From: Granulicella sapmiensis
Lineage (GTDB): Bacteria; Acidobacteriota; Terriglobia; Terriglobales; Acidobacteriaceae
Reading direction: 5' to 3'
Assembly: GCA_026225395.1 (NCBI GenBank)
Contig: JAMFSR010000001.1
Location: 1-64,000 of the forward strand
Length of the DNA stretch: 64,000 nt
Below are positions 1-64,000 of the stretch, piece after piece. The notes below the pieces were generated by a model. The model was not told the DNA's origin, ran no database searches, and saw nothing but the letters and a program-made list of their open reading frames with translations. The position numbers and the translations under genes were made by a program. Positions within the stretch are counted from its first letter, which is position 1. Each line of letters starts with the position of its first letter.

Positions 1-2
1 CC

Positions 3-1337
3 TTCGACATCGACCAGGCGGGCCTCGACCTCAGCTACGACAAGCACGACGCCGCCTACCGCGCCATCTTCACCCGCTGCGGCCTGCAGTTCGTCGCCGT
101 CGAAGCCGACTCCGGCGCCATGGGCGGGTCTGGATCTCAAGAATTCATGGTCTACACCGACGCCGGCGAAGACCTCATCGCCAGCTCTGCCTCCGGCTAC
201 GCCGCCAACCTCGAAAAAGCCACCAGCACACTCGCTCCTGTCGAAGATCTCGCACCCACCGCTGACGGTCCCGAAGAAGTCCACACCCCCGGTTACAAAA
301 CCATCGACGAAGTCGGCGCCTTCCTCAAAACACAACCGCATCACCAGCTCAAAACGATGGCCTACATCGTCGAGCACAAGGATACCGGCAGCAAGGAAGA
401 CACCAAGCAGATCAACATCGTCGGCAAAACGCGCGCCGTCGTCGCCTTCCTGCGCGGCGATCACCAGCTCAACGAGACCAAGCTCTCTGCCATCGCGCTC
501 GGTGAACTTCGCCCGATGACGCCCGAAGAGATCGCCACCACCTTCAAAGCCCCCGCCGGCTACCTCGGCCCCATCGGCCTCGAAGCCGCGCCGCATCCTC
601 GCAAGCCCGGCATCTTGGTCGTGCTCGACAAGAGCCTCGAAGGCCGCACCAATCTCATCGCCGGAGCCAACAAGGAGGAGTACCACCTCCGCAACGTGAC
701 CCCTGGCCGCGACTTCAAGCCGACCGTCATCGCCGACATCCGCAACATCAACGAAGGCGAGCTCGACCCCATCGGCGGCCAGCCCCTGCGCCTCGGCAAA
801 GCCGTCGAGATCGGCCACATCTTCAAGCTCGGCACAAAGTACACCGAGAGCATGGGCTCGCGCGTGCTCGACGCCAACGGCAAAGAAGTCACGCCCATCA
901 TGGGCTGCTACGGCATCGGCATCGAGCGCATCCTCACCGCAGCCATCGAAGCCTCCGCCGCGGCCAACAAGAGCCTCTATCCCGATACCGAACGCGCCGG
1001 CGACGCCTACGCACTCTCGCCCGCGATCGCTCCGTTCGAAGTCGTCGTCACCATCACCAACGTCCGCGAAGCCGACCTGCTCGCCGCCGGCGAAAAAATC
1101 GCAGCCGACCTCACCTCCGCCGGCATCGACGTCCTCCTTGACGACCGCGACGAGCGCGCCGGCGTCAAGTTCAAAGACGCTGAACTGATTGGCGTCCCTT
1201 ACCGTATCAACATCGGCAAGAAACTCAGCGAAGGCGCCGTAGAGTTAGTCGACCGCCTCACCAACACCACAACGGACATCAAACTAGATAACATCACCAC
1301 CCACCTCCAACAGCTGCTCCACCCGTCCAACTCCTAG
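3..1337 (+). CDS. proS: Proline--tRNA ligase, 5'-truncated by window edge
   Basis: Open frame runs from the window edge ([45 protein letters not shown]) through the editing domain and [10 protein letters not shown] to the stop at 1337; the listed ORF start at 120 is internal. Confidence 0.93.
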
Positions 1338-1368
1338 CCGTTTTCTCTATCCTCTACACTCTGCCTCT

Positions 1369-3864
1369 ATGCCCGTAAAACTCAAAGTCGGCGGCTCCGG
1401 TGACTCCTTCCTCTGGAAGCTCACGCGCTTCGTCCTGATCGTCGCCCTTGTCTTCGTCATCATCGGCGCCATCGTCTTCGGCGCCTACTACCATAAGTAC
1501 GAAGGCCTGGTTGCCGACCGCCTCGCGCAGGGTCCGCTCTTCGCCTCCACCGCGCAGATCTACGCTGCCCCGCAGGAGGTCCGTCCCGGCCAGCACCTCA
1601 GCGCGTCCAGCATCGCCGCCGCCCTGCGCCACGCCGGCTATAACCAGAACGGCAACCAGCTCGGCACATTCCAGCTTCGCGGCGACTCCATCCTCATCAA
1701 GCCTGGCACACAGAGCTACCTCGCCTCCGATGGAGCCACCATCAACACCTCTGACGGCTCGGTCCAAAGCATCACCGCCGAAAACGGCGTTGCCCTCGCC
1801 GCCTACAAGCTCGAGCCGCAACTCATCACCGCTCTTTCCGAAGACAAAAACCGCACCAAGCGCCGCATCGTCACCTACAACCAGATTCCGCAGACGATGG
1901 TTCAGGCCGTCACCGCCATTGAAGACCGCCGCTTCTTCGAGCACGGCGGCATCAACTATGGCCGCACCATCGAGTGCGTCGTGCATGACGTGATCGTCGG
2001 CCGCAAGGACTGCGGCGGCAGCACCATCACCCAGCAGCTCGCCAAAAACTTCTTCCTCACACCCGACAAAAAGATCACCCGCAAGATCGCCGAGATGATG
2101 ATCACCTTCCAGCTTGAGTCACGCTTCAACAAGCAGGAAATCTTCACCATGTACGCGAACGAAATCAACATCGGCCAGCGCGGCTCCTACGGCGTCAACG
2201 GCTTCGGCGAAGCCTCGCAGGCCTACTTCGGCAAGGATCTTCGCCAGCTCGACATCGCCCAGTGCGCTCTCATCGCCGGCCTGATCCAGAACCCCAACCG
2301 CCGCAACCCCTATCGCCATCCGGAGCGCGCGCTCGAGCGCCGCAACGTCGTGCTCGACTCCATGGTCGAAACCGGCGCCATCACCGAGGCGCAAGCCGCC
2401 GCCGCCAAGGCCGAGCCGCTCAACCTCGCTCCGCCCAACATCGACGCCTCCGAAGCTCCCTACTTCGTCGACCTCGTCCACGACCAGCTCGTCCAGCGCC
2501 TCGGCGACGAAGACCTCTCCCGCGACGACCTCCGCATCTACACCTCGCTCGACCCATCGCTCCAGCAGGCTGCGTCTGAAGCCGTCGAAGCCGGCATGAA
2601 GAACGTCGACGAGCTCGTCCGCGCCCGCCACAGAAAGGGAGACACCAACTTCGTCTACCCGCAGGTCGCCCTCGTTGCGCTCAACCCGCACACCGGTCAG
2701 ATCCTCGCTCTCGTCGGCGGCCGCAACTACGGCATCTCGCAGCTCAACCACGCTATGGCCGAGCGACCCACCGGCTCCATCTTCAAGCCCATCGTCTACG
2801 CCACTGCCTACAGCAGCTCGCTGAATGGTACACCCCTCGGCGAAGGCGGCGTCTTCACCGCGCTCACCAAGCTCAACGACGATCCGCAGGACTTCGGCAC
2901 CGGCGGCCAGTCTTACACACCCGGCAACTTCAAAAAAGGCGAGTTTCCCGGCATGGTCACCGCCGCTACCGCCATCGAGAATTCGCTGAACATCGCCACC
3001 ATCGCGCTCGCACAGAAGGTCGGCTATGAAAACGTAGCAGCCCTCGCGCACGCCGTCGGCATCGTTAACGCACGTCCCACACCGTCAATGGCCATCGGCA
3101 CCTACAACGCCACGCCCATCGACATGGCCGGCGCCTATACGGCCTTCGCCAACAACGGCGTCAAGCTCAAGCCCTGGATCCTCGCCAGCGCCCGCAACGC
3201 CCAGGGAGATATCGTCGCCGACTTCGCTCCCGAAGCCCGCCAGGTCCTCGACCCCCGCGTCGCGTACCTTACGCAGTCACTCATGGAAGGCGTCGTCGCC
3301 CGCGGCACCGCCTCAGCCGTTCGCGCCCACGGCTTCACCGCCCCCGCCGCCGGAAAGACCGGCACCTCACACGACGCCTGGTTCGCCGGCTACTCCTCCA
3401 ACCTGCTCTGCATCATCTGGGTCGGCAATGACGACTACACCGACATCTCGCACGACCTCACCCGTCCGCTCCAAGGCGCCGACACCGCCGCACCCATCTG
3501 GGCCGAGTTCATGAATCGCGCCATCCGCATCCCGCAGTACTCCGACATGAAAGCCTTCGTCGCGCCCGACGGCGTAGAGACTCTCCGCATCGACAAGATC
3601 ACCGATCTGCCCGTCGACGAATCCTGCCCCAGCAACAGCTTCTCTGCCGCGTTCCTCACCGGCACCGCACCGCAGGGCACCTGCTCGCACATGGGCGTAG
3701 ACACCCAAACGCTCGGCCAGCAGCTCATGCCCGACGGCACCCCCAAACCCTACGATCCCAACGCCCCGCCGCCGGACCCCAACGCACCCCACCGCAACCT
3801 CTTCCAGAAGATGTTCGGCCTAGGCAAAGACAAAGACCAGCAGCAAGCTCCGCCGCCGCAATAA
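1369..3864 (+). CDS. Class A penicillin-binding protein (PBP1 family, transglycosylase/transpeptidase)
   Basis: N-terminal TM, GT51 motifs (AIEDRRFFEHGGINYGRTI, GGSTITQQLAKNFFL), transpeptidase motifs (RPTGSIFKP SxxK, KTGTSHDAWFAGY). Confidence 0.93.
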   Translation: MPVKLKVGGSGDSFLWKLTRFVLIVALVFVIIGAIVFGAYYHKYEGLVADRLAQGPLFASTAQIYAAPQEVRPGQHLSASSIAAALRHAGYNQNGNQLGTFQLRGDSILIKPGTQSYLASDGATINTSDGSVQSITAENGVALAAYKLEPQLITALSEDKNRTKRRIVTYNQIPQTMVQAVTAIEDRRFFEHGGINYGRTIECVVHDVIVGRKDCGGSTITQQLAKNFFLTPDKKITRKIAEMMITFQLESRFNKQEIFTMYANEINIGQRGSYGVNGFGEASQAYFGKDLRQLDIAQCALIAGLIQNPNRRNPYRHPERALERRNVVLDSMVETGAITEAQAAAAKAEPLNLAPPNIDASEAPYFVDLVHDQLVQRLGDEDLSRDDLRIYTSLDPSLQQAASEAVEAGMKNVDELVRARHRKGDTNFVYPQVALVALNPHTGQILALVGGRNYGISQLNHAMAERPTGSIFKPIVYATAYSSSLNGTPLGEGGVFTALTKLNDDPQDFGTGGQSYTPGNFKKGEFPGMVTAATAIENSLNIATIALAQKVGYENVAALAHAVGIVNARPTPSMAIGTYNATPIDMAGAYTAFANNGVKLKPWILASARNAQGDIVADFAPEARQVLDPRVAYLTQSLMEGVVARGTASAVRAHGFTAPAAGKTGTSHDAWFAGYSSNLLCIIWVGNDDYTDISHDLTRPLQGADTAAPIWAEFMNRAIRIPQYSDMKAFVAPDGVETLRIDKITDLPVDESCPSNSFSAAFLTGTAPQGTCSHMGVDTQTLGQQLMPDGTPKPYDPNAPPPDPNAPHRNLFQKMFGLGKDKDQQQAPPPQ

Positions 3865-3870
3865 CCGGTC

Positions 3871-5430
3871 TCACATCACTCCATCCCACAACCGCAGCTC
3901 CGCCTCCTGCGGTCTGCTTTCCACGCGCATCGGAACATCGACGATCAACGTCTGCCGCTCACCAGCTTTGTACAGCGGCCACGTCGGCATTCCGGGGCCC
4001 GCAGGCGCAGCGCCATTCAGAAACGCCAGCCACGCCGCATGCATCGCCACTGTAAGTGTCGCTTCTCCATCCGCATTCGCAATCCCCTTCAGCGGATGGT
4101 TCCACACCATGCTCAACTCCTCGCCGTGATACGAGAAGTCCCCAAACTTCCCGCTGCCTTCGTGGAACTCCGTCAGATACATCCACACGCTCGCGCTGCC
4201 GCTTACCAGCGCATCCGCCGCGCGCACCGAAGGCACCCAATACTCCTCAGCCGTAACCGCACGCACCCTGCGCTGCTCTTCGGTCAGCTGCGGATAGAGC
4301 GCCGCATACTTCGCTTCCACCGGCGCAAAGCGCTCTTCCGGCAGGCTCATCAAATCCTGCGCCTTCACCGTGCTCGGATGCGGCCCAACAAACACAACGC
4401 TATCCTCGCGGCTTGTGCCGATCAACACCCGCTTGCCCTTGGCCGCGCCCGAGACGATCGCCGCCACCGGCATCTTCTTCAACAGCACACCATCGATCGC
4501 AGGCCGAAACGGACGCGCATGCAGCCACTCTTTCAGCAGCCTGCTCTGCGCCTGAACAATCGCATCCGCGGACGCGCTCAACAGGCTCCCACCCGAGCCA
4601 GTCTTCCATAGCTTGCCAAAGAACCCACCCAGCGCCTCACCCTCAGCCGCCGTCGCCCACACGCGCTCCGCACCGCCGCTCTCAGAGATTCCCTGCACAA
4701 ACAAACTCTCCGCCGCCGGCGTTCCCAGCAACGTATCCGTCAGCTTCGCTCCCGCCGACTGCCCACCCACCGTCACCCGCGCCGGATCGCCGCCAAACGC
4801 CGCGATGTTCTCCTGCACCCACTCCAGCGCCGCAATCAAGTCCCGCAACCCATTGTTCGCACTGCCCGCATACTCCTTGCCCAGCATCGGCGACACATCC
4901 AGAAACCCCAGCACCCCCAGCCGATACGCCACCGTCACACACACCACGCCATCCCGCGCAAACGACACACCATCCGTGCCCGAAGACCGCCCCGACACAT
5001 TGCCGCCCCCATGGATCCACACCAACACCGGCAACCCCTGTCCCTTCGCCACACCCTCAGCCGGCGCGAACACATTCAGATACAGGCAGTCCTCGCTCAC
5101 CGGCGTTGAAGGTCCCGCCGACTGCATAGCCGCCGGAGCCAGCTTCGTCGCCGCCAGCTCGCCGCTCCACGCCGCTTTCTTCACCGGTGCCCGAAACCGC
5201 AGCGGCCCAACCGGCGGCTCCGCAAACGGCACTCCCTTGAACACCCTCACACCATCCGCAACCACCACCCCACGCAGCCGCCCACAAGGCGCATCCACCA
5301 CAGCGGCCGCCTCCTGCGCCAGCAGTCCACCGCTCCTCAGCGCCACAGCGGCCATGGAAGCACGCGCTAAAAACCTGCGCCGCGAGAAACGAAAACTACC
5401 ACTACGAGCCATCCCGATCATGCCGCCCAT
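3871..5430 (-). CDS. Carboxylesterase type B family protein, Tat-type signal
   Basis: SRRRFLARA signal; EDCLYLNVF, GGGNVSGRSSG oxyanion region and GGQSAGA nucleophile elbow. Confidence 0.9.
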   Translation of the reverse strand: MGGMIGMARSGSFRFSRRRFLARASMAAVALRSGGLLAQEAAAVVDAPCGRLRGVVVADGVRVFKGVPFAEPPVGPLRFRAPVKKAAWSGELAATKLAPAAMQSAGPSTPVSEDCLYLNVFAPAEGVAKGQGLPVLVWIHGGGNVSGRSSGTDGVSFARDGVVCVTVAYRLGVLGFLDVSPMLGKEYAGSANNGLRDLIAALEWVQENIAAFGGDPARVTVGGQSAGAKLTDTLLGTPAAESLFVQGISESGGAERVWATAAEGEALGGFFGKLWKTGSGGSLLSASADAIVQAQSRLLKEWLHARPFRPAIDGVLLKKMPVAAIVSGAAKGKRVLIGTSREDSVVFVGPHPSTVKAQDLMSLPEERFAPVEAKYAALYPQLTEEQRRVRAVTAEEYWVPSVRAADALVSGSASVWMYLTEFHEGSGKFGDFSYHGEELSMVWNHPLKGIANADGEATLTVAMHAAWLAFLNGAAPAGPGMPTWPLYKAGERQTLIVDVPMRVESRPQEAELRLWDGVM

Positions 5431-5486
5431 TCTAGCTGCATCATCGCAGACCGCTAAAGGAAGCCAAGCATCTAAACTAGACAGAG

Positions 5487-6155
5487 ATGCCTTCGTCCAC
5501 CACCTCCGGCCGCCTCCAGGCGCAGCTCGACCACATCACCTCGCAAACACGCGAGCTCGTGCAGCCCGAGCGCCTCGCCATCACCGACGACGCCGTCCAG
5601 CAGCTCTTCTCCACCGGCATCGAAGACCGCATCCTCGCCCCCGGCGTCACCGCACCCAGCTTCGCCCTGCAGGACGCTATTACCAAAAAGATCGTCCGGT
5701 CTGAAGATTTGCTGGCGATCGGCCCCGTCATCGTCAAGTTCTTCCGCGGCCGCTGGTGCCCCTACTGCATGACCGAGCTCGAAGCCTGGCAGCAGCTCTA
5801 TCCCGAAGTCCGCGCCCGCGGCGCCCTGCTCATCGCCATCAGCCCACAACTCGTCCGCCAGAACGACTTCGCCGTCCAGCACCACCACCTCACCTTCCCC
5901 ATCCTCACCGACCCCGGCGCCGCCCTCGCGCAACAGTTCGGCGTCGCCTACCCGGTACCCGAGCCCATCCAGGCCCACTATCGCTCCATCATGATCAACA
6001 TCCCCTTCATGCACGGCGATCAGGCCGAGCACACCTGGCGCTTACCCCTCCCCGCCACCTTCATCCTCCGCCAGGACAACACCATCGCCTTCGCCGAAGC
6101 CCACGCCGACCACCGCGTCCGCCCCGACCCCCTAGACGTCCTCGCAGCCCTCTAA
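5487..6155 (+). CDS. Peroxiredoxin-like (AhpC/TSA) family protein
   Basis: VKFFRGRWCPYCMTELEAWQ thioredoxin-fold CxxC motif; typical AhpC/TSA layout. Confidence 0.85.
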   Translation: MPSSTTSGRLQAQLDHITSQTRELVQPERLAITDDAVQQLFSTGIEDRILAPGVTAPSFALQDAITKKIVRSEDLLAIGPVIVKFFRGRWCPYCMTELEAWQQLYPEVRARGALLIAISPQLVRQNDFAVQHHHLTFPILTDPGAALAQQFGVAYPVPEPIQAHYRSIMINIPFMHGDQAEHTWRLPLPATFILRQDNTIAFAEAHADHRVRPDPLDVLAAL

Positions 6156-6158
6156 TCC

Positions 6159-6884
6159 CTAAAACCTAACCCCTAAACCTGTGCTCAAAAACTCCACCAC
6201 CCTAGCCGCACAAGCCTCCGGCTCCCGCTGCAGCAACAAATGCGGCCCATCGAGCACGGTCACCGCCGTCCCTGGCTGGATCATCAAAATTTCCTCCAGA
6301 CACTCCACCGCCACCAGCCTATCCTCCGCCGCTCGCAGATACTGAATCGGCACCTTCACCCGCGCCAGCTCCGCATGCACATCGCACACGAGCACCTCAC
6401 GCACCCTCGCCGCCAGCACATGCGGCTCAACCCAATCGATCTGCGAGCCCACTTCGGTCACCAAGACCTGCGATGCGTCCGAACCCACCAGCAGCCACCG
6501 CACCACCACATCCGGAAACACCAGCCGCAGCGTCCGCAGCGGAAGCATCATCGCCACATCCCGTAGCCACCCCCGCACCGGGCTCGACGCAAACCCCGAG
6601 CACAACACCAGCGCCCGCAAACCCTCCGGCTGTTCCGCCGCAATCCGTATCGCCAGCGGCGTCGAGTACGACTCAGCCAGCAGCACAAACTCTTCCCCCA
6701 CCGGAACCGCCGCCCACACCAGCGCCTCCAGCTCGGTATAGCTCATCACATGGTCACCGGGATAGTGCACCACCGTGGTCTCCACCCCCACCGGCAACGC
6801 GCCCACAAACTCCCGCAACAGCTCCCCACTGCCATCCATCCCCGGAAGCAGCAAAATCCTCGGCAACTTCAAATCCATAGTCAA
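6159..6884 (-). CDS. Alpha/beta hydrolase
   Basis: LLLPGMDGSGELLREF, LLAESYSTPLA nucleophile elbow, GPHLLLQREP C-terminal His. Confidence 0.82.
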   Translation of the reverse strand: MTMDLKLPRILLLPGMDGSGELLREFVGALPVGVETTVVHYPGDHVMSYTELEALVWAAVPVGEEFVLLAESYSTPLAIRIAAEQPEGLRALVLCSGFASSPVRGWLRDVAMMLPLRTLRLVFPDVVVRWLLVGSDASQVLVTEVGSQIDWVEPHVLAARVREVLVCDVHAELARVKVPIQYLRAAEDRLVAVECLEEILMIQPGTAVTVLDGPHLLLQREPEACAARVVEFLSTGLGVRF

Positions 6885-7039
6885 CGATACGACGCAAACT
6901 CAACTTTGGTCTCGCCCCCGAGACTTCAACCAAACCTCGACGGGCCTATCAACGCTGACGCTGGATGTTCCGACTGCCCTTTTAGTCAACCCGGCGAAAC
7001 GCCGGGGGCATCTTGCTATTGAGTGGGCAAAAATATAAC

Positions 7040-7068
7040 TTGACACTGCCTCAGGCTGTCTGTATAGG
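7040..7068 (+). promoter_or_regulatory. Sigma70-type promoter candidate
   Basis: TTGACA (7040-7045), 17-nt spacer, TATAGG (7063-7068), about 50 bp before the ATG at 7119. Confidence 0.6.
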
Positions 7069-7118
7069 TTCGCTATCAGCATCGGCTAGCTATTTCATCG
7101 TTGAGCAAGAGGTGGCAG

Positions 7119-8822
7119 ATGATCGATTATTTTTCCCACGTTTCCGCGTTGCGGGTGTGCCTGCAGGCACTCAAAACTTCCCCCCCAACCGATCCAGCAC
7201 ACAAAAAGGCCGTCCCTGAAGCCCTGGACGCCGCAGCCGCGCAGCCCGGCGCTGCCATCCTCGGTACACTGGTGGACCATCTCCTCCAGTACTCCCAAAG
7301 CGCGACGTCGGTCGAGATAGGCATCCTAACCAAAGCTGCCGCTCTCTTCGCGGACGGCCTCTCGATCCTCAACAAATTCGCCGCCATCCGCCCCGGCTTG
7401 GAAACAGGCGTGACGACCCCGAACGCTCCCGGCGCCCTGGCCGCCTACAACGCAGCCCTGGCTGAGCTTCCCGGGCTGCAAACCGATCTTCAAAACATCT
7501 ATACCAAGCTTGAGGCCTTCCAGGCCACCTTCTCCGGTAACTGGATAGCGCCCGTCGGTCAGCAGCAAGGCACGCCTGTACTTCAGTGGGACTGGCGCGA
7601 CGTCTTTCTGGCGCGCCGCACGACCGCGTTTGTCGCCAGCACGCAGAAGCTCGCTGCGACCAGCCGGCAGCTGGCCTTCGCCTTAGGAACTCTGGCCGGC
7701 GCAGCGGGCAACATCATCGGCAGCGGATACCTGAACGCCGTGGTCGGCGGCCCGCGGCGCTCCCATACCCTGCGCCACCGCCTCGCTGCTTACTCAGTCG
7801 GCGCCTGGCTGCGCGATAACGAGCATGCCCTGGCAAGCACACTCGCCGACATCCGGCACGCTCTTACCTTCGGGGAGACAGGGACGCTTACGCTGCCTAG
7901 CGACCTCAAGACATTGGCTCACGACGCGCTCGAAAAGGCCTATCCCACCGGCACACAACCGCTTCCCGACCTGGAAACCGGATACACCAATCTTATGGAG
8001 CACCTGAAGCTGCTCGGAGAGTTCACCCTTCCTCCAGTCCCGGCGCCGATGAGCAACGCGCTCACCAGCAAGATGATTCAAGCGGGGGTCAGTCCGGGCG
8101 TTATCGACCTCGTCGGTGGCGCCGTTAGCGGCATCGGCACGAACTACCCTCAGATCGGCTCGCACGAAAACGCGGGCGGCGTTTGCCTGACACTTCTGTC
8201 CTGGTTGTTCTTCCCTCCGAGCCTGGTCATCGCTATCGACGACGCTCTAGGCGGCGGAGAGGGTCCTGATCCTTCCGTCGGCGTCAGCTCTTCAGGGTTG
8301 ACGGCGATAGGCTCATCGGTAAGCGGGCTTTCGGCCGTCAACTCTCTCTATGGGTTGGCCACCAGCTTCTGGCAGGCCCTGGCCGCGGCTCGCACCGCTC
8401 TCGTGCTCCGCGGACTGCTCTATCCCAACCCCGACGACCTCAGCAGCCCAACCTTCGCTCAGTTCGTCTCGATACCTGGCATACTCACCCGCGGCTATCC
8501 TCTGCTCTCCATGCCAGCCACCGACGATGGCACGGCGTGGCCAACCAGCGCCATTGAGACACCAGTACAGATCCCGGCGCCCTTCGCCGTCTCGTCTGCG
8601 CCGTCGGTATTTCTGACCGGCGCGACAGACAGCGTCTCCGCAACCAGCTCCAAGCTATGGGAAGACATGATCGAGTTCCCCGGTCGCGACCTTCCTGGGA
8701 GCGCGAACCTCAATCTGGATGCCGACCGCGGCTTTGCTGCCCATTGCTGGGCGTTGGATGCAGGCTCAACCATCACCACCCCTCCAGTTCTCACCACGGC
8801 CCTGCCCTACACCGGTATCTAG
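7119..8822 (+). CDS. Hypothetical protein, ORF of two-gene cassette
   Basis: ORF listed from TTG 7101, but ATG 7119 is preceded by AAGAGG; Ala/Gly/Leu-rich with several hydrophobic stretches; no family recognised. Confidence 0.75.
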   Translation: MIDYFSHVSALRVCLQALKTSPPTDPAHKKAVPEALDAAAAQPGAAILGTLVDHLLQYSQSATSVEIGILTKAAALFADGLSILNKFAAIRPGLETGVTTPNAPGALAAYNAALAELPGLQTDLQNIYTKLEAFQATFSGNWIAPVGQQQGTPVLQWDWRDVFLARRTTAFVASTQKLAATSRQLAFALGTLAGAAGNIIGSGYLNAVVGGPRRSHTLRHRLAAYSVGAWLRDNEHALASTLADIRHALTFGETGTLTLPSDLKTLAHDALEKAYPTGTQPLPDLETGYTNLMEHLKLLGEFTLPPVPAPMSNALTSKMIQAGVSPGVIDLVGGAVSGIGTNYPQIGSHENAGGVCLTLLSWLFFPPSLVIAIDDALGGGEGPDPSVGVSSSGLTAIGSSVSGLSAVNSLYGLATSFWQALAAARTALVLRGLLYPNPDDLSSPTFAQFVSIPGILTRGYPLLSMPATDDGTAWPTSAIETPVQIPAPFAVSSAPSVFLTGATDSVSATSSKLWEDMIEFPGRDLPGSANLNLDADRGFAAHCWALDAGSTITTPPVLTTALPYTGI

Positions 8823-8924
8823 CGCAGTGACCTCTTCGCGCCTCACTGGAAGTTGTCGTCTGCAATACGGGCCCCCGGCGAGCGTTCTTTTCAAACTCAT
8901 CCCACAAAGCAGAGGAGCGAACCG

Positions 8925-9779
8925 ATGAGCAACGGAGTTAAAGGTGGTGGAGGAAAAGGCAATCAGCCAGGGACATATCTGGTCATTCCCTACTACAGCG
9001 GCGACGAGGGCGTCCGGCCGCTCCCCTCCTCCTTTCCGTTCTGGATGTGCAGCTCCATCAACATTAACGGAAGCCCCTACGCCGGCCAGCAGCTCCCTGT
9101 CGGTGAAACCGTCGAACTCACCATGGACGCCATTAACTACGGTTCACTCACAGTGCCGGCGCTCTGCCTGTTCTTCTGGGCCAATCCGACAACCAGCTTC
9201 ACCAACACCAGCGTTCAGCTCATCGGCCAGGCGCCGCTGACGCTCGCAACCGATGTCCTCGGCACAACAACGCCTGTCCCCTGGACCGTTCCCACAGGCA
9301 CCCCTGCGCACATCTGCCTGCTGGCCGAGATCAACGCGACCGCCGATCCCGCCTCAGGAACCTACAACGCCGCATCCGACCGCCACTACGGCCAACAGAA
9401 CGTCCAGCTGGCCTCCGCCACCCCCGGCGGACACATCAAGATCGGCTTCAGAATGGCCAACGGCAAAGCAACCGCAGCCCGCTTCCGCCTGGAAGTCACC
9501 CACGTGCTCATCAACCACCCAGTGTTTCGGCCGGTAATCGCTGAGAACGCCTTGCTGGTTCACGCAGAGGAGATCCACCTAAGCCGCACCCTGGCGGAGC
9601 CAATCGGCCCCACACTGCATGCGGACCTGGCCGCCGGCGAACTGCTGGAGCTGGAACTAAACGCACGAGTCCCACTCGACGCAACCCCAGGGTCGACGAT
9701 CGTCCTTCAACTAGCCCAATACGAAGAGGACGGCCAGGAACCGGTGGGAGGCTTAGGCGTAATAGTCCACGTTGTTTGA
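8925..9779 (+). CDS. Hypothetical protein with Ig-like/CARDB-like beta-sandwich character
   Basis: ATG 8925 preceded by AGAGGAG; motifs such as LPVGETVELTMDAINYGSLTVPAL and SDRHYGQQNVQL; beta-rich. Confidence 0.7.
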   Translation: MSNGVKGGGGKGNQPGTYLVIPYYSGDEGVRPLPSSFPFWMCSSININGSPYAGQQLPVGETVELTMDAINYGSLTVPALCLFFWANPTTSFTNTSVQLIGQAPLTLATDVLGTTTPVPWTVPTGTPAHICLLAEINATADPASGTYNAASDRHYGQQNVQLASATPGGHIKIGFRMANGKATAARFRLEVTHVLINHPVFRPVIAENALLVHAEEIHLSRTLAEPIGPTLHADLAAGELLELELNARVPLDATPGSTIVLQLAQYEEDGQEPVGGLGVIVHVV

Positions 9780-9932
9780 TTCCCCAACCGCAGGCAAGTC
9801 CAGGCCTAAGCCTTTATCCTTCGGACTATTAGCCCAAAGAGTACGGGAGCGGAAGGTTGGGAGTTCCCGCAAACCGCCTCCCCGCTTCTCTCCATATTCA
9901 CGACAATGCTCTAATGTCATTGAACAGGAGAG

Positions 9933-11573
9933 ATGTCCCAAATGAGTGAAACCGTAACCCCTCTCGCCGCCCGCCCAGCCTGGAAAGCCCTTGCCGCCCA
10001 CGCCGAGGCCATCAAGCCCCTTCAGCTCCGCCAGCTCTTCAAAGACGACCCCGCCCGCGGCACCCGCCTAACCGCCGAAGCCGTCGGCCTCTTCCTCGAC
10101 TACTCCAAAAATCGCGTCACCGACGAAACCCTCAAGCTCCTCCTCGAGCTCGCCGAACAATCCGGCCTCAAACAGCACATCGAAGCCATGTTCACCGGCC
10201 AGAAGATCAACACCACCGAAAACCGCGCCGTGCTGCACGTAGCCCTTCGCGCACCCAAATCCGAGTCGATCAAGGTCGACGGCGAAGACGTCGTTCCCGC
10301 CGTACACGAAGTCCTCGACAAGATGTCCGCCTTCTCCGACAAGGTCCGCAGCGGCAACTGGCTCGGCTACACCGGCAAGCCCATCCGGAACATCGTCAAC
10401 ATCGGCATCGGCGGCTCCGATCTCGGCCCGGTCATGGCATACGAAGCCCTCCGCCACTACTCGAAGCGCGAGTTCACCTTCCGCTTCGTCTCCAACGTCG
10501 ATGGCACCGACTTCGCCGAAGCCGTCCGCGATCTCGACCCCGAAGAGACCCTCTTCCTCGTCGCCTCCAAGACCTTCACCACGCTCGAGACCATGACCAA
10601 CGCACACTCCGCGCGGGAGTGGACGCTCGCCAAGCTGAAGCAGACAGAGGCCATCGCCAACCACTTCGTCGCGCTCTCCACCAACACCGAGCTCGTCGCC
10701 AAGTTCGGCATCGACACCGCCAACATGTTCGGCTTCTGGGACTGGGTCGGCGGACGCTACTCCATGGACTCCGCCATCGGCCTCAGCACCATGATCGCCA
10801 TCGGCCCGGACAACTTCCGCAAGATGCTCGCCGGCTTCCACGCCATGGATGTCCACTTCCGCACCACACCCTTCGCCCAGAACCTCCCGGTCCTGCTCGG
10901 TCTGCTCACCGTTTGGTACACCGACTTCTTCGACGCCCAGACCGTCGCCATCCTTCCCTACGAGCAGTACCTCAAGCGCTTCCCCGCATACCTCCAGCAG
11001 CTCACCATGGAGTCCAACGGCAAGCACGTCACACTCTCCGGCGAGCACGTCCAGACCGAGACCGGCCCAATCTACTGGGGCGAACCCGGCACCAACGGCC
11101 AGCACAGCTTCTACCAGCTCATCCATCAGGGAACGCGCCTCATCCCCTGCGACTTCATCGGCTTCGCAAAGTCCCTCAACCCCCTCGGACGCCACCATGA
11201 CATGCTGATGGCCAACGTCTTCGCCCAGGCTGAAGCCCTCGCCTTCGGCAAGACCGCCGAAGAGGTCAAGGCCGAAGGCGTCCCCGATGCCCTCGGCCCC
11301 CACAAGGTCTTCGAAGGCAACCGCCCCTCGAACGTCATCCTCGCCCAGAAGCTCACCCCCGAGCTGCTCGGCTCGCTGATCGCCCTCTACGAGCACTCCG
11401 TCTTCACCCAGGGCACCATCTGGTCCATCGACTCCTTCGACCAGTGGGGTGTGGAACTGGGGAAGGTGCTCGCGACAAAGATCCTTGGCGAGATTGAAGC
11501 TTCCGTAGAACCGGCAAGCACGCATGACACGTCGACCACGAACCTGATCAAGCGGTATCGCAGCACAAAGTAG
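9933..11573 (+). CDS. pgi: Glucose-6-phosphate isomerase
   Basis: [69 protein letters not shown]. Confidence 0.97.
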
Positions 11574-11574
11574 T

Positions 11575-11653
11575 CGATAAACGCACAAAAAAGAAAGCCT
11601 CCTGCGTAAAATCATGAGGCTTTCTTGCGTTTTAGGCATACGTGCGTTTATCG
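11575..11653. terminator. Nested inverted-repeat transcription terminator
   Basis: Inner arms AAGAAAGCCTC/GAGGCTTTCTT (11591-11601/11616-11626), outer arms CGATAAACGCAC/GTGCGTTTATCG (11575-11586/11642-11653). Confidence 0.7.
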
Positions 11654-11708
11654 TTAGTACAGCACGGCAATCGCACGAGCTTTCGTAGCTGTGCCGTCGG
11701 GAGGATTC

Positions 11709-12560
11709 GTGAACGCCACCCTCGCCCCAGTCCCGCCACCCCCTGTCGCGCCCCTCGCCCCAAAAGTCAAAGTTTCCCCCGCAACCGCGCTTGAGGTCTA
11801 CACCGGCGACCCCAATTTCATGGCCTCGCTTGCCCGCGGTCTGGTCGTAATCCAGGCGTTTACGCCGCAAACGCCGCAGATGACCATCTCGCAGCTCTCC
11901 GTGCGCACAGGCCTTTCCCGCGCCGCCGTGCGCCGCTGCTTGTACACGCTCGTCAAGCTCGGCTTTGCCGGAGCGGACGAAGCCCAGCGCTACTCCCTGC
12001 GCCCCAAGATGCTCACGCTGGCCAACACCTACACGGCCTCCAGCACCCTCGCCAACGCCGCGCAGCCCATCCTGGAACGCATGTCCGCCGCGCTTGGCGA
12101 AAGCTTCTCCGTCGCCACGCTGGACGGCGAAGACATCGTCTACATCGCGCGTACCACGGTGACGCGGGTGATGTCGGTCGATCTGCACATCGGCTCGCGC
12201 CTGCCGGCCTTCTGCACCAGCATGGGCCGCGTCCTGCTCGCCTACCTGCCGCAGGATCAGCTCGAGTCCTTCCTGGCCCGTGCTCACTTCACCCAGTTCA
12301 CGCCCCGGACCATCGTCAATGCCGACAAACTCCGCCTGGCCCTGCGCAACGTCCGCCGCAATGGATATGCGCTGGTCGATCAGGAGATGGAAATCGGCCT
12401 CCGTTCGATTGCGGTTCCCGTCCAGGCCCCTAACGGCCGGGTTGTGGCGACGGTGAACTTGAGCGGACATGCCCCCCGCATGCCTATGCTCGACATGCAG
12501 ACCCGGTTCCTGCCGCACCTGCGGGCCGCAGCCGCGGAACTGAGCGTGTTTCTCCGATAA
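11709..12560 (+). CDS. IclR family transcriptional regulator
   Basis: HTH (MTISQLSVRTGLSRAAVRRCLYTLVKLGF) plus IclR effector domain; GTG 11709 preceded by GGGAGG. Confidence 0.88.
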   Translation: MNATLAPVPPPPVAPLAPKVKVSPATALEVYTGDPNFMASLARGLVVIQAFTPQTPQMTISQLSVRTGLSRAAVRRCLYTLVKLGFAGADEAQRYSLRPKMLTLANTYTASSTLANAAQPILERMSAALGESFSVATLDGEDIVYIARTTVTRVMSVDLHIGSRLPAFCTSMGRVLLAYLPQDQLESFLARAHFTQFTPRTIVNADKLRLALRNVRRNGYALVDQEMEIGLRSIAVPVQAPNGRVVATVNLSGHAPRMPMLDMQTRFLPHLRAAAAELSVFLR

Positions 12561-12789
12561 CCGGATCTCCCGCCGTAACCCAAAGTATCCGTTGCTAACC
12601 GGGCCGGGCAAGTCCCGGAAAGGTGCCCGTGGGCGTAACCCCTCGGGTGCCTCCGTGCGTCAAAGCTACGTGAAGTAGTTTATAAAGTTTGCAACGATAA
12701 CTCGGACTTGCCCGGCGACAAAACTGTGACACTTCCCCAAGCCTTCAAGTCTGCAAAAAGTCTTTTATGCAGATGGACTTACAGGTAGA

Positions 12790-13893
12790 ATGGACTTAAT
12801 CAAACCTTTGGAAAATATGAGCCTGGCACTAGAGATGCACGAAGCTTCCCTCCATCTTCCCCAGGCGCACCTCGCTGCGGAGATGGCTGAAGAAACTGCC
12901 GATCCCGCATTTTTCTATTGTTTAATCGTTATCCTTCTGCCGTTGCTCGCGATTCCGGCGTTTATCGGTCTGGGCAAATCGGACTTCTTTCTGCATCACG
13001 GCGCCAGCGCCTGGGTAAAAGCCAACGACGAGATCTTCAACCTGCAGGGACGCAACTGCGACGTGCTGGTCTACGGCGATTCCACGGCGATGACCGGCAT
13101 CAACCCGGCGGTCGTCTCGCAGGAAACCGGCTTTAAAACCTGCAACATAGCCGTCACGAATGCCGTTCTGGCCGTGACCGGCAACCTCACGCTCGACCAC
13201 TACCTCCAGCAGAATGAAAAACCCAAAATGCTGATCGTTCAGCTCTCTCCGGATGACTTTCAGCAGGAGAACCGGGTTTGGAGGCACACGATCTACGCCG
13301 AGGGTTTGCTGGAGCTCCTGCGGCACGGCTCGCCCGAAGACAGCCGCCGCGTACTGCTGACCCATCCGCACGAGGCGGTTTCTTTTGCCGGTTACGCCGC
13401 CGGATTCAGCGCCTACTATGCCATCAAGGACATGTGGTTCCGAGCAACCCACCTGCGGCCCGAAGAAGACCAGATCCAGGTCCGCAACGGCTTCTTTACT
13501 CCACCCTCGCCCGCCCGCACCTACTGCGACCCGGCAGCGGCGCTGCACGACGGCTCTCGCGAGTTCCCTCGTTCCGTAGCGGATGACTACATCAACGGCT
13601 ACTCGGACCGTAGTGCCGTTGTGCTGGTAGATGTCGCGCCGATCCCGTCGTGCGACGCGAACCTTGCCGCTTACTCTTCGGAGCTGGAAGGCGTCACCAG
13701 CAACTCGCTGCTCTCGCTGCCCATCGGCGCCTTCAACGACGACCGGCACTACACTGCCGGTGGATCGCAGATTGTCAGCACGCTGGTAGCACGGCAGGTC
13801 AACGAGACTGCCTTTAAGAATCCTGCTCTCGACAACCGAACTCAGGCTATGTCCGACGTCGCCTCGCTGCGTTTTGTTTCCCTGCAGCACTGA
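12790..13893 (+). CDS. Membrane-anchored SGNH-like hydrolase/acetyltransferase-associated protein
   Basis: N-terminal TM; VYGDSTAMTGINP block I-like serine motif and C-terminal DDRHY (DxxH); adjacent to MBOAT gene. Confidence 0.65.
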   Translation: MDLIKPLENMSLALEMHEASLHLPQAHLAAEMAEETADPAFFYCLIVILLPLLAIPAFIGLGKSDFFLHHGASAWVKANDEIFNLQGRNCDVLVYGDSTAMTGINPAVVSQETGFKTCNIAVTNAVLAVTGNLTLDHYLQQNEKPKMLIVQLSPDDFQQENRVWRHTIYAEGLLELLRHGSPEDSRRVLLTHPHEAVSFAGYAAGFSAYYAIKDMWFRATHLRPEEDQIQVRNGFFTPPSPARTYCDPAAALHDGSREFPRSVADDYINGYSDRSAVVLVDVAPIPSCDANLAAYSSELEGVTSNSLLSLPIGAFNDDRHYTAGGSQIVSTLVARQVNETAFKNPALDNRTQAMSDVASLRFVSLQH

Positions 13894-13965
13894 TCCAAGG
13901 GCCGCAAGCAAGGAACGCCATGAGCGTTTGATACCCTCACCCTAGAGACTGCTCCGCGTCAGACG

Positions 13966-15486
13966 ATGCTTTTCAACTCATTCATCTTTATCTTTTGCTT
14001 TCTTCCCATCACCATGCTGGGCTTCCACCTGCTTGGCCTGAATGGCCGTCGCCCGGTGATTGCCTGGTTGACGGTCTGTTCCATCGTCTTCTATGCGAAG
14101 TGGAACATGATCTTCGTGTTCTTTCTGCTGGGCTCAATCGTCGTCAACTACGGGGTTGCGATCTCCATCTCGAAGGCAATAGAAGGCAGTTTGCGGCGAC
14201 GCCAAATTCTTGCTCTCGGTGTCTCCCTCAACCTGCTTGCGCTCTTCTATTACAAGTACCTGTATCGCACGCTTCTCATGTTGCACAGCCTGCATCTGCA
14301 CACGCCAACCACGCACTCCGTGTTGCTTCCGCTGGGCATCTCCTTCTTCACCTTCACGCAGATCTCGTATCTGGTCGATCTTGCGCAAGGCCAGGCTGAG
14401 CGGCAGGACCTGCTCAGCTACATGCTGTTCGTGACGTTCTTTCCTCATCTGATCGCCGGCCCCATCCTGCACCACAAGGAGATGATGCCGCAGTTCGCTC
14501 CCGGCCGCCGCTTCCGGCTCATCCCTGCCGATGTCTCGCTCGGGCTCACATGGTTCCTCTTTGGGTTGGGGAAGAAAGTCCTCATCGCCGACCAGCTTTC
14601 CGACCAGGCCAACCGCGCCTTCGCGCATGCGGGCCATCAGACCGCGGCTTCTGCATGGGCTGGTTTGATCATGTACACGATGCAGTTGTACTTCGACTTC
14701 TCGGGCTACTCGGACATGGCGCTGGGTCTCGCGCGCATCTTCTCGATCCGTTTCCCGCTGAACTTCGATTCGCCGTTCAAGGCCACCAGTGTTACCGAGT
14801 ACTGGCAGCGATGGCACATGACGCTGACGCGCTACGTTACGCTTTATCTTTACAATCCCATTTTGCTTGGCGTTCAACGGCGACGGCTTGCCGCGGGCAA
14901 GAAGATCTCACGCAAGTCACTCGCTACGGTCGGCGGGTTCACCGCTATGGTGGCGTATCCCACCATCATCACCATGCTTTTGACGGGTCTATGGCATGGC
15001 GCCGGGTTGCAGTTTCTGATCTTCGGCTTGCTGCATGGAATCTACCTCACTGCCAATCAGGCATGGCGCCACTTCCGCCAGCGGACGAAGGGAGTTCCAC
15101 CGGAACCGCCCACCGGGCTCGTGCGCACGGTGCTGCGCCTCGGCGTGTTCCTGCAGATCTCTTTCGCACTGATCTTCTTCCGCGCCGACTCCACCCACGC
15201 GGCGTTCGCCATGCTTCGCGATCTTACCGGCTTCAATGGCAGCGGCCACTTTGGCACATTGCTGGATGCGGCGCTCGGTCTGGCTCTGTTCCCTGTCGTA
15301 TGGTTCATGCCGAACACGCAGCAGATCCTGGGCGAAGAGCCCTCAACAACCGCTGCTCCCACCAATCTTCTGCCACGGCTGCGCTGGAGCCCGAACCTTG
15401 GCTGGGGCCTGGCGATGGCCGTGCTCTTCTTCGCCATCCTCGCAAACCTGGACCACACCAGTTCGTTCCTGTACTTCCAGTTTTGA
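13966..15486 (+). CDS. MBOAT family O-acyltransferase (AlgI-like)
   Basis: Multi-TM; PLGISFFTFTQISYLVD, YFDFSGYSDMALGLARIFSI, EYWQRWHMTLTRYV, LLTGLWHGAGLQFLIFG. Confidence 0.93.
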   Translation: MLFNSFIFIFCFLPITMLGFHLLGLNGRRPVIAWLTVCSIVFYAKWNMIFVFFLLGSIVVNYGVAISISKAIEGSLRRRQILALGVSLNLLALFYYKYLYRTLLMLHSLHLHTPTTHSVLLPLGISFFTFTQISYLVDLAQGQAERQDLLSYMLFVTFFPHLIAGPILHHKEMMPQFAPGRRFRLIPADVSLGLTWFLFGLGKKVLIADQLSDQANRAFAHAGHQTAASAWAGLIMYTMQLYFDFSGYSDMALGLARIFSIRFPLNFDSPFKATSVTEYWQRWHMTLTRYVTLYLYNPILLGVQRRRLAAGKKISRKSLATVGGFTAMVAYPTIITMLLTGLWHGAGLQFLIFGLLHGIYLTANQAWRHFRQRTKGVPPEPPTGLVRTVLRLGVFLQISFALIFFRADSTHAAFAMLRDLTGFNGSGHFGTLLDAALGLALFPVVWFMPNTQQILGEEPSTTAAPTNLLPRLRWSPNLGWGLAMAVLFFAILANLDHTSSFLYFQF

Positions 15487-15491
15487 GAGAG

Positions 15492-15545
15492 CAGGTTTTA
15501 GGTTCCAGGTTTTAGGTCTCAGCTGGAACCTGAAACCTGTTTTTA
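15492..15545. terminator. Bidirectional terminator between convergent genes
   Basis: 17-bp arms CAGGTTTTAGGTTCCAG (15492-15508) and CTGGAACCTGAAACCTG (15523-15539), one mismatch, followed by TTTTT. Confidence 0.6.
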
Positions 15546-18476
15546 ATCGTCATCATCCTTCTTCCACTTGTGATGAACGAGGAGCTGTGGAGGCGCAGGC
15601 TTGTTGCCCATCGCGTCCTGCCACAGGACCAGGTTCAGCTTGTTCGGATCAGCATGGTCCTCGTGTTTGAAGTCCATCTTCATTGACGCGGACGCACCCG
15701 GCGCACCTGGCTTGTTGGGCGTGTAGATTAAGCCGTTCTTACGGTTGGAGACATCCGCCGCGAACGCCACCTGATCGCCTGGGCCTGTAAACAACGTTGA
15801 GATCAGTGAAGAGAACGCGTCGTTGTTATTCATCGGTGGAACGTCGAGTACAGTTTCCATCGTGCGGATCATGCTCACGGTTGAGTAGAAGCGGCTATCG
15901 ACAAACGCCGCCTCACCCGGCTTTGCATGCGGCGAATATTTGCTCACAACGATGCCCAGCGAACGATGTGCGTCCACGTGGTCTGCACCATTTTGCGCAT
16001 CGTCCTCCAGGATGAAGAACGCTGTGTCGTCCCAGTATGCTGAGTGCGAGATCGCTTCGACCGCGCGGCCAATCGCGAGATCATTGTCCGCGACCGAAGA
16101 CTTCGGACTTGGCCCTCCAGGCCGTGTGCCTGCCGTGTGGTCGTTCGGCAGCCGTAGCTGGATGTAATTCGGCATCGTGTCGTTACCCGCCGCGCGATCC
16201 TTCTTCCACTGCTCCAGATGCCGCAGGAAAATGTTCACGCGAATCTGATCGGGAACCATCAGGTTGAAGTCAGGCGACTCCGGCGCGAAATGCCCGACGA
16301 GCTCGGGCTTGGTCGGCACATTGTTCGCCAGCCTTGGAATGTTCCATGCCCATAGATTTTTGCCTCCGCCCCACTCTGCGGGGATAGGATCGCCGGGCCG
16401 GATGAACGGTTCTGCGCAAGCTTCAGCATCCCCCGTCGTGCCCAGCTTCGGATCCATCGTCTTCGGCTTCTTTTCGGCCTTCGCCGCACAGAAGGTGGAG
16501 TTTACGTATTCGGCGAAGTGATACACCGTTTTCCCGTGCTTCGCGAAGTTGGTCCACAAATATCCACTCGCCGGCTCCGCCACATCGGGAATGTGCTGCA
16601 GCAGCGGATACCCATTCGCGACCACACCCTCGTAGTCATAGGTGCGCTCTCCTCCGCGATAGTCGATCTGCCACGTCTTCTCCAGGTAGTCGGTCCCGAT
16701 CGCAGCGTTCGACCACACATGGCCTTCGCCTGAAACCTCACCTGAGTCGAAGAAGTTATCCAGCACACCGAACTGCAGTGCCAGCTTGTGCTGGTTCGGC
16801 GTAATGTCCGCACCGTACATCGTCAACGACGGATCACCGTTGCCTACAGGCTTTCCATCCTTCGATAAATCACCCAGGATCTGATCGTAGGTGCGGTTCT
16901 CCTTAATGATGTAGATGATGTGCTTGATCGGGCTCTTGCCGCCGGCAAAATTGATCTTCTCCGCTCCCGCCTTCATCCGATTGGACTCGAGCACAACATC
17001 GGTTGACGCTTTCAACCCGCTTTCGACAATGGCCTCATCGAGCATCGCTAGCGAGCCGTAGTCGATCGTCGGCGCATAGGTAAAGCTCGCGCCTGAGCGT
17101 TTCGAACCGGCAACCGTGGGTTGCGGCATGTTATTCGGCCCCGTCCCCTTGCCTCGCCCGGTCGCAACATAAAGTTTGCCTCCGCTTGCAAGCATGGCCA
17201 TCGGCATCATCTCAGTCGGCACAAAACCGATCGGCTCGGTCATGCCTTTTGCTTTCGCCATGCTATGCAGCTTGTGCGTATCGAGTACGGCAACAGCGTC
17301 GGAGCCCATGTTCGCCGCGTACAAACGTGAACCATCGGCGCTTTCAGCCAGCGCATCCGGCTCCGCGCCAAAGTAGCTCTGTCCGGGCAGCCGCGTATCG
17401 AAGTACCCACGCACTGCGAGTTCCGCTTCCGCGGTTTTGCCGATCTCAATCGCTCCCACCGCATCGCGATTTGAGAGCGCAACATACAAAAGCCCGTCAT
17501 GCTCATCGAGCAGCAAGGAACATGGATGCGTCCCGGGATCGATCGGCGAACTCGGCTTCAGCAGCGAAACCTTCCGCGTCACTCGCCCATTGACGAGATT
17601 CACCTCCGCTACTTCACTCGCGTTCCATAGCGCAACAAATGCGCGGCTCCCATCCTTCGTGACCGCAAGCGCAATCGGATACGTGGAAGGCACTGCATCC
17701 GTCTCGGAGAGATCAAAGGACTTTTCAATCGTGCCACTCTTCGCATCGAGCAGCACAACGGTGTCGGAAAGATTCTCCGCCACCAGCAACCGTTCCGTCG
17801 CACCCGGCACAATGGCGATCGCTGCCGGATACGGTATTCCAAGTTTTGGATCACCACCCTTTTGTTCTCCACTGGTCTTGCCCGGCCCGAGCTTCACCAT
17901 TGGAAGCTTCAGGAATCCCTGCGGCGTTAACACGCCTTGCGAGAATCCATACACAACAATCCCGTTGCCAACCTTGTCGTGCCCGTCGCCCTCAGGAGAG
18001 CTGATCGAAGCCAGACTCGCATAGACCTTTGTTCCATCGGCGCTGAATGCGAGGCCGGAAAAGAATGTCTGCGCCGCGCGCTCGCCTACGCGCGGATCGG
18101 GAAAGTCCTTTACCGCTCCGCTGGCGACGCTCAGCACTGCCAGCGACTGTCCGTAATTCGACTCATAGGTCCCATAGCCTGCGTTGATCGCCACGACCCA
18201 CTTCCCATCGGGAGAAGCCGCAAGCGAGAGCGGCAGACTGTTCACTCTTCGTGGATCACCCGGCGCAGGAGGCAATAGCTGCTTGCTCGTCGGAAGATTG
18301 ATAGCTTTCTGCAAGCCCGCGGGTGCGCCTTGGGCATGCAAACCTGGCACTGTTCCAGCCGTCAGCGAAACAGCGAGAATCCATCGAAAGAACCGATTTT
18401 TCCCACAATAAAAGCGCTTCGCCATGTGATCAACCTTGACCGCTTCTTCCGTTACAAAAGTCTTACACCCGCTCAT
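15543..18476 (-). CDS. Bifunctional YncE-like beta-propeller / phosphoesterase (alkaline phosphatase superfamily) protein
   Basis: N-terminal propeller repeats (LPGSPVVL-type VAENLSDTVVLLDAKSG), C-terminal IIYIIKENRTYDQILGDLSKDG and FFILEDDAQNGADHVDAHR. Likely start at internal Met (MAKRFYCGKN, about 18425). Confidence 0.85.
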   Translation of the reverse strand: MSGCKTFVTEEAVKVDHMAKRFYCGKNRFFRWILAVSLTAGTVPGLHAQGAPAGLQKAINLPTSKQLLPPAPGDPRRVNSLPLSLAASPDGKWVVAINAGYGTYESNYGQSLAVLSVASGAVKDFPDPRVGERAAQTFFSGLAFSADGTKVYASLASISSPEGDGHDKVGNGIVVYGFSQGVLTPQGFLKLPMVKLGPGKTSGEQKGGDPKLGIPYPAAIAIVPGATERLLVAENLSDTVVLLDAKSGTIEKSFDLSETDAVPSTYPIALAVTKDGSRAFVALWNASEVAEVNLVNGRVTRKVSLLKPSSPIDPGTHPCSLLLDEHDGLLYVALSNRDAVGAIEIGKTAEAELAVRGYFDTRLPGQSYFGAEPDALAESADGSRLYAANMGSDAVAVLDTHKLHSMAKAKGMTEPIGFVPTEMMPMAMLASGGKLYVATGRGKGTGPNNMPQPTVAGSKRSGASFTYAPTIDYGSLAMLDEAIVESGLKASTDVVLESNRMKAGAEKINFAGGKSPIKHIIYIIKENRTYDQILGDLSKDGKPVGNGDPSLTMYGADITPNQHKLALQFGVLDNFFDSGEVSGEGHVWSNAAIGTDYLEKTWQIDYRGGERTYDYEGVVANGYPLLQHIPDVAEPASGYLWTNFAKHGKTVYHFAEYVNSTFCAAKAEKKPKTMDPKLGTTGDAEACAEPFIRPGDPIPAEWGGGKNLWAWNIPRLANNVPTKPELVGHFAPESPDFNLMVPDQIRVNIFLRHLEQWKKDRAAGNDTMPNYIQLRLPNDHTAGTRPGGPSPKSSVADNDLAIGRAVEAISHSAYWDDTAFFILEDDAQNGADHVDAHRSLGIVVSKYSPHAKPGEAAFVDSRFYSTVSMIRTMETVLDVPPMNNNDAFSSLISTLFTGPGDQVAFAADVSNRKNGLIYTPNKPGAPGASASMKMDFKHEDHADPNKLNLVLWQDAMGNKPAPPQLLVHHKWKKDDDD

Positions 18477-18490
18477 AGCTGCCTCACGAT

Positions 18491-19561
18491 ATGGTCATAA
18501 CTGTAACTGAAACTCAGAGGTACAACGTGGAAATGAACAGTCTCTTGACACAAGCCGAAGTTGATTACATCGAAACAAAGCCCGAGCCCATCAATGACGC
18601 ACCTGCCATTGGCGCTAGGGACCCGCTCGCTGCCGTGAAGCAGACCACGCAGAAGATCAAACAGGATCTTCGCATGGGCCGCGAGCACCAGCAGGGCCGC
18701 ATCAACTGGATCACCACGATCTTTATGGGACTGTTCCACGTCGGCGCCGTCGCGGCGTTGCTTCCGATGTTCTGGTCGTGGAAGAACCTTGCCGCATTCG
18801 GCATTATGTACTTCCTCGCGATTAACGTCGGCATCGGCATGACCTATCATCGTCTGCTCACGCACCGCGGCTATCGCGTTCCTCACTGGCTTGAAGTCTT
18901 CATGACCGCCTGCGGCACCATGGCGCTTGAAGGCGGACCGATCTTCTGGGTCGCCACGCACCGTGTTCATCATCAGAACTCCGACGACGAAGGCGATCCG
19001 CACACACCGCATGACGGCACCTGGTGGGCTCACGCCGGTTGGATTCTTTCCGGCCGCGCGCTCCACTCGGAAACCGCACTCCTCGGCCGTTACGCTCCCG
19101 ACCTCACTCGCGACCGCGCTCATGTGTGGCTCTCGAAGTACCACTGGCTCCCGCTGACCGCCACCGGCATTCTGCAGGTCATTATCGGTGCAGCTGTTGC
19201 ACCCAGCGGCCATCGCATCATCGGCGCACTCGGCATGGTCCTTTGGGGCACGTTCCTTCGCGTCACGCTCGGCCTGCACGCTACATGGCTGGTCAACTCC
19301 GCAACGCACCTCTGGGGCAAGCGCCGCTTTGAAACCAAGGACGATTCGCGCAATAGCTGGTGGGTCGCTCTGCTTACCGGCGGCGAAGGCTGGCACAACA
19401 ACCACCACGCGCATCCGGTCAGCGCTCGCCACGGCCTCACGTGGTACGAGTTCGACATCAACTACTACGGCATCTGGCTTTTGAAGAAAGTCGGCCTCGC
19501 GAAGAAAGTCCAGATCGCGCAGTTCGATCCCGCAAACCCCAGGCCTGCCGGCGCCGCATAA
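18491..19561 (+). CDS. Acyl-CoA/fatty acid desaturase
   Basis: Histidine boxes HRLLTHRGY, HRVHHQNSDDEGDPHTP, GEGWHNNHHAHP. Confidence 0.93.
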   Translation: MVITVTETQRYNVEMNSLLTQAEVDYIETKPEPINDAPAIGARDPLAAVKQTTQKIKQDLRMGREHQQGRINWITTIFMGLFHVGAVAALLPMFWSWKNLAAFGIMYFLAINVGIGMTYHRLLTHRGYRVPHWLEVFMTACGTMALEGGPIFWVATHRVHHQNSDDEGDPHTPHDGTWWAHAGWILSGRALHSETALLGRYAPDLTRDRAHVWLSKYHWLPLTATGILQVIIGAAVAPSGHRIIGALGMVLWGTFLRVTLGLHATWLVNSATHLWGKRRFETKDDSRNSWWVALLTGGEGWHNNHHAHPVSARHGLTWYEFDINYYGIWLLKKVGLAKKVQIAQFDPANPRPAGAA

Positions 19562-19583
19562 GCCAGTAAAGTAACAAGTAAGT

Positions 19584-19615
19584 AAAGGCCGCCTCTATCG
19601 AGGCGGCCTTTCTCG
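19584..19615. terminator. Intrinsic terminator
   Basis: AAAGGCCGCCTC-tatc-GAGGCGGCCTTT then TCTCGTT. Confidence 0.7.
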
Positions 19616-19634
19616 TTGTCATAACGCATGCCTA

Positions 19635-20567
19635 CTAAGCCGCGTTCGGATTTGCCCGGCGGCGGACGACACGACTTGACGCACCCATCCTACGCTGTGC
19701 CGGCCCAGGCGTTGCCGTCGGATCGACCGTCGCCACAAGGTCCGCATGCATCCCCAGCCGAAGATCGTTCACGTACAACGGCTGCAACTTTGCAATCGGC
19801 TCCGCTCCATGCTGGTCGGTGAACACAGCGTCCTCCGCCTGCGTGGTGCGATGGATCTTGTGCTGCTTATACGGCTCATGCAGCATTAGCTCCGCGGCGA
19901 CATGTTCGGGGAAAAAGACCTGTCCGATGTGCGAGGTGTGTCCCGCCGCATACGTCCTGCCTTCAGCGTGTCCACCCAGACGGACCTTGAAATGAATATG
20001 GTTCGTCCGCCCCATATAGAAGCCGGGAAACACCGTCGTAAAGTTCACGGCACCATCGGAGCCGGTCATCTGAATGCCACGCAGGAACGTCAGCCTATCG
20101 CTCGGGTGATTCTCTGGTGGCGGCCCCATACCTTCGGGCGGCCCAGGATGATTGCCCGGATGCTGCGGATCGAATCCCGGCGGCGGGCCGTCAGGACCAT
20201 CCGGTCCACCAGGTCCACCCGGCCCCATCGGATTCTGCTTCGTAAACCCTGCATAAAGCCCCAGCGCATCGCAATGCCATAGATCCACGGCCGCATTTTC
20301 GAGCGGCTTGCACGTCCGCGCATCCAGCACCAGGATCCGCAGCGAAAGCGGTATACCCGGCTTTTTCTCCACAATATCGGACCGCAGCATCTCATCCGCC
20401 ACGTAATACGGCCCTTCTTCCTGCTCGGCAGCAAGCCTGCAAATGTCAGCCTCCTGCTTCAACCCCGCAGCGAACGCAGCCCGCTGCAACTGCATTGTCG
20501 TCGCTAAAGCAGCGCCGGATACCAGAAATCTCCGCCGCGTTACATCGAATATCCGTTCCTTCATCAT
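19635..20567 (-). CDS. Intradiol ring-cleavage dioxygenase-like protein
   Basis: EEGPYYVADEMLRSDI, AAVDLWHCDALGLYAGF, FPGFYMGRTNHIHFKV (Tyr/His iron ligands); Tat-like N-terminus. Confidence 0.88.
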   Translation of the reverse strand: MMKERIFDVTRRRFLVSGAALATTMQLQRAAFAAGLKQEADICRLAAEQEEGPYYVADEMLRSDIVEKKPGIPLSLRILVLDARTCKPLENAAVDLWHCDALGLYAGFTKQNPMGPGGPGGPDGPDGPPPGFDPQHPGNHPGPPEGMGPPPENHPSDRLTFLRGIQMTGSDGAVNFTTVFPGFYMGRTNHIHFKVRLGGHAEGRTYAAGHTSHIGQVFFPEHVAAELMLHEPYKQHKIHRTTQAEDAVFTDQHGAEPIAKLQPLYVNDLRLGMHADLVATVDPTATPGPAQRRMGASSRVVRRRANPNAA

Positions 20568-20691
20568 TCTCCTTGGCCCCGAATCCGGATTTCTGCTCGG
20601 CCCGCCGGTTTAGCGCAATAGACGAAGCTCTTGCCACCTGCGGGTTACATCGCCAGGAAACATTCGCCAACCGCTATACTCACCCCCAAGG

Positions 20692-21615
20692 ATGAACCTC
20701 ACTCGCCGCCGCGGAGCCATTGCATTTTTCATCACCCTCGGCGTGTGCCTCACGGCGCTGGCGATCACGCTCAATATCACCTGGATCCACAACAACGGCC
20801 GCCGGCTGGCAATCGATATCGTCGGTGTGCTGCTGTTCGCCATCCTCATCGCCGGCGTCGTGCTGAACACCGTCTTCCTCGTCCGTGAAATCCGCCGCAA
20901 CGAGCGCCAGGACTCGTTCCTCAACGCGGTCACGCACGAACTCAAAACGCCCATCGCCAGCATCCGGCTCTACCTCGACACACTTGACCGCCGCTCCATG
21001 GACGAAGCCCAGCGCCAGAAGTTCTACGCCATCATGCGTTCGGATACTGACCGCCTGCTCACCACTGTCGAGCGCGTACTCAAAGCCGGCGAACTGGGGC
21101 AGCGCCATCGCGAAGGTCAGCGCAAGCGCATTGAGCTCCATCCGCTGGTCGCCGACTGCATCGCAACCACACTAGCCCGGCACCACCTGCCCGCCGAGGC
21201 CATCACCCTCGCCGACGTCCCCGGCAGCGTGCGCCTCTACGTCATCGGCATCTCCGAGGACCTCCGCACCGCGATCCTCAACCTGCTCGACAACGCCGTA
21301 AAGTATTCGCCCAACGGCGTCTCCATCACATGCCGCCTGCAGATCGAGCACTACACCTGGGTCGCGCTTTCCATCACCGACACCGGCCTCGGCATCCCGC
21401 CCCGCGAACTCAAGCGCATCTTCAAACGCTTCTACCGCGCGCGGTCGAACGACCTCGTCAAGATCAAAGGCACCGGCCTCGGCCTGTTCCTCGTAGACAC
21501 CATCGCCCGCCAGCACGGTGGCACCGTCCGCGCAGTTTCCGAAGGCCCTGGCAAAGGTTCCACAATGATCCTGAAACTGCCTCTATCCATCAACGGCAGC
21601 GCCGCGAAAACGTAG
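20692..21615 (+). CDS. Sensor histidine kinase
   Basis: Two TMs; H-box AVTHELKTPIASIRLYLDT; N box LNLLDNAVKYSP; DTGLGIPP; GTGLGLFLVDTIARQHGG. Confidence 0.93.
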   Translation: MNLTRRRGAIAFFITLGVCLTALAITLNITWIHNNGRRLAIDIVGVLLFAILIAGVVLNTVFLVREIRRNERQDSFLNAVTHELKTPIASIRLYLDTLDRRSMDEAQRQKFYAIMRSDTDRLLTTVERVLKAGELGQRHREGQRKRIELHPLVADCIATTLARHHLPAEAITLADVPGSVRLYVIGISEDLRTAILNLLDNAVKYSPNGVSITCRLQIEHYTWVALSITDTGLGIPPRELKRIFKRFYRARSNDLVKIKGTGLGLFLVDTIARQHGGTVRAVSEGPGKGSTMILKLPLSINGSAAKT

Positions 21616-21634
21616 TCTCGTTTACCATAAAGCC

Positions 21635-21868
21635 ATGGAACGCCAGATCATCACCGTCGATTCAGAAGGACAACTTATCCTGTCGGCTGAAGTCAGTGCC
21701 GCTCTGGGGCTCGAGCCTGGCTCTGCGTGGGAGATCTCCGTCGAGGAAAAGAAGATATTACTTCACCCCGCTCTACCCGACCCCGTCGTGGCGCTGCGCG
21801 GCATGTTCAAGCCCGGCCCATCCCTTGAGGACGACCTTATGGAATGGCGGCGGTCTGAGAAGTGGTAA
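21635..21868 (+). CDS. AbrB/VapB-type antitoxin
   Basis: SpoVT/AbrB-like QIITVDSEGQLILSAEVSAALGLEPGSAWEIS; overlaps PIN gene. Confidence 0.7.
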   Translation: MERQIITVDSEGQLILSAEVSAALGLEPGSAWEISVEEKKILLHPALPDPVVALRGMFKPGPSLEDDLMEWRRSEKW

Positions 21869-22281
21869 CCTTCGCTCTCGATACCAGCGCGATTCTCCGC
21901 TACATCGATAGCGAAGCTGGTCCCGATCGAGTCGCAGAGATTTTCCTCGCAAAAACCGCCGGAACCGCCGAAGTTGTCACTTCCGCAATTCATTGGGGAG
22001 AGTTTGTCGGCGTCATTCTCAAACGGCACGGGCATAGCGCAGTACAAGTAGCTATTGAGCGTCTGAATGCAGTGCCCGTTCGCGTCATCCCCGCAACAGC
22101 AGAGCGCGCCGCCAGGGCCGCGGCAATTAAATTCAGATATGTCATCCCATACGCAGATGCTTTTGGCGTCGAGTTGGCAGGCGACACACCTGATCACGTC
22201 CTTGTGACCGCCGACTTCGATGTGAAGCCGGCTCAAGGCGCTATCGCCATCGAATTCCTTCCCACTAAGCCCAAGACGTGA
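21862..22281 (+). CDS. PIN-domain (VapC-like) toxin
   Basis: FALDTSAILRYIDSE, acidic residues in SAIHWGEFVGV and YADAFGVELAGDTPDHVLVTADFD; GTG start overlaps the upstream stop. Confidence 0.8.
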   Translation: MVTFALDTSAILRYIDSEAGPDRVAEIFLAKTAGTAEVVTSAIHWGEFVGVILKRHGHSAVQVAIERLNAVPVRVIPATAERAARAAAIKFRYVIPYADAFGVELAGDTPDHVLVTADFDVKPAQGAIAIEFLPTKPKT

Positions 22282-22354
22282 ATCGGCAGTGCGTCGACGA
22301 ACATCGGCTGATCTAGCTAACGCAAAGCTCGCACAATCTATTCAAAATCCACCT

Positions 22355-23038
22355 ATGAAATTCTTGCTCCTCTGGAAGTTCTTCGCTCTCGCCTTCAGCG
22401 CGCTGCTGCCGCTGGTAAACCCGCTCGGCTCCGCGCTGCTCTTCGTGGGCTTCGTCGGCGACGTCCCCATCAGCCTCTACCGCTCGCTCGCACGCCGCAT
22501 CGCCGTCAACATCCTCATCTTCTTCGCAGTCATTGAGCTCGTCGGCTCGGCGATCCTCAACTTCTTCGGCATCTCACTGCCCATCGTTCAGGTCTCCGGA
22601 GGCCTCGTCATCGCGGCCATGGGCTGGTCGCTTCTCAACCAGCCGGAGACCAAGCCCGGCGAGAAGAACGTCCAGATGAATACCCCCAGCGAGGACGTCA
22701 CGAACGCCCTCGTCGCACGTTCGTTCTATCCCTTCACGTTTCCGCTTACCGTAGGACCAGGCAGCCTCGTCGTCACGCTCACCCTCAGCGCGCAGGCCTC
22801 GCAGTCGAGCCTGTCCAACAGCGTCATCGCGCACGTCGGCATCTTTCTCGCGGCCATCGCGATGAGCGTTTCGGTCCTGATCTGCTACGCCAACGCACCG
22901 CGCATCACGCGCGCTATATCCCCCACCACTGCGCACGGCATTCTGCGCGTGGTCGCTTTCTTTCTGCTCTGCATCGGAGTCCAAATCACCTGGAACGGCC
23001 TCAACACCCTCATTACACCGTTCCTTCATCACGCCTAG
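22355..23038 (+). CDS. MarC family integral membrane protein
   Basis: FSALLPLVNPLGSALLF, QVSGGLVIAAMGWSLL, FYPFTFPLTVGPGSLVVTLTL. Confidence 0.85.
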   Translation: MKFLLLWKFFALAFSALLPLVNPLGSALLFVGFVGDVPISLYRSLARRIAVNILIFFAVIELVGSAILNFFGISLPIVQVSGGLVIAAMGWSLLNQPETKPGEKNVQMNTPSEDVTNALVARSFYPFTFPLTVGPGSLVVTLTLSAQASQSSLSNSVIAHVGIFLAAIAMSVSVLICYANAPRITRAISPTTAHGILRVVAFFLLCIGVQITWNGLNTLITPFLHHA

Positions 23039-23046
23039 AATTCCTT

Positions 23047-23793
<747 letters not shown>

Positions 23794-23846
23794 TCCCCAA
23801 TCCCCAACCCCTATTTCACCCGCGATACACTCAAAGCGGCACCACC

Positions 23847-26228
23847 ATGCGCATCTTCACCCGCTACATCCTCCGCGAAGTCATCGGCTATGCCCTCCTC
23901 GGCGGCGTGCTCTTCACCTTTATCCTCTTCATGCGCTACCTGCTCCCGATCATGGAGCTTCTGGTGCGCGGCGCTGCCACGCCAACCGACATCCTCCGCC
24001 TCATCGGCTATCTATTGCCCAACTTCCTCACCCTCACCATCCCCATGGCCGTGCTCATCGGCATCCTGCTCGGCCTCAGCCGCCTGGCCGCGGACAGTGA
24101 AGTGACAGCCATGCGTGCCTCCGGCATGGGCGTCCTCTCGTTTGTTGGCATCGTCAGCATCTTCGCGGCGCTGTCCTGGGCCATCTGTCTTGGCAATACG
24201 CTTTACGTCGCTCCCAAAGCCGCTGCATCCCTGCTTCGCTATCAGGACGAAGTAGCCTCAGGCGGAGCTGCCGCTATCCAGGTGCAGCCGCGCGTCTTCT
24301 ACGAAGACTTCAAGAACTACGTCCTCTACGTGCAGGACGCTACTCCAGGCGCCAACGGCGCATCCGTCTGGCGCAACGTCTTCCTTGCCGACCTCACCCA
24401 GCCCGCCACGCCCCACATCATCACCGCGCAGGAAGCCATCGCCCTCAACGGCGGCCCGCAAACCCTGCGCATCCAGATGTTCGACGGCACCCGCCACGAC
24501 ATCGCCGCCAACGCACCCGACCAGTACAACATTGCCACCTTCAACGCCACCGAGCTTCCGATGCAGGTCGGCCAGCAGGAAGACTCCCACCTCAGCCGCA
24601 AAGATACGCCCATGGAAGCCCTTAGCCTCAGCGATGTCTGGCGGTGTTCCTACGGACACGCCGCTCCCGGCGACGCCACCAAAGATCCGCAGGCCTATAG
24701 GATCGAGTTGCAGCGCCGTCTCTCTTGGCCGGCGGCCTGCTTCGTGCTCATGCTCGTCGGTGTCCCACTTGGCCTGTCGTCCAAGCGCGGCGGCAAAGGC
24801 ACAGGCTTCGTCGTCACGCTCTGCCTGGTCTTTCTGTACTACATTCTGTCGTATGTGGGCGTTGCACTCGCCCGCGACGGCAAGCTCTCTGCGTTCTCCG
24901 GCGTCTGGGGTGCGAATCTGCTGTTTACTGCCGCCGGTTTGCTGCTCATCCAGCAACTTTCCCGCGGAGGCATCGCTCTCAACCTGGTCGCCAGCGCCGG
25001 CACCGCGCTCGGCAACCTCGCCACTCGGCTTCGTCCCTCCAGCCGCACCACCATTGAAGGCTCGGGCGCGGCCATGCGCCGGCTTCGCCGGGCGTTGCGT
25101 ATCCGTTTCCCGCTCATCCTCGACGAGTACGTCATGGGCAGCACGCTGCGAAACTTCATCCTCGTGCTCGTCTCGCTCTCGATGCTGTTCCTCGTCTTCA
25201 CGTTCTTCGAGCTTATCGGCGACATCATCAAGTACCGCACGCCGCTGGTTACCGTCTGGGAATACCTCGTCAACCTGATTCCCTTCATCCTCTACTCCAT
25301 CACGCCCCTTTGCGCGTTGGTCGCCGTGCTCATCACCTTCGGCGCGCTCTCGCGCACCTCCGAGCTCACGGCGATGAAGGCCACCGGCACCAGCCTCTAC
25401 CGCATCGTTGCCCCGGTCCTGCTCATCGCAGCCATACTCTCCGTCGCGCTCTTTGCCTTCGACGAAGATATCCTCCCCGCCGCCAACCGCCGCCAGGCAG
25501 CTCTCCGCGCCGTCATCAAGGGCAAGCCCGCGCAGACGTTCCTTCGCCCCGACCGCCAGTGGATGTCCGGCCAAAACATGACACCTGTCGGCGGAGAGCC
25601 CCAACCCACGCGCATCTTCTACTATCAGGCCTTCGATCCCAGCCAGGACGTCTTCGCCAACCTCACCGTATTCGAGTTCAAGCCGGGCACCTTCACCCTG
25701 ACGCGCCGCATCTTCGCCACCAGCGCCCACTGGGACTCCACCGTCAACGGCTGGATCTTCGAAAACGGCTGGCAGCGCACCTTCAATGGCGAAGTCACGG
25801 CCACCTATCAACCCTTCACCGTCAGCACCTTCCCCGCCATCCACGAGCAGCCGAGCTACTTCAAGAAAGACAACCGCCAATCGCAGGAGATGTCCTACTC
25901 CGAGCTCACCGGCTACATTGGCGATCTCAAGCAGTCCGGCTTTGACACCACACGCCTCCGCGTCCAGCTAAACCACAAGCTCGCCTACCCCCTGATGTCG
26001 TTCGTCATGGCTATCCTCGCCATACCGTTCGCGCTTTCCGCCGGCAAGCGCGGCAACCTGGCCGGCATGGGAGCAGGTATCGCCATCGCGATCACCTATT
26101 GGGTCGTCGCGCTCTTTTTTGAAAACCTCGGCGACGTCAACTCACTGCCGGCGATTCTCGCCGCGTGGTCGCCGGACATTCTCTTCGCCATGGTCGGAAG
26201 CTACCTGCTCCTGCGCGTTCCCACCTAG
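23847..26228 (+). CDS. LptF/LptG (YjgP/YjgQ) family permease, two permease modules in one polypeptide
   Basis: Two permease repeats: MRIFTRYILREV..ADSEVTAMRASGMG and ILDEYVMGSTLRNFILV..SRTSELTAMKATGTSLYRI; 793 aa. Confidence 0.88.
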   Translation: MRIFTRYILREVIGYALLGGVLFTFILFMRYLLPIMELLVRGAATPTDILRLIGYLLPNFLTLTIPMAVLIGILLGLSRLAADSEVTAMRASGMGVLSFVGIVSIFAALSWAICLGNTLYVAPKAAASLLRYQDEVASGGAAAIQVQPRVFYEDFKNYVLYVQDATPGANGASVWRNVFLADLTQPATPHIITAQEAIALNGGPQTLRIQMFDGTRHDIAANAPDQYNIATFNATELPMQVGQQEDSHLSRKDTPMEALSLSDVWRCSYGHAAPGDATKDPQAYRIELQRRLSWPAACFVLMLVGVPLGLSSKRGGKGTGFVVTLCLVFLYYILSYVGVALARDGKLSAFSGVWGANLLFTAAGLLLIQQLSRGGIALNLVASAGTALGNLATRLRPSSRTTIEGSGAAMRRLRRALRIRFPLILDEYVMGSTLRNFILVLVSLSMLFLVFTFFELIGDIIKYRTPLVTVWEYLVNLIPFILYSITPLCALVAVLITFGALSRTSELTAMKATGTSLYRIVAPVLLIAAILSVALFAFDEDILPAANRRQAALRAVIKGKPAQTFLRPDRQWMSGQNMTPVGGEPQPTRIFYYQAFDPSQDVFANLTVFEFKPGTFTLTRRIFATSAHWDSTVNGWIFENGWQRTFNGEVTATYQPFTVSTFPAIHEQPSYFKKDNRQSQEMSYSELTGYIGDLKQSGFDTTRLRVQLNHKLAYPLMSFVMAILAIPFALSAGKRGNLAGMGAGIAIAITYWVVALFFENLGDVNSLPAILAAWSPDILFAMVGSYLLLRVPT

Positions 26229-26257
26229 CTCGTCCGGATCACCACCACATGGCGTGT

Positions 26258-26323
26258 CCCGGATTAGCAGCGGGCTTTAGCCCGCTGAATAACAAGCAAA
26301 AAAAGGGCTTCAGCCCTGGGCCT
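26258..26323 (-). repeat. REP family A copy A1
   Basis: GGATTAGCAGCGGGCTTTAGCCCGCTG...GGGCTTCAGCCCTGGGCC, reverse complement of the family. Confidence 0.75.
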
Positions 26324-26353
26324 TCTTTCACCTACAGGCGTGACGAAAAGCGT

Positions 26354-26590
26354 CTACCCCGCTCGCCCGCCCGGCTGCAGTGCGATCTGAATCGTATGTT
26401 GACTCGTCCACGCCGTCAGCACCACGGCTCCGTGCAGGCTCAGGCAGCTGTCCACCCGCACGGCTACCTTCGTCTCCCGCACCCGCTCGATCGCCGCCAA
26501 AGCAGTCGCATCCACTGCATGGGCCCACCAGCCAAGGACCGCAGCCACGGCAACCAAAGCCAAATCACGCACCAGCGGACGTTCCATCAT
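26354..26590 (-). CDS. Small secreted/anchored hypothetical protein (paralogue 1)
   Basis: Start refined to 26590 by GGAG; MMERPLVRDLALVAVAAVLGWWAHAVDA; shares leader and N-terminus with 26685-26999. Confidence 0.6.
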   Translation of the reverse strand: MMERPLVRDLALVAVAAVLGWWAHAVDATALAAIERVRETKVAVRVDSCLSLHGAVVLTAWTSQHTIQIALQPGGRAG

Positions 26591-26684
26591 CGCGGTCATC
26601 TCCAAAACAGATGGCAATAGGACTCCACACAAGCCATAAGGTTTCGGCTGAATGAAAAAATATTTGTCCTCTTTCCAGTTGCAC

Positions 26685-26999
26685 CTAGTGATTGCTGCCC
26701 ATCGGGCAGTTGGTGCGCTGGATCGGCCCGCCCGGCCGGTCGATCTGAAGACTGTAGGCACAGTTGATATGGTCGCTGTTGACGGCGGAAGGATACACGT
26801 ACAGCGTGCGCGTGCTCGGGTTATAAAGCGTCAGCGAGCCATAGATATTGGCGCCCCCGCCAAACTGGAACTCAAGACCGCTATCGGAAGGTTGGCTGGG
26901 CTCCGCGTGAACGGCATTGTTGGCCGAGTGAGCCCACCATCCAAGGGCGGCTGCAAAGGCAAGAAGCACAAAATCGCGCAGAAGCGAGCGTAGCGTCAT
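26685..26999 (-). CDS. Small secreted/anchored hypothetical protein (paralogue 2)
   Basis: MTLRSLLRDFVLLAFAAALGWWAHSANNAVHAEP; GGAGAGG upstream. Confidence 0.65.
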   Translation of the reverse strand: MTLRSLLRDFVLLAFAAALGWWAHSANNAVHAEPSQPSDSGLEFQFGGGANIYGSLTLYNPSTRTLYVYPSAVNSDHINCAYSLQIDRPGGPIQRTNCPMGSNH

Positions 27000-27131
27000 A
27001 GGGTCCTCTCCAAACAGATGGAAGTAGGACTCGCGCTTGCCTATAAAGTTTTGGAGGATCGCGAAAAATGTCTGCGAACCGACCCTCTCGCCTTCTCTAC
27101 GCTCTACACTCTATCCTCTACACTCTTCCCC

Positions 27132-27716
27132 ATGTCCGACAAACTCTCCCCATCGCGCCTCGAAGCCTTCTCCGACGGCGTAATCGCCGTCATCATCACC
27201 ATCATGGTGCTGGAGCTCAAAGTTCCGGGCAAAGAGGTCAGCAACCTCGTAGGCCTGCGCGAAGCTGCTCCCCTGCTCCTCGTCTACCTTCTCAGCTTCG
27301 TCCAGACCGGCATCTACTGGGTCAACCACCACTACCTCATCGACGACGTCGAGCAGGTCACGCACGGCATCCTCTGGGCTAACCTCGCGCTCCTGTTTAC
27401 CCTTTCACTCATCCCCTGGGCCACCAACTGGGTCGCCCTGCGCGGCATCTCGTCCTTTTCAGTAGCGCTCTACTGCATCGTCTGCCAGCTTCCCGCCCTC
27501 GCCTGGTTCATCCTCTCCACCCTCATCTGCCGCCGCAGCGGCAAGCCCCTGGCCGGCAGCCCCGGCCAGCAAATCGTCTCGACCATCCTCTACACCGGCG
27601 CCATCCCCGTCGCCTATTACAACCCCTACATCGCCCTCGCCATGATCAGCCTCGTCGCGGTCCGCTGGTTCCTGCCGCCGAAAAAAATCGTCGTCCTCAC
27701 CCAGAACTCCGAGTAA
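27132..27716 (+). CDS. TMEM175 family (DUF1211) potassium-channel-like membrane protein
   Basis: RLEAFSDGVIAVIITIMVLELKVP signature. Confidence 0.85.
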   Translation: MSDKLSPSRLEAFSDGVIAVIITIMVLELKVPGKEVSNLVGLREAAPLLLVYLLSFVQTGIYWVNHHYLIDDVEQVTHGILWANLALLFTLSLIPWATNWVALRGISSFSVALYCIVCQLPALAWFILSTLICRRSGKPLAGSPGQQIVSTILYTGAIPVAYYNPYIALAMISLVAVRWFLPPKKIVVLTQNSE

Positions 27717-27813
27717 CCCGTCAACTTCGCGAACTTGCTTTCCCTTTGCGCACTTCGCGTCAAGGCAGTTGCTTTAGCACCTTACGCCGGAATGCACTAA
27801 ACTGTCTTTCGGC

Positions 27814-28728
27814 ATGAATCTGCAAGGCTGCGGTACCGCGCTCGTCACCCCTTTCCGTCCCGATGGCTCACTCGACGAGGCAGCGCTGCACGCGCACGTC
27901 AACTGGCAGATCGCAAACGGCATCACCCTCCTCATCCCCGCCGGCACCACCGGCGAAGCCTCCACGCTCTCCGAAGCCGAGATCTTCCGCGTCGTGGAAA
28001 CCACCGTCGCCGCCGCCGGCGGACGCGTCCCGGTCTTCGCCGGTTGCACGCACAACTCCACCGCCCAGGCCGCACTCAACGCCAAGAAGCTCTCCCGCAT
28101 CGACGGCCTCACCGGCCTCCTCACCGCCAATCCCTACTACAACCGCCCCGGCCAGGAAGGTCAGTACCAGCACTTCCGCGCCATCGCCGAAGCCACGGAC
28201 CTTCCCATCCTGCTCTACAACATCCCCGGCCGCACCGGCGCTAACCTCGAACCCGACACCGTCCTCCGCCTCGCCGACATCCCCAACATCGTAGGCATCA
28301 AGGAGTCCAGCGGCAACCTCGCCCAGATTACCGAGCTCATCACCAAGGCCCCACGCGCCTTCAAGGTCTTCTCCGGTGACGACGCCCTCGCCCTGCCCAC
28401 GCTCGCCGTCGGCGGCGCCGGCCTCATCTCCGTTGCTTCGAACGCCATCCCGCAGCAGATGGCTCAGATGGTCAACTCCGCGCTCACCGAAAACTGGGTC
28501 GCCGCCCGCCGCATCAATCGCCACTACTACGGCCTGATCCAGGCCAACTTCATCGAACCCAGCCCGGCCCCGATCAAAGCTGTACTGACTTTGCTCGGCC
28601 GCGGCAACGAGATTCTCCGCCTGCCGATGGTCCCGGTCACTGCGAAGTCGCGCCACAAGCTCGAAATGATCCTGGGCGAGCTAGGCCTGCTCCGCGACAG
28701 CCCGCAAGACCGTCTGCGCGTCTTTTAG
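27814..28728 (+). CDS. dapA: 4-hydroxy-tetrahydrodipicolinate synthase
   Basis: GCGTALVTPFRPDGSLDEAAL, PAGTTGEASTLSEAE, YYNRPGQEGQYQHFRAIAEA, ILYNIPGRTG, GIKESSGNL. Confidence 0.96.
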   Translation: MNLQGCGTALVTPFRPDGSLDEAALHAHVNWQIANGITLLIPAGTTGEASTLSEAEIFRVVETTVAAAGGRVPVFAGCTHNSTAQAALNAKKLSRIDGLTGLLTANPYYNRPGQEGQYQHFRAIAEATDLPILLYNIPGRTGANLEPDTVLRLADIPNIVGIKESSGNLAQITELITKAPRAFKVFSGDDALALPTLAVGGAGLISVASNAIPQQMAQMVNSALTENWVAARRINRHYYGLIQANFIEPSPAPIKAVLTLLGRGNEILRLPMVPVTAKSRHKLEMILGELGLLRDSPQDRLRVF

Positions 28729-28785
28729 ATAACCCAGCCGCTTCGCTTTCCTCCGCGAAACTCGGCTCCCTCCGCGAACTCTGCG

Positions 28786-29718
28786 TCAAAGCCCCCGCAT
28801 CACCTGCTCCGTCACCCAATCCGTCCAAACCGCCTCATCCCCAGGGCACATCAACCCCTCCCCATCCCTTACCGCTGCCACAAAGTTCTCAATCGCCGGC
28901 AGATGCCGCAACTCCGCCGTAGGCAAACTCTCCTCACCACCCGGCCACAGCAGCAAATCCCCATTCAGCGGCGTCAGCACAATCTCTCCATCGGTCCCCA
29001 CCACGCGAAACTCATCCCTCGCCACATGCGAGTTCCACCGCGCATCCACCACAGCATGCACCCCACCCGCATACCCAATCAACACCGTAGCCGAGTCCTC
29101 CACCTTCAGCGCATGCAGCGCATTCGACCGCATCCCCACCGCCCGCTCCGGCTTCCCAAACAAATAATTGCAGGCATCGATCCGGTGCGACCCCACGTCA
29201 TACAGCGGCCCTCCGCCCGCAAACTTCGGATCACGCAACCACGCTCGCTCCTCACTCTCCAGCCAGCCATGATAAATCGCCTCCACAAACACCGGCTTGC
29301 CGATCGCACCCGCGGCAATCAACTCCTTCGCCCGCCGCAGCTTCGGATACCCCCGCCGGTAGTAGCTCACCCCAAACAGCACACCCGCTCGCGCAGCCTC
29401 ATCCACCATCTGCGCAGCTTCGCTGTAGTTCAGCGCTACCGGCTTCTCGCACAGCACATGCTTTCCCGCCCGCATCGCCGCAATCGCCTGCGGCGCATGC
29501 AAAAACACCGGCGACCCCACATACACCGCATCGATCGCCTCGTCCTCCAGCGCCTCATCCAGCGTCTCCCAGGCTTTGACACCGGGATACTCCGCAGCCT
29601 TCGTCAGATCCCGCGTCACCACGCCATACAGCACGCTACGCTCGTCCGCTTTAATCGCCGGGATAACCGCCTTGCGCGTAATATCCCCAATCCCCACCAC
29701 CAGCCAGTTCACATTCAT
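28786..29718 (-). CDS. Gfo/Idh/MocA family oxidoreductase
   Basis: VVGIGDITRKAVIPAI, AGKHVLCEKPVALNYSEA, GGGPLYDVGSHRIDACNYLFG. Confidence 0.92.
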   Translation of the reverse strand: MNVNWLVVGIGDITRKAVIPAIKADERSVLYGVVTRDLTKAAEYPGVKAWETLDEALEDEAIDAVYVGSPVFLHAPQAIAAMRAGKHVLCEKPVALNYSEAAQMVDEAARAGVLFGVSYYRRGYPKLRRAKELIAAGAIGKPVFVEAIYHGWLESEERAWLRDPKFAGGGPLYDVGSHRIDACNYLFGKPERAVGMRSNALHALKVEDSATVLIGYAGGVHAVVDARWNSHVARDEFRVVGTDGEIVLTPLNGDLLLWPGGEESLPTAELRHLPAIENFVAAVRDGEGLMCPGDEAVWTDWVTEQVMRGL

Positions 29719-29810
29719 CCGTACAGCATACCCCGTAGACTCAACGCGATAACCTAACCCCCGCACCCTCGTCTCATCGACATCGCCACTTCAACCCGCA
29801 AAGGTCAACC

Positions 29811-30359
29811 GTGAAAGCCTTCACCCTCCTTCTAGCCCTCACCCTCGCCGCAACCGCCGGCGCACAATCCACCTGGAAGAACCTACGCTTCGGCCAATCC
29901 CGCGACGACGTCCACAACGCCCTCACCGCGCAGGGCATCGCCGTCGAAACCAGCCAGGAAGGCGCGCTCCAGTCCACCAGCGACTACCCACTCTTCGTCC
30001 CCGGCCTCCGCCACCCCCTGCCGCTCCACACCGAGTTCCGCTTTACCGACTCCGGCGGCCTCATGGACATCACCCTCACCCTCGACATCCCCGCCATGCG
30101 CCAGAACTACAACGAGTTCCGCACCGACGACGCCTTGCTCGCCTTCGCCTCTGACCACCTCACCCGCGCCCTCACCGACATCTACGCCGCGCCCGTCTCC
30201 ACCACCTCCGAGTGCGACGCCGACCCCGCCACCTTCGCCAACAAGCCCACCGGCTGCACCATCAATTGGCACGGCACCGGCCAATCCATCGCCATCGACT
30301 GGCTCACCCGCCCCGCACACCTCTACATCCGCTATCAAATGCTCTCGCCCGATCTCTAA
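29811..30359 (+). CDS. Hypothetical exported protein
   Basis: Signal peptide MKAFTLLLALTLAATAGAQS; intact ORF. Confidence 0.7.
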   Translation: MKAFTLLLALTLAATAGAQSTWKNLRFGQSRDDVHNALTAQGIAVETSQEGALQSTSDYPLFVPGLRHPLPLHTEFRFTDSGGLMDITLTLDIPAMRQNYNEFRTDDALLAFASDHLTRALTDIYAAPVSTTSECDADPATFANKPTGCTINWHGTGQSIAIDWLTRPAHLYIRYQMLSPDL

Positions 30360-30398
30360 CCCTTGCGATCCACCCGCACGCACGCCCAAAATAGAAAC

Positions 30399-30893
30399 AT
30401 GCCGCTAGAAATCCCCGCCGACACCCTCATCCTCTGGAACGACCAAAGCGCCCAGCACTGGCACGACTTCCTCGTCGCCAACCCCGGCCTCATGGACATC
30501 TCTTGCGATATCGGCCGCGCGACCACCATCGCCCAGCTCTTCCAGCACATCGTCGCCGTCGAACTCCGCTACGCCCAGCGCCTCGCCTCCCAGCCCGAGT
30601 CCGACTACGCCGACATCCCCTTCGACTCGCCCGCCGCCATCTTCGCCACCCACACCCGCGCCCTGGACACCGTCCGCACGCTCCTCGCCGACCCCACTTA
30701 CGACTGGTCCCACGAAATCGAGTTCCAGACCATCACCGCCGGTCGCCTCCGCGCCTCCCGCCGCGCCATCCTCATCCACCTGCTCATGCACAGCATCCGC
30801 CATTACGCGCAACTCGCCACGCTCGCTCGCACCCACGGCTTCAAACCCACCTTTCCTGGCGACTACCTCTTCGTCGACGCCAAACGCGCCTGA
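30399..30893 (+). CDS. DinB-like family protein
   Basis: LFQHIVAVELRYAQRLA..ILIHLLMHSIRHYAQLATLAR, conserved His pattern of DinB/YfiT folds. Confidence 0.75.
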   Translation: MPLEIPADTLILWNDQSAQHWHDFLVANPGLMDISCDIGRATTIAQLFQHIVAVELRYAQRLASQPESDYADIPFDSPAAIFATHTRALDTVRTLLADPTYDWSHEIEFQTITAGRLRASRRAILIHLLMHSIRHYAQLATLARTHGFKPTFPGDYLFVDAKRA

Positions 30894-30909
30894 TCTGCAT
30901 CCAACGGGC

Positions 30910-31344
30910 ATGCACAATCTTCTAGCGATTGCTTCGCTCGCGATCCCGTTCGCCGCCGCCACGCTCGTTCCACGCGCCCAGGCCCAGCCCAACGGCATCG
31001 TCTCGCTCTACGAGCTCCGCCACACCTCGCGCCCGCTTCTCATCTTCGCCCCTAAACCCGACGACCCTCAGCTCGAAATCCAGGTCCGCCGCCTCACCCA
31101 GAACGCCGCCATGCTCGCCGAGCGCGACGTCGTCATCATCGCCATCCCTTTCGAAAGCCCCTCACCCACCGACGCCTCCCTAAGCCCCGACGAAGCCACC
31201 GAGGCCCGTCGCCGCTTCCACATCGCCCCCACCGACTTCACCGTCATCCTCCTCGGCAAAGACGGCAGCGAAAAGCTCCGCGACACCAAACCCTTCACCA
31301 TCGCCAAGCTCCGCGACACCATCGACGCCATGCCTATGCGCTAG
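30910..31344 (+). CDS. DUF4174-like exported protein
   Basis: SRPLLIFAPKPDDPQLEIQVRRL..VILLGKDGSEKLRDTKPF. Confidence 0.7.
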   Translation: MHNLLAIASLAIPFAAATLVPRAQAQPNGIVSLYELRHTSRPLLIFAPKPDDPQLEIQVRRLTQNAAMLAERDVVIIAIPFESPSPTDASLSPDEATEARRRFHIAPTDFTVILLGKDGSEKLRDTKPFTIAKLRDTIDAMPMR

Positions 31345-31517
31345 GACGAAATCCGCGCCCACTCCCACTAACCCCACACGCGCCCCTGGTCTTGCTCTTG
31401 TCTTTCTGGTTTTCCATTCCGAGCAACGGGAGGAACCTGCTTCATCCCGTTCTTCACCCGCTCCGGCACAATGCCCCAGGGGAACATTCCCACCCCCACC
31501 CCCGTACCATCAACCCA

Positions 31518-32405
31518 ATGCCCCTCAAGCGTCCGCTTGCGCTAGCCCTCATCCTCCTCGCACTCCCTCTAGCGGCCCAGCAGCCCACTGCGCAGGACAT
31601 CATGGCCCGCGTAGCCGCCAACCAGGACGCCACCGAAGCCGCCCGCCTCCACTACGTCTACATCCAGCACGCCCACGTCCGCTCGCTCAAGGGCCACACC
31701 GTCCGCTGCGAAGAAACCACCGACACCCGCATCACCCCTACTGCCACCGGCTCCGACCAGCAGCTCATCAAGCTCGATGGCCGCCTGCTCCACAAGGGTC
31801 AATACATCACCTACACCCACCTCCCCACCATCGCCGAAACCGGCCATCCCAGCCCCAACACAGACGACATCAACATCGACAACGACGACGAAACCGACCG
31901 CGACATCGTCGAGCACATGCGCCACAACCTCACCAACGACAAATCGAAAGACGGCATCAGCGCCCGCCTCTTCCCCCTCACCTCAAAATCCCAGGCCGGC
32001 TACATCTTCCAGCTCCTCGGCCGCGCTCCCCTCAACGGCCACGACACCTTCCACCTCACCTTCCACCCGAAAGACACGTCAGACCAATCCAACTACGGCT
32101 GGAAGGGCGACGCCTGGATCGACACCGCCACCTTCCAGCCCGTCCTCGTCCGCACCGCCATGGCCCGCAACATCCCCTTCGCCGTCCGCACGCTACTCGG
32201 CACCAGCCTGCCCGGCCTCGGCTTCAGCGTCACCTACGCCCCCCAACCCGACGGCGTCTGGTTTCCCATCACCTTCGGCACCGAGTTCAAGATGCACATT
32301 CTCTTCTTCTTCAACCGCGAAATCATCATCGACGCCCACAACCTCGACTTCGAAAAAACCCACGTCACCTCGCAAATCCATCCCGCAGCCGAATCGGTCC
32401 CATAG
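31518..32405 (+). CDS. Hypothetical exported protein (outer-membrane lipoprotein-sorting-like fold possible)
   Basis: Signal peptide MPLKRPLALALILLALPLAAQ; beta-rich. Confidence 0.65.
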   Translation: MPLKRPLALALILLALPLAAQQPTAQDIMARVAANQDATEAARLHYVYIQHAHVRSLKGHTVRCEETTDTRITPTATGSDQQLIKLDGRLLHKGQYITYTHLPTIAETGHPSPNTDDINIDNDDETDRDIVEHMRHNLTNDKSKDGISARLFPLTSKSQAGYIFQLLGRAPLNGHDTFHLTFHPKDTSDQSNYGWKGDAWIDTATFQPVLVRTAMARNIPFAVRTLLGTSLPGLGFSVTYAPQPDGVWFPITFGTEFKMHILFFFNREIIIDAHNLDFEKTHVTSQIHPAAESVP

Positions 32406-33714
32406 ATCCGGCCTCGGCCTCACCACCTAAAGCCTCATCTGGAAACCCGGTTCCCCGTTCTACCGCCGGCATTTCCTCCGGCAGAGGATAGCGTGTTGCC
32501 GCATAGAACAGCACGAGCAAGACAATCGCCTTTATCTGCCCTTCAATCGTCCGCCCTCTGAAAATAAACTCGCTTAACGGAGCACAGAGAAGAACGAAAC
32601 AGACAAGTATCAGCTGAAGACCGCGGATCCTTCGCTCCCCTGCTCTTAACACGACCAAGGACACCATCGCCCACGGCACATAAAGATGCATCAGCGTGTA
32701 GTCCAGCGAAACCGGTGGCAAAACGATGCAAGCCACCGTCAAACAGATCACCTGGTTTACCACCGGCAGTTTTCGTATCCGGAGAAAGTAGAGCGCGCAC
32801 CCCGCCACTGCCACGATGCCAAGGTAGACGTTCAACCACTTCGAAAGCACCTCCGCCGAAGGCAGATGCGGCAGTAGGGTCTTCAGTAGCGCGAACAGCG
32901 AATGGTCGTATCCGATCTCAGGAAACAGCCGGTGCAGGAACGCATATTCCCGAAAATGCTCAATGCCCGCAGCGATCTGATGAGCGGAATACGCAATCGA
33001 AGGGCAAACCGCCCAAAGCGAAAACAAGTTGACCGCAGCTGCCAGGATCACCGCAAAGACACACTGCCGATACTGCTTCTTTGCCACCAGAAGGCCAAGA
33101 AACACGAACGGATAGATCTTCAGCGCCATGGCAAACCCGATGCATGCCGCCGCGAGCCACGTTCGCCCGTCTAAAAACGCCCATACCGCTCCAATCGTCA
33201 GGCCCAGAAGGACGATCTCCATGTTGCCGTCTTTCAACTCAAACCAGAAAGGGTAGGAAAGAAAAAAACAGGCCGTCAGGTACAGCAGCGCAGTCCGTCT
33301 GGAAACTCCAAATTCAATCCACCTCCGCCCAAGCATCCCTCCCGAAATCGCTACAAGCAAAAGTGAGAACACGAGGAAAGCCAACGTGGTCAGCCTGCCG
33401 AACAGGTAGAAAAACCAATAGAGCAAGGCTATCGGTGCAGGATACATAAAAGGCACCTGCCCCGCGTATTCGAAGAAACTCAGCTTATGAAAATACTGAA
33501 ACCGCCCCGTGTAGGCGAGCAAATCGTAGGCAAACGCGCCGGGATTGAAAATTGGAAAGTTGAAGGGAAAATGCAGGTGCAGCACAAGATAGCTGAACAC
33601 TTCAATTCCGCCGCAAACCCCTGTAGCGACCGCGGACCAAAATAGAAATTGCCGCAGAAATGTGGGAAGTGGTGTCGTCATTCGAGGTTTGAAACTGGAT
33701 GATTCCATGGCCAA
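32365..33714 (-). CDS. Glycosyltransferase family 87 (DUF2029)-like membrane protein
   Basis: Multi-TM; WLAAACIGFAMALKIYPFVFLGLLVAKKQYRQ. Confidence 0.85.
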   Translation of the reverse strand: MAMESSSFKPRMTTPLPTFLRQFLFWSAVATGVCGGIEVFSYLVLHLHFPFNFPIFNPGAFAYDLLAYTGRFQYFHKLSFFEYAGQVPFMYPAPIALLYWFFYLFGRLTTLAFLVFSLLLVAISGGMLGRRWIEFGVSRRTALLYLTACFFLSYPFWFELKDGNMEIVLLGLTIGAVWAFLDGRTWLAAACIGFAMALKIYPFVFLGLLVAKKQYRQCVFAVILAAAVNLFSLWAVCPSIAYSAHQIAAGIEHFREYAFLHRLFPEIGYDHSLFALLKTLLPHLPSAEVLSKWLNVYLGIVAVAGCALYFLRIRKLPVVNQVICLTVACIVLPPVSLDYTLMHLYVPWAMVSLVVLRAGERRIRGLQLILVCFVLLCAPLSEFIFRGRTIEGQIKAIVLLVLFYAATRYPLPEEMPAVERGTGFPDEALGGEAEAGSMGPIRLRDGFAR

Positions 33715-33756
33715 ATTCTACAGACACACCTACCAGCAACCCGATACCCCACAAAA

Positions 33757-33782
33757 AGATCGCCTCCCGAAGGAGGCGATCT
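33757..33782 (-). terminator. Intrinsic terminator of the DUF427 gene
   Basis: Arms AGATCGCCTCC/GGAGGCGATCT; on the minus strand followed by TTTTTGT. Confidence 0.8.
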
Positions 33783-33812
33783 CACAACAAACTCACAACC
33801 AATCCACAAGAT

Positions 33813-34154
33813 TTACGTGGTCACAATCTCCACCCCACGCCAGAACGCAACATGGTGCTTCACAGTCTTCGCAGCAGGCTTCGGGTCCGGGTAGTACCAG
33901 GCCGCGTCAGGATTTTCCTGTCCGTCGACCAGCACGGTGTAGTACCGCGCCATACCCTTCCAGGGGCAGCTTGAGCTCGTCGAGCTCGGTTTCAGGAACG
34001 AGCGATTGACAGTTTCTTCGGGAAAATAAATATTCCCCTCGACAGTCTCGATCTTCTCGCTCTCCGCTAGAGTCTGTCCGTTCCAAATTGCCTTTGCCAT
34101 TTCTGCTCCAATCATTTCAGTCAGATACAGCAGGCAGCCCATCTCGCCATTCAA
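33813..34154 (-). CDS. DUF427 domain protein
   Basis: AIWNGQTLAESEKIETVEGNIYFPEETVN..CPWKGMARYYTVLVDG..AAWYYPDPKPAA; start probably at the internal Met near 34100. Confidence 0.88.
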   Translation of the reverse strand: MNGEMGCLLYLTEMIGAEMAKAIWNGQTLAESEKIETVEGNIYFPEETVNRSFLKPSSTSSSCPWKGMARYYTVLVDGQENPDAAWYYPDPKPAAKTVKHHVAFWRGVEIVTT

Positions 34155-34324
34155 GGCCGAGCGCTCCTGTGCCGCGGTTTTGCCGCGTACCCTTTACGGT
34201 TATAGCACAAATCTACTAGAAATGGAAAGTCGCAACCAAGGTTCTACCAAACCTCATAGTTACCAACCCGTAAACACCACTGGTTACCAAGCGATCGAAC
34301 CCCCACGCCGAAACCGCCACAAAA

Positions 34325-34409
34325 CCGAGTGACCCACCCTTTCGGAGTTTCACCACAAAACCGGGTGGCCCATCCGTTCGGAGCTTCACCCCGAAAGGGT
34401 GGGGTATCG
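34325..34409 (-). repeat. Palindrome family B copy B1
   Basis: Reverse complement reads CGATACCCCACCCTTTCGGGG..CGAACGGATGGGCCACCCGG plus a third half-unit. Confidence 0.6.
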
Positions 34410-34454
34410 TTTGCGGTACCAAACGACCGTGCTCCCGCCCCAGCAACGCCAGCC

Positions 34455-37391
<2,937 letters not shown>

Positions 37392-37573
37392 TCCTTACAC
37401 CTATCCGGGGACAGCGGCCCAGAGGCCCGTCCCATTTCCAATTCCATTGCAAACTAACACGTTTTGCCGAGGCCAAGTCAAACCGCCCCTCAGCTTCTTA
37501 CCCTACGCAACCCCGCAAGGGCATGTTCCATTGGACGTGCGAACTTGCTTTTTCTCGACTCGCCACAGACCGG

Positions 37574-37620
37574 GTTCCCCATTCATCGGGCAGCATTTGG
37601 CCCGATGGGTGGGCCGCCAC
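37574..37620 (+). repeat. Palindrome family B copy B2
   Basis: GTTCCCCATTCATCGGGC..GCCCGATGGGTGGGCCGCCAC. Confidence 0.6.
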
Positions 37621-37645
37621 AAACGCCTGCACCTGCATGCGACTG

Positions 37646-38815
37646 CTAGAAAGACCGCACGTAATTCTTGCCCGGCATCTGCTTCACACGGCCCGCAAGC
37701 TCCAGCTCGAACAACGCCGTAAATATCTCACCCGAAACCATCTTCGGCTCCAGTCTCTCGATTAAATCATCGAGCTGCAGTGCCTCATCCTGCCTCAACT
37801 CGGCAAGCACCGTCCGCTCATGCTGCCCCATCGCAGGGGTCGCTTCAGCGGCCTGTCCTGCGAATAAGGATGCGGTCCCCGCGGAAAACGATTCATTCGC
37901 CCCCACCCGCTCTTCCACTTCCAACCGCACCTGCGAGGGCAAATCCTCCCACACATCCTCCCAGGTTGCGGTCAATTTTGCTCCCTGCTTGATCAGCGTA
38001 TTCGGCCCCCAGGCGTTTTTGTTTGTTGCATTTCCAGGCACCGCGTACACATCGCGCCCTTGCTCCAACGCGCATCGCGCCGTGATTCTGGTACCCGAAT
38101 ACTCCGCCGCTTCAATCACCAGCACGCCGACACTCATGCCACTCAGCGTCCGGTTCCGGATGGGAAAATTCTGCGGCGCCGGAAAGGTTCCCAGCGGAAA
38201 CTCACTGACCACCGCACCGCCCTGCGCGACGATTTGTTCGGCAAGCTTCTTGTTTTCCTTCGGATAGATCATATCGATCCCCGTGCCCCAAACCGCAACA
38301 GTCGTCCCCCCGGCGTCGAGCGCCCCTTTGTGCGCGCACGTATCCACACCCCGCGCCATGCCGCTCATGATGACCATGCCGCGCCGCGCCAGATCGCGAC
38401 TGATGACCTCTGCCATCCCCGCTCCATAGGGCGAAGGTTGCCGCGTTCCAACAACCGCAATCCCCGCACGATTCAACACACTCGCATCGCCCCGAACCCA
38501 GAGCACGGGCGGCGGATCGTAGATCTCCATCAAGCGGCCGGGATAGGCTTCGTCGTCAGGCGTCAGGAAGACTGCGCCCATCTCCGCTGTCCGCCCAGCC
38601 TCTTCCACTGCAGCTGCACGAGCTCGTCCGTCAAAGCAGAACTGTGCGGACTCCGCAGGCATGCCGACGCCCTCAAGCTCGGTCAATGAAGCCGAGAACA
38701 CGCGCTCAGCACCACCCATCCGCTGCACTGCTCTTGCAATTCGCGTAGGCCCCATCCGCGGCGTCAACGCCAGCGCCAGCCACCCCAGGCGCGCCTCTGC
38801 CTTCATCTCATCCAT
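37646..38815 (-). CDS. dprA: DNA processing protein DprA
   Basis: LGWLALALTPRMGPTRIARAV, AVVGTRQPSPYGAGMAEVI, SGMARGVDTCAHKGAL, RNRTLSGMSVGVLVIEAAEYSG. Confidence 0.94.
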   Translation of the reverse strand: MDEMKAEARLGWLALALTPRMGPTRIARAVQRMGGAERVFSASLTELEGVGMPAESAQFCFDGRARAAAVEEAGRTAEMGAVFLTPDDEAYPGRLMEIYDPPPVLWVRGDASVLNRAGIAVVGTRQPSPYGAGMAEVISRDLARRGMVIMSGMARGVDTCAHKGALDAGGTTVAVWGTGIDMIYPKENKKLAEQIVAQGGAVVSEFPLGTFPAPQNFPIRNRTLSGMSVGVLVIEAAEYSGTRITARCALEQGRDVYAVPGNATNKNAWGPNTLIKQGAKLTATWEDVWEDLPSQVRLEVEERVGANESFSAGTASLFAGQAAEATPAMGQHERTVLAELRQDEALQLDDLIERLEPKMVSGEIFTALFELELAGRVKQMPGKNYVRSF

Positions 38816-38883
38816 GTACGCGAACCCTCTCCGCAGCGTTGTGACTCGCATCCTATCAAACCCGGGCTGACTAGAATAAGGAT

Positions 38884-39750
38884 GTGCCTCTTCGCGTAGC
38901 TGCCATCTCGTTTCTGAATCCTGCTCCACTCCTCTATAACTTCGAGCACGAACCTACTGCCTCGCAGCTGCGGTCGCACTATGACGTTCACTACACAACA
39001 CCCGCGAATTGCGCTACAGAACTGCTGAATGGAACGGCGGATCTTGGGCTGATTCCGATCGCTTCGCTGACGCCGGAGTTGGCGATTGTTCCAGGATGCA
39101 CGATCGCTTCGCTGCATGAGGTTCGCAGCATTCTGCTGCTGGTGAAAAACTCTCAAAATCTCAGTGATGACGCGGCTTTGAGGGCTGTACGCACAGTAGC
39201 TGCGGACGCTGCTTCGCGGAGTTCGCAGGCTTATGCGCACATACTTTTTGAGCATTTTCACCAGGCAAAACCAAGCTTCGTCGAGCATCTGGCAGACCCG
39301 ATTCCTATGCTTGCGCAAGCGGATGCTGCGCTGCTGATTGGTGATCCCGCGCTGCTGGCGCGGGAGCATCGTGGGGCTATTGAGGCGGCGCATCCGGGGC
39401 TGCTTTGGTTGGATCTGGCGGCGGTTTGGCGGGGGCTTACGGGACTTCCCTGGGTTGCAGCTGTATGGGCTGTGCGGCCGGAAGCGATTGATTTTGCGGG
39501 AGTTACAGCCGTGCAGTTGATTGCGGATCTTACTGCCAGCCGCGATAACGGGCTGGCGCATATTGAGGAGTTGGTGCGGGAGTGGACGCCGCGTTTGGAG
39601 GTTCCGGCGGCTACGATTCGGACGTATCTGACTGAAAACATTCACTATACGCTGGACGCGGAGTGTGTGAAGGCTATTGAGGAGTTTCGGGGGTTGGCGG
39701 CGGGGATTGGGGTGTTGCCGGAGTTGGGAAAACTGACCTTTTTGTCGTGA
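38884..39750 (+). CDS. mqnA: Chorismate dehydratase (menaquinone futalosine pathway)
   Basis: VAAISFLNPAPLLYNFEH, GTADLGLIPIASLTPE, SSQAYAHILFEHF; GTG start. Confidence 0.85.
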   Translation: MPLRVAAISFLNPAPLLYNFEHEPTASQLRSHYDVHYTTPANCATELLNGTADLGLIPIASLTPELAIVPGCTIASLHEVRSILLLVKNSQNLSDDAALRAVRTVAADAASRSSQAYAHILFEHFHQAKPSFVEHLADPIPMLAQADAALLIGDPALLAREHRGAIEAAHPGLLWLDLAAVWRGLTGLPWVAAVWAVRPEAIDFAGVTAVQLIADLTASRDNGLAHIEELVREWTPRLEVPAATIRTYLTENIHYTLDAECVKAIEEFRGLAAGIGVLPELGKLTFLS

Positions 39751-39904
39751 CGTTTTTGTGGATGTTTGTGGTGCGTTGTGGTGGTTTTACGCATTTTGTG
39801 GTGTCCAGCAACCTTTACATTTTGTCCAGCAAACTTGACATGTTTTGGGGATCGGCTGGCTGGGCGAGTCTTCGACCTGTATCCTCGCGTCAGACCCCAA
39901 GAGT

Positions 39905-40609
39905 ATGATGCCCGACTTAAATCCCGCCCTCGCTCTCTTCGCACTCGCGGCGAGCCATAAGGCGCTGCATTTTTTGTTCCACCTGGGGCTGGTGGGGCTG
40001 TTTGTGATCTCGTCGGTCGATAGCTCGTTTATTCCGCTTCCGATTCCGGGCGTTACAGACATCATGATCATCGTCTACGCGGCGAACAAGGCGAATGTGA
40101 TCCTGCTGGTGCTGATTGCGACGACGGGTTCGGCCGCAGGGGGATTGTTTTCGCATGCCGTTGGGCAGGCGGGTGGGATGAAGTTCCTGGAGAAGAATGT
40201 TCCGAAGCCGATTCTGAAGCGAGTGACGGTTTGGATGGAGTCGCATGCGATTCTCGCGGTGGCGCTGCCTGCGCTGTTGCCGCCGCCGGCACCGCTTTCG
40301 CCGTTTGTGCTGGCTGCGGGTGCGGTGCAGATGTCGCGGAAGAAGTTCATGACGGCGTTTGTGATCAGCCGGTTTGTGCGGCACTCGATTGCGGCGTGGC
40401 TCGGGGTGCATTATGGGCGCGCGGTGGTGGGATTGTGGTCGCGGTTTTCGGCGGAGTGGGGGACGAGGATTTTGATCGGGCTGTGGACGTTCATGCTGCT
40501 ATTTGCGGGGATCGCGATCTGGCGGTTGATCAAGACCTCGCGGGAGTTGGAGATGGAGACGGGGAAGCGATTGAAGCAGAGGGTCGCGCGGAAGCCGAGA
40601 GCAGCGTAG
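39905..40609 (+). CDS. YqaA/DedA-like (VTT domain) membrane protein
   Basis: SVDSSFIPLPIPGVTDIMIIVYAANK, SHAVGQAGGMKFLE, VALPALLPPPAPLSPFVLAAGAVQMSRKKF. Confidence 0.82.
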   Translation: MMPDLNPALALFALAASHKALHFLFHLGLVGLFVISSVDSSFIPLPIPGVTDIMIIVYAANKANVILLVLIATTGSAAGGLFSHAVGQAGGMKFLEKNVPKPILKRVTVWMESHAILAVALPALLPPPAPLSPFVLAAGAVQMSRKKFMTAFVISRFVRHSIAAWLGVHYGRAVVGLWSRFSAEWGTRILIGLWTFMLLFAGIAIWRLIKTSRELEMETGKRLKQRVARKPRAA

Positions 40610-40701
40610 AGCGAGTTTTGGGGGTTGCGGTTGGGGTTGGCTATGAGGAAATTGCGGCGATTGCGGAGTAAAATGTTATATCGCGAGGTTGGTGAGCAGC
40701 C

Positions 40702-40905
40702 ATGATGATCGACAAGAATCCGAAACATTGGAAGCTGTTGTTTTTCTATTACAACCAGGAGCAGCCACGCCTCTGGGTGCGAAGGCGGTGGGCCTGGGGA
40801 CTCACGCTCAACTTCGCCAATCCGATGGCGTGGGCGGTTGTCGCCGTGACCCTCACGATACCGGTGATCGGCGCCATGATCGAACAGGTTCATTCGATCC
40901 ACTAG
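40702..40905 (+). CDS. Small membrane protein, DUF5808-like
   Basis: YYNQEQPRLWVRRRWAWGLTLNFANPMAW followed by one TM. Confidence 0.6.
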   Translation: MMIDKNPKHWKLLFFYYNQEQPRLWVRRRWAWGLTLNFANPMAWAVVAVTLTIPVIGAMIEQVHSIH

Positions 40906-40971
40906 ATCGAGACGATGCCCGAATTTCGATGGACTCGCTTCGGTCTGCGTCTCCTGCTAAACTGTGATCTG

Positions 40972-41068
40972 TGCCGGGTCCTACGCGACGCATACCCGCC
41001 AACCCCGCCAGGTCCGGAAGGAAGCAACGGTAACGGGCCCATGCGGGCGCAGTAGGGTAACCCGGTAC
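40972..41068 (+). ncRNA. ffs: Bacterial small signal recognition particle RNA (4.5S)
   Basis: Conserved apical domain GCCAGGTCCGGAAGGAAGCAACGGTAACGG flanked by pairing arms GCCGGGTCCTAC / GTAGGGTAACCCGGTA. Confidence 0.95.
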
Positions 41069-41128
41069 AGTAAACCCTCCCTTCTGGAATAACCCTCCCA
41101 AGACAAGATGAGCCGGTGCAGTGGAATG

Positions 41129-41200
41129 CCCGGGGCTAAAGCCCCTTGAGGGCAAAGCTTGTTCGTGGGGCTAAAGCCCCACGCTAATCCGAAAGGCAAG
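41129..41200 (+). repeat. REP family A copy A2
   Basis: CCCGGGGCTAAAGCCCC..GTGGGGCTAAAGCCCCACGCTAATCCGAAAGGCAA. Confidence 0.8.
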
Positions 41201-41359
41201 GCGGCTAAGGCCTTGCGCTCATCCGAAGGAGAGGCGTCTGATATCTCGCGCCAATCCGAAAGACGAGCGGGTTGTGGGCGAAAACCGCCTTGTAAGCCTC
41301 AAAATCCATTCGTGCGCGGTAAGATACCTTTTGTTGTGCTTCTCCCGGAGGATGGCAGT

Positions 41360-42376
41360 TTGAGTCTTGAGTTGAAACCCCGCAATACTGTTCGCGCGAA
41401 AATTTCAGCCGTTGGAGCTTATGTTCCACCCCGTCTGCTGACCAATGCAGACCTTGAGAAGATGGTCGCGACGAACGACCAATGGATTACGGAACGCACC
41501 GGCATTCGGCAGCGGCATATTGTGGACAAGGGCGTCGCGACGAGCGACCTGGCGGCGGAAGCGGCTAGGGACTGCCTGAAGAAGGCGGGAGTTGCAGCGA
41601 GCGATCTGGACGCGATCATTGTGGCGACGGTAACGCCGGATATGTTCTTTCCCGCGACGGCTTGCCTGGTGCAGGAGAAGATTGGCGCGACGGGAGCGTG
41701 GGGGTTCGATCTTTCGGCGGCTTGCTCGGGATTTATTTATGCGCTGCAGATGGGCGCGAAGCTGATTGAAAGCGGAGCGCACAAGAAAGTGCTGGTGATC
41801 GGGGCAGATGTGATGAGCTCGATCATTGATTACACCGATCGCGCGACGTGCATTTTGTTTGGCGATGGTGCGGGTGCGGTGCTGCTGGAGCCTTGTGCCG
41901 AGGGTGAAGTCGGGCTCGTGGACTTTGTGCATGAGATCGATGGCTCGGGGGCGAGCTCGTTGTATATGCCGGGGGGCGGGAGTTTGCATCCTTCGACGGC
42001 GGAGACCGTGGCGAATAAAGAACACTATGTTCACCAGGAAGGCGGGGCGGTGTTCAAGGTGGCGGTGCGGAAGATGTCTGAGCTTTCGGAGACGCTGCTG
42101 ACACGTAATGGATTGACGCCGGCGGATATCGATTTGTTTATTCCGCACCAGGCGAACCAGAGGATCATTCTTTCGACGGCAGAGAAGCTGGGGATGCCGG
42201 AAGAGAAGATCGTGATCAACATTGGCGAGTATGGGAATACGACCGCTGCGACGATTCCGTTGGCGATGCATACGGCGCTGGAGCAAGGGCGGTTGAAGAA
42301 GGATGGGTTGATTCTTCTGGCTAGCTTTGGGGGCGGGTACACGATTGGGACTACGTTGCTGCGGTGGGAGTTTTGA
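41360..42376 (+). CDS. fabH: 3-oxoacyl-[ACP] synthase III
   Basis: [16 protein letters not shown] active Cys, [31 protein letters not shown] 41360 preceded by GGAGGATGG. Confidence 0.94.
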
Positions 42377-42383
42377 AGAGCAG

Positions 42384-42406
42384 TGATTAGGGATTAGGGA
42401 TTAGGG
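42384..42406. repeat. ATTAGGG tandem repeat
   Basis: GATTAGGGATTAGGGATTAGGG directly after the fabH stop. Confidence 0.8.
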
Positions 42407-43405
42407 TTGCGGTAGTTTGTCGAGGAAGTCGTTCATGGCGCGGAGGACCTCGGCTTCGTTGGCGTTGAAGACGTAGTGATCGGCGTTGGGCAGACGGATG
42501 ACTTTGGCCGAAGGGACACCTGCTTCGAAGGCGTTGGCCAGGTTGGTGGTCCTCTCGAGGTCGGCTGCTACCGCTGCGGCGTGGTGGGCGGCGTCCGTGG
42601 GGAGGATGGCGCCTGAGTTTGGGTTGTGCGGCACGGCGAAGATGGCGAGGCAGGGGGCCTTGATCTCGGTGTATTTGTGCTCGCCGCTGAAGATGGCGGA
42701 GAAGACGGTTGTGGATGGCTGCAGTGGGGCATTTGCTGTGGGCGGCGGGATGTCCTGCAGTAACTTCAACTGATTCTGGAGATCCTTTTCCAGTTGGGGA
42801 AGACTGGCGAGCAGGCCTTCGATTTCCTGCCCATAGCCGGAGGGATAGCCGTTGTTGGGGAGGAGTTGCTCGATCCTGTTGCGGGTGTCGAGCATATCGA
42901 GTTGCGGGTCGCCGTGGACGCGATCGTAGAAGGCGTAGGGGAAGCCGGCGTCGAGGTAGATGAGGCCACTGACTTTCTCGGGATGGCGGCTGCCGATAGA
43001 ACTCAGTTCTCCGCCAGCGATCGAGTGTCCCGCGACGACGGGCTTTTGCAGATCGAGGGCGTAGATGACGGCAAGAACATCGTCGCCGAGACGGTCGGAG
43101 GAGTAGTTGTGGGCGTCGGGGGTGGGGGCGCTGGAGTTGCCGAAGCCGCGGCGGGTGATGCCGTAGACGTGGTACTTGCCGATGAATTTGGGTGCAAAGG
43201 TATCAAAGACATGGGCAGTGTTGCCGAGCCCGGCGAGGAAGACGAGAGGGCGTCCGGTACCGCCCCAGTCGAGGACTTCAATCTTGACGCCGGGTTCAAC
43301 GATGACGAACTGCACGGCGCCCTGTGCGTGGAGGCTGCCTGCAAAGAAGATGGCGAGCCCGTAAGCCCATAGCGTGTTCCGATTCAGCTTTCGTCCCAGT
43401 TTCAT
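42401..43405 (-). CDS. Alpha/beta hydrolase, exported
   Basis: LVFLAGLGNTAHVFDTF, VAGHSIAGGELSSIG nucleophile elbow, ADHYVF C-terminal His. Confidence 0.87.
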   Translation of the reverse strand: MKLGRKLNRNTLWAYGLAIFFAGSLHAQGAVQFVIVEPGVKIEVLDWGGTGRPLVFLAGLGNTAHVFDTFAPKFIGKYHVYGITRRGFGNSSAPTPDAHNYSSDRLGDDVLAVIYALDLQKPVVAGHSIAGGELSSIGSRHPEKVSGLIYLDAGFPYAFYDRVHGDPQLDMLDTRNRIEQLLPNNGYPSGYGQEIEGLLASLPQLEKDLQNQLKLLQDIPPPTANAPLQPSTTVFSAIFSGEHKYTEIKAPCLAIFAVPHNPNSGAILPTDAAHHAAAVAADLERTTNLANAFEAGVPSAKVIRLPNADHYVFNANEAEVLRAMNDFLDKLPQP

Positions 43406-43588
43406 AAACAGCTCCTTGGAGATTCCTGCAGACGGTGTGACTTCGAGATTTCAAACCGGATATAGCATACTACATAGGGTATCGCCTGGCAGAAAACGGG
43501 ACGCGGGAGGCATCCAGCTCGCCCTTGACGCGATGAATAGGGCACCCGGATTGTGCTGGGGTAGAAGAGAGCGGTCGGGCTTTCGCCC

Positions 43589-43632
43589 GATACCCCACCC
43601 TTTCGCAAAAGCGCGAAAGGATGGGCCACCCG
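43589..43632 (+). repeat. Palindrome family B copy B3
   Basis: GATACCCCACCCTTTCGCaaaaGCGCGAAAGGATGGGCCACCCG, preceded by hairpin TCGGGCtttcGCCCGA. Confidence 0.7.
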
Positions 43633-43711
43633 AGTTGTGCGGGTTCCTAGAAGCAGATCCCCTGCGAGGATGACAGAAAGAAAAGCAAGGGCAACAACAA
43701 CTACAACGGCT

Positions 43712-45619
43712 TTAGGCTAGTCCCAGCATTCTTACGATGGCCATGGCGTTGGTGGTTTGGTTCATGCCGGGTTTTAGGATGTAGTCGAAACCGAGGGGGT
43801 CGTTTTCGTCGGGGCTGGCCATGTGGACGTTGACTCCGTGGAGTTCGGGGATATCGGCCAAGGCGGCCAGAGTGAGGTCGTGGGTGGAGATGGCGCCGAT
43901 GGCTCCGGCCGCGAGGAGCGAGCGGAGGACGGACTCGGCGGCGGCTTTGCGGTCTAGCGAGTTGGTTCCTGAGAGTACCTCGTCGATGAGGAAGAGGGTT
44001 TGCGCGGGGTGGGCGCGGGCTTGCTCGACCAGGGCTTTGAGGCGTTCTACTTCGGCCAGGAATTTTGATTTGCCTTCGGCGAGGGAGTCTCCGACGACGA
44101 TGGACGCGCCGAGGTGGAGGGCGACCATCTGCAGGGACTTTGCGGCTACGGGGGCTCCGGCGAGAGCGAGGACGGCGTTGGCACCGATGGCGCGGAGGAG
44201 GGTAGATTTGCCGGCCATGTTGGAGCCGGAGATGAGGAGGAATTGGGGGTCGGCGTTGAGGGTGATGTCGTTGGGGACGGCGGTGTTCCACGGGAGGAGT
44301 GGGTGGGTTAAGGATTTGGCGGTGAAGAGAGCGGTGATTGGAGCTGCGGGTCTCTCCACTGCGCTGCGCTCCGGTCGAGATGACAATTCTGAAATAACAC
44401 GTTCGGCCGCTTTCACTTCGGCAGATTCGGGGTCCGGTCGAGATGACAATTCTGTGGGGGAGTCGAGGATTTCTGGATAGGTGTTTTCGATGTGTTCGGC
44501 GGCGTAAGTGGCGATGGCGTTGAGAGCTTCGAAGTTGGCCCAGGCGTTGAGCCATTGGTGCATGGAGGCGGCGTGTTGGCGCTTCCAGCGGTCGAGGCCG
44601 AGGGCGGCGTGGGTGCCTCCGCAGAAGAGGAGGCTGAGGACGTAGTACCACTCCTTGGACCGCTGCTCGACGACGATGAGGAGGCGCTCGAGTTGGGCGA
44701 GGGCGCGGTCTTCGCCTTCGACGGCTTGCTGGAGCTCGCGGAGGAGTGGAGCGGTGAAAGGCTGTTCGCGGAGGATGCGGATGCCTTCGCGGAGGATGAC
44801 GGTTTCGGGGGCGAGGAGTTTGGCGGACGCGAGCTCGGCGAGGGTGCGGGTGCGGAGGGTGCCGCAGGCGAGGGCCTGGAGGGCGAGGAGCAGCGCGATG
44901 TTGCGGGCGAGGAGGGATGAATCCCAATGGAGAGAAAGGCCGGCGATGAGGAGCAGGAGCCAGGCGGCGGTGAGGATGAAGAGGATGGGGCGGGGCCAGC
45001 GGGGGAAGTTGGCGGTGGGAGCGTCGAGCCAGGTTTCGAAGCTGTTGGCGGGGAGGTCTTCAAAGCCGAAGCGGCCGAGGAGGCCGATGCGCTCGCGGAG
45101 GCCGGTGAGGGGAGCCAGCTCTTGGACGGCCTGCTGGCGTTGGCGGGCTGTGGGTGCGTTGGTGGGGTGCAGGAGGAAGTCGGCCAGCGCTCGCTGGCCG
45201 AGGCCGGTGCGGGTGGTGGCGAGGAGGCCGAAGAGTGAGTCGGGGCCGAGGATGTTGAGGTCGCGCTCGTAGAGGTGGTTGGGTTGGGAGAAGGACTCGC
45301 CGGTGCGGCCGGTTTGGGGCTCGGAGCCGGTGATGCGGCCGAGGGCGCGGGTGTAGAAGTCAAGGCGGCGGTCGGCGACGGCGGCGGCGTGGCTGGCGCG
45401 GCCTTTGACGATGCCGGCGACGATGGCGGCGGCGATGCAGGCCGTGACGGGCCAGAAGGATTGATTGTGGTGGATGACGCCCCAGAAGAAGATGAGGCCG
45501 ATGGCGGCGATGGCGAGGAGGACGTTGGCCCACTGGCTGCGGCGGTGGTTGGCGTGGGCTACGGCGGCGGAGGCCTGGTCGCGGCGGGCTTCGTAGTCTT
45601 CGGTGAGGGAGCCGGGCAT
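43712..45619 (-). CDS. Membrane-anchored MutS-family ATPase
   Basis: N-terminal TMs (NVLLAIAAIGLIFFWGVI, TACIAAAIVAGIV); MutS ATPase motifs ISGSNMAGKSTLLRAIG, LFLIDEVLSGTNSLDR, AISTHDLTL. Confidence 0.85.
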   Translation of the reverse strand: MPGSLTEDYEARRDQASAAVAHANHRRSQWANVLLAIAAIGLIFFWGVIHHNQSFWPVTACIAAAIVAGIVKGRASHAAAVADRRLDFYTRALGRITGSEPQTGRTGESFSQPNHLYERDLNILGPDSLFGLLATTRTGLGQRALADFLLHPTNAPTARQRQQAVQELAPLTGLRERIGLLGRFGFEDLPANSFETWLDAPTANFPRWPRPILFILTAAWLLLLIAGLSLHWDSSLLARNIALLLALQALACGTLRTRTLAELASAKLLAPETVILREGIRILREQPFTAPLLRELQQAVEGEDRALAQLERLLIVVEQRSKEWYYVLSLLFCGGTHAALGLDRWKRQHAASMHQWLNAWANFEALNAIATYAAEHIENTYPEILDSPTELSSRPDPESAEVKAAERVISELSSRPERSAVERPAAPITALFTAKSLTHPLLPWNTAVPNDITLNADPQFLLISGSNMAGKSTLLRAIGANAVLALAGAPVAAKSLQMVALHLGASIVVGDSLAEGKSKFLAEVERLKALVEQARAHPAQTLFLIDEVLSGTNSLDRKAAAESVLRSLLAAGAIGAISTHDLTLAALADIPELHGVNVHMASPDENDPLGFDYILKPGMNQTTNAMAIVRMLGLA

Positions 45620-45742
45620 GATGTTGAGGATAGTCTGTTGTGGGTTTGGGGGTTGGGGGGGCGAATGCGGGGTCCTTCGCTGCGCTCGAGGATGACGGCG
45701 AAAAACAAGCAACGGCAGCGGCTTGCTGATTGGGCTTCTGGT

Positions 45743-45788
45743 GTTCCCCACTCATGCGCAAACACCGCGCATGAATGGGCCACCCGGT
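45743..45788 (+). repeat. Palindrome family B copy B4
   Basis: GTTCCCCACTCATGCGCaaacaccGCGCATGAATGGGCCACCCGG. Confidence 0.7.
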
Positions 45789-45916
45789 GGTTGTGGTGCT
45801 TCGAAAAACGCGGGGGCCTTCCCTTCGGCTTCGCTCTGGGTGATGACGACAAGCGCGAGACTTCGCTCAGGATGGCAGAGTTTGCTACAGCTACGGAGAA
45901 CGGTCGCGCGTCGCGC

Positions 45917-45958
45917 GATACCCCACCCTTCGCAAAGGCGCGAAGGATGGGCCACCCG
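45917..45958 (+). repeat. Palindrome family B copy B5
   Basis: GATACCCCACCCTTCGCaaagGCGCGAAGGATGGGCCACCCGG, preceded by TCGCGCgtcGCGCGA. Confidence 0.7.
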
Positions 45959-46050
45959 GCATGCTTGGGATGACAATTCAAAGGGTGGTGGGGGGCGGGA
46001 TCGCTCTTGCATGTTGCCTGAGCGGTCTGACAGGGCGTAGGCTTGCGGTC

Positions 46051-47058
46051 ATGCGTGCGATTGTTTGGATGGGTTTGGTGGCTGGTTCGTTCGTGGGGGT
46101 TTCCCTGCTTGCTCAGGATGTACATGTGAAGGTTGATCCGCATGGGGGCGGGTCGACGGCGAGTACGACGGATTATGTGACGATTCAGCAGGCGCTGGAC
46201 CATGCGCCGGAAGCGCCGCATGGGAGGATCTATATTTCGATTGTGCCGGGGGTGTATCACGAGCGGATCAATGTGACGCAGAATCGGCCGCGGGTGACAC
46301 TGCTGGGGTTGGGGAAGAGTCCCGATGAGGTGGTGATTACCGCTAGTCAGAATGCGAAGGAAACGGGTGGGACTTTCTTTACGGAGACGGCGGAGATCAA
46401 TGGCGAGAACTTTGAAGCCGACAATGTGACGTTTGCCAATGAGGCCGGGCCGACGGGGCAGGCTGTGGCGGCGGCGGTGCGGTCGGATCGGGCGGTGTTC
46501 AAGCACTGCCGGTTTCTGGGCGACCAGGACACGCTGTTTGCCGACTATGGGCGGCAGTATTACGTGGACAGCTATATCGCGGGTGGAACGGATTTTATCT
46601 TTGGGAATGCGGCGGCGGTGTTTGACCGCTCGGAGCTGCATGAAATTCGCAATGGATTTTTGACGGCGCAGAGCCGCGTGGCGCCGGACCAGACGACCGG
46701 GTATGTGATTACGAACTCGCGCGTGACGCATGATGACAGTGCGCTGGATAGGGACGGCAAGCCGACGGTGTTTTACCTGGGGCGTCCGTGGCGGGTGTTT
46801 TCGCGGGTGGTGGTGATGCATACGGAGCTGCCGGCAACGCTCGCGGCGGGAGGATGGTCGATCTGGTCGAAGGCGGACACGAATCCGCAGGCTTTTTATG
46901 CGCAGTACGACAACAGCGGGCCGGGCTGGAGGCCGGAGGCGTTTGTGGGGTGGTCGCATGCGCTGAACGCGAAGGAGGCGGCGGCGTTTGAGCCTAAGAG
47001 GTTTTTGGCGGGGGCGGACCATTGGGATGCCGAGGCGGAGGCTGCTAGACTTCCCTAA
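46051..47058 (+). CDS. Pectinesterase (CE8)
   Basis: TIQQALDHAP, AVAAAVRSDRAVFKHCRFLGDQDTLFAD, YYVDSYIAGGTDFIFGNAAAVFD, YLGRPWR. Confidence 0.92.
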   Translation: MRAIVWMGLVAGSFVGVSLLAQDVHVKVDPHGGGSTASTTDYVTIQQALDHAPEAPHGRIYISIVPGVYHERINVTQNRPRVTLLGLGKSPDEVVITASQNAKETGGTFFTETAEINGENFEADNVTFANEAGPTGQAVAAAVRSDRAVFKHCRFLGDQDTLFADYGRQYYVDSYIAGGTDFIFGNAAAVFDRSELHEIRNGFLTAQSRVAPDQTTGYVITNSRVTHDDSALDRDGKPTVFYLGRPWRVFSRVVVMHTELPATLAAGGWSIWSKADTNPQAFYAQYDNSGPGWRPEAFVGWSHALNAKEAAAFEPKRFLAGADHWDAEAEAARLP

Positions 47059-47085
47059 CCGGGGCTGATTTCCCCGTTCCAAAAC

Positions 47086-48228
47086 ATGCTTGCTCGCAGG
47101 TGCGTTGCCTATCTCGTGTTGCTTGGGAGCTTTGCTGCCTCGGTGCGGGCGCAGGGATTATCAGCTGCTGCGGTTCAAACCACGGTTGATCAAGCCGCTC
47201 ATGATTTCTTTCGGGCGACGCCGGAGGCGGTGGGCGTTTCGGTTGGCGTACTGCTGAATGGGAAAACTTATGTCTACAACTACGGGACGGTGGTAAAGGG
47301 AACGGTTGCGCCGCCGGGCGAACATACACTGTATCCGATTGCCTCGATTACGAAGACGTTTACGGGGACACTGTTGGCACAGGCTGCGATCGAAGGCAAA
47401 CTTAGCCTGACGGATGACATACGCAAATATCTCGATGGGACTTATCCGAACCTGGAATTCGAGGGCCATCCCATTCGGATTTGCGACCTTGTGGATCATC
47501 GCTCGGGACTGCCATTTTACCTTCCAGACAATGCTCAGACGCAGCCGGATTACAACGGCAATGTCGTGCCCTGGACGACACGGGTGCTGGAGCAGACGGC
47601 GCATTACACGCGGGCGGACTTCTATGCTGATCTGCACAAGGTGAAGCTGAGTGCTGTTCCGGGCACAGTGGCGAGCTACTCGAATGCGGGTGCGAAACTG
47701 GCCGGATACATTCTGGAGCGGGTGTATGGCGTGCCTTATGCGGTGCTGCTGGAGCGGAAAATTCTTGGGCAGCTGCACATGGCGGAGACGACGCTGACGC
47801 CAAGCCGCTTGCAGGTGCAAGAGACAGCTACGGGCTACGACGAAAAGGGCCGTACGATGCCGAATTATCCGGTACCGCTCGGAGCGGATGGTGGGATTCG
47901 TTCCAACGTGGTGGACATGCTGAAGTACGCAGGGTGGCAGCTTGCCGCGACGGATGCGGCGGTGAAGCTTTCGCACGAGCCTTATGCAACCAGCGGCAAC
48001 TATAGCGCAGGCTTGAACTGGCAGATGATGACGGACGGGGAGCGGCAGGTGATCTGGCAGTCGGGGAACATTCCCGGCTATGCAAGCTACTGTGTGCTTG
48101 AACCTCGGTCGAATGTGGCGCTGGTTGTGCTGTCGAATGAATCGAGTCCTGCGTCGGGGCACCAGCTGTTTCTGATGGTGAATCGCATATTGAGCTCGCT
48201 CGATCCGCAGGCTGTGCCGCTGCCCTAA
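47086..48228 (+). CDS. Serine hydrolase, beta-lactamase/class C family
   Basis: YPIASITKTFTGTLL (SxxK), SYSNAGAKLAGYILERV (YxN), exported. Confidence 0.88.
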   Translation: MLARRCVAYLVLLGSFAASVRAQGLSAAAVQTTVDQAAHDFFRATPEAVGVSVGVLLNGKTYVYNYGTVVKGTVAPPGEHTLYPIASITKTFTGTLLAQAAIEGKLSLTDDIRKYLDGTYPNLEFEGHPIRICDLVDHRSGLPFYLPDNAQTQPDYNGNVVPWTTRVLEQTAHYTRADFYADLHKVKLSAVPGTVASYSNAGAKLAGYILERVYGVPYAVLLERKILGQLHMAETTLTPSRLQVQETATGYDEKGRTMPNYPVPLGADGGIRSNVVDMLKYAGWQLAATDAAVKLSHEPYATSGNYSAGLNWQMMTDGERQVIWQSGNIPGYASYCVLEPRSNVALVVLSNESSPASGHQLFLMVNRILSSLDPQAVPLP

Positions 48229-48261
48229 GGCACGATGTCGCGCTTCGGCTAGAATCGTCGG

Positions 48262-50322
48262 ATGAAATACGCGGCGGTGTTGGCTCTTTGTCTTGTTGGT
48301 GCGGTGGCTTCGGCCCAAACGGATGTGCATGGGGTTCAGCCGGACCATATGGACAAGACGGCGACGCCGGGGAGTGACTGGTTTCGGTATGCCAATGGGG
48401 CTTATCTGGCGCGGACGGAGATTCCGGCGGACCGGACGGGGTACTCGAGCTTTTCGACGCTGGCCGATGTGGTGAATAAGCGCGTGGCGGCGATCATCGG
48501 GGATGCGGCGAAGTCCGGTGCGGCGGAGGGGACGGAGAAGCGGAAGATTGCCGACCTGTATGCGTCGTATGAGAATGCGGGGATGATTGAGGCGGCGGGG
48601 TTGACGCCGCTGAAGCCGGAGCTGGCGGCGATTGATAGCGTAAAGACGCGGGGGGAGCTGGCGGTTGCGCTGGGTGGGACGCTGCGGGCGGATGTGGATG
48701 CGCTGAACAACACGAACTTCCATACGGCGAATTTGTTTGGGGTTTGGGTGGCGCCGGGGTTCAATGATCCGGACCACTATGCGGTGTATCTGCTGCAGGG
48801 TGGCTTGCAGCTGCCTTCGCGGGATTACTACCTGACGGATAACGCGAAGATGAAGGCCGTGCGCGAGGCTTATGGGTCGCATATCGCGACGATATTTCGG
48901 CTGGCGGGGTACGCGGAGCCTGAGGCGCGGGCGGCGGGTGTGATGCGGCTGGAGACGGCGATTGCGCAGAAGCAGATTTCGCTGGCTGAGAGTGAGGACA
49001 TCAGCAAGGCTGACAATGTTTGGCAGATGGGCGACTTTGCGACGAAGGCTCCAGGGATGGATTGGGCAGGTTACTTCAAGGCGGCGCAGTTGGGTGGGCA
49101 GGCTAGCTTTATCGTGTGGCAGCCGACGGCGGTGACGGCGGATGCGGCGCTGGTGGGGTCGGAGCCGATTGAGGACTGGAAGAACTATCTGGTGTTCCAC
49201 ACGATCGAGTCGTATGCAGGGCCGTTCCGGAGACTGCAGGTTGGGGCGCTGCCGAAGGCGTTTGAGGATGAGTACTTTGATTTCTATGGCAAGACGCTGA
49301 CGGGAGCGACGGAGCAGCGGCCGCGGGACCAGCGGGCGTTGCAGGTGGTGAACAATGTGCTGGGTGATGCGGTGGGGCAGCTGTATGCGCAGGTGTACTT
49401 CCCTGCCGCCGACAAGGCGAAGGTTGAGGTGATGGTGCATAACCTGCTGACGGCTTTCCATGCGCGGCTGGAGGCGGTGACGTGGATGGCTCCGGCGACG
49501 AAGGCGGAAGCGCTAAAGAAGCTGGGGACGCTGCAGGTGGGGATTGGGTATGCGGACCACTGGCGGACGTATGCGGGGTTGGAGATCAAGCCGGATGATT
49601 TGTTTGGGAATATCCGGCGGTATGAGGCGTTTGAGTATCGCTACAACCTGGAGCGGATTGGGAAGCCGGTCGATCGCAAGGAGTGGGTGATGACTCCGCA
49701 GACGGTGAATGCGGTGAACCTGCCGCTGGATAATGGGCTGAATTTTCCGGCGGCAATTTTTGGGCAGCCGTTCTTCGATGCGAAGGCACCGGATGCGGTG
49801 AACTATGGGGCGATTGGGACCATCATCGGGCACGAGATTTCGCACACGTTCGACTCGGAGGGCGCGTCGTTTGATTCGCAGGGCAAGGTGAGGAACTGGT
49901 GGACAGATGCTGATCGCGCGCATTTTGACGCGTCGATTGAGGCGCTGGCGAAACAGTATGACTCGTATGCGCCGTTTCCGGATCTACATTTGAATGGGCA
50001 CCAGACGCTGGGTGAGAATATTGCCGATCTGGCAGGGCTGACGGCGGCGCACGATGCGTGGCTCGCGTCGCTGAAGGGCAAGCCGGCGCCAGAGGTGGAT
50101 GGGATGAGCGGCGAGCAGCAGTTCTTTCTGGGGTATGCGCAGTCGGAGGCGGGAAAGAGCCGTGAGGCGGCGCTGCGGCAGCAGGTGCTGACCGATCCAC
50201 ACTCGCCGAGTGAGTATCGCGCGGATACAGTGCGGAATCTGGATGCTTGGTATCCGGCGTTTGCGGTGAAGGATGGGCAGACGCTGTATCTTGCGCCGGA
50301 GATGCGGGTGCATATCTGGTAG
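48262..50322 (+). CDS. M13 family metallopeptidase (neprilysin/PepO-like)
   Basis: IIGHEISHTFDSEGASFDSQG (HExxH), LGENIADLAGLTAA, NAVNLPLDNGLNFPAAIFGQPFF. Confidence 0.94.
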   Translation: MKYAAVLALCLVGAVASAQTDVHGVQPDHMDKTATPGSDWFRYANGAYLARTEIPADRTGYSSFSTLADVVNKRVAAIIGDAAKSGAAEGTEKRKIADLYASYENAGMIEAAGLTPLKPELAAIDSVKTRGELAVALGGTLRADVDALNNTNFHTANLFGVWVAPGFNDPDHYAVYLLQGGLQLPSRDYYLTDNAKMKAVREAYGSHIATIFRLAGYAEPEARAAGVMRLETAIAQKQISLAESEDISKADNVWQMGDFATKAPGMDWAGYFKAAQLGGQASFIVWQPTAVTADAALVGSEPIEDWKNYLVFHTIESYAGPFRRLQVGALPKAFEDEYFDFYGKTLTGATEQRPRDQRALQVVNNVLGDAVGQLYAQVYFPAADKAKVEVMVHNLLTAFHARLEAVTWMAPATKAEALKKLGTLQVGIGYADHWRTYAGLEIKPDDLFGNIRRYEAFEYRYNLERIGKPVDRKEWVMTPQTVNAVNLPLDNGLNFPAAIFGQPFFDAKAPDAVNYGAIGTIIGHEISHTFDSEGASFDSQGKVRNWWTDADRAHFDASIEALAKQYDSYAPFPDLHLNGHQTLGENIADLAGLTAAHDAWLASLKGKPAPEVDGMSGEQQFFLGYAQSEAGKSREAALRQQVLTDPHSPSEYRADTVRNLDAWYPAFAVKDGQTLYLAPEMRVHIW

Positions 50323-50328
50323 AGAAAC

Positions 50329-50355
50329 AGGTTTTAGGTTTTAGGTTTTAGGTTG
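50329..50355. repeat. GTTTTAG tandem repeat
   Basis: AGGTTTTAGGTTTTAGGTTTTAGGTTG right after the M13 gene stop. Confidence 0.8.
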
Positions 50356-50390
50356 AAGCTAAGGGCTTGGAGCTTCGTCTCATAAGGAAG

Positions 50391-50732
50391 ATGCATTTGA
50401 TTATTGCCGCCATTCGATCGGGGACTGACCCTATTGCGCCGCTGCCGCCAGCGACGTTTCACCGTACGCTGGAGGACCCGATCTACTGTCCGAAGTGCGA
50501 GGCCAGCTACAACCTGGTGGTGGATTATGACCAGGCGGTGGGACGGCATTTTGCGAATGAATCGCGGAGACATTTGGCGATGCTGCGAAAAGCTGTGATG
50601 ATGGGGCATGCGAGCGACCATCGGGTGACGCACTTTGAGACCAATGGGGTGATTGTGACGAGCCATACGTTGCCGAAGATGGAGACGACGCCGGTTACGG
50701 CGTTGAAGCCGCTGACGAAGCTGATCAATTGA
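50391..50732 (+). CDS. Hypothetical protein with CxxC
   Basis: MHLIIAAIRSGTDPIAPLPP..YCPKCEASYNLV; intact ORF. Confidence 0.55.
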   Translation: MHLIIAAIRSGTDPIAPLPPATFHRTLEDPIYCPKCEASYNLVVDYDQAVGRHFANESRRHLAMLRKAVMMGHASDHRVTHFETNGVIVTSHTLPKMETTPVTALKPLTKLIN

Positions 50733-50964
50733 TGGGTCTGATACGTCGTCTTGCGACGGCGTGTTTATTCTTTGGCGGCGGGCAACCATTTCGAAGATGC
50801 TCGATTTTCTTTGTTTTGTGTAGCGTCGCACGTTCGCTTTGTACGGCATACGATTGAGGCAGTAGATCCGGTCTGAATAGAGATTTAAACGATCAGCCTA
50901 CGTTTGCGCGCCGTGAGCCCTTCCAGTCACAGAGCAGAGACGCATGGCCCATGAGGGCTGCATA

Positions 50965-51426
50965 ATGACGTCGCTCGTGCATTGCATATATGTCAGCACC
51001 GCAAGCCAAAGCTTTCTCCCCGGTGAGTTGGTGGAACTTACAGTGGCCGCTCGCGAAAAGAACGAGCGGCTGAACATTACAGGAGTCCTGCTGTACATGG
51101 CCGGACGATTCTTTCAGGTGCTTGAGGGCGAATCCGCAGCCGTTGAGGATGTGTATGCTTCGATCGTGGCGGACCCGCGCCATAGAGAAGTCACCCAGAT
51201 CATCTTCGAAACGATCTCCAAGCGGAGCTTCGAAGACTGGTCGATGAGCCTGGTCAATCTATCCGGCGACAAGCTGGACCAGATACTGGCGCTAAGCGAT
51301 CCGCAAAGCGGCAGCTCGTCGCTCAAGGACCTGCCGGAGGGCCGGTCCAAGAAGCTGCTGCTTGCTTTCTGCGAAGGGCGCTGGGGGCCTACCGTGGCTG
51401 ATCGAAGCCGAACTCTTGTGATATGA
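50965..51426 (+). CDS. BLUF domain (blue-light FAD) protein
   Basis: LVHCIYVSTASQSF, ERLNITGVLLYMAGRFFQVLEGE, RHREVTQIIFETISKRSFEDWSMSLVNL. Confidence 0.93.
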   Translation: MTSLVHCIYVSTASQSFLPGELVELTVAAREKNERLNITGVLLYMAGRFFQVLEGESAAVEDVYASIVADPRHREVTQIIFETISKRSFEDWSMSLVNLSGDKLDQILALSDPQSGSSSLKDLPEGRSKKLLLAFCEGRWGPTVADRSRTLVI

Positions 51427-52190
51427 GGATGCCGAAGTTGCTTTTACGAGGAAAGGCCAACGTGGCGGAAGCGGTGCTGCCTGCGATCAGCTTCGCCTTC
51501 CAGCCGATCGTCGATACTAGGGCGCACAATGTTGTGGCCTTTGAATCCCTGGTTCGCGGGCCGCAGAACCAGTCTGCCGGCAGCATCTTCGAGCAGGTTT
51601 CTTCTGCCGACCTTCCGCGCTTCGATCAGCTGTGCCGCGTGACGGCGATCGCGCTGGCGCACAAGCTGGGCCTGGGCCGCAATCTCAATCTGAATATCAT
51701 TCCCAACGGGGCGACGACGCCTGAGGAGTCGATCCGCTCCACAGTGGAGGCCGCGGATCGCGCCAACCTGCCTTTGGATTGCATTGTGCTGGAGTTCGCA
51801 GAGGGCACAATTATTGAGGACCGCGCGCGGTTTGCGAGGATCGTCAGCCTGTATCGGGGCATGGGCTTCAAACTTTCGGTCGACGACTTTGGGGCGGGAT
51901 ACTCGGGTCTCAATCTTCTGGCCGACTTTCAGCCCGACCAGATCAAGCTGGACAAGGAGCTGATCAAGGACATCCCGAGCCGCGGGCCGCGGCAGGTGAT
52001 CGTCCGCGCGTTGATACAGGTTTGCAAGGACCTGGGAATCGACCTTGTGGCCGAAGGAGTGGAGACCAACGAGGAGTTCCAATGGCTGGCCAGCGAAGGG
52101 ATATGGCTGTTTCAGGGCTATCTGTTCAGCCGGCCGGGATTTGAGTGCCTGCCGTCGGCGCGCTATGAGGGTCTGCCGCAGGTGTTCTGA
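51423..52190 (+). CDS. EAL domain cyclic-di-GMP phosphodiesterase
   Basis: FQPIVDTRAHNVVAFESLVRG, DDFGAGYSGLNLL, DQIKLDKELI, VAEGVET, QGYLFSRP; 4-bp overlap with the BLUF gene. Confidence 0.92.
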   Translation: MRMPKLLLRGKANVAEAVLPAISFAFQPIVDTRAHNVVAFESLVRGPQNQSAGSIFEQVSSADLPRFDQLCRVTAIALAHKLGLGRNLNLNIIPNGATTPEESIRSTVEAADRANLPLDCIVLEFAEGTIIEDRARFARIVSLYRGMGFKLSVDDFGAGYSGLNLLADFQPDQIKLDKELIKDIPSRGPRQVIVRALIQVCKDLGIDLVAEGVETNEEFQWLASEGIWLFQGYLFSRPGFECLPSARYEGLPQVF

Positions 52191-52222
52191 GGGTGGCTCC
52201 AAACCTGCTAAAATAGAGGTCT

Positions 52223-53821
52223 GTGAGCTTGTCACCTACCCTCGACGCCACAGCCTCCGAGACTTTTCTTAAGGAACCCCACCGGCCTACGGTTGGCTTT
52301 GTCTCGCTTGGCTGTCCCAAGAACCTCGTTGACTCCGAGGTGATGATGGGATTGCTGCATCGCGGCGGGGCGCAGCTGACGCCGAAGGCCGAGGATGCCG
52401 AGATCCTGGTGGTGAATACGTGCTCGTTTATTGACTCGGCCAAGCAGGAGTCGGTGGATACGATCCTGGAGATGGTGCAGCACAAGATCGGCCATGGCGG
52501 TAAGGCGCAGCGGCTGATCGTTGCCGGGTGTTTGGTGGAGCGGTATCGCGACGAGATTATGAAGAATATTCCGGAGGTCGACGCGGTCGTCGGCACCGGA
52601 GAGCTTGAGGCGATTTTGGAGGCTGCTGGGCTTTCGAAGCCAGCGATGGCTTCTGATAGTCCGTTTGCGATTTTGACTACGGCTCAGATTGAGCGGCATG
52701 CTTCGAGTGTGAATCAGCACTCGCGGCCGGATTCGCACTCTTCGCAGATTGAGCATGAGACGGGGTCAAGGCCGGAGGGTGATGCTCGCGAGGCTGCGGG
52801 GCGGTTTTCGCGAGAGGCGTGGGATGGCGCGACGATGGCGCTGCCGAACTATTTGTACTCGGATGAGACGCCACGGATTCTGACTACGCCGCGGGCTTCG
52901 GCTTACATCAAGATCGCTGAGGGATGTGATCATCCCTGCAGCTTCTGCATTATTCCGCAGTTGCGGGGCAAGTTCCGGTCGCGGCCGTTGGCTAGCATTG
53001 TGGCTGAGGCAAAGTCGCTGATTGCGCAAGGCGTGCGCGAGATTACGCTGATTGGGCAAGATACAACCTGCTATGGCGAGGACTTGCCGAAGGATGCGGT
53101 GACGGGCAAGCGGCCGGAGCTGGCGGACTTGCTGGATGCGCTGGCGCCGCTTGAGGGGTTGAAGTGGCTGCGGTTTTTGTATGCGTATCCGAACAAGGTT
53201 ACGACGCGGCTGCTGGAAGCGATTGCGAAGCATGAGACGGTGGCGAAGTATCTGGATGTGCCGTTGCAGCATGCGAGTGCGAATGTGTTGCGGCGGATGA
53301 AGCGGGGCGGGAGCGCTGATCGGTTTTTGCAGATCATCGAGAAGGCGCGGTCGATTGTGCCAGGGCTGGTGTTGCGGACTTCGTTCATCGTTGGGTTTCC
53401 GGGAGAGACGGAGGCGGACTTCGAGGAGCTTTGCGCGTTTATCCAGGCGGCTAAGATCGATTGGCTGGGCGTGTTCAGCTACTCGGATGAAGAAGGTGCG
53501 GGCGCGTTTGAGCTGGACCAGAAGGTGCCGAAGCGGACGATTGAGGCTCGGCGGCGGAAGCTGATGCGGCTGCAGAACAAGATCAGCACGAAGGCTCGCA
53601 AGGCGTGGGTTGGGCGCGAGCTGGATATTCTGGTCGAGGGTGAGAGCGAAGAGACGGAGCTGCTTTGGCAGGGACGGTCGCTGGACCAGGCGCCGGAGAT
53701 CGATGGCAAGGTGCTGATCAATGACTTTGGGCCGCATGACGTGCTGGTGCCGGGAACGTTCTATCGGGCGGAGATTACCGAGAGCCATGACTATGATGTG
53801 GTGGCTCGGATCATTGAATAA
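52223..53821 (+). CDS. rimO: Ribosomal protein S12 methylthiotransferase
   Basis: VGFVSLGCPKNLVDSEVMMG, IKIAEGCDHPCSFCIIPQLRGKFRSR (radical SAM CxxxCxxC), C-terminal TRAM region; GTG start. Confidence 0.94.
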   Translation: MSLSPTLDATASETFLKEPHRPTVGFVSLGCPKNLVDSEVMMGLLHRGGAQLTPKAEDAEILVVNTCSFIDSAKQESVDTILEMVQHKIGHGGKAQRLIVAGCLVERYRDEIMKNIPEVDAVVGTGELEAILEAAGLSKPAMASDSPFAILTTAQIERHASSVNQHSRPDSHSSQIEHETGSRPEGDAREAAGRFSREAWDGATMALPNYLYSDETPRILTTPRASAYIKIAEGCDHPCSFCIIPQLRGKFRSRPLASIVAEAKSLIAQGVREITLIGQDTTCYGEDLPKDAVTGKRPELADLLDALAPLEGLKWLRFLYAYPNKVTTRLLEAIAKHETVAKYLDVPLQHASANVLRRMKRGGSADRFLQIIEKARSIVPGLVLRTSFIVGFPGETEADFEELCAFIQAAKIDWLGVFSYSDEEGAGAFELDQKVPKRTIEARRRKLMRLQNKISTKARKAWVGRELDILVEGESEETELLWQGRSLDQAPEIDGKVLINDFGPHDVLVPGTFYRAEITESHDYDVVARIIE

Positions 53822-53918
53822 ATTTTCCCGTTCTGGCATGATGTAACTATTTTTAGTTACATGTGTGCACCCCTGACGCACAGAGTGACGCAAACTCGTT
53901 GCAGTAGGGGTGATAGGA

Positions 53919-54170
53919 ATGTCCAAACACGACAGGCTGATTCGTCGTCTTCCGTCGAAGCCAAAGGATTTCACCTGGTCTGAACTGGTTTCTCTTATGC
54001 TCGCATTTGGCTTCGACATGGAGAAATCGTCAGGATCGGGCAGGAAGTTCATCCAGAAAGAGACCGAAGCCGTTCTCTTCATCCACGAACCTCACCCGTC
54101 GAAGGTGCTAAAACCCTATCAGGTTCGCGATGCTGTCACTCTTCTTGAAAGAGAGGGATTCATAAAATGA
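53919..54170 (+). CDS. hicA: HicA-family toxin
   Basis: FTWSELVSLMLAFGFDMEKSSGSGRKFIQKE..LFIHEPHPSKVLKPYQVRDAVTLLE. Confidence 0.85.
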   Translation: MSKHDRLIRRLPSKPKDFTWSELVSLMLAFGFDMEKSSGSGRKFIQKETEAVLFIHEPHPSKVLKPYQVRDAVTLLEREGFIK

Positions 54171-54508
54171 GCACGACACTCCAACATCACGGCTACGATG
54201 GATCGGTTGAGTACAGCGCGGAAGACAAGATGCTGCACGGACGCGTCGTTGGCATCCGCGACATGATCAGTTTTGGCGGCAAGAGCGTACGCGAACTTGA
54301 GAAGAACTTTCGTGATGCAGTGGATGAATACCTTGAGTTCTGCAAGAAGCAGGGGAAGACACCCAATAAACCTTTCAAGGGGAGTCTGAGCGTTAGGCTT
54401 CGCGACGGTCTCCACACGAAGGCGGCTATCTTCGCCGAGAAGAACGACGTGAAGATCAATACCGTCATCAATGATGCGCTCGATGAATATCTGGCCAAAT
54501 CGGCCTGA
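54167..54508 (+). CDS. hicB: HicB-family antitoxin
   Basis: YDGSVEYSAEDKMLHGRVVGIRDMISFGGKSVRELEKNFRDAVDEYLEFC plus RHH-type C-terminus; overlaps hicA. Confidence 0.88.
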   Translation: MSTTLQHHGYDGSVEYSAEDKMLHGRVVGIRDMISFGGKSVRELEKNFRDAVDEYLEFCKKQGKTPNKPFKGSLSVRLRDGLHTKAAIFAEKNDVKINTVINDALDEYLAKSA

Positions 54509-54522
54509 TTTGGAACACGACC

Positions 54523-54744
54523 ATGACCAAAATATTGAAGTGTCCTATTTGTAAGAAGGCTGTTCCGCTGGATGACCCGAATATGCCGTTTTGTTCGGAT
54601 CGTTGCCGGACGATTGATCTGGGTAAGTGGGCGAGTGGGGATTACAAGATTTCTTCGCCGATTCTTGATCCGGATTTGCTGGAGGAGTTGGAGCATGCGG
54701 AGCAGCAGCGGCATCCGGTGGATGAGACGAAGTGGAAGAATTAG
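54523..54744 (+). CDS. yacG: DNA gyrase inhibitor YacG (zinc-binding)
   Basis: CPICKKAVP..NMPFCSDRCRTIDLGKWASGDYKI. Confidence 0.92.
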   Translation: MTKILKCPICKKAVPLDDPNMPFCSDRCRTIDLGKWASGDYKISSPILDPDLLEELEHAEQQRHPVDETKWKN

Positions 54745-54749
54745 GGCGT

Positions 54750-54825
54750 CCCGGGGGCTAAAGCCCAATTTAGGGGCAGGTTAGTTGTCCGGGCTGAAGC
54801 CCGGACCTATCTCAGAAGCAAAGGC
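54750..54825 (+). repeat. REP family A copy A3
   Basis: CCCGGGGGCTAAAGCCC..GTCCGGGCTGAAGCCCGGACCTATCTC. Confidence 0.75.
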
Positions 54826-54858
54826 TAGAATGTTGAACGATTGTGGTGTCCTTTGGTG

Positions 54859-55004
54859 TGTGTGGCGCTACGGGCGGACAGCAGATCCTTCGACTTCGCT
54901 CAGGATGACAAGTTCAAAGGATAGGAGTTCCCTGGGATGTGTGGCGCTACGGCGGACAGCAGGTCCTTCGGCTTCGCTCAGGGTCAGGATGACAAGGTTG
55001 GAGA
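54859..55004 (+). repeat. Two imperfect tandem copies (about 79-bp period) containing the CTTCGCTCAGGATGACA motif
   Basis: TGTGTGGCGCTACGG(G)CGGACAGCAGRTCCTTCGRCTTCGCTCAGG...ATGACAAG at 54859 and 54938. Confidence 0.8.
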
Positions 55005-55041
55005 GTGATGACGGTTCCTGAAAGTTTTTCGGTGTCATAAA

Positions 55042-55069
55042 GCAAAGGGCCCCGGATGGGGCCCTTTGC
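55042..55069 (-). terminator. Intrinsic terminator
   Basis: 12-bp arms GCAAAGGGCCCC/GGGGCCCTTTGC, loop GGAT, downstream of the minus-strand gene 55089-55421. Confidence 0.8.
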
Positions 55070-55088
55070 GTGTTTTGTGAGCAACGAC

Positions 55089-55421
55089 TTAGGAAGTCGC
55101 GCCGTGCTGCAGGGCGGCGTTGTAGCCGGCTTCGAAGTTGGACAGGTACGCGTCGCGTTCCGGTCCCTTCTTCACCTTGGGGTGCTGGTACAGGAAGCTC
55201 GACTTCGCGTCCAGCTTGCGCTTGGCGGCGGTGTCCAGCTTGGCGGCTTCGATACCGTCGCGGTAGCCGGCCTGTGCCTGCTCCGTACCGGCAGGAGGCG
55301 TGTTCCAGTCCTGGGTGCTGTTCTGTGTCTGGGTATTGCTTTGGGCCAGCGACATCATGGGTACGCTGGTCATCATCGCCACTGCGATCAGTGGTGCTGC
55401 GAAACGTGTTAGCTTGTTCAT
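55089..55421 (-). CDS. Small exported hypothetical protein
   Basis: Start at MNKLTRFAAPLIAVAMMTSVPMMSLAQ with AGAGGG upstream; the listed ORF start 55631 is too far upstream. Confidence 0.7.
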   Translation of the reverse strand: MNKLTRFAAPLIAVAMMTSVPMMSLAQSNTQTQNSTQDWNTPPAGTEQAQAGYRDGIEAAKLDTAAKRKLDAKSSFLYQHPKVKKGPERDAYLSNFEAGYNAALQHGATS

Positions 55422-55611
55422 ATTCCCTCTGTTACAACATTCGGGCTCAAATCTGGCCCTTACTTTTGCAGGCATTTGTGTGCCCCCAAAACAGACGTAC
55501 TCTAAGCCGGTAAAGATGCACTCGTCAAGCAAGATTGTCCGATTATTGTGCAAATTATTTGACTTTTGAGGTTCCCTTCTGCGGGCTGTCCCGGCCCGGT
55601 AGAATTCCTCT

Positions 55612-56109
55612 ATGCAAGCCCTTGAAAACAAGACGAAATGGGCGTGGTGGGTGGCTACTTTCTTTGGCGCCGGGTACCTGAAACCGGGGCCGGGAACCTA
55701 TGGATCGATCGCCGGAATGCTGCTTTGGTATGCTGCCGCGCATGCGTTTCATCCAACACCGATCCTGCTTTCGTTGGCGACGCTGTTCGTGGCGCTGCTG
55801 CTAACCGATCTTGGGATCCGGGCGTCGACGATTGTGGCGCGGGAGTCGGGGCGGAAAGATCCCGGGTTTGTGGTGATCGATGAAGTTGCCGGGCAGCTGA
55901 TTGCGCTGGTGCTGATGCCCGCCGACTGGAAGCACGCGGCCCTGGCGCTGGTGCTGTTTCGGGTGTTCGACATCTTCAAGCCGTGGCCGATACGGAAGCT
56001 GGAAGCGCTGCCGGAAGGCACGGGGATCATGCTGGACGATATTGCGGCGGGTGCTTTTGCGCTGGTGGTGGGATTTCTGCTTTGCCGGTTTGTGCCGCAG
56101 CTGGGATAA
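55612..56109 (+). CDS. pgpA: Phosphatidylglycerophosphatase A
   Basis: FFGAGYLKPGPGTYGSIAGMLLW, DPGFVVIDEVAGQLIAL, FRVFDIFKPWPIRKLE. Confidence 0.93.
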   Translation: MQALENKTKWAWWVATFFGAGYLKPGPGTYGSIAGMLLWYAAAHAFHPTPILLSLATLFVALLLTDLGIRASTIVARESGRKDPGFVVIDEVAGQLIALVLMPADWKHAALALVLFRVFDIFKPWPIRKLEALPEGTGIMLDDIAAGAFALVVGFLLCRFVPQLG

Positions 56110-56139
56110 CGAACGGGGTTTGGATGGCGAGAAGCAAAG

Positions 56140-56212
56140 GCCCGGGGCTAAAGCCCAACTTCTTGGTGAGGTTTATTCGTGGGGCTAAAGCGCCACGCTA
56201 ATCCGAGAGGCA
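56140..56212 (+). repeat. REP family A copy A4
   Basis: GGCCCGGGGCTAAAGCCC..CGTGGGGCTAAAGCGCCACGCTAATCCGAGAGGCAA. Confidence 0.75.
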
Positions 56213-56277
56213 ACAATGGGAGTTTTCAGCACCGTCGATGGGAAGCGGGAGATGCTGATCTGCGCTAGGCTGGTGGG

Positions 56278-57339
56278 ATGCAGCTGTTTACCTCTCCTGA
56301 CGCCCCGCACCTTATTTCGTTGCATCCGCGTGCGGCCATACCGGGCGGCACGCTGGAGCTGACCGGGACGCACCTGCTGAAGCACACGCTGGAGAGCCAG
56401 GATCCGCATCTGCCGCATGCGACCTTTGGTGAGACCGAGGCGTCGCTGGATGTTTCGCGAGAGACGCGGGCGCTGGTGAAGGTGCCGAATGGGGCGATTT
56501 CGAGCGACCTGGTGCTGCATCGCGATGGACTAGTTTCGAATATTCTGCATGCCAATGTGGGTGTGCCGATGGCCGAGGAGCTGCATCTGGTTTCAAACCC
56601 TGCCGTGGATAAGGACAATAACCTTTTTGCAATGGTGAGTGGGCCGCGGGGGGAGCGGGTTCCGGTGAGTATTTTTCGGATCGACCGCGATTTGCAGATT
56701 CGGCCGTTTGCGCGGGACCTGCTGAATGTTTCGGCGCTGGCGTTCGATGGCGAGGGGTATTTGTATGCCAGCTCGCGGTCCGAGGGGACGGTGTACCGGA
56801 TTTCTCCGCAGGGGGCGATCAGTACGTTTGCCGAAGGGATGGGGATTGCCACGGGGCTGGCTTTCGATAAGGCTGGGAATCTGTTTGTGGGGGACAGGTC
56901 GGGGACGATCTTTAAGGTGGGTCCTTCGGGATCGAAGGCTTCGGGCGAGGTGTTTGTGTTTGCGACGCTGGAGCCTTCGGTGGCAGCGTATCATTTGGCG
57001 TTTCGGGATGATGGGACGCTGCTGGTGACGGCCCCGACGACGAGCTCGAACCAGAGCATTTATGCGATCGATCCGGATGGAAGTGCGACGGTGTTTTTTC
57101 GCGGGTTGGGGCGGCCGCAGGGGATGGCGCTGGATGTGGATGACAATCTCTACGTGGCGGCGAGTTTGCACGGGCAGCGTGGGATTATCCGGATCGATAC
57201 GGAGCGCAAGGCGGAGTTGATTGTGAGTGGGAATGATCTGGTGGGGATGTGCTTTTTAGAGGATGGATGCGCCGCGCTGGCGACGAATAACACGATCTTT
57301 CATATTGATCTGGGGATTGAGGGGCGGGGGTTGGTTTAG
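56278..57339 (+). CDS. IPT/TIG plus NHL/SMP-30-like beta-propeller protein
   Basis: N-terminal PHLISLHPRAAIPGGTLELTGTHL; repeated VSALAFDGEGYLYAS, ATGLAFDKAGNLFVGDRSG, QGMALDVDDNLYVAA. Confidence 0.75.
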   Translation: MQLFTSPDAPHLISLHPRAAIPGGTLELTGTHLLKHTLESQDPHLPHATFGETEASLDVSRETRALVKVPNGAISSDLVLHRDGLVSNILHANVGVPMAEELHLVSNPAVDKDNNLFAMVSGPRGERVPVSIFRIDRDLQIRPFARDLLNVSALAFDGEGYLYASSRSEGTVYRISPQGAISTFAEGMGIATGLAFDKAGNLFVGDRSGTIFKVGPSGSKASGEVFVFATLEPSVAAYHLAFRDDGTLLVTAPTTSSNQSIYAIDPDGSATVFFRGLGRPQGMALDVDDNLYVAASLHGQRGIIRIDTERKAELIVSGNDLVGMCFLEDGCAALATNNTIFHIDLGIEGRGLV

Positions 57340-57368
57340 GGTAGGTTGCCAGTTCATGGGCCGGGAAA

Positions 57369-57436
57369 GCCCCGGGCTAAAGCCCTCCTTTTTGGTGAAC
57401 CCGGAACAGGGGCCTGAAGGCCCCTTCTAATCCGGC
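57369..57436 (+). repeat. REP family A copy A5, abutting RAYT 3' end
   Basis: CCCCGGGCTAAAGCCC..AGGGGCCTGAAGGCCCCTTCTAATCCGG. Confidence 0.75.
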
Positions 57437-57960
57437 AGGACGAGAGGCTGTGGCAGGACGAGAGGCTGTGGCAGGACGGGAAGCTGTGGCAGCGCGGTAA
57501 GCTGTGGCGGCGCGGTAAGCCACGAAGGCCTGGGGTCTATCAACTTGTTGCGACCGCAAGAGCTATAGGGATATTCGGCGGCGGTCGCAACCATGCGTGC
57601 CCTGACGGGATTGTCTTCGACGTATCGCAGGAATGAGTCGAACTGAGCCCGATCAACAACTCGTCGATTGTCGTAGCCGCGCTCCCAAACGTCCATTTTG
57701 CTTTTCAGACGAAAGGAAAAGCCGCCTTTTATGAACTGGGCGGCCTTTTCAAGAGAGACATCGGGAGCGGGTGTAAGCAGGAGGTGGACGTGATCGGGCA
57801 TGATGACGAAGGCGTGCAGTTCGAAGCGGCCTTTGGCTCGGTTTTCCTGCAAGGTTGTGAGAAACAGTTCGGCAGTTGCGGTGACCTGAAAGAACCGACG
57901 ACGTTGCGCGGTGACGGCGGTAAGCAGGTAGGTTCTCAGTTCCTGCGGAGCAAGTTTCAT
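57427..57960 (-). mobile_element. REP-associated tyrosine transposase (RAYT, Y1_Tnp/IS200-like)
   Basis: HAFVIMPDHVHLLLTP (HUH), FIKGGFSFRLKSKMDVWERGYDNRRV, YVEDNPVRARMVATAAEYPYSS; start refined to 57960. Confidence 0.88.
57434..57523. repeat. 18-bp tandem repeat, five units
   Basis: GGCAGGACGAGAGGCTGT x2 exact, then three diverged units; encodes hexapeptide repeats at the RAYT C-terminus. Confidence 0.85.
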
Positions 57961-57978
57961 GCGGCCAGCATACAAGAA

Positions 57979-58050
57979 CCCGAGGCTAAAGCCTCTTCCC
58001 AAATTGGCACTTTCCAGCGGGCTAAAGCCCGCTGCTAATCCGGGAAGGCA
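57979..58050 (+). repeat. REP family A copy A6, just upstream of RAYT start
   Basis: CCGAGGCTAAAGCCTC..CAGCGGGCTAAAGCCCGCTGCTAATCCGGGAAGGCAA. Confidence 0.8.
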
Positions 58051-58152
58051 AATGAAGGCTGTTGCAGTCCGAATGGCGCGGACGCGATGATTTGTTCTTG
58101 GCAGGATTCGCACCCGGGGGCGTAAAGCTGCATCTATCATTCAGCTAGAACA

Positions 58153-59406
58153 ATGATCGCTGAAATTATCGCTATCGGGTCCGAGATGCTTACGCCGCAT
58201 CGTCAGGACACTAATTCGCTTTATCTCACGCAGGGTCTTAATGACCTGGGCGTTTCTGTCGCGTTCAAGACGATTGTTGGGGATAACCGGCAGCATCTTG
58301 TGGATGCGATACGGATTGCGCTGGGGCGTGCTGATATTTTGATTTGCTCCGGTGGGCTGGGGCCGACTGAGGATGACCTTACGCGAGAGTGTACGGCGGA
58401 GGCGCTGGGGCTGGAGCTGCATACTGATCCGACGACGCTGCTGACGCTGCAGCAGCGGTTTGTGGCGCGGCGGATGGCGATGCCATCGAACAACGCCAAA
58501 CAGGCGGAGCTGCTGGATGGGGCTACGCTGCTGCCGAATCCTAACGGAAGTGCGCCGGGGCAGATGTTGGATACGACGGTTGAGTCGCACCGGAAGATTG
58601 TAGTGCTTTTGCCGGGGCCACCGAAGGAGTTGAAGCCGCTGTTCGACGAGGCGGTGAAGCCGCGGCTGGCGGATACCCTGCCGCCGCGGGCGATGGCGAA
58701 GAGGCTGCTACGGATGGCGCTGATTCCGGAGTCACAGGTGGATGCGCGGACGGCGCCGATTTATCAGAAGTTCACGGATGTGGAGACGACGATCCTGGCT
58801 GGGTCGGGGGAGATTCAGCTGCATTTCATCTGCACCAAGCCAACGCTAGAAGAAGCGCAGGCGCGGGTGGATGCGGTGACGGAGTTGGTGGAGCATGAGA
58901 TGGGCGACGATATTTTCTCGTCGCATGGGGAGTCGCTTGAGGAGATTGTGATCCTGATGTTGGGACTGCATAACCAGACGCTTTCGGTGGCGGAGAGCTG
59001 TACGGGTGGGCTGCTGTCGGAGAGGTTGACGCGGGTGCCGAACTCGAGCCGTAGCTTTTATGGCGGGGTGGTGGTCTATACGAATGGCGTGAAGACGGCG
59101 TTGACGCATGTGCCGGTGGAGTTGATCGAAAAGCATGGCGCGGTTTCGGAGGAAGTGGCACGGGCCCTGGCGGAGGGCGTTCGTGTGGCTGCGGGGACAA
59201 CACTTGGAATGAGCATTACGGGCATCGCGGGGCCTACGCTGATGGGTGGAGCGGACGCGGGCAAGCCGGTGGGGTTGGTGTATGTGGGGCTGGCGGACGG
59301 CGAGGATACGCAGGTGAAGCAGGTGCAGATTCCGGGTGACCGCGAGCGGGTGCGGCTGTGGGCTACGCAGCATGCGTTTGAGTTGCTGCGGCGACGTTTA
59401 CAGTAA
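58153..59406 (+). CDS. cinA: CinA family competence/damage-inducible protein
   Basis: AEIIAIGSEMLTPHRQDTNSLYLTQGLNDLGV, CSGGLGPTEDDLTRE, VAESCTGGLLSERLTRVPNSS. Confidence 0.94.
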   Translation: MIAEIIAIGSEMLTPHRQDTNSLYLTQGLNDLGVSVAFKTIVGDNRQHLVDAIRIALGRADILICSGGLGPTEDDLTRECTAEALGLELHTDPTTLLTLQQRFVARRMAMPSNNAKQAELLDGATLLPNPNGSAPGQMLDTTVESHRKIVVLLPGPPKELKPLFDEAVKPRLADTLPPRAMAKRLLRMALIPESQVDARTAPIYQKFTDVETTILAGSGEIQLHFICTKPTLEEAQARVDAVTELVEHEMGDDIFSSHGESLEEIVILMLGLHNQTLSVAESCTGGLLSERLTRVPNSSRSFYGGVVVYTNGVKTALTHVPVELIEKHGAVSEEVARALAEGVRVAAGTTLGMSITGIAGPTLMGGADAGKPVGLVYVGLADGEDTQVKQVQIPGDRERVRLWATQHAFELLRRRLQ

Positions 59407-59448
59407 CCAGTGTCCGACGAATCGATTTGTTAGCCAAACCAAGAAGAA

Positions 59449-59525
59449 GGCCCGGGGTTAAAGCCCTGTATTTTATGGGCACCTAGATGTCCGGGCTAAA
59501 GCCCGGACCTAATCCCAAAGGCAAA
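59449..59525 (+). repeat. REP family A copy A7
   Basis: GGCCCGGGGTTAAAGCCC..GTCCGGGCTAAAGCCCGGACCTAATCCCAAAGGCAAA. Confidence 0.8.
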
Positions 59526-59592
59526 GGCGATCCCTCTCCGATCCGGAACACGCTGACTAACCCACACGACTGCTTGATACACTCAGCGTCAG

Positions 59593-60246
59593 ATGTCCCA
59601 TCCAGCCATCATTCTCGCGATTGCGTATCTGCTCGGGTCAATTCCGTTCGGCTACATTCTGGTGCGATTGTTTTTGCATCAGGACATACGGGCTACAGGT
59701 TCGGGGAATATTGGCGCGACGAACGTGGCGCGGTCGGGCGCGAAGGGGTTGGGGATTGCGACGCTGGCGCTGGATGCGCTGAAGGGCGTTGCGGCGGTAT
59801 TGATTGCGAAACACTTCTTTGCCGGAACGGCATCGCTGACCATAGCGGACCTGGCCGCGTTGGCGGCGCTGGCAGCGATCCTGGGGCACATGTTTCCGGT
59901 ATGGCTGGGGTTCAAAGGGGGCAAAGGAGTAGCTACAGCGCTGGGTGTGTATCTTGCGCTTTGCTGGCCGGCGGCGCTTTGCGCTCTGGCAGTTTTCATC
60001 GTCGTGCTCGTTCTTACGAAGTACGTTTCGCTGGCCTCGGTCCTGGGTGCGTTGACGCTACCGGTGTTCTTCTTCTGGCTGTCTTCACAACACTCGGCGA
60101 TTATCAGCCCCAGCGTGCTGGTGATTTCGCTGCTGGTGATTGTGAAGCATCACAAGAACATCATGCGGTTGAAGTCGGGTACGGAAAGCAAGTTCGGCAG
60201 TGGCAAAAAATCTAAACCCAGCGATCCTCAAGGGACCAACGCATGA
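59593..60246 (+). CDS. plsY: Glycerol-3-phosphate acyltransferase PlsY
   Basis: YLLGSIPFGYILVRLF, GSGNIGATNVARSGAKG, FKGGKGVATALGVYLAL. Confidence 0.95.
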   Translation: MSHPAIILAIAYLLGSIPFGYILVRLFLHQDIRATGSGNIGATNVARSGAKGLGIATLALDALKGVAAVLIAKHFFAGTASLTIADLAALAALAAILGHMFPVWLGFKGGKGVATALGVYLALCWPAALCALAVFIVVLVLTKYVSLASVLGALTLPVFFFWLSSQHSAIISPSVLVISLLVIVKHHKNIMRLKSGTESKFGSGKKSKPSDPQGTNA

Positions 60247-61250
60247 GCCGAATTACTATTCTTGGAGCCGGTGCCTGGGGCACGGCCCTGGCGGTATCGC
60301 TCGCCCGCCGTGGCGGGCACGACCTTACGTTGTGGGCGCACTCGGCTGTTCATGCCGAAGAGTTGAGTGACACCGGAGAGAACCTGCGCTATCTGCCCGG
60401 GTTCATCCTGCCGGCGGATGTGCGGATCACGGCCGACCCGGTGCGGGCGATCGATGGCGCGGCGGTGATTCTTTCGGTGGTTCCTTCGCAGCATCTGCGG
60501 CCGCTGATGGCCGAGCTGGCGCATGCGATCAACCCGAAGCAGGTGCTGCTTTCGGCCTCCAAGGGGATTGAGGAGAAGACCTTTCTGCGGATGTCGCAGA
60601 TCATCTGCGAGCATGCGCCGGAGAACCCGGTCGGCGTGCTTTCGGGGCCGTCGTTTGCGCAGGAGGTCGCGGCAGGGATGCCGACCGCGCTGGTGATTGC
60701 GACCACGGGACACGACGAGTTTCAGCCGCTCGCGCTGAAGCTGCAGGACGACTTTACATCGCCCAGCCTGCGCGTGTACCGCAACGACGACATCATCGGT
60801 ACGGAGCTGGGCGGAGCGCTGAAGAACGTGATTGCGCTGGCGGCGGGCGTGGTTACGGGGCTGGAGCTGGGCTCGAACTCTGCCGCGGCGCTGATTACGC
60901 GCGGCATTGCGGAGATCACGCGGCTGTCTGTGGCTTGCGGAGGGCGGCGCGATACGCTGTCTGGGCTTTCCGGCGTGGGCGATCTGGTGCTGACATGCAC
61001 CGGAGGGCTTTCGCGCAACCGTGCTGTGGGTATTGAGCTGGGTAGGGGGCGGAAGCTGGCTGAAATTCTGCAAGGTTTGAATGGCAAGGTGGCGGAGGGT
61101 GTGCGCTCCACTACGGCGGCGCTTGGGCTTGCGGCGCGCTATGGCGTGGAGATGCCTATTACGGCGCAGATGGCGGCGATCCTGCATGAGGACAAGTCGC
61201 CTCGGGATGCGATCCAGAGTTTGATGTCGCGGCCGGGGCGAACGGAGTAA
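60243..61250 (+). CDS. gpsA: NAD(P)H-dependent glycerol-3-phosphate dehydrogenase
   Basis: ITILGAGAWGTALAVSLARRG, VLSGPSFAQEVAAGMPTAL, GGALKNVIALAAGVV, GVGDLVLTCTGGLSRNR; ATGA overlap with plsY. Confidence 0.96.
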   Translation: MSRITILGAGAWGTALAVSLARRGGHDLTLWAHSAVHAEELSDTGENLRYLPGFILPADVRITADPVRAIDGAAVILSVVPSQHLRPLMAELAHAINPKQVLLSASKGIEEKTFLRMSQIICEHAPENPVGVLSGPSFAQEVAAGMPTALVIATTGHDEFQPLALKLQDDFTSPSLRVYRNDDIIGTELGGALKNVIALAAGVVTGLELGSNSAAALITRGIAEITRLSVACGGRRDTLSGLSGVGDLVLTCTGGLSRNRAVGIELGRGRKLAEILQGLNGKVAEGVRSTTAALGLAARYGVEMPITAQMAAILHEDKSPRDAIQSLMSRPGRTE

Positions 61251-61436
61251 ATCAACAAATCCTGTGTTCCGTTGAACACCTTCGCTCCCTTGAAGGTTAG
61301 GGCGGCGGACGTGCGTATTTTTCGCCGCGCACATAAAAGCGAAACCGTGTAACCCTCCGAAAATCAATCAGCGTCAACCATCGCGATCCCGGGCCATGCT
61401 CTCGCACTTATGCCGCACCCAGTCGAGGCACCACCG

Positions 61437-62909
61437 ATGCAAGCTCGTAAGAAGCTCTTTGTTACGTGGACCCTTCTCCTACTCGCCGGATGCACTGCCG
61501 TCACGCCGAATACGTCTACCGTTACCACCGTGGTGACTGATCTTCTCGCCAACCTTATGCCTTATACCGATGCGACCGGCACGGTGGCGACCTATACTAC
61601 GGCTGGCTCGATCGATGAAAGCACCGCGTTCTTCCAGCCGCTGGGTACGAACCAACGGACCTGCGCGACCTGCCACCAGGCTGCACAGGCCATGAGCTTG
61701 AATGCGGCGACTACGGCTGCGCTGTTTACTTCGAGCGCGGGTACCGACCCTTTGTTTGACGCGGTTGACGGAGCGAACTGTCCGACTGCGATCACGGGCG
61801 ATACGACTTCGCACTCACTCATCCTGACCAAGGGGTTGATCCGCATTCCGGTGGAGCTGCCGGCGGGGACGCAGTTCACGCTGACGATGGTATCCGATCC
61901 GTATGGATGCGCGGTGACGATCGATCCGGCGACCAACCGGCAGATTGTATCGACGTATCGAAGGCCGTTGCCGACTACAAGCCTCAACTATCTTTCGAAC
62001 GTGATGTGGGACACGCGTGAGACGACTGTGCCGTTGACGACCGCGTCTACGTTTTCCGCGAACCTGTCGACCGACCTTACAAGCCAGTTGATGACGGCCA
62101 TTACTGAGCATGAGCAAGGGACGGCTGCACCAACTGCCGCGCAGACGACGGCCATTCTGAGCTTGCAGCAGTCTCTCTATACCGCGCAGACTGCCGACAA
62201 TGCGGCGGGGTCTCTTTCCGCGAACAATGCCAAGGGTGGGCCGACGAATTTAGCGGCGGTGAATTTTTATCCGGGGATCAACGATGCTTTCGGGGGTGAT
62301 CCACAGGGCAAGCCGTTTACGGCAGGCATCTTCAATCTGTACACCGCGTGGAACAACAGCAATGATGCACAGCAGGTGAGCATTGCGCGTGGCGAGAACA
62401 TTTTCAATACGGCTCCGATGCAGATTACGGGTGTGCGTGGGATCAACGACAACCCGGCGTTGGGCTCGCCTGCAAACCTGCGTGGGTCGTGCGGGACGTG
62501 CCACGACACACCGGATCTTGGGAACCATTCTCTGCCGTTGCCGATGGATACCGGAACACCGCGGCTGGCGGCGAGCGAGACGAACGCGCAGATCCTTGCG
62601 GGGTTGGCGCAGTTGACGCAGCCAGTGCTGCCTGTCTACCAGATCACGGGGTGCGTCGATCCAGCGACGAACAAGGCTGCTACGTACATTACGTCCGACC
62701 CGGGGCGGGCGCTGTTTACCGGTGTGTGCGCGGATGTGAACCGGACGAAGCTGCCGATTCTGCGGGGGTTGGCGGGTCGTGCGCCGTACTTCCACAATGG
62801 AGCGGCTAATGATTTGACGCAGCTGGTGAATTTTTACAATGCGCGGTTTCAGATGAATCTGAACGCGGCACAAAAACTCGATCTCATCAATTTCCTGAAC
62901 GCGCTTTAG
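61437..62909 (+). CDS. Di-haem cytochrome c family lipoprotein
   Basis: Lipobox LLLAGC; two CxxCH motifs (CATCH, CGTCH); PYFHNGAANDLTQLVNFYNARF. Confidence 0.85.
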   Translation: MQARKKLFVTWTLLLLAGCTAVTPNTSTVTTVVTDLLANLMPYTDATGTVATYTTAGSIDESTAFFQPLGTNQRTCATCHQAAQAMSLNAATTAALFTSSAGTDPLFDAVDGANCPTAITGDTTSHSLILTKGLIRIPVELPAGTQFTLTMVSDPYGCAVTIDPATNRQIVSTYRRPLPTTSLNYLSNVMWDTRETTVPLTTASTFSANLSTDLTSQLMTAITEHEQGTAAPTAAQTTAILSLQQSLYTAQTADNAAGSLSANNAKGGPTNLAAVNFYPGINDAFGGDPQGKPFTAGIFNLYTAWNNSNDAQQVSIARGENIFNTAPMQITGVRGINDNPALGSPANLRGSCGTCHDTPDLGNHSLPLPMDTGTPRLAASETNAQILAGLAQLTQPVLPVYQITGCVDPATNKAATYITSDPGRALFTGVCADVNRTKLPILRGLAGRAPYFHNGAANDLTQLVNFYNARFQMNLNAAQKLDLINFLNAL

Positions 62910-63037
62910 GAGCATGTTGAAAAAGTCGTGCCGAGCCCGGAAAGCGTACCTCAGCGGCTGAAGCCGTGTTGCAAGAGAAGCATTTATGGCACGGCTGAAG
63001 CCATGCCCCTTCGACAAAACAGAGTATTTCAACAAGC
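62910..63037. mobile_element. MITE-like / double-hairpin intergenic element
   Basis: Terminal inverted repeats GAGCATGTTGAAA (62910-62922) and TTTCAACAAGCTC (63025-63037), one mismatch; internal CGGCTGAAGCCG and GGCACGGCTGAAGCCATGCC hairpins. Confidence 0.6.
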
Positions 63038-63207
63038 TCACTGTGATCTCGCCTGCGATTGCGCTCCCAACGCGGCGTTGCGCTCTTGCATCCAAACTCG
63101 GGATGACGGGGCAATGTGCGCCGTTGTACGCAGGCCATCCTTTGTCACGTAGACTGGTGGCACTACACCGACCTCACTTAGCATCGGCACGTCAGGAGAC
63201 GAGCAGC

Positions 63208-64000
63208 ATGTCTCATAGCAACCCGGGCCCCTCTGCAGCAGACCGTGTACGCGCAACGATCGATAACTGCGAAGACGAGCCGATCCGCATTCCGGGGAGC
63301 ATCCAGCGGCACGGCTTCCTGCTGTTGCTCGACTCCACGGGCGAGAGTGTTGCCGCGGCGAGCCAGAATGCGGAAGAGTTCCTTGAAGTCCCGCTGAACC
63401 TCATCCTGGGAACGCCAATCGATACGATCCTGGATCGCGAAGTTCTTGGCGCTGTCAAAAATCTTTATGCGGGAAACGAGCCCGCGGGGGTCCAGACCTA
63501 CCTGGGGTCGTTTGCGCTGCGTGGCGGGTTCTACTCGGTGGTGACGCACCGCCTTGGGGACGAGCGGGTGCTGGAGTTCGAACGGCTGGACCGGCTGGTG
63601 AGCCCGGACATGGCCAACCAGGTGTTCACCAATTTTGTGAGCAAGCTTTCCGGCCTGCGCGATGAGACCATGCTGTGTGACGCGCTGGTGGAGCAGATCA
63701 AAAACCTTACCGGTTTCGACCGCATCCTGCTGTCCCGGTTTGATGAGGCCGGGCACGGGACTGTGCTATCTGAAGTAAACGATGGGGTGCTGCCGAGCTA
63801 TCTGGACCTGCGGTTTCCGGCATCCGACATCCCGGCGCAGGCGCGTGAGCTTTACATCCTGAACACGGTGCGGATCATTCCGGATGCGGGCTATACACCT
63901 TCTCCACTGCAGGGGCTTGCCAAGCGGCCGATGCGGAACCTCGATCTTTCGATGTCGATCCTGCGCAGTGTTTCGCCGATCCATGTGGAGTACATGCGGA
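63208..64000 (+). CDS. Bacteriophytochrome photosensory module (PAS-GAF), 3'-truncated by window edge
   Basis: My translation from ATG 63208: NCEDEPIRIPGSIQRHGFLLLLD (N-terminal Cys site), FPASDIPAQARELYILNTVRIIPD, SVSPIHVEYMR. Not in the ORF track because no stop lies in the window. Confidence 0.93.
   Translation, partial: MSHSNPGPSAADRVRATIDNCEDEPIRIPGSIQRHGFLLLLDSTGESVAAASQNAEEFLEVPLNLILGTPIDTILDREVLGAVKNLYAGNEPAGVQTYLGSFALRGGFYSVVTHRLGDERVLEFERLDRLVSPDMANQVFTNFVSKLSGLRDETMLCDALVEQIKNLTGFDRILLSRFDEAGHGTVLSEVNDGVLPSYLDLRFPASDIPAQARELYILNTVRIIPDAGYTPSPLQGLAKRPMRNLDLSMSILRSVSPIHVEYMR

Follow-up and report, generated by a model that had tools for sequence, protein, structure and literature searches.

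mqnA and the repeat at its 3' end

The window, i.e. the whole stretch of 64,000 nt analysed here, corresponds to C1:1-64,000 of a 4.98-Mb draft genome (G000) with 43 contigs and an estimated contamination of 3.27%. The genes around mqnA were assigned by Pfam (Table 1), which also backs an alpha/beta hydrolase, a MutS-domain gene and M13 in the window. The initial annotation had listed topA among the minus-strand genes to the left of mqnA; topA is present, but the immediate neighbour is dprA, with topA next. The same annotation had found no dnaA nearby; the sole strong dnaA match of the genome is on another contig, C30.

Table 1. Coordinates of genes, repeat elements and skew domains in the window
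Feature	Position	Strand	Basis
C-rich (lagging-like) skew domain, left of the site	1..38995	.	skew windows, third-position skew
topA	34455..37391	-	Pfam
dprA	37646..38929	-	Pfam
mqnA, menaquinone biosynthesis, PF02621; co-oriented with the repeat and ending at it	38884..39750	+	Pfam
C-to-G skew switch point (cumulative minimum 39,003) inside mqnA	38996..39074	.	change-point analysis
G-rich (leading-like) skew domain, right of the site; reaches ~80 kb on the contig	39075..64000	.	skew windows, third-position skew
Iteron array, TTRYGGTG-type units spaced 10-11 bp, 5' part of the repeat	39746..39801	+	copy alignment, model match, spacing count
Intergenic gap from the mqnA stop to the VTT-domain gene, holding most of the repeat	39751..39904	.	
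First core copy TGTCCAGCAACCTTTACAT, two mismatches to the core	39802..39820	+	
Second core copy TGTCCAGCAAACTTGACAT, exact, in tandem with the first at 21 bp	39823..39841	+	
VTT-domain (DedA-like) membrane protein gene	39905..40609	+	Pfam
fabH-like 3-oxoacyl-ACP synthase III	41312..42376	+	Pfam

The skew extremum proposed for this locus was recovered by computation: the cumulative GC skew of the 64,000-nt window is lowest inside mqnA, and a two-segment likelihood change-point analysis places the switch within the same gene (log-likelihood gain, 799). Skew values in 2-kb windows range from -0.07 to -0.42 on the left of the switch and from +0.05 to +0.33 on the right. As had also been claimed, the change is independent of gene orientation, with top-strand third-position skew moving from about -0.45 (-0.46 in plus genes, -0.40 in minus genes) to about +0.45 (+0.43 and +0.51, respectively). 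A gene-strand effect can therefore be ruled out as the cause, since both gene strands show the same top-strand skew. Given that the usual GC skew of bacteria in SkewDB is ~2.5% (PMC8941118), the size of the skew in the window is exceptional. Beyond the window, the skew of contig C1 is positive until ~80 kb and then returns gradually, and hence the minimum at 39 kb is one of many extrema in the genome and not the single minimum of the chromosome. Farther along the same contig, C1:155,000-215,000 has a low GC content (mostly 0.51-0.56) and a low skew, and is probably a genomic island.

The T/G-rich gap behind mqnA contains one of 24 copies of an intergenic repeat of ~80 bp found in the draft genome. 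Alignment of the copies revealed TTRYGGTG-type iterons, mostly 10-11 bp apart and with the variants GTGG, ACGG and ATGG, followed by a strict 19-bp core, TGTCCAGCAAACTTKACAT; 55 of the 100 spacings between neighbouring iteron motifs are 10 or 11 bp. The gap sequence itself matches ~20 other places in the genome, and the copies are ~71-86% alike to that of the window. The core pattern has 25 matches in the 24 copies, whereas a reversed control pattern has none in the genome, and a profile search returned the same 24 copies at E <= 3e-11 together with ~7 additional iteron arrays below E = 0.01 that have no core. All 24 copies are intergenic, 18 of them behind the end of a co-oriented gene and six not. 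They are solitary in their gaps, each has flanks of its own, and neither a transposase nor a larger element was seen around them. The repeat has no Rfam match at E <= 1 and its RNA folds no better than shuffled sequences; a known structured RNA was thus rejected. The helical spacing of the iterons and the strict core point to protein binding. The TGTGG motifs of the gap, which had been compared with DnaA boxes, turn out to belong to one copy of this dispersed repeat, with TRYGG iterons and a 19-bp core, a different motif. No TTATCCACA DnaA-box clusters (<=1 mismatch) were found at dnaA, at parS, at the repeat sites or on the contigs examined, and a DnaA-box cluster in the gap was therefore rejected.

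Among the 28 members of the genus and the GTDB species set that were searched, G000 alone has the repeat. A profile search of the 27 genus mates gave no convincing match, the core has three single, chance-level matches only in GTDB r220, and the repeat is absent from IMG/VR viral contigs, phages and plasmids. These results suggest that the repeat is lineage-specific, and a plasmid or phage origin was rejected based on the searches of phages, plasmids and viral contigs.

Strand asymmetry at the dispersed copies

The association of the repeat with skew was tested on the ~1.46 Mb of G000 that were read. The mean 8-kb skew change is +0.287 at the 24 copies versus +0.034 at random positions, and the largest of 100,000 resampled means is 0.198, a comparison that is conservative, yet not unbiased, as the random positions were drawn from sequence enriched for site-centred stretches. 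A clear sign change, from below -0.05 to above +0.05, is present at 17 of the 24 copies versus 11% of positions. Read on the T/G strand, all 24 copies have a G-rich 3' flank and 22 show a rise in skew from 5' to 3'. Two copies, on C19 and C41, have no local switch. TA skew also shifts in the replicative sense at the copies, and the effect is seen in genes of both strands. Where a local minimum is present it lies, with one exception, 5' of the repeat and typically 0.2-2 kb off; the repeat is found ~0.8 kb to one side of the minimum and in a fixed orientation. When averaged over the copies, the skew is +0.15 to +0.2 starting immediately upstream of the repeat; in the 5' direction it falls to ~0 at -1 kb, to -0.15 at -3 kb and to -0.2 at -10 kb. 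This mean profile is sharp at the repeat and fades over tens of kb, with the 5' part of the switch spread across 0.5-2.5 kb. The core-less iteron arrays have the same geometry relative to C-to-G switches, and repeats are located at C-to-G but not at G-to-C switches. On C16, where two sites are 50 kb apart, the skew reverses smoothly and gradually midway, as expected of forks that meet at varying points. Each site is an intergenic iteron array with a core, at which divergent strand asymmetry begins and from which it decays toward the next.

Strong, sign-changing C-to-G switches without the repeat are found at C26:54.9k, C16:211k and C30:63k in the 0.88 Mb of contig scanned. Two segments, C26:54,900-78,400 and C30:63,250-71,650, are bounded by sharp C-to-G and G-to-C switches that lack repeats, and are candidate recent inversions or insertions. 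The complete genome of the genus mate G133 has a very strong skew, up to +-0.35, with C-to-G switches in five of 20 sampled 20-kb stretches, and these switches lack the G000 repeat. Two REP-like families were observed in G133, one of ~75 nt ending in GGAGTTAGC and one of ~130 nt that contains a palindrome. In the sequence sampled, the 13 copies of the 75-nt family all follow the strand that is locally G-rich, to either side of a switch. A common repeat at the switches of G133 itself was rejected, as the REP-like families track the direction of the skew and not the switches. As the switches of G133 lack the G000 repeat, either other elements do the same job there, or the repeat marks such sites rather than making them.

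The polarity of the switch had been interpreted in the initial annotation as that of an origin or an inversion junction in or next to mqnA. The origin-like sign is right, with G and T rising on the leading side, whereas the inversion is contradicted by collinearity: the genes at 29.8-61 kb have the same order and the same relative orientations in the genus mates G152 and G121 (the latter probably Granulicella mallensis), neither of which has a skew switch in the collinear region. For orthologues on the right of the window site, third-position skew is +0.53/+0.56 in G000 versus -0.40/-0.22 in G152/G121, while on the left the signs agree across all three genomes. At the copy at C12:82,271, the right-side orthologues have +0.66 in G000 versus -0.59 in the collinear G133, and the left-side orthologues -0.58 and -0.46, again with agreeing signs. 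A third, smaller comparison, of C20 with G121, agrees. An inversion junction is thereby ruled out at two sites, the window and C12:82,271, by collinear and co-oriented genes, and, as judged from these comparisons, skew polarity has changed in place at the checkable sites with retention of the ancestral gene order.

Proposed replication starts and competing explanations

Four parS sites, TGTTCCACGTGGAACA, one of them with a mismatch, are located at C30:25,129-26,038 beside rsmG, parA and parB, genes named here by position and parS and not by family search; no exact parS site is found outside C30 in G000. Between two of these sites lies a core-less iteron array at a C-to-G switch, 23 kb from dnaA, where the local skew is near zero. 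We take the parS/parAB region to be the presumptive oriC of the chromosome. In each of the five family members compared, the DnaA helix-turn-helix reads GGKHHTTVMHS in place of the GRDHTTV type; this GGKHHTTV reading and the missing TTATCCACA clusters near dnaA and parS suggest that the DnaA box of the clade may differ from TTATCCACA. Altered DnaA specificity was rejected as the cause of the switches, since domain IV is essentially the same in G000 and its relatives. A Rep_3 (PF01051) initiator was likewise rejected, with no match in G000 or in seven relatives. The comparison of DnaA and the Rep_3 search thus yielded no candidate protein that would bind the repeat. Loss of RNase HI was also discarded as a cause, as an RNase_H family protein is predicted in G000 as in its relatives. 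A chromosome minimum elsewhere had been put forward as evidence against an origin at mqnA; a presumptive oriC does exist on C30, but some two dozen other sites show this polarity as well, and the argument presupposes a single origin.

Bidirectional replication leaves just such a trace, a divergent asymmetry in which both outward flanks have leading composition whatever the gene strand, and the simplest account is that the repeats are, or mark, replication starts. Skew records evolutionary history and does not prove that the sites fire. On balance, the switch in mqnA is probably the footprint of a replication-start-like site, one of ~24 dispersed, lineage-specific sites to which ~7 core-less arrays can be added. 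We hypothesize that the helically phased iterons and the core are bound by a protein that opens or primes the DNA immediately 5' of the array. Forks would then travel outward on either side, starting from a sharply fixed point when heading 3' and from positions spread over roughly 0.5-2.5 kb when heading 5', and would meet those from neighbouring sites at no fixed point. The iteron module among the parS sites beside parA/parB suggests that the repeat family may have spread from the canonical origin or may share its binding protein. More tentatively, it is possible that this acidobacterial lineage replicates its chromosome from at least about two dozen repeat-encoded origins with an iteron-binding initiator, and that these spread after divergence from the genus mates.

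The repeat could also mark start zones and not cause them, as there are switches without it in both G000 and G133. In such a scenario, which we consider rather unlikely, fork-divergence points are set otherwise and a mobile or REP-like repeat inserts in a fixed orientation just inside the leading side. The fixed orientation and the ~0.8-kb offset from the minimum are consistent with this, as is G133, which has switches and two skew-oriented REP-like repeats but not the G000 repeat. However, the G133 families are spread along the skew domains, whereas the G000 repeat is almost confined to switches, and its individual flanks, the lack of a larger element or transposase around it, and the lack of copies in phages, plasmids and viral contigs also speak against this scenario. 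Starts could instead depend on recombination or R-loops, with the repeat acting as a recurrent break site, or as the source of a G-rich RNA that forms R-loops at gene ends, and priming forks without a dedicated initiator. This is suggested by the T/G-rich sense strand, which would give a G-rich RNA, by the 18 copies behind a co-oriented gene end, by the 5' side of the switch being spread over 0.5-2.5 kb, and by the origin-independent starts known in Escherichia coli rnhA mutants (PMC5333043, PMC4631800). It is nevertheless improbable: six copies do not follow a co-oriented gene, protein binding is suggested by the strictness of the core and the helical phasing of the iterons, and an RNase H-fold protein appears to be present, as in relatives.

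That the repeats are inversion breakpoints in a single-origin chromosome is very unlikely. Inversions do occur, as indicated by the paired sharp switches without repeats (C26 54.9k/78.4k, C30 63k/71.7k), which resemble inversions or insertions, but at two sites the relatives have collinear genes in the same orientation, repeats are found at C-to-G and not at G-to-C switches, and reversals between sites are gradual. An assembly or binning artefact, with unrelated pieces joined at a repeat, might be suspected in a draft of 43 contigs with an estimated contamination of 3.27%. We give this hardly any credence, as the switch lies within an intact mqnA, the gene order is the same in two other genomes, and the copies are too short and too diverged (~71-86%) to force false joins.

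If the replication-start interpretation is confirmed, the rule of one origin per chromosome in bacteria would be broken. It would add a novel class of origin sequence and prompt a search for a new initiator, and a natural genome with about two dozen repeat-marked, origin-like points would make the multi-origin question directly testable. As a caution, replication rates based on metagenomic coverage cannot presume one skew minimum per chromosome. Engineered second origins carry a cost.

Relation to known replication origins

The sites resemble bacterial oriC in their sharp C-to-G switch, outward of which either flank has leading-strand composition, and a related array without a core is located among the parS sites next to parAB. 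Unlike oriC, with its DnaA boxes and dnaA or parABS neighbours, they comprise ~24 dispersed copies with no TTATCCACA cluster and no adjacent dnaA or parS. Chromosomes with multiple origins, as in archaea (Sulfolobus, Haloferax) and eukaryotes, likewise have several divergence points, separated by zones of gradual convergence. Archaeal origins have origin recognition boxes with adjacent cdc6/orc1 genes, whereas here the host is bacterial, the element is a lineage-specific repeat of iterons and core, and the sites are putative starts. With helically spaced direct repeats next to a distinct conserved element, the sites recall the iteron origins of plasmids (Rep_3/RepA); in contrast to these, the G000 repeat is chromosomal and dispersed, with no plasmid match and no Rep_3 protein in the genome. 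Starts independent of oriC occur at several places in E. coli rnhA mutants, a process known as constitutive stable DNA replication, or oriK (PMC5333043, PMC7045392). However, that is a mutant condition without a dedicated repeat, whereas here RNase H is predicted to be present and a strict core recurs.

No paper describing such a repeat was found in the open-access literature searched. Strand asymmetry has been used before as a hint of more than one bacterial origin (Gao 2015, PMC4403523; Xia 2012, PMC3269012). The cases reported by Gao are pairs of putative DnaA-box oriCs next to replication genes, and skew minima alone were considered insufficient because of rearrangements (PMC4403523). In G000, by comparison, about two dozen sites are tied to one repeat family and the inversion alternative was tested by collinearity, so that this warning is addressed both by the repeat association and by the collinearity test.

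Follow-up and report, generated by a model that had tools for sequence, protein, structure and literature searches.

A RAYT transposase and its GGATTAG-headed, two-hairpin repeats in Granulicella sapmiensis

How a RAYT chooses its REPs, and why REPs persist, are open questions that have been studied in few systems, those with GTAG heads. The window analysed here, a stretch of 64,000 nucleotides of the soil bacterium Granulicella sapmiensis (Acidobacteriaceae; contig JAMFSR010000001.1), raises them at a locus where a predicted Y1 transposase gene lies between two double-hairpin repeats, A6 and A5. An earlier note on this DNA had described a 177-aa minus-strand frame with the motifs HVH, VWERGY and DNPVRAR..YSS, bracketed by these two copies, and both descriptions were borne out (Table 1; the copies extend over about 57366-57433 and 57982-58041). 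RAYT/REP systems are already known, as is an acidobacterial type, the TIRYTs (PMC3733652). To these we add the two-hairpin anatomy with its GGATTAG head, a covariation between head and protein segment, and a strand polarity.

Results

The predicted protein is classed with the RAYTs and its active site appears complete

The protein matches the Pfam family Y1_Tnp (PF01797). It scores 101 bits with the NCBIfam model REP_Tyr_transpos (NF047646), above the equivalog cutoff of 80, and 36.3 with the NCBIfam IS200 model, below the cutoff of 55. The nearest solved sequence is that of E. coli TnpA-REP (4er8; E 5.7e-6), and an AlphaFold2 model built from 25 sequences (mean pLDDT 86) found in Foldseek the same protein bound to REP as its best match (4er8; E 9.3e-10, TM 0.67/0.72). 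Curated family model and fold thus both support the identity proposed in the earlier note, and on its sequence and modelled fold the protein is filed as a RAYT.

We considered the possibility that the catalytic tyrosine is missing, as had been suspected from a phenylalanine in GGFSFRLK. This was ruled out by the alignment to 4er8 and by conservation among relatives. FSFRLK belongs to the preceding helix, and the tyrosine is Y113, which aligns with Y115 of E. coli TnpA-REP, the residue changed in its catalytic mutant Y115F (PMC8266576). The protein has both the HUH motif (H57-V-H59) and the YxxxNP catalytic motif (Y113-VEDNP). The alignment of relatives shows no variation at H57, W92, N117 or P118 and at least 90% conservation at H59 and Y113. 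Judged by its residues, the RAYT is catalytically complete and apparently an intact DNA-cutting enzyme.

RAYTs had also been described as single-copy, which here is true of this RAYT lineage only, as the genome holds five RAYT-like genes. The closest is 48-49% identical to the one studied here; there is no close second copy and the other RAYTs are at most 49% identical, a low copy number unlike that of a self-copying IS. The four further genes lie at C40:36871, C26:136334, C12:2564 and C4:376066; GAGATAG repeats go with the gene on C40, and CGGTAG repeats with that on C26.

The repeat is a two-hairpin unit with a single head

Read on the RAYT-sense strand, the repeat consists of a pyrimidine-rich edge containing CT, the head GGATTAG, a first hairpin (stem of about 8 bp, TTTA or TTCA loop), a short linker, a second hairpin without a head of its own (typically GGGGC-TTTA-GCCCC), and GGGCCTT. 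The two hairpins share their loop orientation and are nearly fixed in spacing, with a single head per unit. Hairpin 1 is nearly palindromic, so that both strands fold, and in most copies its stem has 8 bp or close to that; hairpin 2 is imperfect in several. CT occurs at most 7 nt from the head in 21 of 26 copies, where about 8 would be expected from nearby sequence, and just past hairpin 2 in 17 of 19 (about 10 expected).

The hairpin core is found 13 times in the window with at most one mismatch (0.30 expected), and head plus hairpin (GGATTAGN7CTTYAG) 6 times (0.00 expected). Throughout the genome (4.98 Mb) head plus hairpin has 28 matches, against 0 for the reversed control. The seed GGGCTAAAGCCC put forward earlier for such a count is indeed enriched genome-wide (51, reversed control 0), but it overcounts the GGATTAG family, being common to several repeat families with different heads: the same two-hairpin layout recurs in this genome with GAGATAG, CGGTAG, GGAGGGAG, CGAAGG and GGTAC. 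Double hairpins number 26 in 1.21 Mb and 0 in the reversed sequence, in a sample made up mostly of long contiguous stretches, some of them picked for holding copies. One GAGATAG-headed double hairpin, of another family, lies in the window at 54755-54802, less than 3 kb from the GGATTAG RAYT. A search of Rfam for the repeat family gave only one sub-threshold hit, at chance level.

The copies are dispersed, multi-copy, mostly intergenic and linked to a RAYT, as are REP-like repeats in the broad sense. They do not carry the GT[AG]G that stands 5' of the hairpin in canonical GTAG REPs, the head being GGATTAG, i.e. TTAG. Nor are they built of two inverted REPs like a REPIN, since the loops point the same way and the head is on one hairpin only. 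The family is a REP-like repeat with a variant head, neither a GTAG REP nor an inverted REPIN.

The RAYT block has directly oriented flanking copies

The head and primary hairpin of A6 stand about 75 nt upstream of the RAYT, and the RAYT stop codon, TAG, lies within the head of A5, the downstream copy. A6 has the canonical upstream orientation; A5 is direct relative to it rather than inverted, and because the flanking copies are direct we did not class the locus with the canonical REPtrons. In the genus member G125 a RAYT fragment that adjoins an NHL-like gene (assigned by eye) has an inverted downstream GGATTAG unit, which makes the direct arrangement look derived; the fragment is 62.8% identical over 43 aa and is cut by assembly Ns. 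In another relative, G143, about 40 nt separate the NHL gene from cinA, and neither RAYT nor repeat lies between them.

Besides the flankers, two further GGATTAG copies lie within 2 kb of the RAYT (0.024 expected, p 2.6e-4). No exact empty sites that would fix the ends of the mobile unit were found for single repeats among the relatives, because these are too diverged (nearest about 70-73% DNA identity at cinA); only for the RAYT block as a whole was absence seen, in G143.

Table 1. Features of the RAYT locus and GGATTAG double-hairpin copies in the window
Feature	Position	Strand	Basis or remark
RAYT (TnpA-REP type Y1 HUH transposase), 177 aa	57427..57960	-	intact frame; H57/H59, W92, Y113, N117-P118
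HUH motif H57-V58-H59	57784..57792	-	sequence; alignment conservation
Catalytic Tyr Y113 (in RYVEDNPV)	57622..57624	-	aligned with Y115 of 4er8
Segment W92-ERGYDNRRVVD, putatively head-reading (corresponds to W94-R104 of E. coli TnpA-REP)	57652..57687	-	covariation with repeat head across relatives
A6 head GGATTAG (58035-58041) and primary hairpin CAGCGGGC-TTTA-GCCCGCTG (58015-58034)	58015..58041	-	
A6 second hairpin GAGGC-TTTA-GCCTC	57982..57995	-	
A5 head GGATTAG (57427-57433) and primary hairpin AGGGGCC-TTCA-GGCCCCT	57408..57433	-	
A5 second hairpin GGGC-TTTA-GCCC	57374..57385	-	
18-bp minisatellite, 4.8 copies	57434..57520	.	extends RAYT C-terminus up to A5
RAYT and repeat block between NHL-repeat gene and cinA	57340..58152	.	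absent in G143
GGATTAG double-hairpin copy	56145..56204	-	
GGATTAG double-hairpin copy	59455..59515	-	
GGATTAG double-hairpin copy	41133..41190	-	
GGATTAG double-hairpin copy	26261..26316	+	opposite orientation, far side of 39-kb strand-bias switch

Heads and a short protein segment covary among relatives

In Acidobacteriaceae a RAYT usually stands between inverted units whose heads match, and each RAYT has its own head; the heads are mostly not GTAG, and nearly all end in AG. A final AG has been proposed to select CT cleavage in group 3 RAYTs (PMC8266576). At one locus (L098) inverted GGATTAG copies lie on both sides of the RAYT. Within the genus, most GGATTAG elements are found in the genome studied here (28) and in G125 (15), both of which carry a RAYT of the GGATTAG type; no such RAYT was found in G127 (6 elements) or G131 (3), and orphan REPs left after RAYT loss have been described (PMC3686654). 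The link between RAYT and repeat that had been postulated is supported by local repeat enrichment and by the cognate repeats found next to L098 and G125, the relatives that have the same head, while co-occurrence across the genus holds for the two genomes richest in elements and not for the other two.

Each head goes with a particular sequence in the segment that corresponds to W94-R104 of E. coli TnpA-REP: GGAGGGAG mostly with W[ME]RSFNES, GGTAGAAG with WQSGFTKRRIED, GTGGAAGA with WQxSFT[NE]HRI, TTAAG with WQR[GS]F[TI]DHRIR, GGTAG with WQK[GS] and RR at 101-102, and, in two species each, GAGATAG with AHRV and GGATTAG with YD[NS]RR[VI][VT]D. Similarity of heads and of segments remained correlated in a partial Mantel test after overall protein similarity had been removed (r 0.36; 0 of 5000 permutations as high). 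A structure-blind window scan of a thinned set had its peak at residues 98-114 of E. coli TnpA-REP (0 of 300 permutations of the maximum statistic as high), a range that takes in E100, H101 and R104, which are described as contacting GTAG in E. coli (PMC6006769, PMC8266576). Repeated with 40 proteins, the scan peaked again at 98 and 103, the observed value of 0.457 being close to the highest of 200 null values (0.440). Because these permutations control shared ancestry only partly, the covariation should be read as a strong correlation and not as proof of a code.

Two relatives deserve mention. In G143 a RAYT (L276) has GAGATAG heads on both sides, and both head and segment match those of the C40 RAYT. 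The closest protein by its best segment (74%), in a Granulicella metagenome-assembled genome (L115), is frameshifted and has upstream of it the head GGTGGGAG, not GGATTAG.

Heads lie almost always on the C-rich strand

Counting all families in the genome of G. sapmiensis, 41 of 43 elements carry the head on the C-rich strand, as do 24 of 24 in the GGATTAG family. One of the two exceptions lies at zero skew; the other belongs to the inverted pair that flanks the C26 RAYT, of which it is one arm. The polarity persisted when elements within 30 kb were merged to 14 clusters (p 1.2e-4), and within contigs C1 and C20 it flips along with the strand bias. Flanking genes, identified by simple longest-ORF calls, point both ways, and repeat orientation is independent of their direction. 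The same polarity was found in G122, whose complete genome has ordinary skew and other heads: on the one replichore covered, all 12 solitary tagged elements had the head on the C-rich strand. Beside many solitary units, G122 also contains two close pairs in which two-hairpin units face each other in inverted orientation at a distance of about 120 bp; these pairs resemble REPIN dimers (L219, L238).

The 16S gene, sought as a guide to replication direction, was not found in the assembly itself, and relatives were used instead. The G-rich strand is probably leading, because the rRNA genes of relatives lie on it (in short flanks), and the head strand would then be the leading-strand template. We found no report of REP polarity in the REP literature examined, which is not proof that there is none.

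The strand bias itself is stepped

GC skew has a sawtooth form in this genome (in the window at 39000-39300, and on contigs C1, C4, C41 and C33), with 16 sharp upward and 2 downward steps in 1.03 Mb, a step being a change of more than 0.2 over 6+6 kb. Between steps the skew declines gradually; the bias does not depend on the direction of genes and is most marked at third codon positions. The upward steps look like many origin-like points, and no convincing DNA word was shared by the 16. At 39 kb the step falls between dprA and mqnA, which are neighbours in most relatives, yet the step itself is present in 1 of 22 genomes; this conservation ruled out a rearrangement breakpoint. Similar stepped skew occurs in the genus in G064 (L249-L256) and G140 (L239-L248), and was not seen in 400 kb of G122.

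Discussion

We favour, at a probability of roughly 0.8, a RAYT/REP system of an established type, marked by heads other than GTAG and by a second hairpin that lacks a head, in which a catalytically complete RAYT spreads two-hairpin units. Protein family, active-site residues, repeat excess, association in relatives, covariation, clustering, polarity and the absence of the block in G143 were observed; from there we infer binding, CT cleavage and mobilisation by the RAYT, and coupling to replication. The enzyme would act as a Y1 HUH single-strand DNA endonuclease and ligase. It would bind the GGATTAG head and the adjacent 8-bp hairpin with its TTTA or TTCA loop on the head strand, exposed as single-stranded DNA, cut at CT dinucleotides close to where the unit ends, and move or copy the unit to other intergenic sites with a strong preference for one strand. 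Hairpin 2 probably belongs to the mobile unit, because hardly any copy lacks it and families with different heads share it; perhaps it marks the 3' end.

Alternatively, the RAYT may no longer be active and the repeats may be fossils, kept for mRNA 3' ends, termination or nucleoid protein binding. Only 28 copies exist, and in several of them the second hairpin is imperfect; the inverted repeat that originally lay downstream has been lost, and the RAYT reading frame ends in a minisatellite and the head of a repeat. Yet the frame is full-length with all catalytic residues, the primary hairpin is well kept in most copies, and the indifference of the repeats to flanking gene direction is unlike a role at the transcript level, so that we regard a relic as unlikely. 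We judge it quite improbable that the two direct hairpins are the left and right ends of an IS200/IS605-like element, which would make the 70-nt repeat not a REP but a non-autonomous IS of minimal size. The direct orientation of the two hairpins, their nearly fixed spacing and the CT sites at both outer edges recall the ends of IS608. Against this, the protein fits the RAYT equivalog and falls short of the IS200 model, its YxxxNP motif is that of class 2 (PMC6006769) and not the YxxxQ of IS200, hairpin 2 lacks a head, and in relatives the units on either side of the RAYT are inverted.

The strand polarity might result from selection against hairpins on one strand, or from a link with gene direction, and not from insertion on one strand of the fork. 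What is visible is the outcome and not the insertion events. IS608 follows a lagging-strand-template rule, and the leading-strand-template polarity suggested for the GGATTAG repeats is the opposite, if the G-rich strand is leading. However, selection on hairpins fits poorly with a primary hairpin that folds on both strands, and a link with genes fits poorly with flanking genes of both directions; the flips with strand bias inside C1 and C20 also speak against either. We hold this explanation to be rather doubtful.

The many non-GTAG heads that covary with a short protein segment make recognition directly testable by segment swaps between proteins expressed in the laboratory, and strand polarity offers an in-genome readout of single-strand REP insertion. 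More tentatively, the RAYTs of Acidobacteriaceae may form a natural set with a readable code between W94-R104 and head, and solitary two-hairpin REPs may insert with near-absolute strand polarity, recording the local direction of replication where strand bias switches often along a contig.

Compared with E. coli TnpA-REP (YafM/RayT, 4er8), the Granulicella RAYT has the same fold, HUH motif, tryptophan, catalytic tyrosine and NP motif, the head stands directly 5' of the hairpin, and the gene adjoins its repeat. It differs in its GGATTAG head, where E. coli REPs have GTAG, and at the GTAG-contacting positions 95, 100, 101 and 104, which are Q, E, H and R in E. coli and E, N, R and V here. Unlike E. 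coli REPs, the repeat has a perfect 8-bp stem without a bulge and an extra headless hairpin. The group 3 RAYT/REP systems of Marinomonas (Mb) and S. maltophilia (Sm) likewise have short perfect-stem REPs and heads ending in AG, the Mb REP also sharing the TTTA loop (PMC8266576). The present system is set apart from them by its non-GTAG head, the second hairpin in every full unit and its acidobacterial host.

The TIRYTs noted in 2013 in T. saanensis, K. versatilis, A. capsulatum and G. mallensis are acidobacterial Y1 transposases with non-GTAG terminal repeats, for which double palindromic TIRs were mentioned (PMC3733652). They come from the same host group and their flanking repeats are likewise non-GTAG; head/protein covariation and strand polarity are not part of that account (PMC3733652). 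The GGATTAG repeats resemble REPINs and BIMEs in being short, dispersed and hairpin-forming and in their association with a RAYT, and inverted pairs do occur in G122. The usual copy, unlike theirs, is a solitary unit of two direct hairpins with one head, and not two inverted REPs.
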